A stretch of DNA of 64,000 nt from a virus. The notes under the pieces are model-generated. The model was not told the DNA's origin. It saw only the letters and a list, made by a program, of their open reading frames with translations, and did no database searches. The translations under genes and the position numbers were made by a program. Numbering within the stretch: position 1 is the stretch's first letter; every line of letters begins with the position of its first letter. The stretch lies in the IMG/VR virus record IMGVR_UViG_3300029893_000001, positions 248,001 to 312,000 of that record; one strand, given 5' to 3'. Shown piece after piece: positions 1-64,000 of the stretch.

Positions 1-225
1 GATAAAGGCGATCGATCTTCGATAGATTGCTTTATTGCGGTCTAGGTTGGAAGCTACTTCCGCCCCCAGAGCTATTACACCTAGTTGGATGTAATCATTT
101 TCTCTCAACAGCAAACGAACGCAATCATAGACAAGCAAAGACGCTCGACTGAACAGGGGAAACAATTCTTCTTGGGTAAGCGTATCCCCTGAGTTGACAG
201 TCTCGATCAACGTCCGCGCAGTCAT
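1..225 (-). CDS. Hypothetical protein, C-terminus beyond the window
   Basis: An open frame of 75 codons runs leftward off the window edge from an ATG at 225. The ATG overlaps the TGA of the upstream gene as TGATG, which suggests translational coupling. The visible part is mixed hydrophobic and acidic, starts MTARTLIETVNSG and looks helical. I recognise no motif. It is probably a small helical protein co-translated with the SWIM-zinc protein; its function is unknown and its end is not visible. Confidence 0.6.
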   Translation of the reverse strand, partial: MTARTLIETVNSGDTLTQEELFPLFSRASLLVYDCVRLLLRENDYIQLGVIALGAEVASNLDRNKAIYRRSIAFI

Positions 226-686
226 CAAGTTAGCTGCCTTAGGCGGTCGTTTATAGACACTCTGGGAGATTGCTGACGCAGTCGCTGCATCTCCGTTGAG
301 TTCGTTGCAAGCAGAGTCTCGGCTAATTTGAGCAAGTGCGGGCATAGTCCTGGTTTCTGGAACCCCCTGAGTTTTTCAGGGATGTCTTCCGGTCCGACTC
401 TCATGTCTGTGGCCCCCATAGTGTAGAGAGCAGGGGCACATCGTACCTTGAAGTACGCACAGGAACACGAAACTTTAGCGGACGCAGCCGGATCAATCTC
501 CTCAGAATAAATCCTGATCACGGACTTACGCGGATCCTTTCCCCCGGAAATTACCGCAAGGAATTGGATAAAGTCCCCCAAGTTATCAGACTCTTTACGG
601 GTTTTGAGGGCCTCAACCTTGTACTCCGTCTTAAAACGACGGCGGTCCGGCTGAGTAACGACCAAAAGCTGACTCAATGTAAGCAT
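225..686 (-). CDS. SWIM-like zinc-motif protein
   Basis: This 153-residue protein carries a SWIM-type zinc signature: CxC at residues 74-76 (SCSCAYF) and CxH at 115-117 (PGLCPHL), with a further Cys at 83. SWIM motifs bind zinc and usually contact DNA or protein. Similar short SCSC...PGLCxHL proteins occur in large phages, sometimes near virion genes, but I know of no assigned role. It overlaps both neighbours by a few bases (TAATG upstream, TGATG downstream), so it belongs to a coupled leftward operon. The zinc motif is seen directly; DNA binding is inference. Confidence 0.65.
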   Translation of the reverse strand: MLTLSQLLVVTQPDRRRFKTEYKVEALKTRKESDNLGDFIQFLAVISGGKDPRKSVIRIYSEEIDPAASAKVSCSCAYFKVRCAPALYTMGATDMRVGPEDIPEKLRGFQKPGLCPHLLKLAETLLATNSTEMQRLRQQSPRVSINDRLRQLT

Positions 687-925
687 TAGATCGAAAACAC
701 CTTGTTCAAAAGAGAAAGCACAGCCTGTAGCTTTCTAATCGCGAAGCGATTTCTCTGCGATTTCAACGCAAAGGAAATCTTCTCTACAGAAGTGTCATGA
801 ACCAAAAACGCCAAGATCTGAGCCAGGTAGAAAATGTCTTCGCCCTCATCAAGGCCGTAGTTTTCTTTCAGGTACTTCCGAATCTCCTGAGCTGAAGCTC
901 CGGTAATTCGATGAGACGTATTCAT
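686..925 (-). CDS. Small hypothetical protein
   Basis: A 79-residue protein with a good ribosome site (AAAGAGG) upstream of the ATG at 925. It is basic in its C-terminal half (SFALKSQRNRFAIRKLQAVL) and predicted helical. Its stop overlaps the start of the SWIM-zinc gene as TAATG, which supports it as a real operon member. Its 5' end overlaps the next upstream reading frame (849-1052) by 77 bases in another frame. No family recognised. Confidence 0.6.
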   Translation of the reverse strand: MNTSHRITGASAQEIRKYLKENYGLDEGEDIFYLAQILAFLVHDTSVEKISFALKSQRNRFAIRKLQAVLSLLNKVFSI

Positions 926-1052
926 TACTAAGCCTCTTTGCGACCATGCGCTCGTAACAAACCAAGAGATTTGAATAGTTAGAGTACGGATCCAAGCGGA
1001 ACGCCTGAGCCGCCTTCTGATACCTAAGGTGGATGTCCTCTTCCTTTGTCAT
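849..1052 (-). CDS. Small hypothetical protein, overlapping
   Basis: A 67-residue frame starting with an ATG at 1052, one base past the stop of the DUF2400 gene. It overlaps the following gene by 77 bases, an unusually long overlap. The first two thirds (MTKEEDIHLRYQKAAQAF...) read like a helical protein, and the last part is the region shared with the next gene. No clear Shine-Dalgarno precedes it, so translation would rely on coupling. It fills an otherwise empty stretch; its reality is uncertain. Confidence 0.45.
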   Translation of the reverse strand: MTKEEDIHLRYQKAAQAFRLDPYSNYSNLLVCYERMVAKRLSNEYVSSNYRSFSSGDSEVPERKLRP

Positions 1053-1053
1053 G

Positions 1054-1869
1054 TTACAGTTCGTCCCAGGCCCCCATGGAAAAGAGCAAGAAGTCGTACT
1101 TCAAAGGGTCACGTGAATCAAGCTGAAGTAGACTATGGGTGATATCTTCGGCGCATCTCCAGGTGCTACCAGATCTTGCCGTCAATCCCAGCTTAAAACT
1201 CACCCTGCGGACGTGTGTGTCGAGTGGAACAATTAGCTTGTCCAAAGATATACCAGACCACAACCCTAAGTCTACCTCGTCTTTCCTGAACATCCATCTC
1301 ATCAACATGTTCAAGCGCTTACACGCCCCTCCCGCGGCAGGGTTTGGCAACAAGTAGGCAAACCCTGCCGACCCTCCTGAAGGAGCGCCACACCCAGAGA
1401 AGTCGAGGGTACGCAGAGTCCTCACAAAAGAGGTAAGTTGTGTTTTGGTCAAAGAAGGGGCAGTAGGGCAGGCATCCGCAACCAACACGCTCTCCAAAGA
1501 ACCAAAAACTTGAAGTACATGCTGCACAGAAAAGAGCAAGCACCTCAAATCCTCTGGCTTGTTGAATCTATAGCAAAACCAGTCAAAGCTTCTCTTATAC
1601 CCGCCACTCATCACAAAGTCATAGGGAGAAGAACCCATCTCCTGAAGTATCTTAGACACCACAGGAATGAACACCTTCCTCTGCCCGTAAGCAAGCGATG
1701 AAGCAATCAGTGCGACGACCTCTGCATCGTGAGGAGAATGGGCATAAGGATAAACAAGTCCAACAGGGTCCTCCTTCTCAGCGTGAAGGCGGAGTGACGT
1801 CCCCAAAGAGGCGAGGCGCCCGTCGAGAAGATCTCGAAGGCGCCCCAATTGCGTCTGATTCAGCTTCAT
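1054..1869 (-). CDS. DUF2400 / TIGR02757 family protein (HhH-GPD-like)
   Basis: 271 residues with the hallmarks of the DUF2400/TIGR02757 family: a DPVGLVYPYAHS-like N-terminal segment, a VALIASSLAYGQ helix, CKRLNMLMRWMFRKD, the VDLGLW segment, LIVPLDTHVRRV and a C-terminal DPLKYDFLLFSMG. The family is distantly related to HhH-GPD DNA glycosylases, but its substrate is not established. The length matches bacterial members, so it looks intact. Its start overlaps the stop of nrdJ as ATGA, placing it in a DNA-precursor operon. A role in repair or base removal is an inference from the fold. Family assignment is quite secure; biochemical function is not. Confidence 0.85.
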   Translation of the reverse strand: MKLNQTQLGRLRDLLDGRLASLGTSLRLHAEKEDPVGLVYPYAHSPHDAEVVALIASSLAYGQRKVFIPVVSKILQEMGSSPYDFVMSGGYKRSFDWFCYRFNKPEDLRCLLFSVQHVLQVFGSLESVLVADACPTAPSLTKTQLTSFVRTLRTLDFSGCGAPSGGSAGFAYLLPNPAAGGACKRLNMLMRWMFRKDEVDLGLWSGISLDKLIVPLDTHVRRVSFKLGLTARSGSTWRCAEDITHSLLQLDSRDPLKYDFLLFSMGAWDEL

Positions 1870-3836
1870 GAAGCCATACGAGCAGGCGAAACTAGGTCAA
1901 CTACCTCGCAGGTTCCGCCGGCACAAGCCAGGGTCTGAGACCCTGATGTATTGTCGTTGGTCTCGTAGTCTTGGAGCGCCGCCCAATCCACTGTTTTTGG
2001 CAGCTCAGAAACCAACTTACTGTATGTGTCCTCTGAGATCTCCTCATAAGGAGCCTGCTGGTACACGTGGTCCGTATGTGGCAAGAAAGAGATGCCAGAA
2101 ACGGAATCTAAGTTGTTCCATATCCATGCCCCAACCTCTAAGAATTCCGAATCTCTGTAGTAGACCGTGATAGACGGCTTATGCTCGCACCAATGGTCTT
2201 GATAGACCTTCCACAGTGCCAATTGCTGCATTGCGCCAACTTCGGTAGTTGTCTTCGCAGTCACAGGCGCCTTTATCGGGAAAGAGAATACCAAAACCTT
2301 CGGATTCATTACGTCATCTTCGCAAGGAAAGCCCCACATGTGCATCATCTCAGCCAAGGGATCCTTCTTGTCACAACGAACACGACGAATGTAGTACTTA
2401 CTAAAGCGAGGGTGAATACCACTAGCCGAATCAACGAGTTGACTTACCGTTCCTGACGGTTTCACGCAAGTAATGGCAGCACTTTGGGGAATCCCAAGTC
2501 GCTCAGACCACTCCTTATTTACTGTGATTGCAGTCTCCCGCATTTGAGTAAGCCACTCCACGATCTCACTGGAATTCGGATTTCCCAGAACAGGGTGGTC
2601 AAGAATCCCGGTTAAAGAAACGCCCAAAAGACGTTCGTCTTCTGTGTTCCTCTTCCAGATAGGACGGAGATATCTGAAGTCCGTAAGAGTAGACTGCAGA
2701 GTCCCCATGATGGTCGCGGCTTCCACTTTACGACAGACGTCCGCCAGTGTGTCAGAAGCACGAATTACAACCTCAGAGAGGTTACAAAACTGGTAAGGAC
2801 GCAGGATAATCTCAGAACAAGGATTCGTCCCAAACTCATGATTCGGGTCCCTACGCCCGTTCTTCTGGGCTTGCTTCTTACTCGCTGCACGGCTGAAAAT
2901 CCCCCGCTCTCCTGACTTAGATTCGTACAACGAGTTCCACTCTTTCAGGAAAACTTCAAATTCTGGTCTCTCAGTATAGGCAGCAGAGTTGTTTGCCAGT
3001 TGACGATGAGGATGTTCAGTCCACCATTGACCGCTCTTGGCTAACCGCATACGATCGTCGCTAACGTTTGAGAGGCTGATAAGAGCACTTCTACGAACAC
3101 CACCCACTACGACGATATCTGCGATCTTGCAGACAAGGTCGTGGCACTCCAGCGAAGTGAGCTTTCGACCGGCTGCTTTTTTGAACAAGGCTACCGTGAA
3201 CTTGAAAAGGCTGTCGAGGGGTTCTGGCCCCGAAGCACGACCCCCAAACGTCTTCAATCTCGCACCCGCAGGACGGACTCTACTCAGGTCCCACTTTGGA
3301 ACCATGCCATTGTAGAGAAGGCTGATGAGCTGACGGAGAGACGATGCCCAGCCGATCTTCGAGTCAGAAACTACGATAGGAGTATCTACATCGTGAAACT
3401 GATCGGCGACTTCAGGGAGCTTGCTTACATACTGACGCTCTACGCTAAATCCGACTCCCGTGCCACACATCAAGATGTACATCAGCTCATCAAAGGCCCT
3501 CATGTGATCAATAGGCAGATAAGAACAATTGTATCCAGCTACGTTGTCTCTCTCCAGCGCCTTCCCTGCCGTCATCAAAGCCCGCATCGAAGGCATCGAT
3601 CTCAACGAGAGGATGCAGGACGCTAAGAATTCCCATTCCTCATCTGATACCTTGGCTGAGATGTGGGACTTGAAAAACTCGATGTATCTTGAAACCGTCT
3701 CTTCCCATGTCTCTCGGCGGCCCTCCTCATCTAACCATCGTGAATATCGCGATAAGTGAATGAATTGTGAATAAAGCGGCGTCGATGTGTTCTCGACAAA
3801 AGCAGGATGTGTCTGGAAGTTCGAGTTGCCGGACAT
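1866..3836 (-). CDS. nrdJ: Ribonucleotide reductase, adenosylcobalamin-dependent (class II)
   Basis: A 656-residue class II reductase that makes deoxyribonucleotides using adenosylcobalamin. Visible landmarks are a YNCSYL active-site cysteine near residue 117, NPCSEI near 338-343 with the radical cysteine, FCNLSEV just after it with the second redox cysteine, CVKPSGTVSQLV and SGIHPR in the phosphate-binding region, and a C-terminal CAGGTC thiol pair for re-reduction by thioredoxin. Layout and length resemble the monomeric Lactobacillus-type enzyme. I chose the start at 3836 because GAGGAG lies just upstream; an upstream in-frame ATG would add MGLLLLLSIAI without support. Independence from oxygen and iron may suit varied host conditions. 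Confidence 0.95.
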   Translation of the reverse strand: MSGNSNFQTHPAFVENTSTPLYSQFIHLSRYSRWLDEEGRRETWEETVSRYIEFFKSHISAKVSDEEWEFLASCILSLRSMPSMRALMTAGKALERDNVAGYNCSYLPIDHMRAFDELMYILMCGTGVGFSVERQYVSKLPEVADQFHDVDTPIVVSDSKIGWASSLRQLISLLYNGMVPKWDLSRVRPAGARLKTFGGRASGPEPLDSLFKFTVALFKKAAGRKLTSLECHDLVCKIADIVVVGGVRRSALISLSNVSDDRMRLAKSGQWWTEHPHRQLANNSAAYTERPEFEVFLKEWNSLYESKSGERGIFSRAASKKQAQKNGRRDPNHEFGTNPCSEIILRPYQFCNLSEVVIRASDTLADVCRKVEAATIMGTLQSTLTDFRYLRPIWKRNTEDERLLGVSLTGILDHPVLGNPNSSEIVEWLTQMRETAITVNKEWSERLGIPQSAAITCVKPSGTVSQLVDSASGIHPRFSKYYIRRVRCDKKDPLAEMMHMWGFPCEDDVMNPKVLVFSFPIKAPVTAKTTTEVGAMQQLALWKVYQDHWCEHKPSITVYYRDSEFLEVGAWIWNNLDSVSGISFLPHTDHVYQQAPYEEISEDTYSKLVSELPKTVDWAALQDYETNDNTSGSQTLACAGGTCEVVDLVSPARMAS

Positions 3837-3859
3837 GTTCTCCTCTTCAATGGCAATAG

Positions 3860-3894
3860 AAAGCAAAAGCAACAATCCCACAGGTGGATGTTGC
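3860..3894 (-). terminator. Possible terminator or attenuator ahead of nrdJ
   Basis: Read leftward, a hairpin (GCAACATCC, loop ACCTGT, GGGATTGTTGC, one bulge) spans 3894-3869 and is followed by TTTTGCTTT. It lies 25-60 bases before the nrdJ start codon and after the stop of the 3985-4443 gene. It could end transcription from upstream or attenuate nrdJ. The T-run is interrupted, so strength is uncertain. The rest of the 148-base gap shows no AdoCbl riboswitch signature. Confidence 0.4.
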
Positions 3895-3984
3895 TCTCAG
3901 AGTGCTCGTTTAGGTTGGTGGTACGAGCTGGTGCTGAAGTTTAGATAAGGCTCCAGAGCAATGGTCTAAAGCTCCGCACCGTGT

Positions 3985-4443
3985 CTACTTTCTAAGCCAA
4001 AAGTCCAAAGAAACTAGGTAGGCATCGAGGTGTGAGTTTACCTTATCAAGAGCACGATCGATACCTTGTTCGTCACATACGCTCGTTAGAATTGGAACGA
4101 GGTCAGACTGAGCGGTGGACCACATTTTCGGGTCAGTCTTGAACGCGTGAGCTAGCTTCAAGTAGCCATCAGAAACAACGAGAAGAGCCGTTGCCTTGTC
4201 AGCATACGTCATGTTGGCACCTAACGATGATGTCAACAAGGCCTTCATCTTCATAGCCAAGGAACGAAGTGCTATGGCTCTCGATCGGGTGTAATCGAAA
4301 TGCTCAGTGGTGGAGAGTTTCTCGGCTAACGCATGCTGTATCTTGGATAAGATCGTCAACGATTTCGAACCACGAGGCCCCTCCTCCAAAAGAAGGATCT
4401 CTAATTCGTTCGCTACGTCTGCTGCGTGCTCCTCACGAGACAT
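3985..4443 (-). CDS. Hypothetical helical protein
   Basis: 152 residues, almost entirely predicted helix (for example ANELEILLLEEG, IALRSLAMKMKALL), with no Cys clusters or membrane segments. It starts within the last 11 bases of the Cas4-like nuclease gene, so the two are probably co-translated. A helper of the nuclease or primase would fit the position, but nothing in the sequence shows it. No family recognised. Confidence 0.7.
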   Translation of the reverse strand: MSREEHAADVANELEILLLEEGPRGSKSLTILSKIQHALAEKLSTTEHFDYTRSRAIALRSLAMKMKALLTSSLGANMTYADKATALLVVSDGYLKLAHAFKTDPKMWSTAQSDLVPILTSVCDEQGIDRALDKVNSHLDAYLVSLDFWLRK

Positions 4444-5254
4444 GACGGACCAAGCTTTCAGCGGGGATCAACATCCCCTCTAGAGAAGGGGAGAAGCATA
4501 TCCCCGCGTACGGGCATCCTCGCCACTTCCCATCCGAGGGCTTCTCACATACGGGGGGAGGAAGCACCCCATTTACCAAGTCTCGTTTCGCTTTTCGATA
4601 GAGCCGAAGAGTATCCTCGTAAGCGGTCTCCAGGGGACGACGCACAAAAACTCGAAAGTCATTAGGATTGTCGCGACTGAAGTAGACAAAGATCAATTTG
4701 TCGAGGTGCCAGTCGTTTTCTGCGTTTAACGCGTGAAGGTAACACGATGCTTGAAGCATGTGGTGCTCATACGGATCCTTCAAGGATCCCAAGTTCTTGC
4801 TACCAGTGGTTTTGAACTCGGCCACGCCGTTGTAGGAGACAGAGACGCCATCCACATGCATACCAAGTTCAGATTTTGGAGCCAGTTCTTCATACTTCTG
4901 TGGCAGCCCACAGACCGTACAATTTGCAGAGCCCTCTCGGTCATGTTCCGTCACCCCACAGCAGGTCCATGCGCCGTACAAGAAGTTTGAAATACCCAAG
5001 AAACGCTGAACCACCTCGTGAACAGCAGACCCTATACGAACATAAAAGTGGAAGTTGTAGTCTTCTCCACGGTACGCCCTATCGTCCTTAGGGATTCTAT
5101 GATGAATCACGTACTCCCGAGGACAAAACGGTAAACGAGACGAACGAAACTGAAAGCTATAGGGGAGAAGGATCTCTGACTCAAACGACTTCTTCAAGTC
5201 AGCAGCAATCCTGTCCTCTAATTCTTTCCTCGAAACACGCGATCCTTTAACCAT
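4433..5254 (-). CDS. PD-(D/E)XK nuclease, Cas4/RecB-like with Fe-S cysteines
   Basis: A 273-residue RecB/Cas4-type nuclease. The core motifs are H79 (SAVHEVV), D135 in MHVDGV, E146-x-K148 in AEFKTT and Q168 in LQASCYLHAL. One Cys at 44 and three near the end (236, 247, 253: CPYAGIC) match the 4Fe-4S layout of Cas4 and AddB. An extra CC(98-99)...CTVC(112-115) insertion looks like a small zinc site. Such enzymes resect DNA ends, and in phages they support recombination-dependent replication. The gene overlaps the primase gene by 37 bases and the downstream gene by 11. No cas1 or CRISPR array is present, so a replication or repair role is more likely than spacer acquisition. Confidence 0.88.
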   Translation of the reverse strand: MVKGSRVSRKELEDRIAADLKKSFESEILLPYSFQFRSSRLPFCPREYVIHHRIPKDDRAYRGEDYNFHFYVRIGSAVHEVVQRFLGISNFLYGAWTCCGVTEHDREGSANCTVCGLPQKYEELAPKSELGMHVDGVSVSYNGVAEFKTTGSKNLGSLKDPYEHHMLQASCYLHALNAENDWHLDKLIFVYFSRDNPNDFRVFVRRPLETAYEDTLRLYRKAKRDLVNGVLPPPVCEKPSDGKWRGCPYAGICFSPSLEGMLIPAESLVRHVS

Positions 5255-6201
5255 GCAAGTTGGCCCTCGTCGAGGGAGCCAGGATCATCGTCACCCTCGA
5301 TCCTGAGCACCTTGGTGAAGTCGAATTTTGCTTCGAGCGTGGGCTTGATTTCTCTTTCAGCCGAACGCCCGGCCGCGTCTGGGTCCATCAGAAGATAGGC
5401 TCGTTTGAAGTTCAACGATAGGAGCAAGTCTAGCTTTTCCTCACTCCAGTTGTTTGAGCCTAAGATACAAAGAGCCGGAATGCCTGCCTGGAGCAGATTG
5501 AGAGCGTCAACTTCGCCTTCCACCAGCACAATAGGCTCGTCCCCTTTGTGATACTTGCGTACGTAGTCGAACGGAAACAAGATTTTCTTTGCGTCACAAC
5601 CAGGCTTTCGGAAGTACTTCTGAAAGTCTTTCTTGTCTAGTCGGCGACCAACCCAGCCAACCAACCGGTCATACTGATAGTATGGCCAGAACGCCCGATC
5701 AACAACGAAGGAGTGACCGGTTCTACGACTTTTTAGCTCCTGTTTCCAGAGGTAAGTCGGGATTCTCCGCAAGAATTTCCTCGTCAATCCTCGCCACACA
5801 GGCTGGTCCCAAGGCGACAAAGCCAAGTCCGGAGGCAGCTTATCGTCCTCCTCGTCATCAAATACAAAAAACGAAGTGAGATCTTCAGCGAGCCTCTCGA
5901 AGACGTTAGTATCCGCAACACGATCGGTGTAGGTATCGGCATAAATCGTCGAGTTGAATTCAGCCAAGCCCATTGCCTTGGCGAGTTTGTTCCAACTGCC
6001 GGACCAGTCACAAACCCAGCAATGGGCCTTACGACCGTCTTTAGTCACCTCAAGGTGGAAGCCCTCGTCATACCCCTTTTCGTGAGGAAATGGGCAGTTC
6101 AATTTGAAGTTGTTCTGACCAGACGGTTTGAATTCCACGCCGGATCGAATGAACTCCGACGTTATATGACTCTCTGCTTCGATCGGGTGCGGCCAGGGCA
6201 T
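5218..6201 (-). CDS. DnaG-like DNA primase
   Basis: A 327-residue primase. The zinc domain has C36, H40, C61 and C64 (CPFPH...CWVC). The TOPRIM part contains VLVEGEVDAL with the catalytic Glu near residue 226 and MDPDAAGRS with the metal-binding DxD near 270. It makes RNA primers for lagging-strand synthesis. It is shorter than bacterial DnaG and lacks a helicase-binding tail or fused helicase. I placed the start at 6201, five bases after the preceding stop; an upstream ATG at 6237 would overlap that gene and add MRTFCLLLHDES. The zinc spacing with His in the second position is normal for phage primases. Confidence 0.9.
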   Translation of the reverse strand: MPWPHPIEAESHITSEFIRSGVEFKPSGQNNFKLNCPFPHEKGYDEGFHLEVTKDGRKAHCWVCDWSGSWNKLAKAMGLAEFNSTIYADTYTDRVADTNVFERLAEDLTSFFVFDDEEDDKLPPDLALSPWDQPVWRGLTRKFLRRIPTYLWKQELKSRRTGHSFVVDRAFWPYYQYDRLVGWVGRRLDKKDFQKYFRKPGCDAKKILFPFDYVRKYHKGDEPIVLVEGEVDALNLLQAGIPALCILGSNNWSEEKLDLLLSLNFKRAYLLMDPDAAGRSAEREIKPTLEAKFDFTKVLRIEGDDDPGSLDEGQLAWLKDRVFRGKN

Positions 6202-6205
6202 ACTC

Positions 6206-6514
6206 TCATCGTGCAGGAGGAGACAAAAGGTTCTCAACGCGAGAGAGAACGGAGTCCCATTCAGGCCCGGCCGTCTTACCTGCTCTCGCGAGAGCTACAA
6301 TGTCGGCCAAAACAGCCATGTGCTCATGAGGAGTAACAAGAAGTTGTACCAACGTCAGCTCATCCAACGGACCGGATGATGGCACGTACTCTTTCAGAAT
6401 CTCCATATCAAGGAGAAGGATGCCCCCCGACGTAGTGTAGTACTCAATTTTCGTGTGCTTCTCATCACCTTCCGTGCGGACAACGGAGACGAGAGGTACT
6501 CTAAGTTCTTGCAT
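6206..6514 (-). CDS. Hypothetical protein
   Basis: A 102-residue acidic protein, MQELRVPLVSVVRTEGDE at the start, with a beta-rich N-terminal half and helical C-terminal half. It ends five bases before the primase start and begins shortly after the 6531-7430 gene, so it opens the replication operon or closes the tail cluster. No motif recognised and only a weak ribosome site is visible. Confidence 0.65.
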   Translation of the reverse strand: MQELRVPLVSVVRTEGDEKHTKIEYYTTSGGILLLDMEILKEYVPSSGPLDELTLVQLLVTPHEHMAVLADIVALARAGKTAGPEWDSVLSRVENLLSPPAR

Positions 6515-6530
6515 GGCCCCATTTTACAGG

Positions 6531-7430
6531 TTAGCCCCCGTCTCCCTGTCCAGGAATGGGCACACCTGTTGTTCCTAACGATCTAGGTCCACGATTCGGA
6601 GTAGCCCCACCCGTTTCCGCGAGTTCCGAAATAAGTGAGTTGAATGCTTCGTCTTCAGAGGGCTCCGGAGCAAGAGCGCTACGCCAAGATGCAATTAGTT
6701 GCTGAGCGTTCCAAAACGGAGGCTCCGTGGAACGAACTTTAAAAGTAGCGGACCACGTTAGGTTGGCTGGATTTTGTGCGTCTTCTTGGAACTGAAGGCC
6801 TTCTGGGTTAAAGAATCCTCGCATGAAAATTTCTGGATACACGAGGCTATGGTATGCGATGAAGACAAAATTAGGCCTCCCATCGCTCAGGATTTTAGGC
6901 TGATTTAGCACCTCAAAGAAGTCATAGAAATCCAGCAATCCCGGCGGAAGACTAACTGCTTCGCCCCCACCGCCTTGCGAAATACGTACAGGCATGATGT
7001 TTCCTGCCTGGAAGTTAAAAGTAACAGTAGGCTCGTCGAAAAACGTCTGACGAGAACCATTTCTCCAGGTGTGGAGAATAGTACCGGACCTCGTCTGCTG
7101 CTGCGCAGCACGCATAGGGAAGGACCACTGGGTATTCGAGGGGCCGGACCAAAAAACGATGTACCTGTCTTGGGATGCGAGGTTCTCGGTTGTAATCACC
7201 ATGGGTGTTCCAAACCGATATGGCCCTCTTGTATCGCCAAACCCAGACTCAAAGGATCCATACGTTTCTGGAGCCCTGCGCAAAAGCTCGCTAACAATCC
7301 GTTCCTCGTTTCTAACAAAGGCACGAACAGCATCAAACGCCCCACCCAGGACCTGGGTGGCTTCGGATCCAGCAGAGGAAGAGCCATAAAGCTCCTCCTC
7401 TGTGAACGTCATGTCTGCAGCACCGGGCAC
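6531..7430 (-). CDS. Hypothetical probable virion (tail) protein
   Basis: 299 residues, rich in aromatic beta-strand segments (SFPMRAAQQQ, TVTFNFQAGNIMPVRI, NFVFIAYHSLVYPEIF) with a disordered Gly/Pro-rich tail ending PIPGQGDGG. It starts at a GTG at 7430 with GAGGT six bases upstream; an ATG at 7412 is the alternative. The style and the position next to tail-type genes suggest a baseplate or tail component. I recognise no named family. Confidence 0.7.
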   Translation of the reverse strand: MPGAADMTFTEEELYGSSSAGSEATQVLGGAFDAVRAFVRNEERIVSELLRRAPETYGSFESGFGDTRGPYRFGTPMVITTENLASQDRYIVFWSGPSNTQWSFPMRAAQQQTRSGTILHTWRNGSRQTFFDEPTVTFNFQAGNIMPVRISQGGGGEAVSLPPGLLDFYDFFEVLNQPKILSDGRPNFVFIAYHSLVYPEIFMRGFFNPEGLQFQEDAQNPANLTWSATFKVRSTEPPFWNAQQLIASWRSALAPEPSEDEAFNSLISELAETGGATPNRGPRSLGTTGVPIPGQGDGG

Positions 7431-7447
7431 AGATCACCTCAAAGGTC

Positions 7448-7494
7448 AAAAGAAAAGGCCCACTGGTACATAGTACCACTGGGCCTTTTCTTTT
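7448..7494. terminator. Bidirectional rho-independent terminator
   Basis: A long hairpin, AAAGAAAAGGCCCA-C-TGGTAC, loop ATA, then GTACCA-C-TGGGCCTTTTCTTT, has one C-C mismatch and A- and T-tracts on the two sides. It lies between two leftward genes and should stop transcripts of the 7507-8220 gene; the symmetry would work in both directions. Confidence 0.85.
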
Positions 7495-7506
7495 CAGGGC
7501 CAAACG

Positions 7507-8220
7507 TCAGTCCTCTAAGTCAGAGTCCTCGATGGGATTCCCGTCCAACTCAGCGTAACGCTCTTTCGCGTACTTCTGTACGATCCCCTGTGTGTGATCG
7601 ATGATGTAGGAGAGGTCATCGAGCGTCAAATCCATGCTCATCAACTCGCTCTTGACCTGACGAGACTTCATATCACGATTGATGAGAGACTCAACTAAGG
7701 TCTGCACCCTCAACTGTACGTCAGGATAGTCCGTTACAGCCTCTTCGTCTTCGATGTTCTCATAGTCGATGGCCTTCTCCTGGCCGTTCGGTAGAAGAAG
7801 CGCATCGCTCGGAGCAGAACCGATCTCGTCCTCATCGTCATCCTTCTGCCCACGAAGCTTACGCACGGCAGCCGAACCAGCTCCGATGCGATCGTAAGCA
7901 TCCTGCAGAGCCTGTCGGACGCCATCGCGTGACAACTCCTTTTCCGCCTGGTCTTTCGAAACCAAAGAGAGGATTCCTCGATCCAGGAGAGTCCGAAGGT
8001 CTCTAGAATTCCGGATCATCGCTGGTGTTGCCTTATTCGAAAGGCAAATAGGATACTTGGTATTGGGAATGGCTTCTCTATGAGTTCGGGTGCCGTCATT
8101 CAACGTAACGACCACAATACCACGCTTCTTGGAAGAATTCCGGACGTAAATGGGTTCCTTATTGTCCAGAAGCTCATCCAGATAAACGAATGCGCTGCGT
8201 TCAAGACCTGTAGTACTCAT
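7507..8220 (-). CDS. Hypothetical protein of the virion cluster
   Basis: 237 residues. The N-terminal 80 residues (RSAFVYLDELLDNKEPIYVR..., VVVTLNDGT, IPNTKYPICL) form a beta-rich part recalling conserved proteins of phage structural clusters. A charged linker (KDDDEDEIG) and a helical acidic C-terminus ending EDSDLED follow. A terminator lies directly after it. Role unknown; a virion or assembly protein is inferred only from context. Confidence 0.65.
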   Translation of the reverse strand: MSTTGLERSAFVYLDELLDNKEPIYVRNSSKKRGIVVVTLNDGTRTHREAIPNTKYPICLSNKATPAMIRNSRDLRTLLDRGILSLVSKDQAEKELSRDGVRQALQDAYDRIGAGSAAVRKLRGQKDDDEDEIGSAPSDALLLPNGQEKAIDYENIEDEEAVTDYPDVQLRVQTLVESLINRDMKSRQVKSELMSMDLTLDDLSYIIDHTQGIVQKYAKERYAELDGNPIEDSDLED

Positions 8221-8390
8221 GCGGACCTCTTGTTAGGCTCATTGTTGTTTTGGGGTTCAGTCTGCTCAACTGACTCTAACGAGTCATGGGGGTGGAGGTC
8301 CCCCGTCGAGGCCCGACGCCTCTTAAGTCTTTCTTCCAAGTCAACAGTGTCGTTAGCTTGGACAACATCACCATATCGAACGGTAGCCAT
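8217..8390 (-). CDS. Small hypothetical protein
   Basis: 57 residues, MATVRYGDVVQAND at the start, then charged and Asn-rich. The ATG at 8390 has AAAGG about nine bases upstream; a GTG at 8399 would add three residues. The stop overlaps the next start by four bases. It looks like a disordered linker or regulator and I recognise no family. Confidence 0.6.
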   Translation of the reverse strand: MATVRYGDVVQANDTVDLEERLKRRRASTGDLHPHDSLESVEQTEPQNNNEPNKRSA

Positions 8391-8401
8391 CTTGCACACC
8401 T

Positions 8402-9385
8402 TTACAAAGTTGCGGGCATTACACCATTTGGTGCGAACAAATCTTCAGGCCAGACTCTTTTTGCGTTAAGCCTTGTTCGGTGCCACCGACCACTTTTTTC
8501 CGAGAAATGCCAACGCCCGTATTTTTTCGTACCCAGAAGACGGAGAAGCGTAGACGCAAATTGGTCAGGCTTTTCCCTGGGGTGTGCAGATCTCAGAGCC
8601 TGGGCTAATATCTTGTACGCGACGGAAGGTCCATTCACTGAATGGCTCCAAAATACAGCAAGAGCCAGGTCATACGCAGGTGTGGGGGCCTGAAACCCAC
8701 CTAAATGGCCATTGTATAGCCATTCCTCAATAGGCAGCGAACGCCCTCGCGCTGAAATGTTCTTGTGACGAGCAACATGCTCAAAATGCTGAGCACCAAA
8801 TTCTACCTGAGCACGAAATGATTTTGGGTTAGCGAATATCCGATGGAATGCGAGCGCCCAATCCTTAGAGGATTCCCAAGCAGGACCGGACGACGGGACG
8901 TTGCCTTGCCTCGGAGTAAATTCCTCGCGGATTTCATACCCGAAAACCAAATCTCCGGCGCTTACTTTCTTAGTTTTGCCTTTTACTTGAACGCAGCCAT
9001 CAGCCAAGTAACGAAGAGCGCCGTCCCGGCCCAAGTACCAACCACGGTCCTTGAGCTTCGAAAATAGATCTTGAAGTTCAGGAAAGTCGGGAACCAACTC
9101 AATCAGTCTCAGGAGCTTCCAAAAGCTCCCCTGGTCATCGGCAGCGTTGAAATCCTCATCAGCCAACTCTTTAGGATAGACGGCAATAGCCTGGTGTAAA
9201 CCGGCAGTGACAGCGGTGCCATCATACATCGTAATGGCACCGAACTTACCTCCAGACTCTACTGTAGAAGTAAGCCAAAGAACACGCTCCCAGTGTCCTG
9301 CATTGTCAGGTAGCGTGAAGTTCTCTGTGCCTGTGATTCGTGGTCCTGCGTAGGAGTTGAACTTAACTCTGCGAACAATAGGCAT
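8402..9385 (-). CDS. Putative virion lysozyme-like peptidoglycan hydrolase
   Basis: 327 residues. The segment STVESGGKFGAITMYDGTA (residues 40-58), followed by AGLHQ, resembles the catalytic region of lysozyme-like folds, where a Glu (here E43) is followed by a glycine-rich hairpin and a YDG element. The rest is helical with aromatic residues (WALAFHRIFANP, LALAVFWSHSVNG). Its place among tail genes suggests a virion-borne cell-wall hydrolase that opens peptidoglycan during DNA entry. There is no signal peptide or adjacent holin, which argues against the lysis endolysin. The match is by motif style only. Confidence 0.5.
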   Translation of the reverse strand: MPIVRRVKFNSYAGPRITGTENFTLPDNAGHWERVLWLTSTVESGGKFGAITMYDGTAVTAGLHQAIAVYPKELADEDFNAADDQGSFWKLLRLIELVPDFPELQDLFSKLKDRGWYLGRDGALRYLADGCVQVKGKTKKVSAGDLVFGYEIREEFTPRQGNVPSSGPAWESSKDWALAFHRIFANPKSFRAQVEFGAQHFEHVARHKNISARGRSLPIEEWLYNGHLGGFQAPTPAYDLALAVFWSHSVNGPSVAYKILAQALRSAHPREKPDQFASTLLRLLGTKKYGRWHFSEKSGRWHRTRLNAKRVWPEDLFAPNGVMPATL

Positions 9386-9397
9386 AAGTCTCCAAAA

Positions 9398-9934
9398 TTA
9401 GCGACGATTCCGCTTGCGACGCCTAACGCCGTGCCGTTCCGTGGATGAAGTCTCAGCAGGAAACTCCTCATGAGGCTCTTCAGCAGCATCAGAAGTCAAC
9501 TCTAGGTCATCCGGAGTCACAGCCTCCATGGAATCGGCTTCCATTGCTGCTGATTCTTCGTCAATAGGAGCATCCACAACGGGATGCTGTTCAGCCTCTT
9601 GTTGCTGAGACAAATCTAGAGACTCCTCGTCCACAACAGAAACAGCGCTGCCAGTCTGGCTAGAAGAATTCTCTTCGTTGAGATGTTGCAGCGCGTTCCG
9701 ACTAACATCAGGTACTTCAGGTTCCTGAAATTCGGTCTCCTTGAGGGGCTCTGGAAGAGCCAGCTCGGGGACTGTTTCAATTCTGCCAGTCTGCTTTAGA
9801 TGAACGCCATACCGAGTTAGTTCACGAGCAGTAGAGGGATCCAGGTTCGCACTGAACTTCGCATAGGGCTTGACGCGAACTCCACGAACGAACACCAAGC
9901 TCCCATTAGGGTTCTTGATGTCATACCTAAACAT
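9398..9934 (-). CDS. Hypothetical acidic protein with basic tail
   Basis: 178 residues starting MFRYDIKNPNGSLVF after AAGGAG. The first 60 residues are beta-like (VFVRGVRVKPYAKFSANL) and may be a small virion-binding domain. The remainder is a low-complexity, strongly acidic Glu/Ser/Ala stretch ending in a basic run (RRRKRNRR). This charge pattern suggests a disordered assembly or attachment protein. The reading upstream of 9934 is open but has no ribosome site. Confidence 0.6.
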   Translation of the reverse strand: MFRYDIKNPNGSLVFVRGVRVKPYAKFSANLDPSTARELTRYGVHLKQTGRIETVPELALPEPLKETEFQEPEVPDVSRNALQHLNEENSSSQTGSAVSVVDEESLDLSQQQEAEQHPVVDAPIDEESAAMEADSMEAVTPDDLELTSDAAEEPHEEFPAETSSTERHGVRRRKRNRR

Positions 9935-9959
9935 TAGATTCTCCTTCCGGCCTTGAGCC

Positions 9960-10334
9960 TTACTTGGCAACCCAACCGGTATTGGTGTTATTGCCGGATT
10001 CCTTAACGTACAAGGTCGTTCCGGCTCCGCCGTCTCTCCTGACATATAGGTCGCCCACGCTGCCTACAACGGCACTTTCCGGGCTGCCAGTACCAGCAAG
10101 CACCTTCGCACCGCCTGTGACAACTTCGGCCTGATTGTCATCATTTGTGGCTGAAGGATTTACGGCAAACGCAAGGTGGCCAGCACTTGCTAAAGCCAAA
10201 AGGGCCGGACGTGTCAGCTCCAATTCATTGGCGGTGAGATCAAGCTGACGCACCTCATTTGGCTCAAGGATGCCGACATATGAACCTACAGGCAGACGAC
10301 TTGCGGTTCGATTCGTCACGGACACGGTGGGCAT
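9960..10334 (-). CDS. Short virion protein with spike N-terminal module
   Basis: 124 residues. Residues 1-60 (MPTVSVTNRTASRLPVGSYV..., ELELTRPALLALA) align with the starts of both beta-helix spikes in this window (14956-16581 and 17741-19360). The C-terminus, GSVGDLYVRRDGGAG then TLYVKESG and NTGWVAK, is the recurrent end found on many phage fibre and appendage proteins. It therefore looks like a virion appendage made only of the attachment module plus a capping motif. Homology of the module is seen in the sequence; attachment function is inferred. Confidence 0.7.
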   Translation of the reverse strand: MPTVSVTNRTASRLPVGSYVGILEPNEVRQLDLTANELELTRPALLALASAGHLAFAVNPSATNDDNQAEVVTGGAKVLAGTGSPESAVVGSVGDLYVRRDGGAGTTLYVKESGNNTNTGWVAK

Positions 10335-10424
10335 TGATTTTCTCCTTTATAGCGGGCTTCTCCGCCCACCACAGTAGATAACCAGTGCTCGCCGAAGACT
10401 AATTTTAGCTCATCAAGCCAGAAA

Positions 10425-11561
10425 TTAGAGCAAACCGAGTCGACTGAATAGGGGGAGAACTTGATTCTGACCACCATTTACTGTTTGTACACGAGCCACG
10501 AGACTCTGCAGTCCAAAGTCATAAGGTCGCGTTGCAACGGCACCCACGCTCACCCTACGTAGCATATTGCGTTTAGTCTGTTGGAGCTGATTGTCTAAGT
10601 ACTCCTTGAGACGACTCATCGCGCTCTCATAAGCGCCGGTCCGGTCCACGTCCAACGTTACAGTTTGCCCACTAAAGTTGAATGCTAGTTCACCTTCACT
10701 CAGATACTGAGCGTTGAGCCCCCACCAAGCCGCCGCCATAAGGAGGAAATTGGTCATGCCAAAGGCATTTGGCCAGTTGACCAGCGTCCAATTCGTGATT
10801 GGGTTCACTGCATTTACGTAGTCAGCGCCACGAAGCAGGTATTCGTATAGGTCCGAATCGGAATACGCCTGAACATGTCCGATTTTCTTCTGCACCTTAT
10901 CGATTAGCATCCGAAGAGAAGGCTGAATCCACCAAAAAATCATGTCAGGAACACGAATCTGTTGAATCATTGTCACCGATGGTGATATTGCCGTCTGTCT
11001 CGTATTCCATACGACGAGATAGCAGCCAGTCGCTGTAAGCGGAGGTGTGTCCACGTAATACGTGTAGAACCCATCAGACTGAACGGTCTGTACGGCAGGC
11101 GTCAGATTCGTCTGAACGTTGGCAGAATCAATTAGCTGAACCTGGACTATCTCTTGTGCGTTCTTGAACTTGATCAGAGCGCGTTCGGAGTTCCCCACGT
11201 AGGTTAGGTTCGTATATGTACGCTCATCCGGAGACGCCTCGATGTTATCAATGATGATGAAGTTCGATTGCCTCTCGATTTGCCGCCCGCCGTTCGTTAC
11301 GACAAGCCAATCAATTCGCCAAGGATTGTCTGGACCCATCATGTCGGCGTCCGCAGGAACAAACCAGGTGAATCGCCAGCGCCCCGAACCAGCGTTGAGT
11401 GCGACGCCGGACTGAATTATCTCCTCCGCAGGAGAGACAATGGACACCGAAGGATAAGCAACAGGGTCAAGCGGAACGATAGGTGTTCCATCCTCTTCAA
11501 CGAAGAGCTGTTCAAAAACAACAGGCGTTCCACGAACAACCTTTTGAGGTGAAATTGCCAT
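10425..11561 (-). CDS. Putative virion protein with Ig-like N-terminal domain
   Basis: 378 residues. The first 105 (VVRGTPVVFEQLFV, GSGRWRFTWFVPADADMMGP) look like an immunoglobulin-like beta-sandwich of the kind common in virion proteins. A second beta domain follows, then a helical C-terminal part with many Trp and Tyr (SLRMLIDKVQKKIGH, GMTNFLLMAAAWWGLNAQ). It is the first gene of the leftward tail cluster, facing the divergent gap at 11562-11652. Precise tail role unknown. Confidence 0.65.
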   Translation of the reverse strand: MAISPQKVVRGTPVVFEQLFVEEDGTPIVPLDPVAYPSVSIVSPAEEIIQSGVALNAGSGRWRFTWFVPADADMMGPDNPWRIDWLVVTNGGRQIERQSNFIIIDNIEASPDERTYTNLTYVGNSERALIKFKNAQEIVQVQLIDSANVQTNLTPAVQTVQSDGFYTYYVDTPPLTATGCYLVVWNTRQTAISPSVTMIQQIRVPDMIFWWIQPSLRMLIDKVQKKIGHVQAYSDSDLYEYLLRGADYVNAVNPITNWTLVNWPNAFGMTNFLLMAAAWWGLNAQYLSEGELAFNFSGQTVTLDVDRTGAYESAMSRLKEYLDNQLQQTKRNMLRRVSVGAVATRPYDFGLQSLVARVQTVNGGQNQVLPLFSRLGLL

Positions 11562-11652
11562 AGTGATGACAACCCGAAGACTTATCTTTTAGAAGGCCTG
11601 GAAGCAAATAACTAGGTGCAAATATCAGGCTATCTCTACTCAGGATTTTCTT

Positions 11653-12783
11653 GTGAGTGCGAAGGGATACAGACCTACAGATGACGATAGAGTGACGGCT
11701 AACACCGACATTCTGGGTGATCTGCCGCAGCGTCACGCAAGAGAAGACCTGATTCCGATCATTGCTCGGAAGAGCCAAAATGCCTCTAACGTAGATCCGA
11801 TCTATTTCGAGTATTTTCAGAGGATCAAGACCGGACGAAGGTGTTCGTGCTTCGAGATCGAAACAGATCCTGCCGGAATTTGCCCTGTGTGTTTTGGGAC
11901 AGGCATTGTCGGAGGCTACAACAAAAGAGGCACCAAAACTGAGGTCTTTGACGTCACATATCCCAACGTAGCAGCCGCAAACGTCACACCTGACTACAAC
12001 CACCCTACCAGACCCATTTTCTGGTCTCTTGTCAAGTCTGCCGTTTTCGGTACCGTAGATTTCGAAGTCCATCTGAAGTCCAACATTGGAGTCTTAGATC
12101 TGTTGGATATCAAGGACTACCAACCTGCAGGAACATCTATCTCGTACTATCTTAGATCACCATCAGAAACGGACTTCATCACCCTCACGGACGAGTCACT
12201 TCGAGTGCGGCTTGGACAGCAGAAGTTGCTGTTTAGGATCGAGATGAAGAGAGTCTCTCCATCAGCACCCCTTCCAAAGCTTGTTTCTATTCGGATGGCA
12301 TATCGACTGATCGCTAACACAGAAGTTAGAGTGAATCTACCTCGTGTCCGTGAAAGTTTGACGCTGGAAGAATTGGGGATCTACCAGAGCTTCAGTGGAC
12401 AGACGTTCTGGCTCGACAACACATTGAAGAATGTCTCGGCAGAAGATTGGATGTACAACACACTTGACGGTACGAGGTGGAAGATCACAGAAGTGTCCGA
12501 CAACAAGCCCCACGGAATCCTAACCTCCTGGGACCTGACTGCTCGTCTGATTCACTCTCAGGAGGGATACTACATCGTCCCGTTAGGGAAAACTGTCGAG
12601 AAAAAGCTACCAGAATTCGTCAAATCTATTCAGACCGACCAAGAGGACCAAGAGTTCTTGCTCAAAAGCAATGCAAACCACCTTAGGAAGCCAGGAAATC
12701 GTGCCGAAACGCCCACGTCTGACGGCCCGTCCGTTACAGTTCCTGGCCAACCAGATGTAAGCACCCCTAAGCGAGAGGTTTGA
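11653..12783 (+). CDS. Putative virion protein with zinc ribbon
   Basis: 376 residues beginning at a GTG (AGGA lies ten bases upstream). A CxC...CPVCFGTG zinc ribbon at about residues 63-80 is followed by GGYNKRG, a pattern I associate with structural clusters of large phages. The middle is beta-rich and the C-terminus is disordered and Pro/Thr-rich. It heads the rightward tail segment, divergent from the 10425-11561 gene. Function unknown; a tail or baseplate protein is inferred from context. Confidence 0.65.
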   Translation: MSAKGYRPTDDDRVTANTDILGDLPQRHAREDLIPIIARKSQNASNVDPIYFEYFQRIKTGRRCSCFEIETDPAGICPVCFGTGIVGGYNKRGTKTEVFDVTYPNVAAANVTPDYNHPTRPIFWSLVKSAVFGTVDFEVHLKSNIGVLDLLDIKDYQPAGTSISYYLRSPSETDFITLTDESLRVRLGQQKLLFRIEMKRVSPSAPLPKLVSIRMAYRLIANTEVRVNLPRVRESLTLEELGIYQSFSGQTFWLDNTLKNVSAEDWMYNTLDGTRWKITEVSDNKPHGILTSWDLTARLIHSQEGYYIVPLGKTVEKKLPEFVKSIQTDQEDQEFLLKSNANHLRKPGNRAETPTSDGPSVTVPGQPDVSTPKREV

Positions 12784-12785
12784 CG

Positions 12786-12992
12786 ATGAGGACAAATGTA
12801 CAGCGATACCTCCGAATGATGGAGGAGCTGCGAGAGGTCCGCCATCAAGAGCAAGGTCTATTAGAGAAAATGGATCTCCTGTGGCAAGCTATGGATTTAG
12901 AGGAAAAGGAAGAAATCCGAGCACTAAACCTAAACTGGCCCTCTCCAGTTCTGACACCGCAGGAATACGAGGACAAACATGGCGAACGTTGA
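12786..12992 (+). CDS. Small coiled-coil protein
   Basis: 68 residues, almost entirely one amphipathic coiled coil (YLRMMEELREVRHQEQGLLE...). GAGAGG lies just upstream of the ATG at 12786; a TTG two codons earlier is less likely. It follows the zinc-ribbon protein by two bases and overlaps the next gene by 14. Possibly an assembly helper; no family recognised. Confidence 0.6.
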   Translation: MRTNVQRYLRMMEELREVRHQEQGLLEKMDLLWQAMDLEEKEEIRALNLNWPSPVLTPQEYEDKHGER

Positions 12993-13374
12993 ATTCACAA
13001 GAGCTGACCCCACCGGAATCCCCCCGGACGATAACCCCGCTACCGCAGTCCCCCTTGCTGCCCCAGACCGGGCTATCCTGGTTCTAGGGACAAAAATGTT
13101 TGGGGCGTCGAATGTTGGGTTCATTAGCTTCTCAGACCAACTGCGACGTGTTGGACATCGATCCAACGGTCATTTTGGAAGCACGTATCGTACGATGCCG
13201 TCGCATGGCAACACTCTCATAATCGGCTTTGATAAGGTAGAAATCCCGGCCGAAACAGTCAAGAAGCTTGACCAGTTTGTCAAGGATGCTCTCGGTGACC
13301 TAATCTTCCGAAAATTACTCATCGTAGAAGACACTGGAGTAAGACTTACCCCGGATCAAATGCGCAACTACTGA
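12979..13374 (+). CDS. Hypothetical protein
   Basis: 131 residues. A Pro-rich start (GIPPDDNPATAVPLAAPD) leads into an alpha/beta part (AILVLGTKMFGASNVGFISF, NTLIIGFDKVEIPAE, KLLIVEDTGVRLTP). It overlaps the preceding coiled-coil gene by 14 bases. No catalytic motif or known family is visible. Confidence 0.65.
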   Translation: MANVEFTRADPTGIPPDDNPATAVPLAAPDRAILVLGTKMFGASNVGFISFSDQLRRVGHRSNGHFGSTYRTMPSHGNTLIIGFDKVEIPAETVKKLDQFVKDALGDLIFRKLLIVEDTGVRLTPDQMRNY

Positions 13375-13393
13375 GATTGAGTAGGGGTATGGA

Positions 13394-13816
13394 GTGGAAA
13401 TTGAACTGCGACAACATCAAGACGGCTCTTTCGTTCTTGACGTACGACAAGGGACGTCGAGGAGCGAAATTGACGTAACAAAGATCATTCATGAAATTTT
13501 CCTGAATAAGCTCAAGGAACTTCAGGCCCGTGTGCGGATGGAAGAGAAGTATCGCAATTGGGTGGTAGAATCAGCGCAGCAAAGCAAATCCGCATTATCG
13601 ACAGCATTTGACCGGTACAAGCTGATCCTAGAGCGGCTCAGGCAAGCTAATAACGCAATGAAAATGGCAATAGACTCATGGAAGCAAAAGAAAGAGCTGA
13701 AGCAGTCGATGATCCGCTTAGCGGAACTCACAGCACAAAACGAGCACTTCCTCACAGAAGACAAGACGCTACAGCAACTAGAAGAGCTGGTCCACCCAGA
13801 GCCAAAGAAAGACTAA
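13394..13816 (+). CDS. Hypothetical coiled-coil protein
   Basis: 140 residues from a GTG. A short beta-rich start (IELRQHQDGSFVLDVRQG) precedes a long coiled coil to the end (KLKELQARVRMEEKYRNWV, RYKLILERLRQANNAM, LKQSMIRLAELTAQNEHF). The next gene, a RuvC-like resolvase, begins just after it in another frame. Probably a structural or accessory rod protein; no family recognised. Confidence 0.65.
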   Translation: MEIELRQHQDGSFVLDVRQGTSRSEIDVTKIIHEIFLNKLKELQARVRMEEKYRNWVVESAQQSKSALSTAFDRYKLILERLRQANNAMKMAIDSWKQKKELKQSMIRLAELTAQNEHFLTEDKTLQQLEELVHPEPKKD

Positions 13817-13827
13817 CAATCCTCGCC

Positions 13828-14256
13828 ATGGATCCGGGGAAGACCAATTTCGCTTGGGCTTTCTGGGAAAATGGTGTGCAGGATTATGGTTGGCTAAAGA
13901 CAATGCCTGACGTAAACACGGATGCAGAGTTCATCAATGAATACATTGAGCTATTAGCTAGGCTTAATCCTGACTATATCGTGCTTGAGCGATTTATGGT
14001 CAGAAATAGAGGGCAGTCTGTTCACGCCGAAAGCATCAATCAAATGATTGGTCGCATCTGCATTCTCAGTAGAACCCACCTAGGACGAGACGTCATCCAG
14101 CTCACTGCTGCACAATGGAAGAACTGGTGGAATAAGCAAAAGAAGCAAAACTGGGAAGACCTCTATTCAGAGCTAGAGAGTGTCCACCAACGCGATGCTG
14201 CTGGAATTGCCCACTACACTGAAGAAGCATGGATTCCTAAGCACTGCGTAAGGTAA
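13828..14256 (+). CDS. RuvC-like Holliday-junction resolvase
   Basis: 142 residues from the ATG at 13828. MDPGKTNFAWAFW carries the first catalytic Asp. VLERFMVRNRGQ carries the Glu, and HQRDAAGIAHY near the end supplies the final acidic pair typical of the RuvC fold. Such enzymes cut four-way junctions, for example to clear branched DNA before packaging. The ATG comes just before the DPG motif, so the first beta strand (RLTILA, encoded upstream) would be lost. The next in-frame ATG upstream is at 13678, deep inside the coiled-coil gene. A rare start codon near 13813-13821 is possible. Family fairly secure, start not. Confidence 0.75.
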   Translation: MDPGKTNFAWAFWENGVQDYGWLKTMPDVNTDAEFINEYIELLARLNPDYIVLERFMVRNRGQSVHAESINQMIGRICILSRTHLGRDVIQLTAAQWKNWWNKQKKQNWEDLYSELESVHQRDAAGIAHYTEEAWIPKHCVR

Positions 14257-14260
14257 CCCA

Positions 14261-14956
14261 ATGAAGTTTCGCCTCCTTGCAGAAATGGGCTTCAAATCTA
14301 AGGTCGTGAAGCCGAACAAGTCGACGGAACGAGAGCTGAAGAACGCTCTGCGGAAATACATCCTCGACAACGACAAGGAAGCACTAACCGATCGTGTTGA
14401 GGGAATACTGTATCTCCTCGAACACGGAAAGTACAAGCACCTCATCGATCCCAGCCCACACGAATGGGCGTGGCGATTCATTGATGCAACAACTCCCAAA
14501 AAGCTTGAAAGCATCATCGGAAGAAAGCTGAAGTCGTCCAAAACGAGCCTCAAACTACCTCCGGGTACTCTGAATCCAGATGACCGCGGTCTTAGCAGTT
14601 GGACCGTTAATCCCAGGTCTCTCGTCTACAGCGGGTTCTTCAGTGTAGTCCCAAAGAACAGCAACTTGGCCTTGGTAAAAGCCAAGATTTCTGAAAACAG
14701 GTTCTTTGGGAACCCAGACGATTTGGTGAAACACCTAAAGTTCCCTAAGAAGTACTACGCCCCTGGGTACGCATTAGAGAGGGAAATTGTGGCAGTAGGT
14801 CCAGTTAAGTACGAAACTGGTGCATATCAGATGAGAGACAAGTCAAGAAGTCTCGAAGCTCAGGCGGTAGATCTTATCAACTTCCTAGACCCGCTGAACA
14901 ATAAAGCCGAAGAGTGGAATGAAGAGTATTATTTCCCGAACCTATGGGATGAATGA
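14261..14956 (+). CDS. Hypothetical protein, weakly ADP-ribosyltransferase-like
   Basis: 231 residues. The N-terminal 70 are helical. The middle shows RGLSSWTVNPRSLVYSG and the C-terminal part shows YALEREIVAVGPVK. The order SSWT, then a beta strand with ExE-like LEREI, is reminiscent of ADP-ribosyltransferases, whose active site has an S-T-S strand and an ExE turn. A conserved early Arg cannot be placed with confidence. The gene overlaps the spike start as ATGATGA. It could equally be a spike chaperone or an unrelated tail protein. Confidence 0.6.
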   Translation: MKFRLLAEMGFKSKVVKPNKSTERELKNALRKYILDNDKEALTDRVEGILYLLEHGKYKHLIDPSPHEWAWRFIDATTPKKLESIIGRKLKSSKTSLKLPPGTLNPDDRGLSSWTVNPRSLVYSGFFSVVPKNSNLALVKAKISENRFFGNPDDLVKHLKFPKKYYAPGYALEREIVAVGPVKYETGAYQMRDKSRSLEAQAVDLINFLDPLNNKAEEWNEEYYFPNLWDE

Positions 14957-16581
14957 TGCCTACAATAGCTATATCAAACACAACAAAAAATACCATATCA
15001 ATTGGATCGGTTATAGGGGCACTTAAACCAGGACAATCAAAAGTTTTAGAGTTAACAAGTGATGAATTAGAAAAAACACGAGAGCGCCTGGTACGACTAG
15101 AGAGTCTAGGCAGTATATCGGTAGAAGTTCTGTCAAACTCTGACTCACAAACTGCACCTGCGGCCAGAACCTATGGTGATGTTCACCTATATGTCGATGC
15201 ATCCACTGGTTCAGACGAAAATTCAGGATCAAAAGATGCTCCACTTGCTTCTTTGGTGGAAGTTGAAAAGAGGGTCCCCTTCTATGTAGACCATCCAGTA
15301 TTCATCCATGTTAGGCCACATCCAGGATCAGGCTATGATCCACCTACGTTCCGTGGAAGAATCTGTCATGCTAACATATATGTTATTGGTGAAGGATACA
15401 ACGTACTAGCGTCTGGCACTATTACCTCAAATCACAATTTGTTCCTGACTGTTGATATTGCGCCTGGTGCAGATGATGCGCTTCGTGGGAAGACGTTGGA
15501 AATCCTTGATGGTCCGCTAGCGACGGAGCGTCGAATACTAAGAACAAATGTCGGTACTGCAATTACCCCGCAGGTTGCATTTTCCACGTTGGTACCGCCA
15601 GGGAGTAAGTATCGCATCACAGAATCGACGGTTATAATCAATGCGCCAACTGGTCCAGCAGCTGATCCGACTCCTTCGCACTGGACTATATCCGAGGGTT
15701 GTGGATACGCGGGATCTGGTTATATCAACTCAGGCTTTAGGCAATCTACGCATGGTCTGGTATTGGTAAACTTAAAACTTCGAGCTACTGACAATATGCG
15801 TGCATCGTTTGCAGGCAATCTGATCATGTTTGGAATAGAGATTATTGGAACAGCCACAATCGCAGCGTTTGCAGGCTCGCAAGGAACATCACATTTGCAG
15901 ATAGGATGTGATACCACATTGCACATCGACGGTATAGCTGCGCGAGCGGCACTGGATCTAGGTGCTAAGACAGGCATAGCATGGGCTGCTTGGGGGATGT
16001 ATTGTACACTGTACCAGCTACACTTCAACAGTCTACAAGGTTTGAATATGCACGGACTCGATGCAGAGCTAGTGGTATTCTGGGGTTGCCATAGGGCATA
16101 TTTAACCGCATTTCGAATAACTAGCGGAATGAAGATATATGGCGAGATACAGAATGGTTCTTGTAACGTCTATGTGGACAGACACACGCAGTTTTTAGGA
16201 GATGCTAACACTAGCAATATTGAAGGATCTCTCGATCCTGTAGTCTACGTATATGGAACTCTAGCGACTTTGCACATCAACTGTAGCATTGTTTCACTAG
16301 CTAATACTACCGCGCTGTATGTAAGACGTGGCGCAAAAGTTGTTATTACTAGCGGAGGTGGTTTGCTCACCTTAGATTCTGGAACCGGTACTGCCGTGAA
16401 GGTAACACAGGGAGCCAGGGTTTGGATTGCAGAAGTACCTGGATATCAAGTTACCACTGTCGGCGCAGTTCAATGGCAAATCGGTACCAAGACACCGCTT
16501 ATTGCTACTGATGATGATTTTGTAGAGGATGGTGACCACGTAACCCATTCTGATGGGTCTCAAGTCATGTGGGTGATCTAA
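14956..16581 (+). CDS. Beta-helix tail spike, copy A
   Basis: 541 residues. Residues 1-60 form the attachment module shared with 9960-10334 and 17741-19360. From about 75 the sequence (DVHLYVDASTGSDENSGS, PLASLVEVEKRV, PVFIHVRPHPGSGY) matches the opening of right-handed beta-helix spikes, and the rest is repetitive short strands. Such proteins bind or cut surface polysaccharides. The start at 14956 is chosen because the paralogues begin MP; an ATG one codon earlier is also possible. The gene is visibly richer in A/T at third codon positions than its neighbours, suggesting recent exchange. Its stop is one base from the release-factor stop on the other strand. Confidence 0.8.
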   Translation: MPTIAISNTTKNTISIGSVIGALKPGQSKVLELTSDELEKTRERLVRLESLGSISVEVLSNSDSQTAPAARTYGDVHLYVDASTGSDENSGSKDAPLASLVEVEKRVPFYVDHPVFIHVRPHPGSGYDPPTFRGRICHANIYVIGEGYNVLASGTITSNHNLFLTVDIAPGADDALRGKTLEILDGPLATERRILRTNVGTAITPQVAFSTLVPPGSKYRITESTVIINAPTGPAADPTPSHWTISEGCGYAGSGYINSGFRQSTHGLVLVNLKLRATDNMRASFAGNLIMFGIEIIGTATIAAFAGSQGTSHLQIGCDTTLHIDGIAARAALDLGAKTGIAWAAWGMYCTLYQLHFNSLQGLNMHGLDAELVVFWGCHRAYLTAFRITSGMKIYGEIQNGSCNVYVDRHTQFLGDANTSNIEGSLDPVVYVYGTLATLHINCSIVSLANTTALYVRRGAKVVITSGGGLLTLDSGTGTAVKVTQGARVWIAEVPGYQVTTVGAVQWQIGTKTPLIATDDDFVEDGDHVTHSDGSQVMWVI

Positions 16582-16582
16582 T

Positions 16583-17270
16583 TTAGGTGGGCAAGAGACC
16601 ATCCCAATTACCTCTGATATAGTCCTTGTACCTTATTTTGCGGTCCGTACGATGATCAGTTACTTGTCCGTCTTGCTGACGAATAGTTCTGATCTTATCG
16701 CCTCTCATTCCAGAGCCGATCTGCTCACGACGCTTTGCGCCGCGCTCCTGTGCCTTCTTCGCGACTTGCATCTCGTGGATGCGAGCCCGAAGCAAACGAT
16801 ACGCTAAATCCCGGTTCTGGTGCTGACTGCGCTCGTTCTCAACTCGAACACGTACGCCAGTAGGGATGTGCGTCATCTGAACTGCCGATTCCGTTCGATT
16901 TCTGTGCTGTCCGCCAGCGCCAGAACCTCGGCAGGTTGTCCACTCAATGTCCCGCTCCTCGATGTGGAGTGTAGTCTCTGAGGGCTCCTCTAGCACAGCT
17001 ACGGTTACCGTTGAAGTTTGGACTCGTCCGCGCTTCTCGTTCGGCGGGATTCGTTGCCAACGATGGCCTCCCGCCTCCAACTCAAATGTCTTCTTTGCTC
17101 CCTTTCCACTCGCCTGAAAACTCAGAAATCCAGGGCGTTCCTCAATGAGGGTACACTCAAAGTCCCCTCCGGTCCATCAGCTTGGCGTAAATTCCAAACT
17201 GCTCATGAACCAAGGCCTTCGCATCGTCTCCGCCCTCTCCAGCACGGATCTCCACAATTACGTTTTCCAT
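16583..17270 (-). CDS. Peptide-chain release factor with programmed +1 frameshift
   Basis: Two overlapping frames join into one 228-residue release factor. The first frame starts at an ATG at 17270 (AAGG upstream), encodes 37 residues (ENVIVEIRAGEGGDD...LMDRRGL) and stops at TGA 17159-17157. Reading resumes in the +1 frame at GAG 17158 with LECTLIEERPG. The junction is CGG AGG GGA CTT TGA G: CTT TGA with GGAGG three bases before it, the layout of the prfB frameshift signal. Domain 3 has the catalytic SGAGGQH (GGQ 119-121), and domain 2 has HRWQRIPPNEKRGR, with PPN where RF1 has PxT and RF2 has SPF. Domain 1 is absent, as in RF-H proteins. The factor hydrolyses peptidyl-tRNA at stop codons. 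A sequencing error is possible but unlikely given the signal. Confidence 0.85.
17156..17171 (-). promoter_or_regulatory. RF2-type +1 frameshift signal
   Basis: Read leftward the site is CGGAGGGGACTTTGAG. The in-frame codons are CGG AGG GGA CTT TGA. GGAGG can pair with the 16S rRNA tail three bases before CTT, pulling the ribosome forward while TGA waits for release factor; the CTT tRNA then slips to TTT. E. coli prfB has AGGGGG, three bases, CTT TGA C. Only the base after TGA (G rather than C) differs in a meaningful position. Confidence 0.8.
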
Positions 17271-17271
17271 T

Positions 17272-17724
17272 TTACCCTTCCCAACGAGTACAACACCCGT
17301 AGAACTGAACCTTAGCTCGGTATACTGGTGTGTTATCGTTCTGTTTCGCGACAACAGCACAAAAGCCGGTATCGGAGTTCGCTTTCGACGGGGTGAAGTG
17401 GGCACAGTTCCCACACATTGTCCCCTCAGAGGGGATGTCCGTCTCAAAACCAGATGTTTCGGGCGATACTTCTTGAATAGTACCGTGATTTGGAAGTTCC
17501 TGAAGTGAGCGTAGTGGGCGTCCAGTGACGTGATATCCGCACACAGCGTTCCCAGGAACGCTAAGATCTTTCGGCAGGATAGCACACCTTTCCTCGGCTC
17601 GTGCCCACATAAAGCAATTGGCGCACTTACGTCCTTGCTTCTTCAAGGCTCCTTCCATGGGCTGCACATAAAGCACGGACCAAGGCTCAGGGACCACTCT
17701 GAGAGGTAGCTTCATCTTGGGCAT
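17272..17724 (-). CDS. Cys-rich zinc-binding-like protein
   Basis: 150 residues with two similar Cys clusters: CANCFMWARAEERCAI, with a Cys in VCGYH, and later CGNCAHFTPS, TGFCAVV and GCCTRW. The doubled CxxC...C pattern suggests two zinc or iron-sulfur sites arising by duplication. It ends one base before the release-factor start, so the two are co-transcribed. It also directly follows the spike gene on the same strand. No known family assigned. Confidence 0.7.
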   Translation of the reverse strand: MPKMKLPLRVVPEPWSVLYVQPMEGALKKQGRKCANCFMWARAEERCAILPKDLSVPGNAVCGYHVTGRPLRSLQELPNHGTIQEVSPETSGFETDIPSEGTMCGNCAHFTPSKANSDTGFCAVVAKQNDNTPVYRAKVQFYGCCTRWEG

Positions 17725-17740
17725 GTACTTCTGTTCCGGC

Positions 17741-19360
17741 TTAGGTGGTGCGTTGAATTATCGAGTTATCTGACGCTACGATTGCATCCCCGTTGTTAGG
17801 GATGTCAACGAGAGCCGCTACTGTTGGGACTGGTCCAATCTCTAACTGGTTTCCAGACGCACTGATTCCTACCGCAGACCGAACCTGAACGCTAGATCCC
17901 TCTGTTGCCTTTACACCGGTCACAGCAGTAATACTCACACCCTGAAATAGTTGCGCGTGAGCGCCTTTTTCCAGGCGTACGCCAGTACCTGTAGTAGACG
18001 TAACATACGCCTCCACTAGATAAACGCGAGCACCTACCCCCAGTGCTCGAATCGCGTCGCCTGTCTCGTTGTGAACGTACAACTGTAAGTCTGGGAGGTA
18101 CTGCTTGCCATCAATGCGAGCAACGGACGACTTCAACGTGCCGAAAACAGTGATACCTCCAGTGTGGATATTTCCACCCCGGAATTCTACGTCAGAGTCA
18201 AATATCGACATGCTAGAAGCGACCAACGCGTAGAACCAAACACTATTTGTCAGGCTTATCGTGAGGCCCTGCGCGCTAAGACCCCAGCCGACCCAAGCTT
18301 TAGGGTGCACTCCAGCAAGGCGGGTACCAACATTTGCCAGCTCTTCATAGATCTGATTTTGTGGAGGTCCGGAAATCTGATCGATCGCCACCGCTACGCT
18401 TCCGCCGGTAAGAATTACGGGTGCAGCAAATTCGCACCCGAATATCCGAGTATTGCGTCCGCAATGGATATGCTTTGTGGCTCCGCTATGAACGAACTTG
18501 AAATTGACAAACTGAATTCCTGGGCGGGTTCTACTATCCCCGTTGAACCCATAGGTCACGTCGTCTCCTCGACTGCCCTCTATTTCCCAGTAGTTTAGGT
18601 GGGGTGTCTGATCGAGATTGATTTGTGTAACGGGCTCAACAATCCGAAAGCTGTCGCCTGGAGCGATCGTAGATCCCTCCCACAAACAAGCAGGGATGAT
18701 GTCGGTGTCTGTGTTTGTTTTGATAGTACGACGGTACGTGGCCGCTAAGCCCGACAAGACCTCAATCGTCTTGCCTCGATACGTATCGACGCCCAACCCT
18801 GCAGGTGCTACGCACTTCGTGTGGAGCGTACCTGTCTGCGCAGTCGAGGGCCCGAACAGAACATTCAAACCGTCGTTGTTTGTCCCGCCAGAATCAGCAA
18901 CGATGTCAATTGTACTACGCAGCACTCTGGGCCGGAAATGCGGAGGAGCGTAGCCAGCCCCAGCGTGAGGGGCTACGTGGACGACCACAGGGTGTGCAAC
19001 GAAATCTGGAATTCTACTTTCGGCTTCGATTAGTGTCGCGAGCGGCTCATTTGGCGAGTGGCCGTCATTGGTGTCCGAACCCCTCACGGCATCTACCCAG
19101 ATGTCCATCCGGGCAAACGTTTTTGTGGCGCTGTACGCAGCAATGGCAAAGTCGGCAGTGTCACCAACATCCTCTGGATTCTGACGAACAGTCCAATGAA
19201 TTAACTGTTTCTCCTGAAGCTTGTTCAATGAGTCAGAAAGTGCCTCTAACTCCCGAACGTTGATAGACCTCACGAGTGTTTTTCCGGGCCTTAGGATGCC
19301 GAGAGGGACACCAGGGCTAATGCTCTGTTGTGAAATATTCTTGACAACGATTACAGGCAT
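17741..19360 (-). CDS. Beta-helix tail spike, copy B
   Basis: 539 residues, a full-length paralogue of the 14956-16581 spike on the opposite strand. The N-terminal module (MPVIVVKNISQQSISPGVPL) is shared. The beta-helix begins with DIWVDAVRGSDTNDGHS, PLATLIEAESRIPDFV and PVVVHVAPHAGAGY, closely parallel to copy A. The downstream helix rungs diverge strongly. It probably binds or degrades a different surface glycan, giving the virion two receptor specificities. Its codon use is like the rest of the genome, unlike copy A. Confidence 0.8.
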   Translation of the reverse strand: MPVIVVKNISQQSISPGVPLGILRPGKTLVRSINVRELEALSDSLNKLQEKQLIHWTVRQNPEDVGDTADFAIAAYSATKTFARMDIWVDAVRGSDTNDGHSPNEPLATLIEAESRIPDFVAHPVVVHVAPHAGAGYAPPHFRPRVLRSTIDIVADSGGTNNDGLNVLFGPSTAQTGTLHTKCVAPAGLGVDTYRGKTIEVLSGLAATYRRTIKTNTDTDIIPACLWEGSTIAPGDSFRIVEPVTQINLDQTPHLNYWEIEGSRGDDVTYGFNGDSRTRPGIQFVNFKFVHSGATKHIHCGRNTRIFGCEFAAPVILTGGSVAVAIDQISGPPQNQIYEELANVGTRLAGVHPKAWVGWGLSAQGLTISLTNSVWFYALVASSMSIFDSDVEFRGGNIHTGGITVFGTLKSSVARIDGKQYLPDLQLYVHNETGDAIRALGVGARVYLVEAYVTSTTGTGVRLEKGAHAQLFQGVSITAVTGVKATEGSSVQVRSAVGISASGNQLEIGPVPTVAALVDIPNNGDAIVASDNSIIQRTT

Positions 19361-19387
19361 GAATGGATGACCTATTATTTTCGGGTT

Positions 19388-19726
19388 TCAGTTCAAGAAC
19401 TGCGACAGATTGACTGTGTGGGCAGGGAGTTCGATCCCAGGCAGCCCAAACAGCAGGATTCCGGTTCGCGAGCGCCTAAACGACTCGGTCATCTCGATAA
19501 TTCGTTTCCTGTAATCCTCCGATAAGGGGTGATCGGCTGGAACAAGCAGAGAGCCCTTGTAGTCGTCGCTAGAGAGCCACTCAGCAAGCTTTAGACGAAA
19601 CTCGTCAGAGTCCGTATCGCCCTCTTCCTCAACATACCTAAGGAACGAGCACGAAGGCTTCCGCTCTCCATTGCGTCCTCCGCAACAGAGACAAATGAAA
19701 TCATATACAGGCGCGTCGTCCGCCAT
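19388..19726 (-). CDS. Hypothetical protein with CxxC motif
   Basis: 112 residues from the ATG at 19726; a TTG four codons earlier is the alternative and neither has a strong ribosome site. CLCCGG and a Cys nearby (KPSCSFL) could bind a metal. The C-terminal part is alpha/beta (LAEWLSSDDYKGSLLVP, FGLPGIELPAHTVNLSQF). It sits upstream of spike B in the same operon. Unknown function. Confidence 0.6.
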   Translation of the reverse strand: MADDAPVYDFICLCCGGRNGERKPSCSFLRYVEEEGDTDSDEFRLKLAEWLSSDDYKGSLLVPADHPLSEDYRKRIIEMTESFRRSRTGILLFGLPGIELPAHTVNLSQFLN

Positions 19727-19833
19727 CACTGCAGCCAAATAAAAGAAAAACTCTGGAAGACTATGTCAGTCTAGCACTGACGCGATCCGCTCTCCAATTC
19801 GTATCGCATCAGCTAAGTGGCGTCGGGTTCAAC

Positions 19834-20286
19834 TCATCGAGCATGATCCGACGTCTCCTCTTTAGGAGCCTGTTCCGAAGAAGCGACGTCGGACAGAAAT
19901 GAATAGACTCGCTCAGCAAAAGCGTCGATTTTTGCATCCAAAGACTTCTTGAGTGCCGACCTAACCTTTTGCCAACCAACCGTAGTTGGTTCTTTCATGG
20001 GAGTCGCGCCTCTAGTCTGCCACTCCAGGCGACGCTGCTCCGCCTGTCGTTTCTCAAGTTCTTTCACGAGTACACGAGTTGCGTAATCGTTGTAACTTGT
20101 ACCGTTAGGACGTAGCAATCCTCGGTACTGCTCACGCTGCACTTCACGAGCAAGAGATTCTTCAGCAACAGAGTTCTGCTGAATTGCGTCGAAGGTGATG
20201 CTAAACCTGTGGCCAGCGAACAAGTGGTGGCTCGCCAATGATATTGTGACGCCACTACGGGGCGAAGAAACGATTTCGATAGACAT
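19834..20286 (-). CDS. Hypothetical protein
   Basis: 150 residues; beta-rich start (SIEIVSSPRSGVTISLASHH) and a helical, charged C-terminal half (KELEKRQAEQRRLEW, RSALKKSLDAKIDAFAERVY). GGAG lies eight bases before the ATG. It is the first leftward gene of the spike operon, divergent from hsp20, and a 107-base gap with no visible gene separates it from the next. No family recognised. Confidence 0.6.
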   Translation of the reverse strand: MSIEIVSSPRSGVTISLASHHLFAGHRFSITFDAIQQNSVAEESLAREVQREQYRGLLRPNGTSYNDYATRVLVKELEKRQAEQRRLEWQTRGATPMKEPTTVGWQKVRSALKKSLDAKIDAFAERVYSFLSDVASSEQAPKEETSDHAR

Positions 20287-20360
20287 TGATAGTAACTCCG
20301 TGGGGCTAGGGATTACGTCATTTAGATAACGTTTTTCTTCAGCTCACTAACTTTCAGCCC

Positions 20361-20389
20361 TTGACGTCGTTTTACACGATGTTTAGTGT
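20361..20389 (+). promoter_or_regulatory. Sigma-70-like promoter of hsp20
   Basis: TTGACG at 20361-20366 and TAGTGT at 20384-20389 are separated by 17 bases, a good -35 and a modest -10 for a sigma-70-type polymerase. Transcription would start near 20396, about 42 bases before the hsp20 ATG. It is the clearest promoter I see in the window. Confidence 0.5.
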
Positions 20390-20400
20390 GGAGCCACTAA
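20383..20400. promoter_or_regulatory. Operator-like inverted repeat at the hsp20 promoter
   Basis: TTAGTG, six bases, CACTAA forms a perfect inverted repeat over the -10 and start point. A third copy, CACTAAC, lies upstream at 20345-20351, identical to CACTAAC at 20395-20401. The placement suits a repressor or activator site controlling hsp20 or the divergent operon. It is inferred from pattern only. Confidence 0.35.
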
Positions 20401-20437
20401 CGCTCGGCTTTTGCAACACCCGAGCTGCGGAGGAAAC

Positions 20438-20794
20438 ATGTCACTTGCGCTATGGGACCCGTGGATTTCTCGGAACTTGTTTAACCGCCCAGTCTTCGAT
20501 ACACCGGTGAACGACGACTACGTTACAGACAACGAGTCGTCGTTCACTATTGAAGTAGAGATGCCTGGGATGAGGGCCGAAGACGTCACCATTGACGTAC
20601 AAAAAGGCATGCTTTTGATCAATGCAGAGAGGAAAAACGGCCCTCGTACTCGAAAGGTTAAGCGAGCCTACCGGTTGCCGGATACGATCAACACAGACGC
20701 CATCGAGGCGTCTCTCACTGACGGCATCCTGACTCTCACACTGCCGAAACAGGAACCGCCAGGGACACGAAAAATACTAGTCAAGCCGAACTGA
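20438..20794 (+). CDS. Small heat-shock protein, Hsp20/alpha-crystallin
   Basis: 118 residues with an alpha-crystallin domain: FTIEVEMPGMRAEDVTIDV, GMLLINAERK, RAYRLPDTINTDAIEASL and the terminal DGILTLTLPKQ. Small heat-shock proteins hold unfolding proteins for refolding. Phage versions are frequent in cyanophages and other large phages and may help virion assembly. The ATG has GGAGG six bases before it. The gene stands alone on the plus strand with its own promoter and terminator, so it is controlled separately from its neighbours. The N-terminal extension is short and the IxI-type tail is weak (KILVKPN). Confidence 0.93.
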   Translation: MSLALWDPWISRNLFNRPVFDTPVNDDYVTDNESSFTIEVEMPGMRAEDVTIDVQKGMLLINAERKNGPRTRKVKRAYRLPDTINTDAIEASLTDGILTLTLPKQEPPGTRKILVKPN

Positions 20795-20833
20795 AAAGGC
20801 CTGGTTGGCGATCCCAACCAGGCCTTTTCAGTT
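20789..20833. terminator. Bidirectional terminator between hsp20 and nadE
   Basis: AACTGAAAAGGCCTGGTTGG and its exact complement CCAACCAGGCCTTTTCAGTT flank a short loop. The stem is perfect, with A- and T-tracts on its two sides, and it overlaps the end of both convergent genes. Confidence 0.9.
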
Positions 20834-21791
20834 AGAGGACGAAGAAGTTGATCTCGTCGCGCGTGGGTCCTGGCGGTGGTAGCACCTTGTGCCTAGAAGC
20901 CTTTTCCATGTGGAAGGCTTTCTCGATGATTTCGAATTGACGTTCAGTGAATTTGCCGTCGTAACGCTTCCTGAAGCCATCCATCCCACTAAGACGTGTT
21001 TCGCCGTCTTCAGCCCACTCCCATGCACGAAGGTAACCGTCAGGATCCGACTCGAAATTACCGCGTTCATAAAGGATGTTTAGCTTATAGTTCATACGAG
21101 TAACCCATTCGATCTCTTCGTAAGTGATCCCAAGCTCACCCTCGTCCGTCTGCTCGGCCCCGGAACCCCACAAATCTGCTGTGGGCGTCGCGTCGATGAC
21201 GGACTGGGGAAGGCCCAGGTACGCGGCAAGCTGTCGAACTTCCGACTTGTGAAGCCCTACGATGGGGTTGTTGTCCACAGCTCCATCCCCACGCTTGTTG
21301 TAGTACCGGAAGATCTCATCCTCATCCCGGTTTCCAGTTCCGTAGATGAGAGCGTCGTGGCACTTGCTGACGTAGTCCAACACCGGAGTACGCAAACAAG
21401 ATCTGAGCGAGCCTTCGCAGAATTTCTTGTGGTCGGGATCTTCCATGTCATGAAGGCCCAGGAGCTTGCGGAAGGCACCCTCCTGATGCGCAAGCTGATC
21501 GACAATCGCGCTGAACGCGTACGCGAGGTCGACGGTGAAGCAATGAATGGTTCCGCGAACAGACTGCGAACGAACCACCTCTCTTGCTCTCTCCAAAGAC
21601 TCAGGACGGCTATGGCAGGGCATCATAACAGCCACCGTCTTCGGAAAAGCCCGACAGCACAAAGCGAACACTACAGCGCTGTCGATTCCTCCGGAAAGCC
21701 CAACGCAGCCATTCTTCGTGCCAGACTGCTTTGCCTGGTCTTGCATCCAGGCGACCAAGTACGTAGTAAGCCCCTCAAGGTTCGTAATCAT
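20832..21791 (-). CDS. nadE: NAD synthetase, ammonia-type
   Basis: 319 residues. SGGIDSAV (residues 33-40) is the ATP-pyrophosphatase P-loop. GTGNRDEDE matches the NadE deamido-NAD-binding motif, and VGLHKSEVRQLAAYLGLP and ITYEEIEWV are also typical. It makes NAD from nicotinic-acid adenine dinucleotide using ammonia. No glutaminase domain is present. The start at 21791 has AAGGAG upstream; an ATG five codons earlier lacks one. It follows a terminator and is followed by another, so it is nearly a single-gene unit. It may maintain NAD during infection or offset NAD-depleting defences; that last point is inference. Confidence 0.93.
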   Translation of the reverse strand: MITNLEGLTTYLVAWMQDQAKQSGTKNGCVGLSGGIDSAVVFALCCRAFPKTVAVMMPCHSRPESLERAREVVRSQSVRGTIHCFTVDLAYAFSAIVDQLAHQEGAFRKLLGLHDMEDPDHKKFCEGSLRSCLRTPVLDYVSKCHDALIYGTGNRDEDEIFRYYNKRGDGAVDNNPIVGLHKSEVRQLAAYLGLPQSVIDATPTADLWGSGAEQTDEGELGITYEEIEWVTRMNYKLNILYERGNFESDPDGYLRAWEWAEDGETRLSGMDGFRKRYDGKFTERQFEIIEKAFHMEKASRHKVLPPPGPTRDEINFFVL

Positions 21792-21804
21792 CTCAGACTC
21801 CTTC

Positions 21805-21837
21805 AAAAGAGAACGGCCACCTTTTAGATGGCCGTTC
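21805..21837 (-). terminator. Rho-independent terminator
   Basis: Read leftward, GAACGGCCA, loop TCTAAAAGG, TGGCCGTTC is followed by TCTTTT. It ends the transcript of the 21864-22505 gene just before nadE. Confidence 0.8.
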
Positions 21838-21863
21838 GTTTCCTATCATCAGCAGGGTTCGAG

Positions 21864-22505
21864 TTAAGCGACTTTCTTGGCTCGCTTCTCGCTCTTGTTT
21901 TGTTTCCAGCCCTTATTACGACGCTTTGCTCGGCTCACAATGAGGTCTTCCTCTTCCTTCGCCGACAGGCCGGTGCCTTGTAGCTCCTTGGCATCACGTA
22001 GGCGCAAAGCAATTTCCTCAGCCTCGTCAGTAGGGAGGCCAATTCCATAGAGCAAATCCTCAGAAAATGTCTGGAACTTCAAGAGCGATAGTTCCACGTC
22101 CTCGGGGCTTTGCCCTCCAATGTCTCCACAGGTGTAACTCCACGGCACTCGCACGCCCTCTGGGGCGATCGTTACCTTATCGGTAGTCGTTCCTCCTGTG
22201 GTAGATCCCTCACCTACTGTGACCGAAGACGGACCATTAGGCCATTCAGAGTTAGGAATCGTATAGAATTGGTACGGAGCGACGTACGGAGTACTCCAAA
22301 AAGGAGTTGGGATATACACATAGGGCTGCGGCTGTTGCTCCCGGGGCTCCTGAACTTCCTCAACCTTCTTTAGCTTGAAATCCACTCCTGCTTCCGTAAG
22401 GGCCTTTAGCAAATTGACTAGGTTTTCCTGGTCAACCTCTAATTCCAAGCGGAGTGCACGAGACTCCTCAACACCCTCAGTCTCATCAAAATTCGAGTTC
22501 TCCAT
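21864..22505 (-). CDS. Hypothetical protein
   Basis: 213 residues. The start at 22505 has GGAGG nine bases upstream. An acidic helical segment (ALRLELEVDQENLVNLLKAL) precedes a Pro/Tyr-rich stretch (PYVYIPTPFWSTPYVAPYQF), then a helical part and a basic C-terminus (KQNKSEKRAKKVA). It overlaps the preceding gene by 20 bases. The Pro/aromatic stretch looks like a flexible binding region. No family recognised. Confidence 0.65.
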   Translation of the reverse strand: MENSNFDETEGVEESRALRLELEVDQENLVNLLKALTEAGVDFKLKKVEEVQEPREQQPQPYVYIPTPFWSTPYVAPYQFYTIPNSEWPNGPSSVTVGEGSTTGGTTTDKVTIAPEGVRVPWSYTCGDIGGQSPEDVELSLLKFQTFSEDLLYGIGLPTDEAEEIALRLRDAKELQGTGLSAKEEEDLIVSRAKRRNKGWKQNKSEKRAKKVA

Positions 22506-22770
22506 CTTCATCATCCTCCGGGTAGTCGTCGTCCACGACTTCGTCGTCATAGACCTCTACGTCACTCTCGTCTTCTTCTAGATGCTCTTCCTTGAGGAAA
22601 GAAACCAAGCCCCTAAGCAAGGGAAGCAAGTTCTCTCCACTTTCTTCCATGAATTCCTCATCGATCTCCATCTCAGAGACACGGTCTTCAAGATACGCCA
22701 CGACTTCCCTGAGCTGCGAGGTACTTTGCTCGGTGAGGTACACCGAGGGCTTCACTTTCTTTCTACCCAT
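22486..22770 (-). CDS. Small acidic hypothetical protein
   Basis: 94 residues from the ATG at 22770, with AAGGAG eleven bases upstream. A basic start (MGRKKVKPSVYLTEQSTSQL) resembles a small DNA-binding or ribbon-type N-terminus, and the second half is extremely acidic (DEEFMEES, DDEVVDDDYPEDDEDG). The mixed charge could suit a DNA mimic or regulator. It faces the divergent control region, so it is the first gene leftward. Confidence 0.6.
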   Translation of the reverse strand: MGRKKVKPSVYLTEQSTSQLREVVAYLEDRVSEMEIDEEFMEESGENLLPLLRGLVSFLKEEHLEEDESDVEVYDDEVVDDDYPEDDEDGELEF

Positions 22771-23151
22771 ATACGAGTGCTCTCCTTGTTCAAGCCACCT
22801 AGCTACATTACATTGCAGCTCGAACAAACTCTGATTCGACGGTCATTTTTCTAGGCGGGGAAGCAGCTGTGGAGAGTCTCTAGTAGAAAGAGCTAGTGAG
22901 TCAGGAGAATAACCAGTTCTCTAGTGCTGAGATCCCCCGCACCCCGCTTCGAGGCCAGCGTCTAATGATTAGTAAATACTCCTTTAAGAGTACCCCGGGG
23001 CCGAAGGCCCAACCAGGAAGAACGAAGTGATTAATGGTTTACAGTTTGAGATCAGGAACTGGAGACTTCCTTCTGTAAAATCGTACAAGTCCGCGGAACG
23101 ACAACGATCTTCGTCGTTCTCAGGCTGTTATGTTACTAACCTAAGGCTATA
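22771..23151. promoter_or_regulatory. Divergent control region before the head operon
   Basis: A 381-base stretch without a convincing gene separates the leftward nadE group from the rightward late operon. It holds a small GGGCC-GAA-GGCCC hairpin (about 22999-23011) with no T-run and a second, GAACGAC...GTCGTTC (about 23097-23120), in the putative leader of the 23152 gene. TGTAAAAT near 23075 could be a -10 element but has no good -35. A 21-codon frame at 22965-23030 lacks a ribosome site. Promoters for both directions presumably lie here, possibly of a non-sigma-70 type. Confidence 0.45.
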
Positions 23152-24006
23152 ATGACCATCACCATGCCCAAAACCGACTCTAAGAAGCCTCACCTGCGTG
23201 TGATCCCCGGAGGTCGTTCTGCTGAGAACGCTATCAGGTGCCACGTTCACGGTGAACCTATCATCGTCGACTGCAGCCTGAATGAGTGCGTCTTCCATAC
23301 GACGTACCCCAACGTCAATAATTGCATCCTTGTCTACATGGCAAAGCAAGACGTGGAACTGCTGAAGGCGATCGACATCAGCATGTTGAAAAACGTGCCG
23401 GCGTCACGGGTCTCCAGGGACCTAGCTCGCGCCACGACCGCCATGAGGAATGGAACGCTTCGGGTTTCAAATCATACCGACATCGAACCCAAATTCACTA
23501 CGTTGCCCGACATGGACGTATGTTATGCCTGTGAAATGCCCCTGACTGGCAAGCACAAGAAAACCTCTGTCGAATTTCGAATGGCCAAAAAGAAGCAGAA
23601 AATCTGCTACTGCTCACAAAAATGCGCGGACAACCACCCTCACCAGTTTGTAGCGGCCGAGATGGAATGCCGCACAGATATCAAAACAATCACCGAATGG
23701 GCAGTTAAGCGTTATTCTACCTTGGGAGGCCTGGAACAGGCCCTTGGGATGAACAGGCAAGTGCTAGGAGATGCCCTTAAACGCCTTCTAAATCTGGATG
23801 CGGAGGAAATCTATTCCACAACACAGCGCGTCAAGACCAGAAGCAAGGCTTTAGTTAGGCGCACCGGCTCCCGCCCCGAATGGCTCAGCAAATTCTCAGA
23901 CGTTCTCGCACCAGTATTAGCGGAAATGGAGAGTCGATATGGCACTGCCACCATAGACCTCCAGAACATCTTGGAAGAGGTTCAAGAAGCCATCGACACT
24001 ATTTGA
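23152..24006 (+). CDS. Zinc-finger protein with HTH-like segment
   Basis: 284 residues. Two metal-binding regions are visible: CHVHGEPIIVDCSLNECVFH (about 31-50) and CYACEMPLTG with CYCSQKCADNH (about 125-160), the second resembling a treble-clef finger. A likely helix-turn-helix follows (LGGLEQALGMNRQVLGDAL). It is the first gene of the late operon, after AAGG in the leader. DNA binding is a reasonable inference, so it may be a late regulator or a packaging-site protein. No exact family recognised. Confidence 0.7.
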   Translation: MTITMPKTDSKKPHLRVIPGGRSAENAIRCHVHGEPIIVDCSLNECVFHTTYPNVNNCILVYMAKQDVELLKAIDISMLKNVPASRVSRDLARATTAMRNGTLRVSNHTDIEPKFTTLPDMDVCYACEMPLTGKHKKTSVEFRMAKKKQKICYCSQKCADNHPHQFVAAEMECRTDIKTITEWAVKRYSTLGGLEQALGMNRQVLGDALKRLLNLDAEEIYSTTQRVKTRSKALVRRTGSRPEWLSKFSDVLAPVLAEMESRYGTATIDLQNILEEVQEAIDTI

Positions 24007-24090
24007 GTTTTAGAGAAGGGGCAAACCCACTTATCTACACGTGCATTGGTTCCAACGGGCAGTCAACGCCCTCCTAGGAGAGAAAAAGAA

Positions 24091-24915
24091 ATGCGTACTC
24101 TTGGCATTCATGGAAAGCTTCTCGACCGCCTCGGAGAAAAGGTCGCAGAGCAAAACCTTCCCCCGCGGTCGGATATGCAGATCGTGGACATGCGTCCAAT
24201 CGATCCTCTAAAGTGCAACGTCCTCATCGCATTTGAGCGTCATGTAGGAACACCTCCGACGCTTTCTCAGCTTGAGCGCTTTGTATCTGCAACTTTCCAC
24301 AACAAGGTTGTGGCACAGACCCAGACCGCCCAACTTCATGAGGCAGATAGCGCAATTAGCGTGTGTCTGACCATGAATGTTGATACCCGCCCTGTTACCG
24401 ATGCAACGGTCATGCGTCGTGTAGCTGGAAATGGTTATTTCGACGAGGCAACCGGCCATATTTGGCAGGTGGTCGACAACGGTGTGCAGAAGCACCTAAT
24501 CCGCCGTACGGATGAGAACATCGCTGACATCGTCCAGGCTCGTATGGAGCGCGCAAGCCGTAAGCACGCGACGTTCTCCCGGGTCCGACAGGCAGCACCC
24601 ATGCTCACTGACGGTGACACCGTTCGTTTCTACGATGGTACGATGCCCATGGTAGGAAAGATCACCTCTCTTCGAGAGACTGAGGTCACCGTTTCTGCAA
24701 ACGGAAAGAGCTACACCGTTCCGAAGGAGTCAGTCTTCAACGTTGTAGAGCGTTCCACCTCTGCTGTTGGTGACGACAAGAGCCTCCTTGAAGATTACTG
24801 GGCCCGCGCTGTTGGAAATCCGGATTTCGCGCGCAAGCTTACGAAGCGTATGAATCGGGATGAAGAGTCGATGTCGAAGGACACCGGATGGAGCGGGACG
24901 GTCGGCGACGAGTGA
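24091..24915 (+). CDS. Hypothetical late protein
   Basis: 274 residues from the ATG at 24091 (GGAGAG upstream); an earlier GTG-like extension has no support. A central region (VMRRVAGNGYFDEATGHIWQV) and a small beta-barrel-like stretch (GDTVRFYDGTMPMVGKITSL, TVSANGKSYTVPKESVFNV), reminiscent of SH3-type or KOW barrels, precede a charged C-terminus. It stands between the zinc-finger gene and the small terminase. Structural or packaging role is inferred from position. Confidence 0.65.
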   Translation: MRTLGIHGKLLDRLGEKVAEQNLPPRSDMQIVDMRPIDPLKCNVLIAFERHVGTPPTLSQLERFVSATFHNKVVAQTQTAQLHEADSAISVCLTMNVDTRPVTDATVMRRVAGNGYFDEATGHIWQVVDNGVQKHLIRRTDENIADIVQARMERASRKHATFSRVRQAAPMLTDGDTVRFYDGTMPMVGKITSLRETEVTVSANGKSYTVPKESVFNVVERSTSAVGDDKSLLEDYWARAVGNPDFARKLTKRMNRDEESMSKDTGWSGTVGDE

Positions 24916-25130
24916 CCAACCAGGTCAGCCGTCTTCTTCGTTTAGCTATTCGACTGAAGGACGTTCAGAACCTTCTGAACGAAGAAATCTCGGTTTCTCC
25001 CCACCATTACCCCGGTATTCTGACCGAGACAATGGGCGGTCCAGCTCTTAAGCAGAAAAAGCACCAAAAGCATGAGTTGGACCGAACACAGGGGCTGGCT
25101 GAGGCTGATGAAGAGCTAGAGGATAAATGA
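24888..25130 (+). CDS. Small hypothetical protein
   Basis: 80 residues from the ATG at 24888, which has AAGGA six bases upstream; a GTG at 24912 overlapping the previous stop is the alternative. Basic N-terminus (RRRVTNQVSRLLRLAIRLKD), acidic C-terminus. It overlaps both neighbours. No family recognised. Confidence 0.55.
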   Translation: MERDGRRRVTNQVSRLLRLAIRLKDVQNLLNEEISVSPHHYPGILTETMGGPALKQKKHQKHELDRTQGLAEADEELEDK

Positions 25131-25753
25131 CTCTGCCTCAGGCGAACAACCCATTCAAGCATCTTTCGCCCGAACAAAGGGAGATGATTGAGGATGCCTA
25201 CAAGGCAGGTCAAACACCTGAGCAAATAGGCATTCAATTTGGATTGGACTACGACGACGTCCGATACTACGTTGAGAATTTTATTCAGTCACCACGATCG
25301 CATTTCGAGCGCCTCCAGGAAATTGTTGACGACCTTGAGGACCAATGCGCCAAAACTAAGCTCGCGATCGATCAAGGTGACGGTTCCGCTATGATGCTTC
25401 AGTCATACCAGAGGCTTATGGCGGAATACAGAATTGCTCTAGCAGAACTGATGGCCCTCCAGAAGCCACAGGATGTCGTCGATGAGATCATCGAAAAGTC
25501 GTTTAACCCCTTCTTGCTAAGTCTCGTCCGAGCCTGTACCGAGGAAATGAACAATCTCCAGCAAGAAATGCTGAAGCTGGATATTCAGCCTAGGGATGCC
25601 AAAGGGATTTCTACTGAGATTTTCAAGCGCCTCTCCGATCGAATTCAAGCGTTGCTTCCTGAAGCAAAAGAATCTCTCGACACTCACTTCGGAGTCAAGA
25701 AACAAGAACGAGAGGCTCGTCTGGCAGAAGCCCGCGAGAAGACAGTTCAATGA
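25127..25753 (+). CDS. Putative small terminase subunit
   Basis: 208 residues. Residues 15-55 (LSPEQREMIEDAYKAGQTP, QIGIQFGLDYDDVRYYV) form a helix-turn-helix of the kind used by small terminases to bind the packaging site. A long helical part follows (FERLQEIVDDLEDQCAKTKL) and the C-terminus is charged. The large terminase gene follows after one small gene, which is the usual place for terS. It would recognise viral DNA and recruit the motor. The call rests on fold pattern plus context. Confidence 0.65.
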   Translation: MTLPQANNPFKHLSPEQREMIEDAYKAGQTPEQIGIQFGLDYDDVRYYVENFIQSPRSHFERLQEIVDDLEDQCAKTKLAIDQGDGSAMMLQSYQRLMAEYRIALAELMALQKPQDVVDEIIEKSFNPFLLSLVRACTEEMNNLQQEMLKLDIQPRDAKGISTEIFKRLSDRIQALLPEAKESLDTHFGVKKQEREARLAEAREKTVQ

Positions 25754-26088
25754 CCACCCAGATTTCAAATCCTGAACTCCAGAGACGGCTCATTCGAGTC
25801 GCACGAATTATTGATCGTGTGAAGCGCTGGGAACGTCTTGCTTTCATGGATGATGCAGAGGCGGACCGACTTCTTCTGGAGTACGAAGAAACAGAAGCCT
25901 GTGCAGACATGAGTGCAGGTTCTTGCGATGACGGGTCTTACCCCGCTGGACCCAGACAGGACAAAAACAAGTCGCGGTACCAACTCTCTCCCGGACACGG
26001 TCAGCATCTGAGTGATCTGCTGCGCAATACGGCCGAGACAAAGGCAGTGAGAAAGATTTCGAAGTTGTTGAATGGCCAGGCAAAGTAG
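25750..26088 (+). CDS. Small hypothetical protein between terminase genes
   Basis: 112 residues, basic helical start (LQRRLIRVARIIDRVKRWE), acidic middle with two Cys residues, and a helical end. It overlaps terS by four bases and terL by 17. It may assist packaging, but no motif shows that. Confidence 0.6.
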   Translation: MTTQISNPELQRRLIRVARIIDRVKRWERLAFMDDAEADRLLLEYEETEACADMSAGSCDDGSYPAGPRQDKNKSRYQLSPGHGQHLSDLLRNTAETKAVRKISKLLNGQAK

Positions 26089-28114
26089 ATTCAGTGATGA
26101 CAATGGTCACCTTTTAGACCTGCAGAGCCTTGTTGATCAAGTCATCAGCACGGGATTGGATCCTTCTGTCTTCGACGTTGACCTCGACGTCAGGTTTGCG
26201 AAGAACGTAATTGACTTTGCAGTTGGCCCGGAATTCATGAACATGAATTCGTTGTGGGCAAAGCAGGCTGAGCAGGCCGTTCGACTTTTTTGTGAGTATT
26301 GCCCCGACTGTAGCGACCAGGAATTTCTAGACAATGTACCAGTAGATGCGTCTGTAGGCACGTTTAGGTCTAAAGTTGTACTTCTGGAGCACGGCGTCTG
26401 TCCTCAATGTGAAAAGAACAAGTGTCAACTATTCGACAAGCTTCCATGGGAGCTTGTATCATGTCTTGGACAGCGCTCAGGAAAGACCGCGCTGACCGGG
26501 GGTGTTCTTGTTCCTTATTACATTCATCGATTTTTAGAACTGAAGAATCCCGCACGGTTCTACGGGTTGATGGCAAATGCGTTCTTTGAAGTTACGTTCG
26601 TGGCCGTCACGGCTGGACAGATTAAACGAACTCTATGGCAAGCCTTCAAAGAGGCTCTAGCACAGAGCCCGTGGTACAAAGACTACATCTCAAAACTTCG
26701 GCAGGTCGAACGTGATAAAGGCTTTGACAAGGGAACCCTAGTCAAAGTCATGGATAGCTACATTTGGTTTGGAAACAAGCAATTGGGATGCAGCTACGCC
26801 GCAGCAGACATGAAGTCATTGCGTGGCTCAACGCGAGTCATCGCGGCCATCGACGAATTAGGATGGTTCAACGCGAACAAAGAGGCGGTGCGTGCAAACG
26901 CCGAAGAGACGTACGCTGCACTCTCCAACTCACTACGAACGGTCCGGTCAGCTAGCGACAGGCTTTGGAAACAGGGCGAGTATCGAACAATGCCGGGCAT
27001 CATGGCGAACATCAGCTCGCCTAGTTCGCAGTACGACCGGATGATGGCTCTCCTGAAAGAGGGAGAGCGGGACAAGCGTAAGGTCTGCTTTCACTTGGCT
27101 TCCTGGGAGGCAAGTCCTCTCATTACTCGCGAGAGTCTTGAGACCGAGGAGCAGAACAACCCCGTCAAGTTTTGGCGTGATTTTGGAGCCATCCCTCCGC
27201 TTGCTGACAGCCCTTTTATTGAATCTGCGCGGGCAATTGCTGACATGCAGACGAACAGCAAGCCGCTGATTTCGTGGAGGGTCAAGTTCATCAAGGACAA
27301 AGTCGATCCGGAACGAAATCGGTACGTTGCTGCGGACATCATCGGCACCATCAGCGACAGCCGAACACGAATGATCCCGCGCTGTGTCGCTGTTGACTGC
27401 GGTGAGACGCAGAACTCATTTGCCATTGGCATCTATCATCTAGAGCCTGCAGCAGGAGAAGACGGCAGTCGATTCAACCTAGTAGTAGACGCAATCATTG
27501 AAGCAAAGCCAGAAAAGATTCTTGAGACTGGGGAAATCATCCCAGTGCATTTTCCCACAATGCTTCAGCTCGTGAAGACTCTATGCGACCGTAACAAGGG
27601 CCTTCATGTGAAGGCTGTTTTGTACGATCGCTGGCAGTCCACAGGTCAGATCCAAGAACTCCGAGAGATGAAGGTTCGTGCAGAGAAGTACTCTCCAAAA
27701 GAACAGGACTTCAAGAATTTGAGGAATCTGGTATACGGCGGAAACGTCAAGATGCCTAAATGGGAGCACAAAGAACTTACAGACCTGGACGTCACAGACA
27801 TTGACCAGGTACGGCAGGCTCCGTACACCCATATGGCCGTACAGTTCGCTACTGTCCGCGAAGTAGGAAAGAAGATCATCAAGCCAGAAGCAGGAGATGA
27901 CGACCTATTCAGGGCCACCGTCCTTGCATCATGGTACATGGTCGAAAACCAAAAAGATTTCCTTGTGAAGGTACAGAGCACCGCATCAGGTCAAACATCT
28001 CGGGTAGGCTCGTTAGCACTTAAATCAATGGGTCTCGGCTCTTACCGAGGCAATAGAGCCCGAACCAGCATTGGCGCAGTTCGGGGAAAGACCTCTTTCT
28101 ACGGGCGGCGATAA
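26072..28114 (+). CDS. terL: Large terminase subunit
   Basis: 680-residue DNA packaging motor. The ATPase shows Walker A CLGQRSGKT near residues 131-139 and Walker B VIAAIDELGW near 256-265. The RNase H-like nuclease shows AVDCGETQNSF near 438, YDRWQ near 519 and DDDLFRATV near 609. A zinc-binding insert (CPDC near 72 and CPQCEKNKC near 112) precedes the ATPase, a feature I associate with terminases of a group of large, mostly uncultured phages. It pumps genome DNA into proheads and cuts it. All catalytic residues are present, and the gene overlaps the upstream one by 17 bases. Confidence 0.95.
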   Translation: MARQSRFSDDNGHLLDLQSLVDQVISTGLDPSVFDVDLDVRFAKNVIDFAVGPEFMNMNSLWAKQAEQAVRLFCEYCPDCSDQEFLDNVPVDASVGTFRSKVVLLEHGVCPQCEKNKCQLFDKLPWELVSCLGQRSGKTALTGGVLVPYYIHRFLELKNPARFYGLMANAFFEVTFVAVTAGQIKRTLWQAFKEALAQSPWYKDYISKLRQVERDKGFDKGTLVKVMDSYIWFGNKQLGCSYAAADMKSLRGSTRVIAAIDELGWFNANKEAVRANAEETYAALSNSLRTVRSASDRLWKQGEYRTMPGIMANISSPSSQYDRMMALLKEGERDKRKVCFHLASWEASPLITRESLETEEQNNPVKFWRDFGAIPPLADSPFIESARAIADMQTNSKPLISWRVKFIKDKVDPERNRYVAADIIGTISDSRTRMIPRCVAVDCGETQNSFAIGIYHLEPAAGEDGSRFNLVVDAIIEAKPEKILETGEIIPVHFPTMLQLVKTLCDRNKGLHVKAVLYDRWQSTGQIQELREMKVRAEKYSPKEQDFKNLRNLVYGGNVKMPKWEHKELTDLDVTDIDQVRQAPYTHMAVQFATVREVGKKIIKPEAGDDDLFRATVLASWYMVENQKDFLVKVQSTASGQTSRVGSLALKSMGLGSYRGNRARTSIGAVRGKTSFYGRR

Positions 28115-28124
28115 GGAGAGAAAC

Positions 28125-28484
28125 ATGGGCACCCCTGTTGAGAAATTCATTCGTGACGCTCATAAGCGCTACCAAATCAAGACTGCGCTTACAAACGAAG
28201 AGTTACGACGCATTCGTACAAAGCTGAAGCTGGCCGACATTCAGAATGAAGTGGAAGATGCTGACACGCCTCTGGCGTTGGATATCATCCTTGCAGATTA
28301 CGGCATGTCAAGTTCGAACATTCGAACGGCGAACTCGACGAGCCCGATGGGTCGCTCTGCGAATCCTGCTATTCGCAGTGCAGGCGGCTGTCCGCGATGC
28401 AGCCATGGAATGCAGTTTGTTCGTCTAGCTGAATCCGACGAGGCCCGCTATTGCCCGAATTGCCACGTTTGCATTCCGGTTTGA
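28125..28484 (+). CDS. Small zinc-ribbon protein
   Basis: 119 residues from the ATG at 28125 (AAGGAGAG upstream). Helical start (VEKFIRDAHKRYQIKTAL), a low-complexity Ser/Asn middle and a C-terminal zinc ribbon with CPRCSHGM and CPNCHVCIPV. It lies directly between terL and portal genes, so packaging or head assembly is likely. Function unknown. Confidence 0.7.
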   Translation: MGTPVEKFIRDAHKRYQIKTALTNEELRRIRTKLKLADIQNEVEDADTPLALDIILADYGMSSSNIRTANSTSPMGRSANPAIRSAGGCPRCSHGMQFVRLAESDEARYCPNCHVCIPV

Positions 28485-28487
28485 GTT

Positions 28488-28835
28488 ATGGACCGCAAAG
28501 AAGCCAAAGCACTCATCGCAGATTTGTGGAAGGCAGGCCATAAGTCTGAAGCTCGGGCTATTATGCGTCTTGCTCGTGGTATGAATCACGATGAGAGAAA
28601 CCTTCAATTCAAGATCTTCAACGATGTCTTGAATGACATGGGTGTTAGGGAGCCGCGGCTCGATGTGGACGCCAAAAAGAGCATGGCGTCCTTCTTTGTT
28701 CATGGAATGAGCATCGTCGAATTCCCCCGATTTTTAGAAAGGCTTATGCGCAACTTGTACGAGAACGGAACTCGTAAGTACAAGCTTGACCACATTGATC
28801 GTAGAGATCCCATGCGCGTTTACATCAAGATGTAA
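28488..28835 (+). CDS. Hypothetical protein
   Basis: 115 residues, basic and helical (KEAKALIADLWKAGHKSEAR, RFLERLMRNLYENG), three bases after the zinc-ribbon gene. No family recognised. The following 123 bases before portal contain only a possible 20-codon frame. Confidence 0.65.
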   Translation: MDRKEAKALIADLWKAGHKSEARAIMRLARGMNHDERNLQFKIFNDVLNDMGVREPRLDVDAKKSMASFFVHGMSIVEFPRFLERLMRNLYENGTRKYKLDHIDRRDPMRVYIKM

Positions 28836-28892
28836 GCAAAAATCATGAGCCTTCCCTAGAAATCAGGACGACACAAAGGGTTCATCCGTAAA

Positions 28893-28955
28893 ATGAACAC
28901 ACTGGATCTCGGACCAACTTTTGCGGCTCTAGGTCCTCAGAAAGCTTCTCGGTAA
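28893..28955 (+). CDS. Possible 20-residue leader peptide before portal
   Basis: ATG at 28893, with AAAGGG ten bases upstream, opens a 20-codon frame (MNTLDLGPTFAALG...) that ends with TAA three bases before the portal ATG. The portal start itself has only a weak ribosome site (GGTAAG), so the leader could deliver ribosomes to it by coupling. Evidence is spacing only. Confidence 0.3.
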   Translation: MNTLDLGPTFAALGPQKASR

Positions 28956-28958
28956 GTA

Positions 28959-31319
28959 ATGTCATCCATTAAGTTCAACTTCGGCCGAATGCGTACCGCC
29001 AGTCTTCGCAAAAAGGCCCTAGGCCCAGGTGGCTTTGGTGGCTTCGGGGGCTCAAGCGGCTTCGGATTTGGCGGTAGTTCGGGCGGATTTGGCTTTGGTA
29101 GTCCAGGAGGACGCAACACTCACAACAGATTTAATCCTGTCTACGACGACCTATCAGAAGGCTCGATTATCGAGCAATTCATGCCGGTCGACCCACGTCG
29201 ACTGAATAGAATCTGGCGTCGAATCAAGCTACAAGACCCGGTTGCCGGCCCTGCTATCGACCTTTACTCAGAACTCCCGTGGTCCGATTTCCAGCTCATC
29301 GGTATCGAAGACCGGCAGATTGCACAGGTGTATCAAGACGCCCTAAATGCAATCAATCTGACCGCCCACATGCCAGAGATTTCGGCGGAATTCCTTTCGA
29401 TGGGAAAGGTTATAGGTCACCTGCTAATGGACGAGAGCCGTGGGATTTGGGAGCGGATGATCATTCACGATCCTGACTGGATTCGTGTTACCCCAATTCC
29501 TATGCCAGGCTTCCAGCCTAAGCTTGACATCATTCCCACACCGGATATGCGGAACTGGGCTCACTCTCAAGATGAACGGGACGTTGAAGCACAAAGGGAA
29601 GTTCGTGAGCTTGTTTCGATGATCCGAGCGGGTCAGGAGATTCCTCTGCCTCCGGAAAACACGTTCTACATTCCTCGTAGAACTGCCCCTTATGACGTTA
29701 TCGGTGCCAGTGCGTATACGCGCATCATCATGTTTGTGGCGTATGAAAAAGCTCTCGTAAACGCCACAATTGCTGCCAGTCGTAGGCGTGCATCTAGGAT
29801 CCGACATATAACGGCGGGTCTTGATGACGTCTGGGAACCTTCTAAAGAGGAGCTAGACGATCTTTCTGCTCTGTTCATGCAAGCAGATGAAGACCCGGTA
29901 GGAGCTATCGTGGTTACTCGTACTGGTGTGACAGCCAATGAAGTAGGCGGCTCATCACCCCAGGATATCGTCAAAATCTCTGATGAATGGCAGTTCTTGC
30001 TTCAAGGTAAGTTGAATGCACTCGGAGTTAGCGAAGCGTTCCTCACCGGAGAAGCAACGTACAACACGTTAGAGCAGCTAATGAGCGTCTTCTTGGAGAA
30101 GGTGAAGGCGCACCGTAAGTTCTTTGAGCATGCTCTAATCTACGAAAAGCTGTTGAAGCCCTTGGCTCGCCGTCACGGGTTCGTTCATAGGAAGAAGGCT
30201 GAGCTAGACCACCGAATTCGCATTGCTCAGGATGAGAGTGAAAAGCGCTACATTTTGCCTACTCTTGCTTGGGAGAAGTCTCTACGGCCTGTTGCAGACC
30301 GCGACTACCTTGAAATTCTCCAGATGATGGAAGAAAAGGGCATTCCGATCACAAAGCGCACGTGGACTAGCGCTGCGGGCTTCGATCTCGAATCCGAGAT
30401 GGAACAATTCGATGACGATCTAGAGACCACTCGTCAACTAGCTGCCCAGAAAAAGAAGATCACTCAAATCGCCCCCGATGCGGCAGGCGGAGGAATGGGT
30501 GGAGGTCTTGGCGATATGGGTGGCGGCCTCGGAGGAGATCTCGGCGGTCTCGGAGGAGATCTAGGAGGCCTAGGTGGCGGCGGTCTTGGTGATATGGGTG
30601 GCGGTCTTGGTGGAATGGGAGGGGACATGGGGGCCGGTGGTGGAGGCCTCGGGGATATGGGTGGCGCTGGGGGTGCTGGTGCCGGTGCTGGCGGACCTGG
30701 AGGCGGAGGTGCTCTTCAGCTTCCCCAAATCGGAGCATCATTCCGCGGAGCAGCAGCCAGGCATTATACCGAGGACCGAAAGGCTATTGATCTTCTTCGT
30801 TCTCTGCCCATCTGGAATAAGAAGGCAGAGTTTATGGGTGTTCATGTAGATATGGCTGAATTGGCCACTCGTCGTCTACTAGACAATCTTGGCCAACGAC
30901 TAACCAGGAATCTCACAAAAGCTGAGACTAGACGCATCCTAAACACCGGGAACAACAGAAGAGATCAGGTTTTGAGATATATCCTGACGCGAATCGGTGT
31001 TATCCGTAACGCTGATATCAGTAGAACTGTAGCAATGGATATCCAGCGGGAACTTCAAGCCTCACTGAGAGGGAACCCAAGACTGCTTGGGGCTGAACTA
31101 AAAGCAGTGTTGGCTTGCGTGAACTCAAGGGAGATTCAGGCATCACTCGAAGATGCCAAGCGAGACCAAGAATACCGGAACTCCTTCTTCAAGGAAAGTT
31201 CTGCTCCAGAAATGTCAAACGACCTAAAGCAGAGTATCTCTGGTGAGAAACGATTTGTGTCAGACCGAAACCTACTCACTGGTTTTGTTCACGACAAGAA
31301 GATGGTCGAGGGTGAATAA
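28959..31319 (+). CDS. Portal protein with glycine-rich inserts
   Basis: 786 residues, the dodecameric gate through which DNA enters and leaves the head. The core (RLNRIWRRIKLQDPVAGPA, EFLSMGKVIGHLLMD, HDPDWIRVTPI and a helical FLTGEATYNTLEQLMSVFLE) matches portals of large phages, and the place between terL and protease agrees. Two low-complexity glycine tracts are unusual: residues about 24-51 (GGFGGFGGSSGFG) and about 508-586 (repeats of GGLGDMGGGLGG). A C-terminal helical extension of about 200 residues follows the second tract. The glycine tracts may be flexible tethers. The stop overlaps the protease start. Confidence 0.9.
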   Translation: MSSIKFNFGRMRTASLRKKALGPGGFGGFGGSSGFGFGGSSGGFGFGSPGGRNTHNRFNPVYDDLSEGSIIEQFMPVDPRRLNRIWRRIKLQDPVAGPAIDLYSELPWSDFQLIGIEDRQIAQVYQDALNAINLTAHMPEISAEFLSMGKVIGHLLMDESRGIWERMIIHDPDWIRVTPIPMPGFQPKLDIIPTPDMRNWAHSQDERDVEAQREVRELVSMIRAGQEIPLPPENTFYIPRRTAPYDVIGASAYTRIIMFVAYEKALVNATIAASRRRASRIRHITAGLDDVWEPSKEELDDLSALFMQADEDPVGAIVVTRTGVTANEVGGSSPQDIVKISDEWQFLLQGKLNALGVSEAFLTGEATYNTLEQLMSVFLEKVKAHRKFFEHALIYEKLLKPLARRHGFVHRKKAELDHRIRIAQDESEKRYILPTLAWEKSLRPVADRDYLEILQMMEEKGIPITKRTWTSAAGFDLESEMEQFDDDLETTRQLAAQKKKITQIAPDAAGGGMGGGLGDMGGGLGGDLGGLGGDLGGLGGGGLGDMGGGLGGMGGDMGAGGGGLGDMGGAGGAGAGAGGPGGGGALQLPQIGASFRGAAARHYTEDRKAIDLLRSLPIWNKKAEFMGVHVDMAELATRRLLDNLGQRLTRNLTKAETRRILNTGNNRRDQVLRYILTRIGVIRNADISRTVAMDIQRELQASLRGNPRLLGAELKAVLACVNSREIQASLEDAKRDQEYRNSFFKESSAPEMSNDLKQSISGEKRFVSDRNLLTGFVHDKKMVEGE

Positions 31320-32050
31320 TGCTGAAGCTTGGAGATGCTACCTTTGACACTCGTGTCTTTGAGGGGGTTTCTTGTGAGACCCATCGAGACGTAACCGGTA
31401 AGCTTCGTGTTGCGTCTGAGAACATCCTCAACAAGACCCGCAGCCTTGACATCTCTTGGTTGCCGATGGCTGCAGAGCAATACCAAATTTCGGCAGACAT
31501 CCGCGACTACATTATCAATGAAATCCCGATCGTTACTGTCGGGTGTCCCAATCGTAATCTCGATGAGTTTCCGTATGACGAGGTGACCTCCTTCAATCCA
31601 GAGCTGGGTCGCCTCGTGTACCAAACTTTCATCGGAAAGCCGACGCATATGGATCACGACAATCGTGATCCGCGAAAAGCGAAGGGCGTTCACTTTGATG
31701 CTTCATTGCAGAAGACCGCAGACGGTCGCTACAAAATCGTAGTGCTTGCGGGCTGGGACAGGACCAAGGACCGTGACCTAGCTAATTCGATTCTACGTCG
31801 AGATCGCACCGGATTCTCAATGGGAGCGCTCGTAAGTTACACGCAGTGCAGCTATCCGGGGTGCGGAGCAGTCTCCCCGAACGGCAAGATTGCTTGCCGT
31901 CACCAAGAGTACGGAAGGGGGAAGGGACGAATTCTTGAGGGGCACCTCGTCTATGAACGCTGTTACCGAGTGAACTTCATCGAAACCTCTTCTGTTGCTG
32001 ATCCTGCCGATCATACTGCTCATGATCGATGGGTTAAGCAGTGGACATGA
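31319..32050 (+). CDS. Putative prohead maturation protease
   Basis: 243 residues in the usual protease position after portal. KPTHMDHDNRD (about 107-117) would carry the catalytic His and GFSMGALVSY (about 164-173) the Ser of a herpes-type or U35-like prohead protease. A CSYPGCG...CRHQ cluster (about 178-198) looks like a zinc site, seen in related proteins of large phages. It would cleave scaffold and capsid N-termini during maturation. Assignment rests on these motifs and on gene order. Confidence 0.75.
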   Translation: MLKLGDATFDTRVFEGVSCETHRDVTGKLRVASENILNKTRSLDISWLPMAAEQYQISADIRDYIINEIPIVTVGCPNRNLDEFPYDEVTSFNPELGRLVYQTFIGKPTHMDHDNRDPRKAKGVHFDASLQKTADGRYKIVVLAGWDRTKDRDLANSILRRDRTGFSMGALVSYTQCSYPGCGAVSPNGKIACRHQEYGRGKGRILEGHLVYERCYRVNFIETSSVADPADHTAHDRWVKQWT

Positions 32051-32078
32051 TCACCGACCTCTCTGACCGATAACTCAG

Positions 32079-33197
32079 ATGTCCCTTTCTCAAAAGACAG
32101 CGTCTCTGGTGTTCAAGGAAGCTGATGAGGCCGCTTCTAGGTTAGCAGATGCTCTGGCTAAAAGGATCGGAGTAACGCCTATCCACGGCCATCGCGTGCC
32201 AAGAGCTGCGAGAGAAGGACATACCGAAGCTCCTATCATTGCTTCGTCAACGATGGGAAGCCACGAAGAACCCGAGCCTTTCTTGGAGATTCTGCACCCA
32301 AATCCAAAGGTTGCCTCCTGGCTTATCGCACAGGCAGAAAAACTTGCTCCCAAATACGGCTTACATCCCGAGTGGGATGATGATTTCTTCGATGGTAGGT
32401 ACCAAAGAGTATCCTTCAGTTGGCAGGGAGCTTTTGGACAGGAAGCGGTATCAGCATCCACTCGACTGGCTTCACCTCAGGCGCTTCGCCATGTCCAAAC
32501 TCAAACAAGTCTTCTCTTGAAGAAGATCAAGTTTGCCAGAACTCGGAGTGAAGTTGCTCTTGATGAATTGAAGTCTTCTGACGATCCTGCAAAACAGGAG
32601 GCGGCGAAGGAACTAGAACAGGTCCTCCCCAATGTGCTGGCGTCTCTTGATCAAGCTGAAGAAATTCTGCGTAGGGTTGGCCCTCTCTCCTCCAGAATTA
32701 ATGCAAACAATTACCAGCAAGTGATGAGCCATATAGACCAAGCCTTGTCGGAAGGCTTGATGGGGTTCAACACGTGGGGCAAGCAGACAGATATCCAGTT
32801 GGGAAATCTGAGGGAAAAACACGAGAAGCTTGCAAAGCAACTTTCCGAACTCGTTCGAGAGAGATTTAAGCAGGCGCTTCGCCAACTGCGAGAAGAAGGG
32901 TTGTCCCCGGATCAGGCAGGGCTAAAGGCCAGCCAATCTCCTGCAATTCAGAAAATGATGCTTCTCTCGCAGAGAACCAAGTCCAAGCTGGAAGCGATCG
33001 ATTTGGTGTTCCACGAGCTGAAATCGCTTTTTGAGACTTCTCAGCCAATTATAGAGAAGCTCAAGTACTTCTATTCTGTACTTGAATCGTCTTTGCAGCC
33101 GAGAAAAACGGCTGCCAAGTTCCAGGCTCAAAAAAGACTACGTCGCGTAGCTAAACGAATCGTCTTACTCGCATATTTACGAAGCAAGTCCTTGTGA
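32079..33197 (+). CDS. Hypothetical head-region protein
   Basis: 372 residues. Beta-rich 60-130 (EPFLEILHPNPKVASWLIAQ, RYQRVSFSWQGAFGQ), then long helices and a basic amphipathic C-terminus (AQKRLRRVAKRIVLLAYLRS). Position between protease and scaffold suggests a minor head or core protein. No family recognised. Confidence 0.65.
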   Translation: MSLSQKTASLVFKEADEAASRLADALAKRIGVTPIHGHRVPRAAREGHTEAPIIASSTMGSHEEPEPFLEILHPNPKVASWLIAQAEKLAPKYGLHPEWDDDFFDGRYQRVSFSWQGAFGQEAVSASTRLASPQALRHVQTQTSLLLKKIKFARTRSEVALDELKSSDDPAKQEAAKELEQVLPNVLASLDQAEEILRRVGPLSSRINANNYQQVMSHIDQALSEGLMGFNTWGKQTDIQLGNLREKHEKLAKQLSELVRERFKQALRQLREEGLSPDQAGLKASQSPAIQKMMLLSQRTKSKLEAIDLVFHELKSLFETSQPIIEKLKYFYSVLESSLQPRKTAAKFQAQKRLRRVAKRIVLLAYLRSKSL

Positions 33198-33268
33198 CCC
33201 GGATTTGAACGCTGGTGTTCATCTCCCTCACCCCTTGCTCTTGGGCCCAACCGAAAGGTAAAACCAAA

Positions 33269-34234
33269 ATGGCAAAGCACGATGCAGCAGCCTTAAGAGC
33301 AGCTCGCCAGAAGCGCCTCGCGGCACGCCAGGCCGTGACAGCTTCTGAGAGCAAGCAGTCTGAACAAAAGTCTTCCGATGAGCAGCGCACCGCCGCCCCC
33401 GTCACCGCACCTCCTGCTAGTGCGGTTCCGGACAAGATGGCGTGCCCGGTGGTCGATCCCACGATGGTTCCCAAGACCGCAGCAGTTGATCTGCTTCTCT
33501 ACGGAGAGCAGACCGAGAACCCCCACTGGGTGGTTCTTGCTGGTGGTCGCCCGGTTGCCGAGATTCGTCTCGAAGACCAGGAGGAGCCGCAGAAGATCGC
33601 GAAGCTTTTCATCACTGAGAAGTATGCCGAGGGTGTTCGTGAGGCAGCTAAGTCCTTCGACTTTGCTGAGGTATTGGCTGGCGTTCGCGCCCGTCCATAC
33701 GTCGCAGCAGTTGCAGGAAGTGATGCGTTCCAGCGCATCGAGGCTGCTGCGGCAGACAAGGCCAAGGCCGAGCTTCGCAAGGCCAAGGCAGCTCTCCGCG
33801 ACGACGCACTCAATATGCTTAACCTGGTCGTAGTTGCTCAGACCAAGAACTTCATTTCGGAGAACGTGCTCAAGTCAGAGCTGTTCAACCGAATGATTGA
33901 GGCTGGTGTAACTGACCGTCAGGCTGTCGCAATCATTGAGGCTGCTTATCAGGCAAAGGCTCCCGAACACTTCGAGAACTGCTTCAAGCAGGCCTTCAAG
34001 TGGATGGACCTCCAGCCGGAGGCTCTCGCGGAGCTGGAAGAGCAGATCAAGGGCCTTTCTCATCGCACTCCCGTTGTTGCGGAGTCCGAGGAAATTCCCT
34101 CCGCCAGGTCTGCTTCTAGCCACATGCACAACATTCCTCTGGAGACTCGCTCTGCGTCGTACTCGGAAGAGTCCGACGACAAGAGTCATCTCCGCGAGGC
34201 GTTGGGCTTCCGTCGGCGGATGCATAGTCGATAA
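33269..34234 (+). CDS. Putative scaffolding protein
   Basis: 321 residues. An Ala/Gln-rich, basic N-terminus (AALRAARQKRLAARQAV), Pro-rich linker, an alpha/beta middle (WVVLAGGRPVAEIRL) and a Ser-rich C-terminus with a basic end (EALGFRRRMHSR). Low complexity, high charge and location upstream of decoration and capsid genes fit an assembly scaffold or internal core protein. Codons favour C and G endings typical of heavily expressed genes here. Start at 33269 follows AAAGG. Confidence 0.6.
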   Translation: MAKHDAAALRAARQKRLAARQAVTASESKQSEQKSSDEQRTAAPVTAPPASAVPDKMACPVVDPTMVPKTAAVDLLLYGEQTENPHWVVLAGGRPVAEIRLEDQEEPQKIAKLFITEKYAEGVREAAKSFDFAEVLAGVRARPYVAAVAGSDAFQRIEAAAADKAKAELRKAKAALRDDALNMLNLVVVAQTKNFISENVLKSELFNRMIEAGVTDRQAVAIIEAAYQAKAPEHFENCFKQAFKWMDLQPEALAELEEQIKGLSHRTPVVAESEEIPSARSASSHMHNIPLETRSASYSEESDDKSHLREALGFRRRMHSR

Positions 34235-34256
34235 CCTCTAAGAGGGAGAGTAAAAC

Positions 34257-34964
34257 ATGGCATTCGATCTTACACGTTCCTATTTCAATGACATCCGTGA
34301 GCGAGCGGTTGCCCCCGGTGCCACAATCACCGAGGAAGGCCAGCTACTTATGTATGTCGACGCAGGTGACGGCACCCTTGCGGTGCAGCCTTCTGCGGGT
34401 GCTGCTACTGACCGTGTCGCTGGTTTCGCAATCACTGATGCGCTCAAGTACGTTACCCAGACTGTCGTTGAGAGTCTGACCGTTCCCGCAGGCGGCGGCA
34501 CAGTCTCTCTTCGTCAGAACAACCTGACGGCTAACGATACGCGAGCAGTCGCGTCTACTACCGGTGTTCTTACCGAGGTAGGCGGCGCCCCCGCGGCTGG
34601 TCAGTTCCAGATGAACAACGCGGACGGTACCATCACGTTCAACGCTGCTGAAGCAGGACAGACCGTGACAGTTACCTATCGCTACACCCCAACTCTTGAT
34701 GAGGCTCTTGCCACTTGGCACGAGCGTTCCATCAACAACCGCGCTCAGGACTACTTCAGCACCGTTGGCGTTGGTTGCATGGAGGGTGAGATCTTTACCA
34801 CGATGTACGACACAACGCAGGCCTACGCAGTAGGCAATGTCGTGAACTCTGGTGCAGGCGGCCAAGTGACGACGGCTGCTGGTGGCGTGGCCATCGGCAT
34901 CGTTTCCCAGGTCCCGTCTGTGGCAGATGGTCGTCTTGGAGTGAAGTTCTCCGGTCTCTCCTGA
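34257..34964 (+). CDS. Putative capsid decoration protein
   Basis: 235 residues, Gly/Ala/Thr-rich and beta-structured. The first 60 and last 60 residues (MYVDAGDGTLAVQPSAG, AYAVGNVVNSGAGGQVTTAA, GIVSQVPS) resemble head decoration proteins of the lambda gpD style. Residues about 70-145 (ESLTVPAGGGTVSLRQNN, DGTITFNAAEAGQTVTVTY) form an inserted sandwich that reappears in the 2813-residue protein. It would stabilise the capsid surface. Located between scaffold and capsid genes and closed by a terminator. Confidence 0.65.
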   Translation: MAFDLTRSYFNDIRERAVAPGATITEEGQLLMYVDAGDGTLAVQPSAGAATDRVAGFAITDALKYVTQTVVESLTVPAGGGTVSLRQNNLTANDTRAVASTTGVLTEVGGAPAAGQFQMNNADGTITFNAAEAGQTVTVTYRYTPTLDEALATWHERSINNRAQDYFSTVGVGCMEGEIFTTMYDTTQAYAVGNVVNSGAGGQVTTAAGGVAIGIVSQVPSVADGRLGVKFSGLS

Positions 34965-34991
34965 ACCTAAGCGGTAACCAACCCGCAAAAC

Positions 34992-35032
34992 CAAAAGGCC
35001 GAGTTGGAAATCAACTCGGCCTTTTGTATTTT
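34992..35032 (+). terminator. Rho-independent terminator
   Basis: CAAAAGGCCGAGTTG, loop GAAAT, CAACTCGGCCTTTTG, then TATTTTC. Perfect 15-base stem. It would end or attenuate the scaffold-decoration transcript ahead of capsid. Confidence 0.88.
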
Positions 35033-35038
35033 CTATGC

Positions 35039-35335
35039 ATGACAATCACAGTCCCTGCCAATGTTCAGCATCCACCAGCAGTCAATGGCTTTGACCAGCT
35101 CAATTACCCATCAGTTGGGATTCAGCAACAAAGCTTGTCAGCAACAACGACCGTTGATGCAGAAGAACTGTCTGTCACGGCTACCGTCTCCTATTCCGAT
35201 GGGACCTCGGAAGCAGATATAGCCGTCGTTCCAGAGCTTCGTCCCTCTCACAATGCTGCACTACATGTAGTCGGACAGGCTTTCCTGGAGGCAATTCCCG
35301 GGTTAACGGAGAATAGAATTCGACGGTTCAGATGA
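35039..35335 (+). CDS. Small beta-rich protein starting at a terminator
   Basis: 98 residues from the ATG at 35039, seven bases after the terminator T-run. There is no Shine-Dalgarno. The frame (TITVPANVQHPPAVNG, ELSVTATVSYSDGTSEADIA) reads like a small Ig-like virion protein, which argues that it is translated. It may be expressed only from read-through transcripts. Confidence 0.5.
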   Translation: MTITVPANVQHPPAVNGFDQLNYPSVGIQQQSLSATTTVDAEELSVTATVSYSDGTSEADIAVVPELRPSHNAALHVVGQAFLEAIPGLTENRIRRFR

Positions 35336-35547
35336 TTTTTCTTCGACCACGGAGAAAGACTTCTTAAAGTCATTCTCTTATGTGATTCATGTTCGAGAAA
35401 GTCTTACCCGGAATACATGCCGGGACTCAAGAAGCTAGTATGAGATTGCCTTTAGGAGACAGGGCTCTCCTTCCAAACCAAGCTCGAAAAAGACTGAAGT
35501 AGAGAGTTTCCAACAACCAACCCCTTTTCTCTGAAGTGAGAATAACA

Positions 35548-36678
35548 ATGGCAAACCCGTACGCTTCTGGTCCCGGTGTGAAGGTAATGCGGCAGGCTCC
35601 GGACGTTCCCGCAACCTCTGAGGATGGTCTTCGAGGTGGTGTTCGTCTGGCTGGCGGCCGTACTCAGCTTTCTGCTGGACCCGCATTTGGTCGCAATGGT
35701 GAGCTAAACGCTTCTTCGAAGCGCGAGCTTATGCAGGTTATCGGCAACGTTCTGCATCAGGCTCGGGAGAATGTTGTAACCCAGCGCCATGCTTCGGCTG
35801 AAGAGTCGATGCAGCGTCTTGCCCACCTTCGTGAGGCCTACTACGACAAGTCTGGATCCAAGTTCCAGGTTCTCGGAGAGGTCATCTCGGAGGAGATCTG
35901 GGAGACGTTGGGCCGTGAAGGCTTCTCTCGTCGACTCCTTTCGGTTATGCCCCTTGCAAAGGGTCAGACCGGCCGAGTCAAGGTTCGTCGTAAGGACGTT
36001 GTTGCGTTCCAGATCACGACTGACGTCAAGGTCCAGGAGCAGCGCATTCGTCAGCCTTGGGTATACCCGCCCGAGTTCTACCTTGCGGCACACATCCTTA
36101 TCGAGGACAAGGAAATCGAGCAGGCCTCAACGGACATTCTCGACGAGAAGTTCCAGGATGGTCTAGAGGCAATCCTTCGTCGTGAAGACCTCATCACCCG
36201 CGCTCTTTTGAACCGCGCAGCAACCACGTTCAACGACTTGGTGCTCTTCACGACATTCAACCCATCTGTTCTTACCACGCTTCGTACTCAGGTTAACCGC
36301 TGGGGTACGCCGGCTGCAACGATGGTAATCGCCTGGGATATCTGGGATGACATCATCGCCGACGCCGACTTCGTGGCTTGGTGGGATCAGGTCCACAAGC
36401 ATGAGTTGATCCTTGAGGGTCGCCTTGGCTCCATGCTTGGAATGGAGATCATCACGGATGGTTACCGCTACGAAACCTTGCAGGTTCTTCAGCCTGGTGA
36501 GGTTTACGTGACGGCCTCCCCCGTGACGCTCGGAACCATCACGCAGCGCAAGGAGCTGGACTCTCGTGCCATTGACCAGTACAACATGGGCCGCCCGGCT
36601 CGTGGCTGGTTCATGGAGCAGATCCAGGGCCAGGTAATCGTGAATGGTCGTGCCGTCAACCGTGGCGTCCGCGTCTAA
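35548..36678 (+). CDS. Major capsid protein
   Basis: 376 residues. N-arm (MANPYASGPGVKVMRQAP) likely cleaved at maturation, a helical delta-like region (RELMQVIGNVLHQARENVV), then an alpha/beta core (GREGFSRRLLSVMPLAKGQ, VYPPEFYLAAHILIEDKEIE, MLGMEIITDGY) consistent with an HK97-type capsid. Placed after terL, portal, protease, scaffold and decoration genes and followed by a strong terminator. Codon use is strongly biased as expected for the most abundant protein. A GTG four codons earlier is less likely. The 212-base gap upstream holds no clear gene and may contain its promoter. Confidence 0.85.
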   Translation: MANPYASGPGVKVMRQAPDVPATSEDGLRGGVRLAGGRTQLSAGPAFGRNGELNASSKRELMQVIGNVLHQARENVVTQRHASAEESMQRLAHLREAYYDKSGSKFQVLGEVISEEIWETLGREGFSRRLLSVMPLAKGQTGRVKVRRKDVVAFQITTDVKVQEQRIRQPWVYPPEFYLAAHILIEDKEIEQASTDILDEKFQDGLEAILRREDLITRALLNRAATTFNDLVLFTTFNPSVLTTLRTQVNRWGTPAATMVIAWDIWDDIIADADFVAWWDQVHKHELILEGRLGSMLGMEIITDGYRYETLQVLQPGEVYVTASPVTLGTITQRKELDSRAIDQYNMGRPARGWFMEQIQGQVIVNGRAVNRGVRV

Positions 36679-36684
36679 TCTCAC

Positions 36685-36705
36685 TTGAGGAAGTAAATTC
36701 CTCAA
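36685..36705 (+). other. Short hairpin after the capsid gene
   Basis: TTGAGGAA, loop GTAAA, TTCCTCAA, a perfect 8-base stem immediately after the capsid stop and just before the terminator. No T-run. It could protect the capsid mRNA 3' end from exonucleases. Confidence 0.4.
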
Positions 36706-36710
36706 CCCGC

Positions 36711-36753
36711 AGCGGGAGTGTGGAGTTCGTCTCTACACTCCCGCTTCGTATTT
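36711..36753 (+). terminator. Rho-independent terminator after capsid
   Basis: AGCGGGAGTGTGGAG, loop TTCGT, CTCTACACTCCCGCT, with one G-T pair, then TCGTATTT. It should terminate most capsid transcripts and reduce expression of the following genes. Confidence 0.85.
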
Positions 36754-36777
36754 ATGCCCTGAAGGAGCCTGTGCACG

Positions 36778-37047
36778 ATGCGTCCGGAGCTAAAGACAAG
36801 GATTCTTCGGGTGGCAGAGGCAATGAAAGTCTTCCGCTACTATGAAGATCTCGTAAAGAATATGGCTCAGTTCTCAAACGCGTGGAATGCCACCGCAGAA
36901 GAGATGAAAAAGGGTCTTGAGACACGTGACGTCGATCTACTAGCGCGTGCTATTCGAGAGAATCGTAAGCAGGCTCAGCGCCTTAGTTACGTTCTTGAAC
37001 GTCACGAGAGGCTTGTCTCGAACCTTGGAGCTAAAAATGAGACCTGA
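36778..37047 (+). CDS. Small helical protein, MRP-start paralogue 1
   Basis: 89 residues, helical. The opening MRPELKTRILRVAEAMK matches the opening of the next gene (MRPDLEKRFLKVAHNLD), pointing to a duplicated N-terminal segment. GGAG precedes the ATG. Possibly a head-associated or neck protein; no family recognised. Confidence 0.6.
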   Translation: MRPELKTRILRVAEAMKVFRYYEDLVKNMAQFSNAWNATAEEMKKGLETRDVDLLARAIRENRKQAQRLSYVLERHERLVSNLGAKNET

Positions 37048-37396
37048 CCTTGAGAAGCGGTTCTTGAAGGTGGCCCATAATCTGGATCGCCTCGAACAGC
37101 TTCGGAATTTGGTTGAAGACATTGAACAGACCTCACCGAGGTCGCTAATTGCTTCTGCCGCAGTAGCGGGCGCAGAGTTCTTAGCGGCTGCAACAGGCCA
37201 TACTGATGATGTAGCAGTGATTCATCGAGTTTACGAAGAGATTTTCGCTGCGATAGAATCTAGTGATGCAGTTAACGAGATGTTCTCGGCAAACAAGATT
37301 GCTTCTGCCGAAAAGGCCGATCGTTGTGCTCAGGCCGTCTCTTACCTGCAAAGGCTCCGTAGAAATCTGTCTCGAATGGGAGGCGAGCATGCATGA
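37037..37396 (+). CDS. Small helical protein, MRP-start paralogue 2
   Basis: 119 residues from the ATG at 37037 (GGAG eight bases upstream), overlapping the previous gene by 11 bases. N-terminus shared with its neighbour, then an Ala-rich helical middle (LIASAAVAGAEFLAAATG) and a basic C-terminus. Function unknown. Confidence 0.6.
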   Translation: MRPDLEKRFLKVAHNLDRLEQLRNLVEDIEQTSPRSLIASAAVAGAEFLAAATGHTDDVAVIHRVYEEIFAAIESSDAVNEMFSANKIASAEKADRCAQAVSYLQRLRRNLSRMGGEHA

Positions 37397-38051
37397 AATT
37401 GTTGAACGCCTCATGGTCCTTGCCGCGCCAAAAAAGAAGGTTAAGCGCAAGTACTCCAAGGACGTTGAGAATGCATATGATGAATTGCTAGTTCACTTTG
37501 TTGAAAGTAGCGACTACACAAAGCGAGACAGAGCTTTTCGATTGATGATGCGTATTCGGAAGGCTTTAGAATCAGAGGGGTACGCCTTCAGAGAAAAGGT
37601 GATGTCAACCCCTCCAGCTACGCAACCGAAGCCAACGAGCCCCGTTTCCAAGTCCAAGCATCTCGTGTGTATGGGAGGGCTATGCACGTTGCTCAAAACC
37701 AAACCCCCGACAGGCCTGGACGCACACGCCACAGTACGCCTGATGGAATATCTGAGAAGCAAGCAGTGCTACCAGTTTTCTATCAAGCCCTCCGACCCTG
37801 AAGCAGTACGCAAAAGTGGTGTTAACGTCTCGCTTCCGAAGCCTCTGACGTGGGCAAAACTTGAGAATCACGGGCTGACTAGAGAGCCCATAGTTACCAA
37901 TGATGGTCGGACACTCATGGAGGAGTTCTCCATTGATGGCATCTGTGCGTACACCCTTGACAGACAGACCTTCTACGTGTCTAACGCAGGAATGTGCCGT
38001 CGATGGATGGATGGCCTAGACCGGATTGCAGACCAGGCCCTTAACAGGTGA
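37389..38051 (+). CDS. Hypothetical protein
   Basis: 220 residues from the ATG at 37389 (GGAGG upstream). A basic helical start (MHEIVERLMVLAAPKKKVKR), a Pro/Thr linker near 80, and a C-terminal alpha/beta part with CMGGLC and later Cys (GICAYTL, GMCRRWMDG). The Cys residues might bind metal. No family recognised. Confidence 0.6.
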   Translation: MHEIVERLMVLAAPKKKVKRKYSKDVENAYDELLVHFVESSDYTKRDRAFRLMMRIRKALESEGYAFREKVMSTPPATQPKPTSPVSKSKHLVCMGGLCTLLKTKPPTGLDAHATVRLMEYLRSKQCYQFSIKPSDPEAVRKSGVNVSLPKPLTWAKLENHGLTREPIVTNDGRTLMEEFSIDGICAYTLDRQTFYVSNAGMCRRWMDGLDRIADQALNR

Positions 38052-38054
38052 TTT

Positions 38055-39488
38055 ATGGGCTTCCGGTTTTTATCTGCAGACAAGGTTACAGACCCCAAGT
38101 CTGCTGAACGAGTTCTGACGAAGTATCGAAATCGAGAGACAACTATGGCTCTCGATTCTCAGTCTTTTGACGGAACAGTTTTGAACGTAAAGGCCTCAGG
38201 AGGAACCCTCCGAATCGAATTCACTTGGTCGCATGATCGAGACCAAGGACCTTCGGAAATCGGTCACATTCAGCGTACTGCTGCAGCCAAAATCGGCTCT
38301 ATGGTTCGGTTCAAGGTCGGTACGGATGAATTCATTGGTCTACTTTCTGGTATGACAGAACTTCCAAAAGGCGCAACGACAGAGCGATACTTGGACTCCC
38401 CGTTCGTAATGACGTTTGCCTTCTCAGCACAAGACCAGAAGCCTATTATTGCGGACTTCGAAGAGAGTGGCATCATAGGCGTTCCCGTGCCGGCAAATAT
38501 CGTAGAACAGTTGCCAATTTCTGAGGACCTTCCGTACGATCCTCATATCACAGTCTGCTTTTTCCCTAAGCTCTCTCCCGAAGACGTCGAAAAGATATTG
38601 CCTATCGCAGCAGAAGCTGCTGACATTGTGGGAAGTTTCGACGTAATGATTGACGGTGGTACCGTATTCCCCAACCAGCAAGAGGACGGAACGTATCCAC
38701 ACGTTGCCAAGATTCTGAGCGAGGGCCTCAAAGATTACCACGATCTGGTGGTAGAGATGTGTGAGCACTACTTTCCAGGGAAAGTCGACACCACATTTGC
38801 TCTCAAGAACTATAAGCCACATTTGACGTTGTCGTATAACCACGACCCGTCTCCTCGTTCCGTACCCAAATCTCTCGCATGGAACGTAGACCATCTTACA
38901 CTCAATTTAGGCAAAACACGTAAGTTCCCAATCCCTCTCACAGAAGGTTCGCTTCGAGAAGGGGGCAGCGTACCAAAGCCATATCTCCAGTTTGGGGAGA
39001 TCCAAATCCCAATTCACGTCGTTGGAATTGGAAACAGGGAAGGGAGCATGCGGCTCCGTCTTAAAGAGCCAAAACAGGCACGCCGTTTCGATGAGTTGGA
39101 AGGCAAGACGGTGATGTTGGTAACTAAGAATGCAGACCAAGAACTGGAAATCAACCAAGTTATTGGCGCTGGTCCTGACGAATTTCAACTCTTCTATCGT
39201 CCAGTTGTCGTCTACATGCCAAAGTCGGCTGCCACGACACTGCGTTTTGTGAGCGCTGTTGCCCGAGATCGAGGCCTCACAAACATTTCTAATCGACTTT
39301 CAAAGTTCTTGGATTTCGACTCCTCTAAGTCTGAAGAAGAGGAAGAGCCAGAGGATAAAGAGGCCCTGGGCCCGGGGTTCGAGGGCACTGATGAACACAT
39401 TGTTACGTATGTGAAATCTCCCCAAACCCAGGTTATTGTTGAGGAGCCTAAGTTTACTCGCAAGTTGCCGCTTCACGAAAGAATTTGA
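38055..39488 (+). CDS. Virion-operon protein with embedded 2H phosphoesterase domain
   Basis: 477 residues. After a beta-rich N-terminal part, DPHITVCFFPKLSPEDV (H164-x-T) and YKPHLTLSYNHD (H256-x-T) give the two HxT motifs of the 2H phosphoesterase fold, which opens 2',3'-cyclic phosphates or cuts 2'-5' and cyclic oligonucleotide bonds. The spacing of about 90 residues is right for a complete domain. A second beta domain and an acidic linker (KSEEEEEPEDKEALG) follow. Its place in the late operon suggests a virion-borne enzyme. It could process tRNA-type ends or degrade signalling nucleotides of CBASS-like defence, as the 2H protein Acb1 does. Motifs are seen; target is inferred. Confidence 0.75.
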   Translation: MGFRFLSADKVTDPKSAERVLTKYRNRETTMALDSQSFDGTVLNVKASGGTLRIEFTWSHDRDQGPSEIGHIQRTAAAKIGSMVRFKVGTDEFIGLLSGMTELPKGATTERYLDSPFVMTFAFSAQDQKPIIADFEESGIIGVPVPANIVEQLPISEDLPYDPHITVCFFPKLSPEDVEKILPIAAEAADIVGSFDVMIDGGTVFPNQQEDGTYPHVAKILSEGLKDYHDLVVEMCEHYFPGKVDTTFALKNYKPHLTLSYNHDPSPRSVPKSLAWNVDHLTLNLGKTRKFPIPLTEGSLREGGSVPKPYLQFGEIQIPIHVVGIGNREGSMRLRLKEPKQARRFDELEGKTVMLVTKNADQELEINQVIGAGPDEFQLFYRPVVVYMPKSAATTLRFVSAVARDRGLTNISNRLSKFLDFDSSKSEEEEEPEDKEALGPGFEGTDEHIVTYVKSPQTQVIVEEPKFTRKLPLHERI

Positions 39489-39544
39489 GATCGCGTTGAA
39501 GCATCATTTTGGGAGAAACACAACGGAAAGTGGGTACGGAAGCA

Positions 39545-40036
39545 ATGGCAAACCTAAACTCAGAAGAAAAGCGGCTACTCACGGCTGCTAAGCGTCTACG
39601 TCAACTCGTAAAGGCTGACGTAGAGAAAACGGCACATCCTGCCCTAATGGCTCTAGTCCGAGGTCTTGGTCCAGCCCTTTCTCGGTTGGGGCCAAAGCTT
39701 ATGCAGGTCATCAAGGCCATCCCACCGGATGCCTGGGGTCAGATTGCGCAGAACGTAGCTAGCATGCTCACGCAGATGGCGCAGGCTCAAGATGGGGCCA
39801 AGTCTGCCTCGACAGAGTACACAAAGGCCAGGACACTTAAAACAATCGTTGCCGTAGAAAAGAGCCTGCGTCGCGCCCGCATTAAGAACGCAAAGAGCAT
39901 CGCCACGCAGCTAGTAATGGCTTCTGTGCAAGCAGTTGCGGATCACAAGAAGACTCCTAATCCAGAGTTGGTCAAGGCGGTCCAAATGGTAAATGATGCT
40001 CGGGCTGAAATCGCATTGCTTCGTGAGTTTGTCTGA
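39545..40036 (+). CDS. Helical hypothetical protein
   Basis: 163 residues, all helical and basic (KRLLTAAKRLRQLVKADVEK, RGLGPALSRLGPKLMQV). GGAAG lies close to the ATG at 39545. Its N-terminus resembles other basic amphipathic helices of this operon. Its stop overlaps the next start as TGATG. No family recognised. Confidence 0.6.
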   Translation: MANLNSEEKRLLTAAKRLRQLVKADVEKTAHPALMALVRGLGPALSRLGPKLMQVIKAIPPDAWGQIAQNVASMLTQMAQAQDGAKSASTEYTKARTLKTIVAVEKSLRRARIKNAKSIATQLVMASVQAVADHKKTPNPELVKAVQMVNDARAEIALLREFV

Positions 40037-40863
40037 TGGAAGTCCTTCCTCTAGATCAGCAGAAAAAGGCGGTCCTGTACGCCCCTAAGGACCTTCTGTG
40101 GAAGATCGCAGAGGAAGAGGACGCCTGGCTAAAGCTATTGGGTATTCTTCCGGAGGACTACTATGCGCAGTTCCTCGGGAGGCTTCGACTCATGGGAGTC
40201 GAGGACCCGAATCAGATGAAGAACATGGCAAAGGTGTACGTCCAGAACAAGGTTCGACTGGACCACCTGCAAGAGGCGTTGGCAGCGGCTTGGAATCCCA
40301 ATGACTTAGAAGAAGGGACTTCATGGCTGAAGGAGAAAGGCTTTCTTAATAGACCCCTTGCGCCATTGTCATTACAAGCAGAGACCGCGCAGATCAAAGA
40401 AGTAATGGCAGAAGCTGCGGCTATGCCACTAGTAACCAGGCTGAGGCTCGCGAGGGCAGCGAAGGGGACCCGGCCTAAGGTCGGAAATCCTCCGGACGGG
40501 GCCAGTCCAGAGGCCGCCAAGTGCTGGAATCGTGTTTTGCGAGACCCCAAACGCAGGAAAGTGATCTTCAAGCCAAAGGGCCTTGCAGACCAATGGGCAC
40601 TGGCGCATAAGTTTTGGCTGAAGGAATGCGCCCGAGATGGCGTTCCCGCGTACAAGAGTCCTGCCGCATCATCGTCAATGCATGCGCAGAATTCTCTGAA
40701 GCGCTCTCTTCACGAGATGCACAATAGCCTCTGCTATGATGGCTACACAATGTCTCGACCGGCTTCTAGGCTTCTCAAGAAGCTTTACGACCAACTGGTA
40801 CGGGATGGATATGATGTTGGTCCATGGAATTCAATTCGTCCCAAGACTCCCAAGGGAATCTAA
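40036..40863 (+). CDS. Hypothetical protein
   Basis: 275 residues, mainly helical (DLLWKIAEEEDAWLKLLGIL, EVMAEAAAMPLVTRLRLARA) with a compact Trp-rich C-terminal part (DQWALAHKFWLKECARDGVP, RLLKKLYDQLVRDGYDVGPW). Overlaps both neighbours by a single-base TGATG or TAATG junction. A minor virion protein is likely from context. Confidence 0.6.
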   Translation: MEVLPLDQQKKAVLYAPKDLLWKIAEEEDAWLKLLGILPEDYYAQFLGRLRLMGVEDPNQMKNMAKVYVQNKVRLDHLQEALAAAWNPNDLEEGTSWLKEKGFLNRPLAPLSLQAETAQIKEVMAEAAAMPLVTRLRLARAAKGTRPKVGNPPDGASPEAAKCWNRVLRDPKRRKVIFKPKGLADQWALAHKFWLKECARDGVPAYKSPAASSSMHAQNSLKRSLHEMHNSLCYDGYTMSRPASRLLKKLYDQLVRDGYDVGPWNSIRPKTPKGI

Positions 40864-42500
40864 TGTCTGCTAAGACTCTATTAGAGCAGCGTGCGATTTT
40901 CCTCCAGAAACTCGCCTATGAGATTCTGACGAATCCAAACATTCGTCTAGCAACTGTTGCCAACCTTGTTGGGGATCCTACGCTTTTCGACAAGGACCTT
41001 AGTTCTGTACTTTCGATTTTGTTCGCCCATGACAACTTAAAGTCAGAGAACGTCTCCGCTGCAGAGCAGCCCGTCAAGATTCTTGAACAGATCTACCAGG
41101 ACTTAGAAGTTCGAGGGTTCAAGCTACCCAACTTCAAAAGACGCTATGAATGGGTTAAGAGTGTTACTGGAGGGTCATTTAGAAATGACTCAAAGAATTT
41201 TGACGGAGGCGAAGCACGTGCGCTAGATCGGCCTTTGCGCCGACTACGAGAGAGATTCTACGAGCTTCGAATGCACGACGACGGGCATGTGCAGGACAAT
41301 CTAGGCCGTGCTGTCTCGAAGCACACAGGAGCGGAGCTAACAGCTCTGGTTGAGCAACTCATTGCTTCCATCAAGAAGCTTGAAACCGAGGGCCAGGCCT
41401 ACTCTGTTGGCGGCGATGATTCCCGTGCAGGAAAGGGTCGTAACGAGTTCTTGGACAAGCGCTACGATGAAGTAGCAGCTCTTATCAACAAGTCTGTCGG
41501 TACCTCCGCCGAAGGTCCGGTCATTACGATCTATCACCTTCAAGGCGAAGCGGTTGATAGCGAGCGCTGGTATGCCGTTGCGGAGAAAGACGTAATGCCG
41601 TTGTCCAACGCAGTTGTGTCTGCACGGCCTAAATGGCGACTGGAGGACAACTCCAAGTATGAGTATATTTCCACCCTCATTTCTTCGCCGTCATCAATCC
41701 AAGTCAAGGTTGTCTTCCCTGACGACAGCCTTAGCGAGGCACAAGAATTGGTTGCGAGAGTGGAAGAAAAGGCGAAGGGACAGATTTCGTCCGTATGGTC
41801 GGGTAACAAAGTCACCCTAAGCAGTCAGCGCAAGGACCTACTAGAGAAGGTTGCTGATTTGTTAGCGGACCGCACTAACGGGACTCGTGGATTGCTGAGA
41901 GGAGCGCGTAGCCTCGAACAGTTTGAGGCAGAGAGCAAACTTCTCAATGAAATCTCGCAGCCTAGCAAGGAAGGCGGTCCTATTGTCAGGCTCGTAAAAC
42001 TGCCCTTCACCCCTGATCAAATCGATGATGCGTTTCCTTCCGTTGAGATTCGGGAAGACGAACACATCGGTAAACATATCTCGAAGATTTCATTGGAACT
42101 CATCCGAAAGTCTAGGTTCTCTGGGTTTGTTGATTTCGACGACAAGTACAGGATGATGATTCTGTGGGCCAACGCCCCGTCAGACGACCAGAAGGACGCA
42201 GAAGGGAACACGTTCCGCGACCATCTTGTGGAAATCCTGAAGGACCACAAGAAGGACTTTGCTGGAATTATGGGCCAAGTTCCGGAGATCGTTCGCACTA
42301 AAACTGGAGCAGCGCTGTACTTCCCCCGTCCTGCCAGCATCCCCCGCGTCGTGAAGAATAGAGCAGGAATTGAAGATGCCATTGAATCTGTGAATGCAGA
42401 CATCGAAGCTATGGAGCAGCATACACGGATTGAGCGGGGCTTTAATAGGAGCATCGACCAGGATGAGCTGCCCCTTACGCTGGAGGAGGTTGGCTCGTGA
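40863..42500 (+). CDS. Hypothetical virion-operon protein
   Basis: 545 residues from the ATG at 40863, which overlaps the preceding TAA. A helical N-terminus (TLLEQRAIFLQKLAYEIL) recurs in style in this operon. The middle holds two alpha/beta segments (IQVKVVFPDDSLSEAQELVA and KISLELIRKSRFSGFVDF) and the end is acidic. No recognised motif; probably a minor head or tail protein. Confidence 0.6.
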   Translation: MSAKTLLEQRAIFLQKLAYEILTNPNIRLATVANLVGDPTLFDKDLSSVLSILFAHDNLKSENVSAAEQPVKILEQIYQDLEVRGFKLPNFKRRYEWVKSVTGGSFRNDSKNFDGGEARALDRPLRRLRERFYELRMHDDGHVQDNLGRAVSKHTGAELTALVEQLIASIKKLETEGQAYSVGGDDSRAGKGRNEFLDKRYDEVAALINKSVGTSAEGPVITIYHLQGEAVDSERWYAVAEKDVMPLSNAVVSARPKWRLEDNSKYEYISTLISSPSSIQVKVVFPDDSLSEAQELVARVEEKAKGQISSVWSGNKVTLSSQRKDLLEKVADLLADRTNGTRGLLRGARSLEQFEAESKLLNEISQPSKEGGPIVRLVKLPFTPDQIDDAFPSVEIREDEHIGKHISKISLELIRKSRFSGFVDFDDKYRMMILWANAPSDDQKDAEGNTFRDHLVEILKDHKKDFAGIMGQVPEIVRTKTGAALYFPRPASIPRVVKNRAGIEDAIESVNADIEAMEQHTRIERGFNRSIDQDELPLTLEEVGS

Positions 42501-42907
42501 CTATTATCGCGTACAAAGACCAAGGCTTCTCCGCAGTGAGTGTGGTAACGAAAAGAACCAACGGTTCTCTTGTCACTCCGGACGCAGGTCCCCTTTGCGA
42601 ATTCTTCCGTGTGGACCCCAACACAGGAGCCATGGTTAAAGATTTGACCATGGGTACCCTTGGAGAAGTCAATTTGGCCTTGGTCCCCGGAAGCTCATTT
42701 CTTTACTCTGCTCCGATAGATTTGAGCCCTGCAGAGTTTGAGCTGTACGAGCTAACGATCACGTACTCTTACGATGCTGCCGCTGGCACGAATGTTGAGC
42801 GAGTCACGTTGATCGTCAGTCGCCCCGACACAATCATTTACCGCAGTCGCAACATCACAGTAGGGTCTCAGGGTACTACATTCAAGGCGCCAACTCTGGC
42901 GACATAA
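42497..42907 (+). CDS. Small beta-rich virion protein
   Basis: 136 residues from a GTG overlapping the previous stop. Beta-sandwich-like (FSAVSVVTKRTNGSLVTPD, FELYELTITYSYDAAAGTN, NITVGSQGTTFKAPTL). Similar short proteins with VT.R...G at the start serve as neck or tail adaptors, but no specific family is evident. Confidence 0.6.
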   Translation: MTIIAYKDQGFSAVSVVTKRTNGSLVTPDAGPLCEFFRVDPNTGAMVKDLTMGTLGEVNLALVPGSSFLYSAPIDLSPAEFELYELTITYSYDAAAGTNVERVTLIVSRPDTIIYRSRNITVGSQGTTFKAPTLAT

Positions 42908-42910
42908 ACT

Positions 42911-43351
42911 TTGGCCGTCGAACCTAAACAACTGATTCTTGACGGAAAAGCCGAGTACATCGAAGACGGTGACACGGTTCTTGTGGTGGTCTACGTCATG
43001 GACCCCCAACTTGAGTTGGGTTTCCCCGGCCACGTAAAGTCAGGGACATGTAAGCTTCTCTACCGAAACCAAGTAGTTAGAACAATCGAGTTCGATCGAA
43101 GGTTCGGTAACGGAGAAGGCGCAGATGGGGATTTCATCTTCCAATTTCTTCACCCTCCGTTCAATCGAGATATGAAGATTTCAGTTGAAGTAGAGGCTCC
43201 TATATCTCAGCAGGGAGCCGGGGTCCTGAAGAAAACAATTCCTGTCACACAAGCTGAGATTCCGTTCATCCCACTGCAGCAGCAATTAGACACAGTGTCG
43301 AATGCAAATGGAGAACTCAGAAGCAGACGACGTATGGAGGAGGAGATATGA
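42911..43351 (+). CDS. Small beta-rich protein
   Basis: 146 residues from a TTG. Beta strands predominate (AEYIEDGDTVLVVVYVMD, GTCKLLYRNQVVRTIEF, DMKISVEVEAP). Lacks a strong ribosome site and is probably coupled to its upstream neighbour. Likely virion protein by context. Confidence 0.55.
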   Translation: MAVEPKQLILDGKAEYIEDGDTVLVVVYVMDPQLELGFPGHVKSGTCKLLYRNQVVRTIEFDRRFGNGEGADGDFIFQFLHPPFNRDMKISVEVEAPISQQGAGVLKKTIPVTQAEIPFIPLQQQLDTVSNANGELRSRRRMEEEI

Positions 43352-43614
43352 AGAGAGCCCCATCATATAAGAACCCTCCTTCCGCCATCAACCCAGGAGC
43401 ACTGGAGGTATGGCGATACGTAGTGAAGCACTTCGCAGACGATATCTACGAGTCGAAGTCAATGAGAGACCAATGGAAAAAGGCGAAGTCTCACTTTGAA
43501 CGCCTGTGCAGAAAGAAGGACATCCTTCCGTATGCATTTCTTTCTGAAGGCAGAAAAGCCGCTCACTTTATTGCGCTGGCCTCTCGTGTCGAGCGCCTCT
43601 CAAGGAGCTTCTGA
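43348..43614 (+). CDS. Small basic protein
   Basis: 88 residues, basic, with aromatic residues (KNPPSAINPGALEVWRYVV) and a basic C-terminus (SRVERLSRSF). GGAGGAG lies upstream. It overlaps both neighbours. No family recognised. Confidence 0.6.
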   Translation: MKRAPSYKNPPSAINPGALEVWRYVVKHFADDIYESKSMRDQWKKAKSHFERLCRKKDILPYAFLSEGRKAAHFIALASRVERLSRSF

Positions 43615-44036
43615 TGCTTGCACCGGTACGTCAGCTATACCCAATTCGATTGACAGCTCCAGCCGATTCAAGGTCTTTCGTTCTTGAGACCAATCTCCCT
43701 GTGGCGCCCATTCTGCAGCCAAAGATGTTCTTCCGGAACACCTCCTTAACTGACTCAGTTCGCGTTCAGTTGAATCACGTTCTGAGTTTGGGGGTAAGCG
43801 ACGATCCTCTGCTGACAGGAACATTCACGACTTCATTGTTTGACGAGACGGTGGGGCCTGGAGAGTTGCTCTGGCACGTGTTTCCTGCGGTGTCTTTGGG
43901 CGACGGTCTCGTGTATCATGAGGTCACTGTCTCTGTTACAGGAGCAGGGTCGGATGTGATTCTGCAAAGTTGGGTTGAGGGAGTGTTCGAGGAAAGCCTG
44001 AAGGTTCTACCCTCGTATGAGCCAATCTTAATTTGA
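43614..44036 (+). CDS. Small beta-rich protein
   Basis: 140 residues, almost all beta (PIRLTAPADSRSFVLETNLP, TDSVRVQLNHVLSLG, LVYHEVTVSVTGAGSDVILQ). Resembles tail or adaptor beta-sandwich proteins in style. Starts in the last bases of the previous gene. Confidence 0.6.
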   Translation: MLAPVRQLYPIRLTAPADSRSFVLETNLPVAPILQPKMFFRNTSLTDSVRVQLNHVLSLGVSDDPLLTGTFTTSLFDETVGPGELLWHVFPAVSLGDGLVYHEVTVSVTGAGSDVILQSWVEGVFEESLKVLPSYEPILI

Positions 44037-44044
44037 GGCCCCAA

Positions 44045-44422
44045 ATGGAACAGCTTTACCTAATAGTGATTGCCTCTCTAGTAGTTGTAGGACTTCTGCT
44101 GCTCTTTGTCTTTAAGCCGGATCTCGCGAAGAAATGCTGGGCTTACATTTTGGGTGGCGCTGCTCTCATCGGCGGTATTGTTTTCTTTTTAGGGCAACGA
44201 AAGAGGCCTGCAACTCCTGACCCTGTAATGGCAGAAAAGGAAAAGAAGCTCCAGGAGGACCTTCGAAAGGTCCACGAGGAAGCCGAAGCTGCGATTCAAG
44301 CTGCGCGCGAGAAGGAGCAAGAGGTCCACATTGAAATCGAGGAGATTAAGCAGATTGAGGATGATGAAGAACGCCTTCAACGCCTAGCTGCTTTGTTTAA
44401 TCGCACCCGTCGTCGCAGGTGA
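44045..44422 (+). CDS. Membrane protein with coiled coil
   Basis: 125 residues from the ATG at 44045. Two membrane segments (YLIVIASLVVVGLLLLFVF and YILGGAALIGGIVFFLG) are separated by a short loop and followed by a long charged coiled coil (EKEKKLQEDLRKVHEEAEA) and a basic end (RTRRRR). This arrangement could be a holin-like, spanin-like or DNA-injection channel protein. It is the only clear multi-span membrane protein in the window. The basic tail would face the cytoplasm. Confidence 0.6.
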   Translation: MEQLYLIVIASLVVVGLLLLFVFKPDLAKKCWAYILGGAALIGGIVFFLGQRKRPATPDPVMAEKEKKLQEDLRKVHEEAEAAIQAAREKEQEVHIEIEEIKQIEDDEERLQRLAALFNRTRRRR

Positions 44423-44425
44423 ATC

Positions 44426-45424
44426 GTGCCGGCTTCCGTAGATGTCAGAGGAATCGCAGTCAAGTTGCTGAAGGCTCACCACCTTCGGTACATTGACATG
44501 CGCTCTATCCCAGATCCGCTGACTGGAACGCACGTTATTGTACTCAAGTTTCGTCGGGATAAGGAGCAATCCCCTAAGGCCTTCTTCGACGACCTAAACG
44601 AAAATGGAATCCAGTACAAGAAGCTAGTCAAGGATCCAAACGCTACGCAAATCATATGCGAGCTTTGGCCTAAGGGCCAAAAGAAACGCGTTTCGGAACT
44701 ACGAGAGAAAGTCAGGGACCAGCAAAGGTCTAAGGAAAACGGGGGTACTTCAGGAATTAGCAACGGGAACATGCCTTATGTAGGAATACCCGCTGGAGGG
44801 ACCCAAGCTATTATGATTCAAAGCATCGCAAAAGAGCTTGCTGAAGCCGGGCACGGGGAAGAAGCTAAGGAGCTACTTAGAATTGCTGGAGAGCAAGACT
44901 GGGAAGAGTTTCGCCGTCGGATGCGGAAAGTGTTCTCCAGAATGAAGCTCTATATGAGACCTGAAGTACGACAGCTTCGAGAGCAGATCTCATCTGAAAT
45001 CATCAAAGAAATGGGTCCAGATGTTGAGCTGCTTCGCGGGACGCGAGGTTCGGAACTAGAGAAACACATCAACGACTGTCTTCACGAGCATATTGATCTT
45101 GTGTTAGACACCAGGGGCATTGCTGACTCAATTCTTCGTCGGACGGCCGAACATCTGTCACCTGAGCAAAAAGTGGCCCACCTGCAAAGGATTCGGCGAG
45201 GGTTCACTGTTCTTGCGAACAGAGCGAGCAATACCGGGGATCTAGACGTCGCTGATGTCGCTACGAAGTATGCTGATCTATTGGCTCGCGATATTCAGAC
45301 CTTGGTTGATGGCGGGTCGAGTGTAGCCGTAAAATTAGATGACCCTGTTGTCGCTCTTGTCTCGTCGCGTTCTCTGGACGCGGCCTACTTACATCTCGTA
45401 GAATCTACTTACAATGCCCGGTAA
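44426..45424 (+). CDS. Hypothetical virion-operon protein
   Basis: 332 residues from a GTG. An N-terminal alpha/beta domain (LKAHHLRYIDMRSIPDPLTG, THVIVLKFRRD) is followed by long helices (VRQLREQISSEIIKEMGPDV, DVADVATKYADLLARDIQTL). It overlaps the next gene by 11 bases. No family recognised. Confidence 0.6.
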   Translation: MPASVDVRGIAVKLLKAHHLRYIDMRSIPDPLTGTHVIVLKFRRDKEQSPKAFFDDLNENGIQYKKLVKDPNATQIICELWPKGQKKRVSELREKVRDQQRSKENGGTSGISNGNMPYVGIPAGGTQAIMIQSIAKELAEAGHGEEAKELLRIAGEQDWEEFRRRMRKVFSRMKLYMRPEVRQLREQISSEIIKEMGPDVELLRGTRGSELEKHINDCLHEHIDLVLDTRGIADSILRRTAEHLSPEQKVAHLQRIRRGFTVLANRASNTGDLDVADVATKYADLLARDIQTLVDGGSSVAVKLDDPVVALVSSRSLDAAYLHLVESTYNAR

Positions 45425-48209
45425 CGACAATCGTAAGGACATCGCCCAAGCTTTCTTGGAGGTGTCGGAGGCGGAGTGGGAAAACTTGATGAAGCGCGGA
45501 ATCGCGCAACATTTAGTGAACCTAGTTCCCTTGGCTGTAGCTTTCCAAGATGACCTTGAGGATGCTAAGAAATTCTTCATAGAGGTCAAGGAGCTGTCGC
45601 TTCCTCCCAAAATTGACGGACAGTTGGACCTGCTGGATAAGGTTCGCAGCGGAATCGTTACAACAGTTCAAGACCCAAATCTTGAACCGTTTGAGATTAA
45701 TGAGATTCTTGATGAAACACTGGACGACCTGAAGAAGGCCTACACAAAGTACTCGAAAGTAGAAGCGGACACGGTTCAGACCATACGAACGAATTCCAAG
45801 CGTCTGCCGAAAGAGGCCTTTATTGAGAAGGTACGAAGCTACTGGAACTACATCGATGATTTTTGGCCATCCGAGCGAGAAGCAATTTTGGGCCGCTGGA
45901 ATCAATATTTCGATGAGACTCAGAGCACACTCCAATCAGCATCCGACCAGCTAAAGGTGGGCACTGCCGCAACGCCTCATGGCGTTTTGGTACGTGTTTC
46001 TGACCTACTCAAGAAGAGGTCTGCTCACTTCACAGCGCAAAAAGTGGCGGATGCTCTAGATCGAATCAAGCAGTACTATGTGGAAGAACTAGGCCTCATC
46101 CCTGCCTACATGGGTGCTCAGGGGAACTGGAAGGTAGAAAAGGACGATTGTCCGGAGAAACGACTTCCAGAAGTGCACACAAAATTGTCCGATAGATTTG
46201 CGTTCTGTCGATTCGAACAGAAAAAGTGCCCGTCATTCCAGTGGAGCCAGGGAAGTTACGTGAAGTGCAAAAGCTTCGTTCGACTTAAAGAAGCAAGCCT
46301 CATCGAGGGAATTCGCGTCCTATCAGACAAAGAGTACCTAAACCAACTTGAAAACATCGCGGAGACAGACCCATTCGTCAAGATGTTGTTTGTCGAGGCA
46401 AAACGTCGGTCAGGAGAGCTTTTCTTCGGGAAGGTTATTGATGATCGGCTAGAAAAAATGCTAGAACAGTACCCCACCTCGAATAGGAGGGGAGAGTTCA
46501 AATACCGCGTGTACATGGTAGCTAACGAACCTGTTCTAGTGAGCGGAAAGTATGCTGTCGCAGCAGACAAAATTCTTCTTGAAACGATCGGTGAAGGTGA
46601 GAGAATGCCAAAGCAAGCCTCAACCCTAAGAATCGCTGGACCGGTCATGCGGGTTACCTTCACTTCGAATGCCTTGCGTGACCCAGAATTCAGGGATTTC
46701 TTACGCAAGAAAAATGCGCGTAAGTCGAAGCACTGCACGTATGATGTCCCTTTTGAGCGGGAGGAGGACATTAGCTTTTTCCTATCCGAGGTGAGGGACG
46801 AATTCGACTACAAGATTGAAATCTTCCAGATCATGGAAGACGCTGATGAGGGGGTTGAAAAGGACTTTGGGGTCTATCGCTTCTCGGACCTTCCCTTATC
46901 CCGCTACTCGTCGTTTAGGCTTGCCCTTACTCATCTACCTGCAGTCAAGAATCCACCGACACATATTTCAGGCAATGCTCTGTCGATGGAGGGGGCAGAA
47001 AAGCTGGTGGATGTCGCCAACAACCTCCCGAAGAACCACCCCCTTAGAACTAGGGTGGCAGGGTTAGCGGATCGTCTCAGGGTAGGGGCCCATCTTCTGA
47101 TCGCTGTAGACGAGGATATCATTCGATATGCTGACGGGGCGATCGGATTGGTCCCTGAACTCGGCGCCAGGTGGATGGAGAGGGACCCAGACACCGGCAC
47201 TTCAGCGCTGGTCGAGATGGTCGAGGTGGTGCGCCCGAAGCAAGGCGCTCCGACATATAAGGTACGACGCCTCGACACCGGCAAGGAGATCGAACTAAGG
47301 CACCCACGCATCCAGCCTGTTACGAAGGATGCTTGCCCTCCCCCTCCTGGTGGCGCTAACCTACCTCCGGAGAGTCCGTTCGGGCATATTATCGGTGAGG
47401 ATGACGTCTACTACATCGTCCAGATCCCAAAGGCACCCGGCCAGGGTCCCGGCGGACCTCCTGCCGGCTTTGAGCCTCCGCCATTCGGACGCTTTCCGGG
47501 AGATGTGGCGCCACCAGCATTGCCTCCCCCCGGAGGCGCTCTCCCTTTTCCGTTCCCGGGCGGCAATAACCATCCAACCCTCCCGGCTCCTGTCAGCGGC
47601 CCGCCGCCCGCCGTTGACCAAGGTCCGGTTGTAGAACAAGAGAAAGTTTTTGTTGTGGAGGACCAGCCCCAACCAGAGCAGGTCGATTTCGCAGAGCAAG
47701 AAATCATTGAGGATATTCACAAGAAAACGAAGCAGCCAGGGTTCAAATTCCTAAACGCCCCACACAAAAATCCGATTGCACCATCGGGTGCGGCGGAGGA
47801 AGAAATCACAGAGGCAGTTGAAAAGCTGCGCTCTATGTTCCGCGGCGACCCCAGGGTTAAGACTGTACGTCGAGATCTCTCCCCACAGGGAAAGCCCATC
47901 CTTTACGTACACTCAACGATGCCGAAAGCGATGCGAGATGAGGTCCCTGACTCGTTGAATGGGTTTGAGGTTGTCCTTGCCCCTCTTCACGACTCTCTAT
48001 TGAAAGAAACCGACAATAATGGTATCTCTGCTGAACCCTCTGACACAACAGCAGACAGCCTCGTGAACCCTATGCCCAATCGGCCAGAAAACGGAAAGTC
48101 GAAGGGTCGAGATTTTCCTCCGGGCCCTTATTTGGACCAAGTCAGCGGGCCGCCGTCGATGAACGACTCGCTGGTTACCCAAATTCGCGACATTCCTAAA
48201 GGTCGTTAG
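45414..48209 (+). CDS. Large hypothetical virion protein, Pro/Gly-rich linker
   Basis: 931 residues. A helical N-terminal half contains a Cys group (DDCPEKR, FCRFEQKKCPSF, KCKSF; about 243-285) that may bind metal. The middle is alpha/beta, then a Pro/Gly-rich linker (about 643-735, PPGGALPFPFPGGN) and a C-terminal part (GFKFLNAPHKNPIAPSGAA). The APSGA motif recurs at the C-terminus of the 2813-residue protein. It is probably a virion or internal head protein. No family recognised. Confidence 0.65.
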   Translation: MPGNDNRKDIAQAFLEVSEAEWENLMKRGIAQHLVNLVPLAVAFQDDLEDAKKFFIEVKELSLPPKIDGQLDLLDKVRSGIVTTVQDPNLEPFEINEILDETLDDLKKAYTKYSKVEADTVQTIRTNSKRLPKEAFIEKVRSYWNYIDDFWPSEREAILGRWNQYFDETQSTLQSASDQLKVGTAATPHGVLVRVSDLLKKRSAHFTAQKVADALDRIKQYYVEELGLIPAYMGAQGNWKVEKDDCPEKRLPEVHTKLSDRFAFCRFEQKKCPSFQWSQGSYVKCKSFVRLKEASLIEGIRVLSDKEYLNQLENIAETDPFVKMLFVEAKRRSGELFFGKVIDDRLEKMLEQYPTSNRRGEFKYRVYMVANEPVLVSGKYAVAADKILLETIGEGERMPKQASTLRIAGPVMRVTFTSNALRDPEFRDFLRKKNARKSKHCTYDVPFEREEDISFFLSEVRDEFDYKIEIFQIMEDADEGVEKDFGVYRFSDLPLSRYSSFRLALTHLPAVKNPPTHISGNALSMEGAEKLVDVANNLPKNHPLRTRVAGLADRLRVGAHLLIAVDEDIIRYADGAIGLVPELGARWMERDPDTGTSALVEMVEVVRPKQGAPTYKVRRLDTGKEIELRHPRIQPVTKDACPPPPGGANLPPESPFGHIIGEDDVYYIVQIPKAPGQGPGGPPAGFEPPPFGRFPGDVAPPALPPPGGALPFPFPGGNNHPTLPAPVSGPPPAVDQGPVVEQEKVFVVEDQPQPEQVDFAEQEIIEDIHKKTKQPGFKFLNAPHKNPIAPSGAAEEEITEAVEKLRSMFRGDPRVKTVRRDLSPQGKPILYVHSTMPKAMRDEVPDSLNGFEVVLAPLHDSLLKETDNNGISAEPSDTTADSLVNPMPNRPENGKSKGRDFPPGPYLDQVSGPPSMNDSLVTQIRDIPKGR

Positions 48210-48210
48210 T

Positions 48211-48846
48211 ATGAGTGAGGTACTTCGTAAGCTTCGGTTTGTGCACGTAAACGCTCCGCTGCTGTTGCAACCTCGAATCGCTCGTGTTATCGAAGCTATT
48301 TCGAACTCTCCTCCTGAGGGCATCGAAGCTCCGATTCTCCAAAAGGTAAAACCGAAGGACACCCCTCTTTTGGTCCTGCAAGATAATGCAGACTCCTTTC
48401 TTGCGTTGATGCGAACCCTGCCTAAGAAGCACCCCTTCAAGGAAGTCGTCAGCGAAATGAACTCTCTGGCGGAGAAGTTAGCCGAGAAGTTAGAAGAGTC
48501 CGGCCAAGAACTATCAAAGATCCTCCAGACGGATGAAGACGACCTTCCTGGAATTAAGGGTTCAGCACTCGGAAGTCTAGCAGACTTGCTTCAGAGTGAA
48601 AAATCAAAGCTCGCTGAGCTTCAGGAGCTTACGACAACACTCACTACCCTTGCTGGCAAAGCCCACAAAGAAGAGAAGACCAAGCCAGTTGAACATGAGC
48701 TACCGTCTAAAGACGTCGGCTCGAAAAAGAAAAAGAAGGAAGCACCAGGCATTGGGGACGAAGTAGAAAACGCATCTTCTCCCGCGGACCCCCAGGGTCC
48801 GCAGACCCCAACGGGTGGCTCAACTCCAGACCTCTCGCTCATGTGA
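48211..48846 (+). CDS. Hypothetical helical protein
   Basis: 211 residues, helical with a charged Lys/Glu-rich C-terminal third (KAHKEEKTKPVEHELPSKDV, KKKKKEAP) and a Pro/Thr-rich end. Follows the 931-residue gene by one base. It may be an assembly partner of one of the large proteins around it. No family recognised. Confidence 0.6.
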   Translation: MSEVLRKLRFVHVNAPLLLQPRIARVIEAISNSPPEGIEAPILQKVKPKDTPLLVLQDNADSFLALMRTLPKKHPFKEVVSEMNSLAEKLAEKLEESGQELSKILQTDEDDLPGIKGSALGSLADLLQSEKSKLAELQELTTTLTTLAGKAHKEEKTKPVEHELPSKDVGSKKKKKEAPGIGDEVENASSPADPQGPQTPTGGSTPDLSLM

Positions 48847-48868
48847 TACTAACACCTGAGGCTTAGTA

Positions 48869-51800
48869 ATGGCCCTAAATACTGCCAAAAGAATCATGCG
48901 TAAGGCTTCTCCTGAGGATGAGTCTTCTCTGTCATTAGAGGGGCCGAACGCACTTGGGGTTGACGAACCCCAGCAGGAGCTTGAGAAGGTCGTAATTCCG
49001 GATGGTGGAGAAGTACATCTTCAGAACACCAATATTCTTCCGGACTCCGTCGCTGTGACGGACCTGAGGACCGACAAGGAGTTTGTCGCGTCCGAAAATC
49101 AAACCCTAGAACAAGGTCAGTACTTTCTCCTCCCAGAGGACGGAACGCTGTTCTTCCATCCATCTGATGCTGGAGCACGTGTTCAGATTAACTACTTGTG
49201 GAAGGAAGGCATTGAGAGCGACGATGACGAGGATGAAGATGACCTCGACGATGATGCGGACGAAGACGATGGGGATAACGAGACTTCTGGCAAGAAGCCC
49301 AGAGTAACAACCACTCCGGCAGATAGTTTGTGGCATTTGGACGAGGGGTGGTTTAAGTGGACACCTGAGTCCAAGAAGGTCACCGTAAACGATTCTCTGC
49401 AGGCAAAACTCGGAACAGATGTAGATTTCAGAAAAGGAATCACTGTCAGGAATGAACAGACCGGCAAAGAACTGCACGTTGTGTTGCAGGGAGCCCCTAC
49501 TCAAGTCACGCGAACTATCTCGGGCAAGAAACTAGAGATTAATCTTCGGAGGCCTGTCGACTCGACGTCTGTGTACGTGGAAAGCGCGGAAACAGGAGAT
49601 AGGTTTACCCCAGTAGAAAGCCCTGCCAATCTTCAACCCAATACATACTACGTCGAAAGCGACGTAGGGGTACTGCGATTTCACGAGGCAAATGGAGGAA
49701 CGAAGGTTCGGATTGAGTTCCGTCGACCTGTAGGTCCTGGAGAGGTCTCGTACAACTATGTGAACGGCGTTCTAACCTGGGGCGATCCCTCAGCTTCTGG
49801 GACCACTTACGTGGTGGAATACCATGTTAAGGGGCAGAAGGGCAAGCCACTCACCCTAGAAGGAGAAGAGGGTGAGGAGAAGGAGTACCAGCTTGTAGAG
49901 TCGTTCAAGTCTCGTGCAGAGAATTTGTGGATGCACCTTCTGGACAACCCAGACCCTGCATTTGTTCGGGATACCCTGCTTCCCATCATCGAGGATGAGA
50001 TTGAAAGTACCCGAGATAAAATTCTCGGCAGCAAAAAGAGCGAACCCCAAAAAGAGGAAGAACTTAGGAGCGTACCCGACCTTACGCGAGAGTTCATGGA
50101 GTTCGAGCAGCTCCTTGCCAAGCGGGAAGAGAACGACGACCAGGACACACGTGAACTTGCACGCGATTACGTTCAAACAGAAATAGCCCCTAAACTTGCG
50201 CGTTTCTACAGCCTTGCGAGCCTGCTCGCAGAGCGCATTTATGACATGCAGTCCGAGTCCGCAAAGGATGAGGACTTCCCAGAGTTTGGGGGCGCCGGTT
50301 CAAGATCTTTGGACTTGAACACCCTAAAGTATTTGAAGCGTGTCCGCCAAGAAGCAAACCGGCTCGATGAAGACCTAGTTGATTTCTCAAAGTACTACAC
50401 AGGTCTCCTCATTTCTTGGATCCTTGATGCTGATACATACTACCCTTCAAAGAAGGCGAGGGAGAAGAAAAAGGGAAGGGCTTCAAAGAAGGCGAGGGAG
50501 AAGAAAAAGGGAAGGGCTTCAAAGAAGGCGAGGGAGAAGAAAAAGGGAAGGGATCCGAGGTGGGAAGGGATCAAAACGGTTTTTGAGCGAGCAGGGATTG
50601 GATTAGCTGATCTGCAAGTTGTGGCACTGGAGGCTTTTCGGCGGGCGATTCTCGAATTCGATCGCGAGAGACGTAATAAGGAAACCACCCCAGATCCGAA
50701 GAAGTTCAGAATCTACGGAAACCCGGTCATCAAGCGCCGAGTAACGAACGCCTTGAAGAAGGTGTTCGACAAATACCAACAGGAACAGACAGTCGAAACG
50801 ACTAGGTCAGGGTCCACTACAGTCACAATTCCAGAGGACGGAGGCGAAGTAGACCTGAAGGTCCCCGGCATTCGCTTAGAAGACCTTGAAGTTACAGGGC
50901 CTGACGGCAAAGTCTTCACTTCAGCAAGCGGTAAGCTGTTTGCCACCGAGGCGGAGAAGAGGAAGAGCCCTCGTGTCAAGATCCTACTCGGCAAGGAGAT
51001 GGACAAAGACGCCCAAGTCTCTGTCACCGACCCAAAGACCGGCAAAAAGCTTGCAATCATTCGTAGTAAGGACCATCCCTGGAACAAGGAGCTGAAGAAG
51101 AAGGTTGCAGAGGATCCAGATGTCTTCTACTTCGCACACTCCAGTGGAACTCTTTGGCTGAGTGAGGCGTACAGGGGTAAGTCTCTCCTAGTCGAGGCCC
51201 CTGGTATTGGAGGAGATTCCACGGGAATTGGAAAGGACCAGTATCGCGCCCATCCAACCAAAGGCACCATCGAGTTCTCGCCACTCAATGGCGGCGAAGA
51301 AGTCAAGGTATCCTACTCTCAGACAATCAGGGCTAAGAGACAAGTGAGCCCAGTCGTCAGGACTGATGAAGAGGGGGAATCGCTGTCTTTGGTTGAAATG
51401 CAGGAAGATGAAGGTGCGGATCCCCTGACAAAGGCTGAAGAAGCAATCTCTCAGGAAAACGTAGAAAAGCTACTTGATCTCATCGGTGAGATTCTCCTCG
51501 TAGAAGAAGACCCCAGGTTAACCGACGAAGATCGTGCCATTCTCCAGGGTCTTCTTGGAGTCGGGGAGCCGGGGGGACAACGCCTTACGATTCAAGAGAT
51601 TGCAGCCAGAGAGCCATTCAACGTTGACCCATCTGATTCGAACAAGATGAATCAGATCAAGACGAAGAGGCAAAAAGCAGCAGATACTCTCCTGGAAATC
51701 CTTCGAGAAAAAGCAGAGGAAGACCGTTCTCTTCGTAAGATGATTCGTCCCTTTGAAGCCATCCTCGTAGGGAAGGATGGTGCAAAGGGAATTGAACACG

Positions 51801-54800
51801 ACAAGTTCTTGGGGTACCTGAAGCAAGCCCCTGAGGATAAGACTCGTTCGTTCCAACAGGTTTTGGTGGGCTTGCTTGGAAAGTCAGGACTCAAGCAAGA
51901 CGAGGAGAACATCCTCCGTTGGATGTGGGCGCTTCCGGGTCGACTTCGTCGCGATCAGGACGCCGAAGATAAGCAGTATGAAGTCCTTCCAGATGGTCTA
52001 CGCCCTGCGGACTCGCCAGGGGCGCGTCTGCAAGAGATTGCAATCGATGAGTTCAACATCGAGGCCGACGATCAGGGAAACATTTCTCAGGCCGCAACTG
52101 GTGTCGTCAACAAGGTCTACGAGAGAGCCCTAGACAAGTTCGCAGGAAAATTCAATACGGTCTATGAGGCGAGGAAAGACTTCTTCAAAGAGAAGTTCCC
52201 GGAATTCGTTCAGTACTACGACAAGCAACTTGGAAAACAAACGCTTCGCGATGAACTGTCTACGATCGAGCGGGATGAGTACCAAGCACCCCCTGCGGCA
52301 GTAAAGCGACCGGAAGAGAAGCGCACACCGCTTTTTGACCAGATTAAGACGAGCCTCTCCGGGGTGGATGAAGCGATGCTTCGTTCTCTGATGGAGGAGC
52401 TTGTTAAGACGCACAAGAAGGGCGGAGACATCCATGCACTGATTCAGCAGCGAGAAAAGGATATCGACACCTTGACGCAAAAAGGTGCGAAGCTCCTCGA
52501 CTCTCGCACCAAGGATCTGCGTGCGGAGGTTGAAGAGCTGAAAAAGGCCTGGAGCCAGAGCCGGGCTGAACACGAACGCCTTAGTGAAGAACTCAGTGAT
52601 GCGCTTCGGACACGAGAGAAACTGCGGGAGACTGTTGTTGCCGACAATGAGGAGTTAGCGAAAAAGAAGACTCACTTTCAGGTACTTCGAAAGATCATCG
52701 GGCTCCTCAAGTCGTGGGAGACAAGCACTCTATTCCAGCTTCTGTCGCCCAAGAACATCGAGGCAACAGAAGACCCAGTGGAGCAGGACGCCCTCAAAGA
52801 GTACTCCTATCTACGAAACGCCAGCAACGAGGATCTAGAAGAGGCCAGGGAAGACCTAGCAAATGAACTGACGGAGCGAAGTGAAGAGCTGAAGGAACTT
52901 CGAAGGCAGGCTGTCGAACTTGCTGACGAAGAAGTTCGTACCCAGCTCCGTCAGTTGAAAGAGAAGATCGAAGACCTTCGCTCCAGAAAAGAAAAGTTCT
53001 TGGAGTTGACTGCCAAACAGCAAGCAGCACTGGACTCGAAGAAGGATGAGTTAGAGAAGAAACTACGTCCGCTTCAGAACAAGCTTGAGGAGCACCTCAG
53101 GAGTCATAATTCTGCGCAAGAACTACAGGTACTCCAAAAGGTCTACAAATTCCTCTCAGATCGCGAAGAGCTGAGGCGTAGTGATGGTCGTTTCAATCTC
53201 GACAACATGTTCGAGGTTCCAAAGCTAGAGAAGGGTAAGGGCTATCAGCCGCCTAAGCTCCAGCCTGGCGAAGAGGATACGTACCAGCCCCTGCCAAGGA
53301 AGCTTCCCCAGCCTGCCATCTCAACACCAAAGAAGACGGCGCCTGTTGAAGAAGACGCAGGCACCCCTGCCTCAAAACCTGCTTCGAAAACGCTGAAAAC
53401 GATTGCAGAGCAATACACGAAGGACGAAATCTCTGCTGAGATCTTCATTCGCAGATGCAAAAAGTACTTCAAGGGACGCCTACCCGAAGAAGCAGAATCT
53501 GCCATCCAGAGGTATGACGAGGGGCTGATTTCGCTTGACGAGGCGGCTAATATCGTTGCTACTGAGGCCCTTGACGCCATAGAGGACGTGGAACCGGCGT
53601 CGACCGACGAGGCGAAGAAAAAGCCCACGGAAGAAGATAGCGACAGGTTCACATCACCTGCAAAGAAAGCACCGACGGAGGTTCAAAGAACCTTGTTCGA
53701 AGAACTGCGTTCGGTTGCACTTCCTATTGACCCTGAGGAGTCCAAAAAGGACTATCAGAAGAGGCTGGACAACTTTAAGGGTCTCATGCTGGCTCTTCGG
53801 AAGCACTTCGCTGAAGGTCAGTCGATCAAAACTTTCAAGCCCAAGTTCTCAGCCGCTAAGACGCTCCCTGACCAGAACAGAGTCCTTCGCGCAGTCGTAG
53901 AGTACCTTCGAGATTTTGCTTCAGATTTGAAGCAGGCTCCTGGAGTTTGGGATCTTTCTGGGCTATTCAAGCCCACAATCACAAAGCCTGTTGAATCGTT
54001 GCAGCCAAAGGTTGACCTGTCCGATGACGATTCAGCAGTTGAAAGTCTCCTGAACTCTCAGCCGTCGCTAAGCAACAAGACGCAAGCGAAGGCGCTCCAC
54101 TCGATGATTCAGATCATCAACAACGGAGATCCGGTCACAAAGATCATCAAGAGCCTGAGGAAGACGGGCAACCCCAAGGTTCAGGGTGCGCTAAATCTCG
54201 CCTTGCGCCTGTCTTACTTCATGACGTTACACGAAGACCTGCAGAAAGAAGACGGCACTTGGGATTTCAAACCGCTGTACACAGGTCAATACAAGTTCCC
54301 TTCATTCGAAGAGTATGATAGGTCTCGCCCACTAGAGGAACACTTGAGCCCGCTGATTGACGGAATTCAGCGACAGCTTCAAGAGGAGGCAGGACCTGAC
54401 GGCGGCATTGAGTCCCGCACCGGAACACAACAGCGTGTTCTTGATTTGCTCCACCAAATGTCCGAGTTGGCGCTCCACGGCATGGACCTGGACCAAATGC
54501 AGGAGCACTTCGAAAAGGAAGACAAGAGAGAAGCGAAGCCCTACAGCCTTGCTTACCTCTTCCAAGTGACGCGCCATTTCCTAGAAAAGTTGAACAGGAC
54601 CAAGGGCCTAGCCAACATGCAGAACGACATGGGCTTGGCAGACGTATTTGGTCCGGGCGCTCCTCCGAGCACCCCAACCGAACAAGATGAAGTCGACCCC
54701 GTCCCAGAACAAGAACAGAAGGAGCTTCTTCCGCAGGATGACCGGACCACTGCTTTCCGACAGATGGTTCATGTCATGGATATGGACGAAGCGGAAGCAC

Positions 54801-57310
54801 GCGTTGCCCAGCAACTCGTGTCCGCACTTCAGCTTCGCATGGAGAGCGGCACTAAGGTCGCATCTGAACTTCTGGAGGCCTTGTTACGGAAGAACCCAAA
54901 GTTCTTACCCATCGTCAAAAAGGTGCTGACTTTTATCGGGCGCAATCGAGAAAAATTCGAGTCAGGCGTGCCCGGCGTTCCAGACCTGAGCATCCTGACT
55001 GGAATGCCGTTCAAGCATCCTGCTGTGGAGAAGACTCCAGAAAAGGCAGTGAAGCCAGAGGTCCAACAGCTCCTTCAAGAGAAGTCGACACCCGCCCCGG
55101 AGTCCCAGCGCAAAAAGCTACGTAAGTCTATTTTCGACGAATTTGTGGCAGAATACGAGCTAGACGATCAACAGAAGAATCTGTTTGCGGATGCGATCCG
55201 TGCGTTGAAAGCTCACGAGGGCAAGGCCGGCATCGAAAAGCTGGTTGGGAAGACTGAGGGCACCCAGTTAGAGGGCGTGTTTGAGCTTCTTGTCGACTTC
55301 TTCAAGGAAAAGGGATTGGTTGGCTCCGACGGAGTTCCAGATTTCCGTGGAATCTCTGTTCCGCCCCTCAGTGGTAGAGAGTCTTTCTTTGCAGAGGATG
55401 GAACCCCGAATCTGGGTCGAGTTGAGGAACAGGCGCCGGAATTCGACGCCGACGAGATTTCTGACGAAATGCCAGAGCCAAAGGCCGACCTGGAAGAACA
55501 CACAGAAGACCTTGTTGATGAACTAGGCGGAGAGGGCGCTCGTTTCGCGCCAGACCTACAGGAGGCCGTCGACTTCCTGAAGTCCGACCAAGTTGTCACT
55601 GAAGAGGACAGCACTCCTCGCAGCAAATCCAAAGACCGGCTCAAGAGGAACATCTGGAACCTGATGGTCCAGGAGTTCGATTTCGATGAAGAGGAGCAGC
55701 AGAACGCTGCTGAAATTCTCGAAGCGGTTCAGAAGAATGGATTGGACAAGGTGAAGGCCCAACTTTCTGGGCAGGGCCACCTCGAAGTCCTTCTAGATGA
55801 CCTGATTGACTACATCAAGGAACAGGGGCTGCAAGAGAGCGACATCCCTGACATCGAGTTGCCTGCTGCGCCTGACGCTGAGGATACAGATGACGTTGGA
55901 ATGACGATAGAGGAGCTGATGGGTGAAAAGCCTGTCGAAAAAGCTCCCGCTCGACTCGCTCCGACAATCCGACGCGAAGTGGATGAAGAGACACTTCAGA
56001 AAGTGCTTGAAGAGGCACAAAAAGTACAGGGGAAGGACGAACGTCTATTCGACTCGTCTGAAGTTGTTCGCGGCCTAGAAGGAAAGATTGCACCAGAAGA
56101 CGCGAAGAACGCTCTACTGCAAGCAGCGGAACAAGGCCTCGTCGATCTACGGGCGGAAAGCGGAGCTGTTTCACTTTCTCCAGAAGACGCGAAATTTGTT
56201 CCTGTGTCGCCTGATGGCGTACCATTCTCGTCAGGGCGAGTTCTCCGCATGCCCGAGCCTGCGGCGGCCCCCCAGCCCGCAGAACCAGCCCCGGCTCCAG
56301 GAAAGGCACCTTCTACACGAGGGAGGCTTCCTGCTGCCCTCGTGGACCGGGAGACAAGTTCCGCCGTCTACACCTTCGTCGTGAAACATTCTGGTCTTAC
56401 CCCAGATGAAATAAACGCACTAAATGAGGCCATGCCGGGCCTCGAAAACATGACCTACCGACAGGTGGCAGAGGCGTTTCGAAAGAACCACGAGCAGCTT
56501 GGCGACGCCGCTAAGAATGCTGCGCTGAAGTACATCAAAAACCTCACTGCTTACCTTCGTCTTGTTCAACAGGGGAAGGATCCTGTGGGTGGACCTCCCG
56601 CCTCCTCTGCTAAGCGTCCAAAGGGGCAGTGGAGGGACGACCCCGCAACCGAGAAGCAAATTGCGAAACTACAGGAGTTGGCGCACGAGCTTCAATCAAT
56701 GGGACACAGCCTTCCGCCTGTCAGTCTAAGCCCCACAACAAAGGGAGAGGCCTCGGACGGTCTCAACGCTCTGCGGGCGGCCCTAGATGAGGCTAAGAAG
56801 TCGATAGAGACAAAGCAGGCGCCACCCGCTCAAACGAAAGAACAGGTTCGGGCTGACCGTCTACACGAACTTCTGTCCAAAGACCGTACGCATGCGAGAC
56901 GCGTACAGCGACTTCGTGCTCTTATCGATCTAGGTTCCTTCACAGCGGAGGAAATCAGCCAGGCCGTCTCTCGACTAGAAGTGGCTGATAAGGAGAAGGC
57001 AGACCTTTTGGGTCTCCTTCCTGGAGCAGCGCCTGCGCGCGCAGAGCAGCCTAAGGCACCGCAGAAATCTACCGCACCATCGGGTGCAACGCCTGATCGG
57101 AATGAGCGAAAGAGGCTTCAATTGCTCCTCGAAAAGGCGTTGGAATGGTCGACCGCACACGAGGTCACCTCCGCACACGCCTTCAGGCTCTTCCTAAAAA
57201 AGAAGCGACCTGAACTGCTTCCGATGTACGATAGAATCATGCCTGATGTCCAGAAAGCCCTGGACGCGATCTATGGTAACGAGCTAGACTTCGATCTAAG
57301 TGGCATTTGA
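48869..57310 (+). CDS. Giant 2813-residue modular late protein
   Basis: The longest gene in the window. Residues about 45-325 and 650-840 hold beta-sandwich domains of the type in the decoration protein (VVIPDGGEVHLQNTN, DGTLFFHPSDAGARVQINY). A Lys-rich tandem repeat lies near 527-561 and long coiled coils near 1200-1430. From about 1390 to the end come at least eight divergent helical modules of 80-120 residues, each closing with a short (V/I/W)(P/W)D(L/F/I) motif: RFNLDNMF, VWDLSGLF, TWDFKPLY, VPDLSIL, VPDFRGI, IPDIELP, FDLSGI. No enzyme motif, signal peptide or membrane segment is visible. Candidates are a tape measure, an internal head protein or an ejected polypeptide. The modular layout is seen; the role is unknown. 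Confidence 0.7.
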   Translation: MALNTAKRIMRKASPEDESSLSLEGPNALGVDEPQQELEKVVIPDGGEVHLQNTNILPDSVAVTDLRTDKEFVASENQTLEQGQYFLLPEDGTLFFHPSDAGARVQINYLWKEGIESDDDEDEDDLDDDADEDDGDNETSGKKPRVTTTPADSLWHLDEGWFKWTPESKKVTVNDSLQAKLGTDVDFRKGITVRNEQTGKELHVVLQGAPTQVTRTISGKKLEINLRRPVDSTSVYVESAETGDRFTPVESPANLQPNTYYVESDVGVLRFHEANGGTKVRIEFRRPVGPGEVSYNYVNGVLTWGDPSASGTTYVVEYHVKGQKGKPLTLEGEEGEEKEYQLVESFKSRAENLWMHLLDNPDPAFVRDTLLPIIEDEIESTRDKILGSKKSEPQKEEELRSVPDLTREFMEFEQLLAKREENDDQDTRELARDYVQTEIAPKLARFYSLASLLAERIYDMQSESAKDEDFPEFGGAGSRSLDLNTLKYLKRVRQEANRLDEDLVDFSKYYTGLLISWILDADTYYPSKKAREKKKGRASKKAREKKKGRASKKAREKKKGRDPRWEGIKTVFERAGIGLADLQVVALEAFRRAILEFDRERRNKETTPDPKKFRIYGNPVIKRRVTNALKKVFDKYQQEQTVETTRSGSTTVTIPEDGGEVDLKVPGIRLEDLEVTGPDGKVFTSASGKLFATEAEKRKSPRVKILLGKEMDKDAQVSVTDPKTGKKLAIIRSKDHPWNKELKKKVAEDPDVFYFAHSSGTLWLSEAYRGKSLLVEAPGIGGDSTGIGKDQYRAHPTKGTIEFSPLNGGEEVKVSYSQTIRAKRQVSPVVRTDEEGESLSLVEMQEDEGADPLTKAEEAISQENVEKLLDLIGEILLVEEDPRLTDEDRAILQGLLGVGEPGGQRLTIQEIAAREPFNVDPSDSNKMNQIKTKRQKAADTLLEILREKAEEDRSLRKMIRPFEAILVGKDGAKGIEHDKFLGYLKQAPEDKTRSFQQVLVGLLGKSGLKQDEENILRWMWALPGRLRRDQDAEDKQYEVLPDGLRPADSPGARLQEIAIDEFNIEADDQGNISQAATGVVNKVYERALDKFAGKFNTVYEARKDFFKEKFPEFVQYYDKQLGKQTLRDELSTIERDEYQAPPAAVKRPEEKRTPLFDQIKTSLSGVDEAMLRSLMEELVKTHKKGGDIHALIQQREKDIDTLTQKGAKLLDSRTKDLRAEVEELKKAWSQSRAEHERLSEELSDALRTREKLRETVVADNEELAKKKTHFQVLRKIIGLLKSWETSTLFQLLSPKNIEATEDPVEQDALKEYSYLRNASNEDLEEAREDLANELTERSEELKELRRQAVELADEEVRTQLRQLKEKIEDLRSRKEKFLELTAKQQAALDSKKDELEKKLRPLQNKLEEHLRSHNSAQELQVLQKVYKFLSDREELRRSDGRFNLDNMFEVPKLEKGKGYQPPKLQPGEEDTYQPLPRKLPQPAISTPKKTAPVEEDAGTPASKPASKTLKTIAEQYTKDEISAEIFIRRCKKYFKGRLPEEAESAIQRYDEGLISLDEAANIVATEALDAIEDVEPASTDEAKKKPTEEDSDRFTSPAKKAPTEVQRTLFEELRSVALPIDPEESKKDYQKRLDNFKGLMLALRKHFAEGQSIKTFKPKFSAAKTLPDQNRVLRAVVEYLRDFASDLKQAPGVWDLSGLFKPTITKPVESLQPKVDLSDDDSAVESLLNSQPSLSNKTQAKALHSMIQIINNGDPVTKIIKSLRKTGNPKVQGALNLALRLSYFMTLHEDLQKEDGTWDFKPLYTGQYKFPSFEEYDRSRPLEEHLSPLIDGIQRQLQEEAGPDGGIESRTGTQQRVLDLLHQMSELALHGMDLDQMQEHFEKEDKREAKPYSLAYLFQVTRHFLEKLNRTKGLANMQNDMGLADVFGPGAPPSTPTEQDEVDPVPEQEQKELLPQDDRTTAFRQMVHVMDMDEAEARVAQQLVSALQLRMESGTKVASELLEALLRKNPKFLPIVKKVLTFIGRNREKFESGVPGVPDLSILTGMPFKHPAVEKTPEKAVKPEVQQLLQEKSTPAPESQRKKLRKSIFDEFVAEYELDDQQKNLFADAIRALKAHEGKAGIEKLVGKTEGTQLEGVFELLVDFFKEKGLVGSDGVPDFRGISVPPLSGRESFFAEDGTPNLGRVEEQAPEFDADEISDEMPEPKADLEEHTEDLVDELGGEGARFAPDLQEAVDFLKSDQVVTEEDSTPRSKSKDRLKRNIWNLMVQEFDFDEEEQQNAAEILEAVQKNGLDKVKAQLSGQGHLEVLLDDLIDYIKEQGLQESDIPDIELPAAPDAEDTDDVGMTIEELMGEKPVEKAPARLAPTIRREVDEETLQKVLEEAQKVQGKDERLFDSSEVVRGLEGKIAPEDAKNALLQAAEQGLVDLRAESGAVSLSPEDAKFVPVSPDGVPFSSGRVLRMPEPAAAPQPAEPAPAPGKAPSTRGRLPAALVDRETSSAVYTFVVKHSGLTPDEINALNEAMPGLENMTYRQVAEAFRKNHEQLGDAAKNAALKYIKNLTAYLRLVQQGKDPVGGPPASSAKRPKGQWRDDPATEKQIAKLQELAHELQSMGHSLPPVSLSPTTKGEASDGLNALRAALDEAKKSIETKQAPPAQTKEQVRADRLHELLSKDRTHARRVQRLRALIDLGSFTAEEISQAVSRLEVADKEKADLLGLLPGAAPARAEQPKAPQKSTAPSGATPDRNERKRLQLLLEKALEWSTAHEVTSAHAFRLFLKKKRPELLPMYDRIMPDVQKALDAIYGNELDFDLSGI
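50446..50552 (+). repeat. 36-base tandem repeat, three copies
   Basis: Three nearly complete identical 36-base units start at 50446, 50482 and 50518, in frame, each encoding KKAREKKKGR plus AS. They form a Lys/Arg-rich linker inside the giant protein. The exact identity of copies implies recent expansion or slippage. Confidence 0.95.
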
Positions 57311-57860
57311 GAAAGAAGACCCACGGATTTTCTTTTATGAGGCCATTTGTGAGGCCTTGGGACGCCTTCGTCTCCAGTTAGAAAGCTGGACCGAATTCTA
57401 CCTCGTAGACCTACTCGTGCGACAAGTCTCTCGTCCCGTAACACAAGAGCCGTTTGTTTTTCAGCTCGAAGCAGCACACCGAGCTAGCTCCGCCAAAGAG
57501 CGCTTCCTACGGTTCAAGGAGATGGGAGATTCTGCGCTGATTCTCGTCGGCTTTTTCGAGGAAGCCATTGGACGTAGAGGCGTGACTCGCAGGTACGTAA
57601 TAAACATGGGAGGCGGCGCATATCGAAACGCCGCCTCCCTATCAGTGGATGGCCTTAGCCAGGTGTACGTCACTCTATCAGATGGCTTTGGTGACTTCGT
57701 CCGTGTACTGGACGAAGTTCGAGAAATGACATCACTCCGTACCAAACAAGATGTCGCCGCACTGTTCGAAAAGTGGCAGCGAACCGGGTCGATAACCGCT
57801 GCAGACCGGCTTCAACACCAAGGGGTGTTTCCTGTCGTAGGAAAGCCAGGCTCCAACTAA
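57300..57860 (+). CDS. Hypothetical protein, possible Myxococcota-type family
   Basis: 186 residues from a GTG overlapping the giant gene by 11 bases. The order MGDSALILVGFFEEAIGRRG, NMGGGAYRNAASL, FGDFVRVLDEVREM, ALFEKWQRTGS and LQHQGVFPV recalls a conserved uncharacterised family I associate with Myxococcota chromosomes; I cannot check this here. Last gene of the rightward late operon; its stop overlaps the stop of the facing gene, with no terminator between. Confidence 0.65.
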   Translation: MAFEKEDPRIFFYEAICEALGRLRLQLESWTEFYLVDLLVRQVSRPVTQEPFVFQLEAAHRASSAKERFLRFKEMGDSALILVGFFEEAIGRRGVTRRYVINMGGGAYRNAASLSVDGLSQVYVTLSDGFGDFVRVLDEVREMTSLRTKQDVAALFEKWQRTGSITAADRLQHQGVFPVVGKPGSN

Positions 57861-58048
57861 ACGCGAACAGTGCTGGTCCATTCGTCTAGGAACCGGCTGA
57901 ACTTCAACACGCCGATGGCTTCGAGGTAATCCTCTGCCTCGGCTGAGACCTTCTCAGCCTGGTCTAACTGACCACTTTCGACAGCCAAGCAATATCTGTC
58001 AAGCAGGCTTTCGAATTGGTCTTCTAGGTGTGTCAACGCACTTTTCAT
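57857..58048 (-). CDS. Small helical protein
   Basis: 63 residues from the ATG at 58048, with AGGAG six bases upstream. One acidic helical hairpin (LTHLEDQFESLLDRYCLAVE, EKVSAEAEDYLEAIGVL). Preceded by a terminator on its own strand, so it may have its own promoter. No family recognised. Confidence 0.6.
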   Translation of the reverse strand: MKSALTHLEDQFESLLDRYCLAVESGQLDQAEKVSAEAEDYLEAIGVLKFSRFLDEWTSTVRV

Positions 58049-58071
58049 TATCATCTCCTGGGGGTTAAATG

Positions 58072-58097
58072 CGAAAGGCCTCCAAGGAGGCCTTTCG
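58072..58097. terminator. Bidirectional terminator
   Basis: CGAAAGGCCTCC, loop AA, GGAGGCCTTTCG, a perfect 12-base stem followed leftward by CATTT. It ends the HTH-gene transcript. Confidence 0.75.
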
Positions 58098-58292
58098 TTA
58101 ATCATTGGTTGTTTCTGGGGAGGTGGCGGCTGGGTTATTAGCCTGACGCTTGGCTTCTGCTCTTAGCTCCCGAATGACGAGTGAGACCATAACGACAAAA
58201 CCTGGCCTCACTGAGATCGGAATGTCCCAGTCCTTCAGTTTCTTGTTAACTCGTTGGGCGATCGCTTCCGCTGTGTCGAGACTGATCTTCAT
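58098..58292 (-). CDS. Small hypothetical protein
   Basis: 64 residues. Helical start (KISLDTAEAIAQRVNKKLKD), a hydrophobic middle (GFVVMVSLVIRELRAEA) and a Pro/Thr end. The ATG overlaps the HTH gene stop as TGATG, so it is probably a partner of that regulator. No family recognised. Confidence 0.6.
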   Translation of the reverse strand: MKISLDTAEAIAQRVNKKLKDWDIPISVRPGFVVMVSLVIRELRAEAKRQANNPAATSPETTND

Positions 58293-58531
58293 CACGCCTT
58301 CTCGAAGGTCTTCAGCGCTCGAAGTACTGTAACTGCCCTAAGCTCCTCAGGAGGAGTCGGACGGGCGCGTCCCTGTACCCACTTCTTTACGGTGCCCACA
58401 GATGTTCCCAGAAGTCGAGCAACGGATAACACCTGATCGCTGTCTACGACTTCGCCAGTACTGTCAGAGTAGCCCAGCTTCTCCTTTAGAAGGCTGCGGA
58501 ACTCGTCCTTGGGTAATGCACTCCCAAACAT
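58292..58531 (-). CDS. Small helix-turn-helix DNA-binding protein
   Basis: 79 residues. DQVLSVARLLGTSVGTVKKW followed by VQGRARPTPPE is a clear helix-turn-helix of Cro/XRE style. It likely represses or activates phage promoters. AAGGAAG precedes the ATG. It sits next to tRNA-Ser and heads a three-gene leftward unit ended by the divergent late operon. Confidence 0.75.
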   Translation of the reverse strand: MFGSALPKDEFRSLLKEKLGYSDSTGEVVDSDQVLSVARLLGTSVGTVKKWVQGRARPTPPEELRAVTVLRALKTFEKA

Positions 58532-58545
58532 GTTCTTCCTTTCGA

Positions 58546-58632
58546 CGGAGGGTGAGGGATTCGAACCCCCGGAGCCCGTGAAGGCTCAGCGGTTTTCAAG
58601 ACCGCCACCATAAACCACTCGGTCAACCCTCC
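58546..58632 (-). tRNA. tRNA-Ser (anticodon TGA)
   Basis: The cloverleaf is complete. Acceptor GGAGGGT pairs with ACCCTCC, discriminator G. The anticodon stem is GCGGT/ACCGC around loop CTTGAAA with anticodon TGA. A long variable arm (GAGCC...GGCTC) and TTCGAATC T-loop confirm serine. CCA is not encoded. It reads TCA and related serine codons. Confidence 0.95.
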
Positions 58633-58678
58633 ATAGAGGGTCTGGGTTACCAGAAGATAACCAGGCCCTCGTTCTTTG

Positions 58679-59395
58679 CTAGTCTTCCACGATAGGAATG
58701 TCGATGACGATTGGAGATCTCTTTGGTCTATACCCAGAGGTCATCGTACATGCGTTTACAACGGTACCCCATGGAGCTGCGAATACGCCATAGTCTTCGT
58801 GAATGTGGCCGCATACAGTCAACTGCGGACGAACCACTTTTAGCCTATTGGCAAGGTCAACGCAACCAACATGTTTACCCCTCGTTCGGTCGCCATGACC
58901 GTACGGAGGACCATGAACAACAAGAATGTCCGTGTCTTCCGGAATTGAAGCCCAGCGAGCCGCAGCAGCGGCACCCCGCTGGTGATTGAACGCCCACGAC
59001 TCTGGGTAAAACTCAGTGCTCCACGGAGAACCGTAGATCTTGAGCCCTAGTACTTCCGTAGCCTCATCTTGAAGATACGTCCATTGCTGAATGTGCGCCC
59101 GAGCCAACTCAGGCTCTCGTTCAAAACTGATGTCATGGTTACCAGCAATGCAAATCTTTCTCTCTTTCGGAAGAGAAATCTTAGCTCCCCAGTCATCGAA
59201 CTTTAGGAGCTTGTCGGTCTCACCGCGGTAGGTAATGTCACCAGCATGGATAAGGATGTGACACGGAGGAATTCCTCCGGGGATGTTCTGTGCCTCGGTG
59301 TGCGTGTCAGAGATGCAGCACACCCTAACAACTCGGACGTTGGGCGGATTTATCGGGTCAAAACGGGCTAAGTCCGAAAAGAACGGGTCTACCAT
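58679..59395 (-). CDS. Metallophosphoesterase, MPPED-like
   Basis: 238 residues with all calcineurin-type metal motifs: D30-x-H32 (ISDTH), GD at 52-53 (LIHAGDITYRG), GNH at 85-87 (IAGNHDISF), H161 (VVHGPPYGHGD) and GHIH at 196-199. The segments IYGSPWSTEF, SWAFNHQRG, VGCVDLANRL and HEDYGV match the MPPED1/MPPED2 group, which hydrolyses cyclic nucleotides and aryl phosphodiesters. It is likely a cytosolic phosphodiesterase. A role against cyclic-nucleotide defence signalling is possible but not shown. GAGGT precedes the ATG. Confidence 0.88.
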   Translation of the reverse strand: MVDPFFSDLARFDPINPPNVRVVRVCCISDTHTEAQNIPGGIPPCHILIHAGDITYRGETDKLLKFDDWGAKISLPKERKICIAGNHDISFEREPELARAHIQQWTYLQDEATEVLGLKIYGSPWSTEFYPESWAFNHQRGAAAAARWASIPEDTDILVVHGPPYGHGDRTRGKHVGCVDLANRLKVVRPQLTVCGHIHEDYGVFAAPWGTVVNACTMTSGYRPKRSPIVIDIPIVED

Positions 59396-59406
59396 GTTAC
59401 CTCAGG

Positions 59407-59706
59407 TTAGCGCTTCTGCTTTCGAACCCAGGCAGCAAGCTCTTTTTCACCAACTTGCTCTAGGGCCTCAGCAGCAGCCTCGACGCCTTCATTATACCCA
59501 TCCAAAACAGGCGCCTGTTCAGCAGGCACCTGAAGCTTAATAGGCTTCATCGGAGGTATAGGAGGGATTGGTTTAGAGGGGCGGACGTCATCCTTACCGA
59601 GAGTATGAAGCCTTTCTTTGTATTCTCGGACCTGTCTTTCGTAATTGCTGACCTCTACCTGATAGCGCCGTAACGCTTCTTGGTAGTGAATATCGTCCAC
59701 CTTCAT
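59407..59706 (-). CDS. Small hypothetical coiled-coil protein
   Basis: 99 residues. A charged coiled-coil start (YQEALRRYQVEVSNYERQVR), a Pro-rich linker (RPSKPIPPIPPMKPIKL) and a short acidic helical end. GAGG lies eight bases before the ATG. It overlaps the previous gene by four bases. No family recognised. Confidence 0.6.
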   Translation of the reverse strand: MKVDDIHYQEALRRYQVEVSNYERQVREYKERLHTLGKDDVRPSKPIPPIPPMKPIKLQVPAEQAPVLDGYNEGVEAAAEALEQVGEKELAAWVRKQKR

Positions 59707-59888
59707 TCTCGATCCTCAGGCTCTGTTTCACCGTGTTCGTATGCCCAGTAGTAGTCCTCAGCATCCTCGGATCGCAGCTCTTGTAGAGTACGAAGGCGTC
59801 CATTACGACGACCGTCAGAATCTAACAGACAACACATACCACAGTGACCCTTGAAGGGCTTCGGCTTCCGATTCTTGTAGTTTGCCAT
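59703..59888 (-). CDS. Small KPKPFKG protein
   Basis: 61 residues from the ATG at 59888 (GGAGG upstream). RKPKPFKGHCGMCCLLD is a short conserved signature with CxxCC that I have seen in small proteins of phages and bacteria; it likely binds a metal. C-terminus acidic. Function unknown. Confidence 0.65.
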   Translation of the reverse strand: MANYKNRKPKPFKGHCGMCCLLDSDGRRNGRLRTLQELRSEDAEDYYWAYEHGETEPEDRE

Positions 59889-59954
59889 GTTCTCCTCCTC
59901 GTGCGGGCGCAACCCGCGCGCACGTGATAGGAGAAAGGCGATTGCAAAGAAACC

Positions 59955-60611
59955 TCATAGCTTTTCCCTGCGAACTAAAAAACGACTTCGACGAGACGAA
60001 TAAGCAGCAAGCGCAGTACTAAATCGCGGCTCTGCCAAACCGGTTCCATACGCCCACCTAAACTGCTGCCACGTTCTGGTTCCGTAAGAACCAACTTCTA
60101 ACCCAGCGCAGTAGAGGTCAACGCCCTCTGGCGTCTCCTGTGTCGTTACGTACGCTCCTTCTGACATCATGAACTGCTGGGCATCGTGCAGGAGAAGCGT
60201 CGACATCTCTGCGTATTCACTACGCGCCCATGAACCGCCACCGACTGCCTCAGCCGCGAACAACTCTACTTTCATGAAAGTAAGTTGCGTCTCACCTCGA
60301 CGCAAGTTGGACTCTCCGCGAAAGCAAGGAGAGACAGAGAAGTAGAGACTGCCGTTTTCAAACCGTCGATACGGTTCCTGGAGACGGGCTAAGAACCCCT
60401 GTTCAGCGGAACCGATGAGGACTGCCTCTCCAACATCAGTTGCGATAGGTCTAGCACCCAACGGCATAGTTGCTTCCACTACGGGGCGCGGGACTACCCA
60501 TGGGACTTCCATGTACTTATAGCCTTTTTTGGAGTAGAAGGCGTAGGCCCTTGAAATTCTCTCCCAATCAAGGGGAGACACTTCCGAGAAGTCTTTAGCG
60601 TCTAGATCCAT
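59955..60611 (-). CDS. Class II aminoacyl-tRNA-synthetase-like protein
   Basis: 218 residues that resemble only the catalytic core of class II synthetases. YKYMEVPWVVPRPVVEATMP fits motif 1. GSLYFSVSPCFRGE fits motif 2 with the fRxE ATP-binding Arg, followed by a KVELF strand. GTGLAEPRFSTALA fits motif 3 with its invariant Arg. No anticodon-binding domain is present, and the length is about half that of the smallest complete enzyme. Free-standing cores of this type act as HisZ, AsnA or tRNA-modifying enzymes. It lies near two tRNA-Gln genes, but glutaminyl enzymes are class I, so it does not simply charge those. GAGG precedes the ATG. Confidence 0.75.
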   Translation of the reverse strand: MDLDAKDFSEVSPLDWERISRAYAFYSKKGYKYMEVPWVVPRPVVEATMPLGARPIATDVGEAVLIGSAEQGFLARLQEPYRRFENGSLYFSVSPCFRGESNLRRGETQLTFMKVELFAAEAVGGGSWARSEYAEMSTLLLHDAQQFMMSEGAYVTTQETPEGVDLYCAGLEVGSYGTRTWQQFRWAYGTGLAEPRFSTALAAYSSRRSRFLVRREKL

Positions 60612-60840
60612 CGCGAAAAGCCTCTGCAGTGCGATCGGCCATCTTTTGGAGGTCTTCCATCGTTAGCTTGTACTTGCTTTTGGCGTAAGCCCGAATAGCT
60701 CCATACAGGTCTGCAAGCTCACACATAGCCATTATGGCCACACCTTGGTGTTCAGCGTCCTCCAGCTCCTCAAGCTCCTCTCGGATCTTTGAGATCTCGC
60801 CGAACACACCCTTTTTGATCCTGCGCTTGTGATAGCCCAT
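60595..60840 (-). CDS. MazG-like all-alpha NTP pyrophosphohydrolase-like protein
   Basis: 81 residues. GVFGEISKIREELEELEDAE followed by MCELADLYGAI gives the E..E and E..D metal-binding pattern of all-alpha NTP pyrophosphohydrolases (MazG/dCTPase type). Similar KKGVFGE-start proteins are common in phages. It would hydrolyse house-cleaning or regulatory nucleotides, alone or as a dimer. It overlaps the synthetase-like gene by 17 bases and follows a terminator, so the pair forms one small operon. Confidence 0.7.
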   Translation of the reverse strand: MGYHKRRIKKGVFGEISKIREELEELEDAEHQGVAIMAMCELADLYGAIRAYAKSKYKLTMEDLQKMADRTAEAFRDGSRR

Positions 60841-60865
60841 CTTAAATCCTAAGCCTTCAAAGCAA

Positions 60866-60893
60866 GAAAAGCGTGAGCTATCTCACGCTTTTC
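60866..60893. terminator. Bidirectional terminator after the tRNA-Gln genes
   Basis: GAAAAGCGTGAG, loop CTAT, CTCACGCTTTTC. Perfect 12-base stem with A- and T-tracts on both sides. Read leftward it closes the tRNA transcript and separates it from the MazG-like gene. Confidence 0.85.
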
Positions 60894-60895
60894 TA

Positions 60896-60966
60896 TTCGG
60901 GGAGAAGGATTCGAACCTCCATCAGCGGAACCAGAATCCGCTGTCCTGCCATTAGACGATCCCCGA
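60896..60966 (-). tRNA. tRNA-Gln (anticodon CTG)
   Basis: 71 bases. Acceptor TCGGGGA/TCCCCGA with discriminator A; anticodon stem GCGGA/TCCGC around loop TTCTGGT with anticodon CTG, reading CAG. T-loop TTCGAATC. CCA not encoded. It differs from its neighbour mainly in acceptor, anticodon and T-stem. Confidence 0.95.
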
Positions 60967-60969
60967 GTA

Positions 60970-61040
60970 TTGGGGGTGAAGGATTCGAACCCTCACAGGC
61001 GGAACCAAAATCCGCCGTCCTGCCATTAGACGAACCCCCA
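60970..61040 (-). tRNA. tRNA-Gln (anticodon TTG)
   Basis: 71 bases. Acceptor TGGGGGT/ACCCCCA, discriminator A; anticodon loop TTTTGGT with anticodon TTG, reading CAA (and CAG by wobble). Three bases from the CTG tRNA and clearly a duplicated pair. It begins one base after the 61042-61581 gene, so it may be processed from the mRNA. Confidence 0.95.
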
Positions 61041-61041
61041 G

Positions 61042-61581
61042 CTAGTTGACACCGTACTTGTCACTATCGTCAGGGTTCACCAGGAACAAGGTGGTGCCCA
61101 TCTGATCAACAAGATCTTCGGCGTCTAGTTCCGTTGTCGCTGAGTCGCTGTCTGTCGCATCATGATTTTGGTGCCACGCTTCGAGGATGTCCACATGGTC
61201 TTCAAGAGCCCGAGAGAACTCCTCATTGAAGTCTAACATAACCTGACACACCTGACGGTGGCAGTCAAACAAAATTTCATGGGAAGGAGGGCCTGTCCAT
61301 CCAGATTTGTCATAGGCAAGAGCTACAATGTAGCCCAAGAACACATTCATTGTAATGTCTGTAAGCGGGCTATCAGGGTTTGTGAAGACGATGAATTCCT
61401 TGTCTTCGAGGTCTACGCTTCCAGCGAAGCAATTCTCGGGAATATCCATGGTCGCTACAGCAACTTCTCCTTCGACTAAGGGAAGCTTTTCCTCAATCCA
61501 CGCGGACAAAGCAGGGAGCTGATTCTGATCCCAAGAGATTGTCATTTTTGATTTCTCTTCCTTGGTGGCGATCGCATTCAC
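61042..61581 (-). CDS. Hypothetical acidic protein
   Basis: 179 residues, acidic, alpha/beta (VAVATMDIPENCFAGSVDLE, EFIVFTNPDSPLTDITMNVF). The start is either a GTG at 61581 (AAGG upstream) or an ATG at 61545 with GGAAGAG upstream; both are possible. It follows the exonuclease gene with no gap and leads straight into two tRNA genes. No family recognised. Confidence 0.6.
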   Translation of the reverse strand: MNAIATKEEKSKMTISWDQNQLPALSAWIEEKLPLVEGEVAVATMDIPENCFAGSVDLEDKEFIVFTNPDSPLTDITMNVFLGYIVALAYDKSGWTGPPSHEILFDCHRQVCQVMLDFNEEFSRALEDHVDILEAWHQNHDATDSDSATTELDAEDLVDQMGTTLFLVNPDDSDKYGVN

Positions 61582-62316
61582 CTAAACCTTCAGTGAATTC
61601 CAATCGCAGTTTCTCACCACCTTACGAATCCCTTCAGCGACAGACACATGTGAGGCAGGACTAGTGGAAAGATAACTCTCGGAAGAGAAACCAGAAATTG
61701 TATCCAGAGCCGCGTTTACTTCTTCTGCTGTGGCTAACCCCCTGAGATGCGCCCATCGGATGAAAAGCACTACCGTCTGGACAACATCCGTGACGCAGTA
61801 TGTCCCAACTGCTTGGAATCGATTTCGGGCCCAAAGTGCAGCGACGTCAGCTCCTACGGTATCGAGTTTGCCTGGAAGGCCTATTAGAGCAGCCGCATGG
61901 TCGAGCTTCAGTTTATCTGCGGCACCGAAGAACATCATGTGATCTTGAAGGTCGACGTGACCTGTGAGACCGAACCTCTTATCAAAATCCCGTCGGAAAT
62001 GCCAAGCACACGGGATTCCATACTTGAGAGAACGGTAAAGGATCACAGGAATGTCGAATCGACGGCCTGACCAAGTCACAAGCATAGTGTCGTCGTCGAT
62101 CTCAGCTCCAAACTTCTTCAGAGCCTCCGCTTCTGAGTGCTCGTTTAGCCCAAGAACACAAAGTTTTTGCAGGTCGAACGAGTTGCCGAGAACTGCGTAT
62201 GAGATACACGCTACTCGGTGAAACACGGGAAGCGGAAATTCGAACCCCTTTTCATCTAGGCAAACCTTTTGGTCGGGGACTGTTTCTACGTCTACGATCA
62301 CGCACTTCGTGGGCAT
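61582..62316 (-). CDS. DEDDy 3'-5' exonuclease, PolB-like
   Basis: 244 residues from the ATG at 62316 (GGAGG upstream, TAATG overlap with the previous stop). Exo I is VIVDVETVPD with D9 and E11. Exo II is TWSGRRFDIPVI with D88. Exo III is GTYCVTDVVQT with Y173 and D177, the DEDDy form. The sequence, including HVDLQD, matches predicted stand-alone PolB-like exonucleases. It would remove 3' mismatches or damaged ends. No polymerase is attached, so it may serve as a separate proofreader for the replisome whose clamp is encoded two genes upstream. Confidence 0.9.
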   Translation of the reverse strand: MPTKCVIVDVETVPDQKVCLDEKGFEFPLPVFHRVACISYAVLGNSFDLQKLCVLGLNEHSEAEALKKFGAEIDDDTMLVTWSGRRFDIPVILYRSLKYGIPCAWHFRRDFDKRFGLTGHVDLQDHMMFFGAADKLKLDHAAALIGLPGKLDTVGADVAALWARNRFQAVGTYCVTDVVQTVVLFIRWAHLRGLATAEEVNAALDTISGFSSESYLSTSPASHVSVAEGIRKVVRNCDWNSLKV

Positions 62317-62939
62317 TACCACCTCCAACGGAAATTCCGGATCCATTCAGCCCTTCCCTCGGCAGGTTGGGATAGGAATTCTTCTTCTGTCCTTCTCATG
62401 TCGCTATAGAAGTCTTGCACCTGCTCATAGGACGCATCCGTAGGATCGTAAGTATGGGGCTGCCACGGGTACTTGCCGTTGACTTTTAGATTGTCCTCCG
62501 CTTCGATGACATGGCTAATGACGGTGCAGAATGTCTCGTATGTGGGGCATGACCTGTCGTAGTTGCACTCTTTAAGGTGCTGTTTCACATACAATTTCAC
62601 AGGAAGCGGGCTGTGTCCGAGCTTCATGTTGAGCAGCGCTCCTGCGAAAACAATGTTGCTTCCCCCGCTTCCCCCGCCATCATTTACTACAGCCACAAGA
62701 TGCTCTCGGGTAACCTCCCAGGGAGAGTACTTGAAATGCATAGTGGAGAGGTATGTATGGACCCCGGAGTAGAAACAGACCATCTCTTCGTCTAGGTTGT
62801 TTCTATGCATCGATGCAATGACATGACGCCTTCTCGTTTTGACGCAGGCGGGTAGGTCTTCCCAAAGGTACTCCTTCAGGACAGGATTGTTCTGATCGCC
62901 GCCAAAATGGCGGACGCGGTAAATCATAGGCCACGCCAT
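62316..62939 (-). CDS. Hypothetical protein
   Basis: 207 residues, alpha/beta, with several Cys and aromatic residues (YSGVHTYLSTMHFKYSPWEV, LKECNYDRSCPTYETFCTVI). A GGGSGG stretch lies near residue 87-92. It is coupled by overlap to the exonuclease and probably belongs to the replication operon. No family recognised. Confidence 0.65.
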   Translation of the reverse strand: MAWPMIYRVRHFGGDQNNPVLKEYLWEDLPACVKTRRRHVIASMHRNNLDEEMVCFYSGVHTYLSTMHFKYSPWEVTREHLVAVVNDGGGSGGSNIVFAGALLNMKLGHSPLPVKLYVKQHLKECNYDRSCPTYETFCTVISHVIEAEDNLKVNGKYPWQPHTYDPTDASYEQVQDFYSDMRRTEEEFLSQPAEGRAEWIRNFRWRW

Positions 62940-62941
62940 GA

Positions 62942-63313
62942 TCAGGCTCTGTTTCGAAACAAGAACCAGTAACTCGGGTTCTTGGTACTGTTGAACCGAT
63001 ACAGGTAGACCTTTTGGTCCTTGAACAGAATCTTCGGATCTTTGTGGGCTGGCACATCTGCAAGAAACGAGACGTATGAGTCCTGGGCAAAGACTTTCTG
63101 GATATCTCGCTTTAGTTGGAGGATGTACCCTAAGACGGAATTTCCCTCTCCCTCAACTGATGCTAGGGACACATAACTGTCCTCAAATCGTTTGAGGCGC
63201 TTAGGTCTGTTCACAACGACACCGGTTCGGACAACCCAAACAGTATCGGAGTGCGCAACGATCTTCCCCTCGGGGAAGGTATTCCACGGAATTACAGGTT
63301 CCTTGGAGGACAT
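62942..63313 (-). CDS. Hypothetical protein next to the sliding clamp
   Basis: 123 residues, beta-rich at the start (GKIVAHSDTVWVVRTGVVVN) and basic at the end (QKVYLYRFNSTKNPSYWFLF). Its ATG overlaps the clamp stop as TGATG. A helper of DNA replication fits the context; no family recognised. Confidence 0.6.
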   Translation of the reverse strand: MSSKEPVIPWNTFPEGKIVAHSDTVWVVRTGVVVNRPKRLKRFEDSYVSLASVEGEGNSVLGYILQLKRDIQKVFAQDSYVSFLADVPAHKDPKILFKDQKVYLYRFNSTKNPSYWFLFRNRA

Positions 63314-64000
63314 CAGGCCGCCACAGTGGGAATGAGAGCCTTGAACTTACCAGAAACACCAGAAATCAGCAAGAATGAGTCCCAAAATCCAATTTCTACA
63401 TCGCCTGCCTTCGCTAGATTGAGCATTTCTAGGGCGTACCTGGACGATATTTTGGTCAAGAATTTGTCAGTATCCGCCGATACGAGCCCGAGGGAGGTTT
63501 GGGCCGATCCGTGATCGGCTGCACATCTAAAGTGTGCTCGGTTGCCCTTGATGAGAAGATCGATATACGTGTCGTATGCAACCGCCCCCATATGAATAGA
63601 GCTAACTTCTCGGATTGCCTTGGATAGGTCCTCGGCGGTTGTTTTGATGAGGCAGGCTCTCTTGTCGTAATCAATACCCTTTGAGATCCATTCATCGATA
63701 TCGTCTGGTGTAGATTGAATCGCTGGGTGATAGATGTCCAACACATCCGTCTTGAGCCTAAATGTACCCTTGAACACCCCCAATCGGGTTTCCAAGTCTT
63801 GGACGCGACTTAGCACAGTGTGTAAGAATGCGGGCTGAAGCAGGACGTCGAACTCGGTCTGCGGCACCGCAAGGTCCTCTTTGAAGAGGGTTGCACGGTA
63901 ACCATCCGTTGTGGAGATGACAAGTTGCTCCCCTGCTTGAATCCTGATGCCTGCTTGGGCTCCAGGTAGGGCAGACCCGAACGCAACACGCGAAACAGCC
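63313..64000 (-). CDS. dnaN: DNA polymerase sliding clamp, DnaN-like (start beyond window)
   Basis: An open frame of 228 residues continues to the right edge; the start lies outside. The segment GIRIQAGEQLVIS then TTDGYRATLFKEDL is the strand-loop signature of a bacterial beta clamp, where a T-D-G-Y-R turn ends the first repeated fold of each domain. PQTEFDVLLQPAFLHTVL and AEDLSKAIREV also fit clamp alpha helices. Beta-type clamps are rings that tether polymerase to DNA. An in-frame GTG at 63867 would give a shorter protein but splits this signature, so it is not the true start. Confidence 0.78.
   Translation of the reverse strand, partial: AVSRVAFGSALPGAQAGIRIQAGEQLVISTTDGYRATLFKEDLAVPQTEFDVLLQPAFLHTVLSRVQDLETRLGVFKGTFRLKTDVLDIYHPAIQSTPDDIDEWISKGIDYDKRACLIKTTAEDLSKAIREVSSIHMGAVAYDTYIDLLIKGNRAHFRCAADHGSAQTSLGLVSADTDKFLTKISSRYALEMLNLAKAGDVEIGFWDSFLLISGVSGKFKALIPTVAA

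What the first reader, a model, noticed from the sequence alone, without database searches (positions are those of the whole stretch)
16583..17270. Phage release factor gene with an RF2-style programmed +1 frameshift
The release factor is split into two frames that join exactly at CTT TGA, with GGAGG three bases before CTT. This is the prfB autoregulatory layout (Shine-Dalgarno-like element, CTT slip, TGA). Upstream residues ENVIVEIRAGEGG and downstream residues LECTLIEERPG complete a normal domain 2. If real, synthesis of the viral factor would respond to UGA-terminating activity in the infected cell. In bacterial RF2 the shift is near codon 26 before domain 1; here domain 1 is absent and the shift lies inside domain 2.
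Basis: partly seen in the sequence, partly recalled or inferred. Interest (0 to 1): 0.92.

Follow-up and report, generated by a model that had tools for sequence, protein, structure and literature searches.

The report
Phage release factor needing ribosomal frameshift
A giant phage carries a short protein-synthesis stop factor whose gene is cut by a stop codon that ribosomes must slip past, as in the bacterial RF2 gene; the trick is conserved in more than 70 related phage and bacterial genes, which suggests these viruses sense how well the infected cell ends its proteins.

Summary
Confirmed and extended. The gene (17270->16583, minus strand) encodes a domain-1-less, RF1-like release factor split at codon 37 by GGAGG-N3-CTT-TGA. 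It is not a sequencing error. In 73 non-redundant relatives (72 clusters at 90% identity, median pairwise identity 52%) the +1 shift falls at the same codon, the slip codon is always CTT, and most carry an SD-like element with prfB spacing. Carriers include huge phages and the complete chromosome of Minicystis rosea. Pairing to the anti-SD is far stronger than synonymous recoding gives (-8.1 vs -3.6 +/- 0.3 kcal/mol). The protein is RF1-like, not RF2; the site lies in the alpha5-beta turn of domain 2, so it arose separately from prfB's. The shift-site stop is not always UGA: 14 of 73 are UAG and 2 UAA, with about 13 independent UAG switches. No prfB shift site has UAG. A sister clade keeps the frame but has a single in-frame UGA at the adjacent Trp codon that RF1s conserve. 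So an early stop is conserved while the way round it changes. Most likely it is a sensor of termination capacity in the infected cell; expression, efficiency and stop specificity are untested. No report was found in the papers searched.

The parts
16583..17270 (-). Short (domain-1-less) RF1-like release factor gene, 228 aa through a +1 shift
   Evidence: PCRF domain 2 from profile position 100 onward plus the whole RF-1 domain; TIGR00019 prfA 225 bits, prfB 149, prfH 97. AF2 pLDDT 89.5; best PDB matches are ribosome-bound RF1, TM up to 0.94.
17157..17270 (-). Zero-frame ORF: 37 codons then TGA; truncated peptide when termination wins
   Evidence: ATG start shared by relatives
17166..17170 (-). 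SD-like GGAGG, 3 nt before the slip codon (prfB spacing)
   Evidence: an SD-like element ending 3 nt before CTT in 56 of 74 loci; mean duplex energy -8.1 vs -3.57 +/- 0.31 kcal/mol for synonymous recodings
17160..17162 (-). CTT slip codon (codon 37)
   Evidence: CTT in every frameshift member
17157..17159 (-). TGA stop of the shift site; first T (17159) is the skipped base
   Evidence: stop in non-redundant family members: TGA 57, TAG 14, TAA 2
16583..17158 (-). +1-frame coding part, GAG to TAA: rest of domain 2, domain 3 with GGQ, domain 4
17039..17047 (-). PPN tripeptide at the place of the RF1 PxT anticodon motif (residues 75-77)
   Evidence: PPT/PPN/SPT in nearly all relatives; RF1 residues Q185 and T198 mostly kept
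16907..16915 (-). GGQ catalytic motif (residues 119-121)
17272..17724 (-). Upstream Cys-rich 150-aa ORF ending just before the RF start codon (TAA-A-ATG), so possibly translationally coupled

Best explanation
The gene encodes a compact phage release factor (RF1 lineage, domain 1 lost) made only by a programmed +1 ribosomal frameshift. [quoted passage not shown] peptidyl-tRNA-Leu slips from CUU to UUU, and translation continues in the +1 frame. Termination competes with the shift, so the factor is made when the factor that reads the stop (host RF2 for UGA, RF1 for UAG) is scarce or ribosomes cannot terminate. Shown: the architecture, its conservation, selection on the nucleotides, separate origin from prfB, variable stop. 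Inferred: that the shift is efficient, that termination competes with it, and that the purpose is to sense and restore termination capacity during infection. Where the stop is UGA the loop is probably cross-sensing of host RF2, because the protein's stop-reading residues are RF1-like.
For: Same shift at the same codon in 73 non-redundant genes, 72 clusters at 90% identity, median pairwise identity 52%. Slip codon always CTT; +4 base C in 55 of 74. SD-like element ends 3 nt before CTT in 56 of 74; mean anti-SD energy -8.1 against -3.57 +/- 0.31 for synonymous recodings, minimum of 200 being -4.47. The SD persists when the residues change (SLER, TQEC, AQEG instead of ARRG). Only one exact copy of the pattern in 392 kb. 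Shift product folds as a complete RF1 domain 2-4. Present in the complete chromosome of Minicystis rosea (L088), an independent sequencing source. prfB uses the same cassette (PMC12421855). The sister clade with an in-frame UGA at the neighbouring Trp codon argues that the stop itself is what is selected.
Against: No expression, ribosome profiling or peptide data. 9 of 74 loci have no recognisable SD-like motif. Seven relatives (four basal, three nested in the frameshift clade) have open frames, so the shift is dispensable in some lineages. RF1-type anticodon residues with a UGA shift site do not close the simple autoregulatory loop known from RF2. Stop identity does not track the stop codon use of neighbouring genes (p = 0.25).
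Confidence: 0.87

Rival explanations
1. The frameshift is real and programmed, but the factor is a ribosome-rescue factor, like PrfH, rather than a codon-reading termination factor. The stop acts as a detector of ribosomes that cannot terminate (damaged or RF-trapped), whichever stop is used.
For: Domain 1 is absent as in PrfH (PMC1586002). Stop identity flips about 13 times between UGA and UAG without a clear change of the anticodon motif. The PxT loop is shortened in L007, L008, L040, L055 and L084 while the shift is kept. The GxxE glutamate is Asp in nearly all members.
Against: Clear RF1 affinity (225 bits prfA vs 97 prfH; TM 0.94 to RF1 vs 0.67 to PrfH). RF1 stop-reading residues conserved in most members. 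No RtcB in the phage genome and no partner gene conserved in all loci.
Confidence: 0.25
2. The shift is constitutive and only sets a low fixed level of the factor; it is not responsive to release-factor activity.
For: No regulatory measurement exists. The stop identity varies, which is easy to explain if only a pause is needed. Some members lack the SD.
Against: A stop codon directly after CTT, in 73 of 73, is the feature that makes prfB shifting depend on termination (PMC12421855). An in-frame UGA in the sister clade would also make expression depend on termination.
Confidence: 0.15
3. Sequencing or assembly error, or a pseudogene with a random frameshift.
For: A single extra base would explain one sequence on its own.
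Against: Identical position, slip codon and mostly SD in 73 divergent genes from many assemblies and a complete bacterial genome, with open, conserved reading frames on both sides.
Confidence: 0.01
4. Internal initiation: GGAGG is the ribosome-binding site of a shorter protein in the downstream frame.
For: GGAGG is a good Shine-Dalgarno sequence.
Against: 65 of 72 loci have no ATG, GTG or TTG in the +1 frame within the first five codons after the slip codon. The SD-to-CTT-to-stop spacing would not be conserved. The product would lack the start of domain 2, which is conserved in frame 0.
Confidence: 0.03

Closest known systems
Bacterial prfB (RF2) autoregulatory +1 frameshift
   Same: SD-like element, 3-nt spacer, CTT slip codon, in-frame stop, mostly C at +4; early in the gene; the product is a class-I release factor (PMC12421855, PMC5009743)
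   Different: Protein is RF1-lineage without domain 1. Site lies in domain 2 after helix alpha5 (codon 37), not before domain 1 (codon 26). SD consensus CGGAGGGGT rather than AGGGGG. Stop is UAG in 14 and UAA in 2 of 73; prfB stops are RF2-readable in all genomes surveyed (8,164 with the shift; PMC12421855). Mainly in large phages.
Release factor 1 (prfA)
   Same: Closest lineage; PxT-type motif, Q185, T198, GGQ; structure TM 0.94
   Different: Domain 1 missing; GxxE Glu replaced by Asp; frameshift present. No programmed shift is known in prfA (PMC12421855).
PrfH (RFH) with RtcB
   Same: Domain-1-less class-I factor of similar length
   Different: Much lower scores than to RF1; no RtcB; PrfH has a different anticodon region, and no frameshift is described for it
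RF1/RF2 genes noted in huge phages (Al-Shayeb et al., PMC7162821)
   Same: Release factors in the same kind of virus; LR745208, an uncultured-phage record of 485 kb found here, carries the shift (L008)
   Different: That paper's text does not mention frameshifting

Membership tests
prfB-type autoregulatory +1 frameshift | CTT slip codon directly before an in-frame stop | tested here: met
prfB-type autoregulatory +1 frameshift | Upstream SD-like element at 3-nt spacing, under nucleotide selection | tested here: met
prfB-type autoregulatory +1 frameshift | Stop readable by the gene's own product (closed loop) | tested here: inconclusive
   UGA here, but RF1-like anticodon residues; UAG in 14 of 73 relatives would be self-readable
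prfB-type autoregulatory +1 frameshift | Homologous position in RF2, N-terminal of domain 1 | tested here: not met
   Site is in domain 2 after alpha5; domain 1 absent
prfB-type autoregulatory +1 frameshift | Shift rate responds to release-factor level | not testable with these tools
   Needs reporters
RF2 | SPF motif and RF2 lineage | tested here: not met
   PPN at the site; RF1 lineage
RF1 | RF1 lineage, PxT-type motif, GGQ domain | tested here: met
   PPN here, PPT in most relatives; below TIGR00019's full-length cut-off because domain 1 is missing
RF1 | Domain 1 | tested here: not met
   Match starts at profile position 112 of 361; start codon conserved
PrfH-RtcB2 rescue module | Adjacent RtcB | tested here: not met
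   No RtcB in the 392-kb record
PrfH-RtcB2 rescue module | PrfH lineage (TIGR03072 over 166.65 bits) | tested here: not met
   97 bits

The most novel reading that the evidence does not exclude
A whole family of phage release factors is built around an early stop codon kept at one structural position (codons 37-38, with a few at 39-52) and bypassed by at least two mechanisms: +1 frameshift at CTT (UGA, UAG or UAA), or in-frame UGA readthrough at the Trp codon that RF1s conserve. The stop is a gauge of termination capacity in the infected cell; the UAG form senses RF1, which no bacterial system I know of does, and the UGA form in an RF1-type gene is cross-sensing of host RF2.
Probability: 0.55. 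Interest if true: 0.93.

Novelty: new variant of a known kind. Interest (0 to 1): 0.86.

Why it matters
The RF2 frameshift is the textbook case of translational autoregulation and has been described only for prfB among bacterial release factors; prfA was searched and found to lack it. Here the same cassette has arisen a second time, in a different lineage, at a different place in the protein and in viruses, with UAG variants that RF2 cannot read, and with a sister clade that appears to use readthrough instead. It gives many natural replicates for testing why release factors gate themselves with stop codons, and suggests that large phages monitor host termination. It also means such genes are easily misannotated as pseudogenes or split ORFs.

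Tried and rejected
Sequencing error and internal initiation were rejected. RtcB partnership rejected; no single neighbour is conserved, though many loci lie in phage tRNA arrays. Idea that stop identity follows local stop usage: not supported. Idea that the in-frame-TGA clade simply uses code 4: ORF-coverage test ambiguous; homology-based TGA/TGG count discarded because shadow ORFs gave the same ratio in controls; decided for the main subclade by Pfam domain ends lying before the TGAs, by TGA as the RF gene's own terminator in five members and by two alphaproteobacterial plasmids. For seven huge-phage rows (TGA at positions 39, 44, 52) recoding is not excluded. PrfH placement on the tree is meaningless (branch 8.2). 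Rfam: nothing in the region. A wrong handle, a script error and one rejected literature term gave nothing.

Full report
Observation. The gene runs on the minus strand from ATG 17270 to TAA 16583. Read straight, frame 0 ends after 37 codons at ...CGG AGG GGA CTT TGA G; read with one base skipped at CTT-T, the frame continues to 228 aa. The two parts together give PCRF (domain 2, profile 100-194 of 194) and the complete RF-1 domain. GGAGGNNNCTTTGA occurs once in the window and once in the whole 392,328-base virus record, at this junction.

Conservation. Loci were sought by peptide patterns that lie outside the shift site, in phage records, in bacterial genomes and in plasmids. In 74 loci (window included) from the first rounds the zero frame ends at the same codon after CTT, and the +1 frame opens into the GGQ part. 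More came: 73 sequences after removal of near-copies, 72 clusters at 90% identity, 52 at 70%, median pairwise identity 52%. They include LR745208 (an uncultured phage record of 485 kb) and Myxococcota genomes, among them the complete chromosome of Minicystis rosea (L088). In Myxococcota it is rare: 3 of 284 genomes give a match of this kind; two of these were read and have the shift, the third (L266) could not be parsed.

Nucleotide-level selection. The slip codon is always CTT, the next base after the stop is C in 55 of 74, and an SD-like motif ends exactly 3 nt before CTT in 56 of 74. Pairing with the anti-SD averages -8.1 kcal/mol; synonymous recodings of the same codons average -3.57 with standard deviation 0.31, and the lowest of 200 is -4.47. 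The SD is kept even where the residues differ. In 65 of 72 loci no start codon follows in the +1 frame within five codons, so the SD does not serve internal initiation.

The protein. NCBIfam scores are 225 bits to RF1, 149 to RF2 and 97 to PrfH, and the match starts after domain 1. A tree puts the whole family as one clade (SH-aLRT 98) branching among RF1s (quick method, many inner branches weak). The AF2 model (pLDDT 89.5, pTM 0.75) superposes on ribosome-bound RF1 with TM 0.94 and on PrfH with 0.67. Helix 14-34 and strand 38-45 flank the shift codon 37, so the terminated product is only the first strand and helix of domain 2. RF1's anticodon residues are largely kept (Q185, PxT, T198); the Glu of GxxE is Asp in nearly all members. 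In E. coli-type prfB the site is before domain 1; here it is embedded in sequence homologous to RF1 domain 2. The cassette therefore most likely arose separately.

Stop identity. Non-redundant counts are UGA 57, UAG 14, UAA 2. UAG is scattered over the tree (13 changes; at least 6 forced by well supported branches; as scattered as shuffled labels). For prfB the stop is RF2-readable in all genomes surveyed, and prfA has no programmed shift (PMC12421855). Stop choice here does not follow the stop use of neighbouring genes (p = 0.25) nor clearly the anticodon motif. With RF1-like anticodon residues, UGA sites would report host RF2 and UAG sites RF1 or the factor itself. This is inference: specificity was not measured.

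The in-frame-UGA relatives. A sister clade keeps one frame but carries TGA early in the gene. In 19 members TGA is at the position aligned to window residue 37, which is Trp in all RF1 references used. All their other Trp codons are TGG. Over all 33 in-frame-TGA members the counts are TGA 38 and TGG 5 up to position 52, and TGA 0 and TGG 67 after it (cut-off chosen after seeing the data, rows related). In this 19-member set the contigs use TGA as an ordinary stop: Pfam domains in neighbouring genes end before the TGAs (six proteins tested), five members (L168, L227, L229, L233, L248) have TGA just after the conserved C-terminus of the RF gene itself, and two are complete alphaproteobacterial plasmids (L168, L170). 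Misreading of UGA as Trp would restore the RF1 residue. No UCA-anticodon tRNA was found nearby. L014 and L224 sit inside the frameshift clade and have CTA or CTC TGA CTG in a continuous frame, which looks like conversion from shift to in-frame stop. Of 113 members 106 have an early stop and 7 do not.

Setting. In many phages the gene lies within tRNA arrays (35 tRNA or tmRNA genes in L016, 34 in L059, 25 in L046 and L071), with a tmRNA beside it in L016 and L025. It is thus part of a translation kit. No partner is conserved in all; RtcB is absent from the window's genome.

Literature. Searches of the held library found no report of a frameshift or in-frame stop in a phage release factor gene; subscription papers and preprints are not covered.

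What is shown and what is not. Shown: layout, conservation, nucleotide selection, RF1 lineage without domain 1, variable stop, parallel in-frame UGA. Inferred: efficient shifting, dependence on release-factor level, role in infection. Not known: which stops the factor reads, and whether it is a termination or a rescue factor.

Noticed in passing
L168:4001-4700; L170:4001-4700: Two alphaproteobacterial megaplasmids (R. leguminosarum pRlX5, Bosea pBSY19_1) carry the short RF with one in-frame TGA; in the Bosea record a 'hypothetical protein' is annotated on the opposite strand over it.
   Followed up: partly
L016, L025, L037, L046, L049, L059, L071: The short RF lies inside phage tRNA arrays of up to 34-35 genes in 10.7 kb, with tmRNA beside it in L016 and L025; tRNA-Leu(GAG), the CUU reader, is often in the array.
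   Followed up: partly
L009, L010, L012, L013, L069, L086, L254: Huge-phage relatives with one or two in-frame TGA codons at positions 39-52 of the RF gene only, other Trp codons TGG; genetic code of these phages not settled. L254 also has a tRNA with CUA anticodon (called tRNA-Pyl).
   Followed up: partly
family-wide, GxxE motif (residue 16 or its neighbour in the window protein): The glutamate of the RF GxxE motif (first-base reading) is Asp in almost every member, with or without the stop.
   Followed up: partly
L007, L008, L040, L055, L084: The PxT recognition loop is shortened by about four residues while the shift site is kept.
   Followed up: partly
L247:1511-1587; L255:2220-2295: tRNA-Trp(CCA) gene close downstream of the RF gene with in-frame UGA.
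   Followed up: no
L017, L022, L074, L076, L078 near the RF gene: RNA-ligase-like protein (KYDGSNLR) near the short RF in 7 loci and a NADAR-like protein in 12 loci.
   Followed up: no
L088:3953-4933: In Minicystis rosea an ORF resembling a nucleotidyltransferase lies directly upstream of the shifted RF gene in an otherwise ordinary chromosomal setting.
   Followed up: no
window 14953-16581 (+) and 17741-19360 (-): Two similar large proteins of about 540 aa flank the RF gene and its upstream ORF in opposite orientations.
   Followed up: no
window 17272-17724 (-): Cys-rich 150-aa ORF with two similar Cys-rich stretches, ending just before the RF start codon.
   Followed up: no
window 20832-21806 (-), 20411-20794 (+): NAD synthase-like and Hsp20-like genes near the RF gene.
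   Followed up: no

Follow-up and report, generated by a model that had tools for sequence, protein, structure and literature searches.

We analysed a stretch of 64,000 nucleotides of viral DNA (hereafter the window), corresponding to G000:248001-312000 of a parent virus record of 392,328 bases, and found that the giant protein encoded at 48869..57310 (+) belongs to a real, conserved family of head-module proteins that is unannotated in the libraries we searched. We infer that the giant is probably a virion protein. Our preferred reading, to which we assign a probability of roughly 0.4, is that the giant is made late as a head protein of the virion in a jumbo myophage lineage; it would lie in the capsid interior, would possibly be ejected and would carry a degenerate sigma-like core. 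Should the sigma part of this reading fall, the conserved and still unannotated family of giant head-module proteins would stand.

The gene is a single open frame of 2813 amino acids with 0 internal stops, as the first-pass annotation had it, and is the penultimate gene in the head operon of the 392-kb record. Located 5' of it on the same strand are genes for a terminase (phrog_17415), a portal (phrog_16240), a head maturation protease (phrog_18299), a decoration-type virion protein (phrog_16710) and the major head protein (phrog_2522). The giant gene is directly preceded by ORFs of 931 amino acids (45414..48209, +) and 211 amino acids (48211..48846, +), both found alongside it in relatives, with a gap of 22 bases between the 211-amino-acid ORF and the giant's start. 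On the other side, the start of a 186-amino-acid ORF (57300..57860, +) overlaps the 3' end of the giant gene. A promoter and terminator scan of the giant region gave results near the shuffle background and was uninformative. The 931-amino-acid neighbour is approximately 46-64% conserved and has a conserved cysteine cluster with a metal-binding look, and no family was assigned to it. The head operon also includes a 477-amino-acid ORF (38055-39488) that matches the 2H phosphoesterases (LigT / 2-5 RNA ligase; Pfam E 4.6e-8) and, below threshold, anti-CBASS Acb1. Three tRNA genes (Ser-TGA, Gln-CTG and Gln-TTG) lie beyond the head operon at 58544-61040 on the minus strand.

To find relatives, we searched with the terminase, which yielded two IMG/VR contigs, and then with the 931- and 211-amino-acid neighbours, which yielded more. 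This resulted in five full-length relatives of 2437-3276 amino acids, all in IMG/VR contigs, with 43, 51, 28, 33 and 24% identity to the giant in the window. Each of the six full-length giants, including that of the window, has the same neighbouring genes on either side; one more giant, the seventh (G001), is truncated and frame-shifted within its contig. The giant evolves fast, as its identity among relatives is 24-51% versus 85-90% for the major head protein. Direct searches found no relatives of the giant by tblastn in INPHARED, by single-sequence scan of viral contigs or in the bacterial genome contigs scanned. A profile search of five bacterial genomes, run without a positive control, was likewise empty, and the giant was absent from the stretches read of PaBG, NCTB, Erwinia Y3 and Vibrio GR7B, phages that share the terminase or portal. 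The initial statement that the protein has no recognised family holds, with sequence searches against Pfam, PHROG, NCBIfam and PDB all returning no match. In two relatives, G002 and G003, we observed beside the head genes (in G002 close to the major head protein) an ORF of approximately 525-549 amino acids (L053, L057, L058) that begins HTH-like and resembles an endonuclease in its C-terminal half, possibly a mobile endonuclease.

The decoration-type sandwiches that the first-pass annotation had proposed were recovered by two kinds of search. First, the N-terminal beta-sandwich (residues 35-112; 48971..49204, +) matches the 235-amino-acid decoration-type virion protein encoded at 34257..34964 (+; phrog_16710 E 1.7e-22) with a BLASTP E value of 6e-7 in a single comparison. 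Second, when 3305 ORFs were searched with a profile of residues 330-1110, the relatives' decoration-type proteins came up at E 3.7e-6 and 1.6e-5. Profile self-comparison marks a further beta-sandwich-type region at residues 160-318 (49346..49822, +), and an inserted sandwich at residues 643-820 (50795..51328, +) was found by self-comparison, model and profile search. By sequence comparison, we consider the giant's sandwiches homologous to the one that interrupts the 235-amino-acid protein of this same phage.

We performed a profile-profile self-comparison across 51 windows of the giant, in which 23 pairs scored at least 28, whereas no pair of reversed windows exceeded 22.8. The self-similarity is thus significant, and the proposal of a modular, partly repetitive architecture is supported. 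The strongest matches are among the sandwiches (58.8); those among helical modules are weaker and above the null, for example residues 2091-2165 with 2265-2332 (37.2) and residues 1679-1700 with 1783-1804 (33.5). We also built AlphaFold models from six-sequence inputs for residues 300-1180 (mean pLDDT 69, pTM 0.36) and 1595-2452 (mean pLDDT 74, pTM 0.31), in which the low pTM means that single domains are to be trusted and their arrangement is not. The second model predicts six four-helix modules in residues 1595-2340 and one winged helix at approximately 2368-2450. Five of these modules are marked by both self-comparison and model: residues 1605-1702 (53681..53974, +), 1720-1812 (54026..54304, +), 1961-2046 (54749..55006, +), 2078-2166 (55100..55366, +) and 2252-2332 (55622..55864, +). 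The third module in order, residues 1850-1928 (54416..54652, +), comes from the model. The winged-helix-like domain (residues 2368-2442; 55970..56194, +) resembles a Z-alpha domain weakly (Z 5.2), and a C-terminal helical segment ending in FDLSGI was delimited by alignment (residues 2745-2813; 57101..57307, +). No paralogues of the helical modules were found elsewhere in the phage.

The first-pass annotation had counted at least eight modules closed by a common motif and suggested that these repeated units bind something periodic. The model shows six such modules, and the motif is rarer than claimed: its strict form occurs five times against 0.24 expected (at most three in 2000 shuffles), with one of the five, at residue 402, outside the helical modules, and a looser form, defined after the sequence had been read, occurs seven times. 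In both sequence and model, the "xPDL" ending looks like the segment that closes a four-helix module. Periodic binding is unsupported, as the units are very divergent, the linkers are unequal, and unit number and spacing vary between relatives. The Lys-rich tandem repeat was confirmed as an exact, coding 3 x 36-bp repeat (SKKAREKKKGRA; 50445..50552, +) by repeat search and alignment; because it is missing from the relatives and occurs in this phage only, we take it for a recent local slip. The coiled coil suggested earlier is apparent on reading the sequence of residues 1165-1430 (52361..53158, +).

The best conserved part of the giant is a helical core, residues 335-1096, split by the inserted sandwich. 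This core, which we propose is sigma-70-like, is the most interesting part of the protein and was missing from the first-pass annotation. Structural comparison of the core model placed sigma-70 chains in rows 1-45, with Z from 11.4 down to approximately 7.5-8, though these rows represent one redundant family rather than independent matches. The best match was 5yix_A (Z 11.4, rmsd 4.3, 222 aligned residues), a Z that, by the comparison tool's own note, chance alone can give with helical models; the next family had a Z of 7.5, and the module half of the giant (residues 1595-2452) reached only 5.2. The alignments span residues 335-633, with some extending to approximately 956, where the rmsd is near 19. 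Foldseek gave no match for the core at E <= 0.001; its top PDB rows, Tc toxin chains, had a TM of about 0.07 and an rmsd of about 55 and were discarded as meaningless.

Prompted by these structural matches, we compared sigma region 2 and region 4 profiles with the giant. Across the full length of the giant, the region-4 profile fitted best at residues 1006-1053, scoring 24.0 against a shuffle maximum of 19.6; 0/60 and 0/150 shuffles did as well. The region-2 profile was placed at residues 567-631, within the structural match at 335-633, with 2/60 and 5/150 shuffles as good, or 6/60 for a variant with phage sigmas as reference. When 40 windows drawn from profiles of RpoD and DnaG were compared with the giant, the top four were sigma-4 windows, and the region-2 window scored at the background level of other real profiles. 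On this basis, we delimit a helical region with a sigma-70-like predicted fold corresponding to regions 1.2 to 2 (residues 335-636; 49871..50776, +) and two sigma-4-like stretches. The first is helix-turn-helix-like (residues 852-960; 51422..51748, +), is included in some structural alignments and has a weak self-match to the second (residues 1006-1096; 51884..52156, +), which holds the region-4 profile hit and, in the alignment, the best conserved motif, ENILRxxW. The two approaches disagree on region 4, which the structural alignment places at approximately 852-956 and the sequence profile at 1006-1053.

The giant thus resembles bacterial and phage sigma-70 factors in its predicted fold, with region 2 followed by region 4, and in a weak region-4 profile match. 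It differs from them in falling below all family thresholds, in not keeping, by eye, the residues responsible for melting and reading the -10 element, and in having a core that is interrupted by a beta-sandwich and embedded in a giant protein. There is no curated-threshold sequence match to sigma-70 regions 2 and 4: scans of the six giants found no sigma family and no Pfam or PDB-sequence support, PF04545 had no match above cut-off, the sole PF04542 match was to a separate sigma gene, and nothing came from comparing the giant with a small sigma alignment of four sequences. Because HMMER detects no sigma, whether run with individual giants or with the profile of the family, we leave the likeness as suggestive, at about even odds. 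E. coli FliA, the best match for the region-2 segment in a HMMER rank test, had a misplaced alignment and was rejected as chance. The separate, true sigma-70 gene lies just left of the window (G000:247425-247622, minus; PF04542 E 3.4e-9) and has homologues in three relatives. No RNA polymerase beta subunit was found in the phage record, which may be incomplete; with a sigma-70 of its own and no beta subunit found, the phage should depend on the RNA polymerase of its host.

Under our preferred reading, the giant would most likely sit in the capsid interior and might be ejected along with the DNA. Its beta-sandwiches would tie it to the capsid or portal, its coiled coil and strings of four-helix modules would serve as spacers or protein-binding arms, and its degenerate sigma-70-like core (residues 335-1096) could, once inside the cell, attach to the RNA polymerase of the host. 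This capsid-interior, possibly ejected and polymerase-touching reading is drawn by analogy with the transcription giants that crAss-like phages store in the capsid. Specifically, the capsid of phi-crAss001 stores an RNA-polymerase-associated cargo, gp45-gp50 of 154-277 kDa, whose ejection is presumed (PMC10172136). Our giant is similarly very large and largely helical; unlike that cargo, it has no RNA polymerase domain or sequence relationship that we could find, its packaging is a prediction, and its phage belongs to a different lineage with myovirus-like tail genes. Head ejection proteins, some cleaved by the prohead protease, are also known from phiKZ-like phages such as SPN3US (PMC7411985); these too belong to jumbo phages, though the giant's head location is predicted from its gene context and no sequence match to them was found.

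Where a jumbo phage lacks an RNA polymerase of its own, phage-encoded sigma factors are thought to steer the host enzyme (PMC7824862, PMC7598289). A more specific form of the preferred reading, which we consider unlikely on present evidence, is that the packaged giant, with its degenerate sigma-70 core split by a decoration-type sandwich, is ejected and lets a phage without an RNA polymerase of its own seize the host enzyme at once. If true, the virion RNA polymerases of other phages would have a packaged counterpart in the form of a sigma-like module within a head protein.

Alternatively, the giant may be a purely structural head protein, such as a capsid-interior scaffold, core, size-determining or minor capsid protein, in which sandwiches bind the shell, helical modules bridge distance and the likeness to sigma is a coincidence among helical bundles. 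We regard this as a credible account, though a tentative one. It would suit the position in the head operon, the sandwich held in common with the decoration-type protein, the pI of about 5.1, the strong charge, the coiled coil and long linkers, and the variation in size across relatives. Scaffold genes usually lie between the protease and the major head protein, and here two smaller genes (32079, 33215) already occupy that place; moreover, the sigma region-4 signal exceeds 150 shuffles. Composition fits a virion protein in general without proving it: the giant has one cysteine against 26 expected from 78 other long ORFs, and the six giants together have four against approximately 155, while the major head protein and a tape-measure candidate have none and the portal has one. 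No conserved protease cleavage motif was seen in the giants' N-termini.

It is also possible, though we think it improbable, that the giant is an ejected multidomain "polyvalent" effector whose host-directed activities lie beyond current profiles and are not specifically transcriptional. Polyvalent proteins (Iyer et al. 2017, PMC5512222) likewise exceed 2000 amino acids and carry many domains, and the giant is, as they are, a large multidomain protein encoded with late genes alongside the portal and terminase packaging genes; that it evolves faster than the major head protein would also agree. The known effector domains were not recognised in it, with 0 of that catalogue found.

Finally, although the giant is mostly helical and the longest protein seen, it is almost certainly not the tail tape measure protein, as it is encoded in the head operon rather than among tail tube, chaperone and baseplate genes, the tail-type genes lie approximately 60-135 kb away on the other strand, and its sandwich domains and proline-rich linkers are unsuited to the role. 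A clear match to a known tape measure, which would have spoken against the initial description, was not found. The PF04984 (sheath) and PF04965 (gp25) models had 0 matches in any record, and we called a sheath-like protein with the N-terminus KPGVYI (G000:168538-172008, minus) and a helical, cysteine-free tape-measure candidate of 826 amino acids (G000:159831-162311, minus) by reading and position, without family-model confirmation. A second, weak tape-measure candidate has 612 amino acids (phrog_305, E 0.0011), and G000:233494-237936 (minus) encodes a hub that carries an M23 peptidase domain (Pfam E 2e-12).
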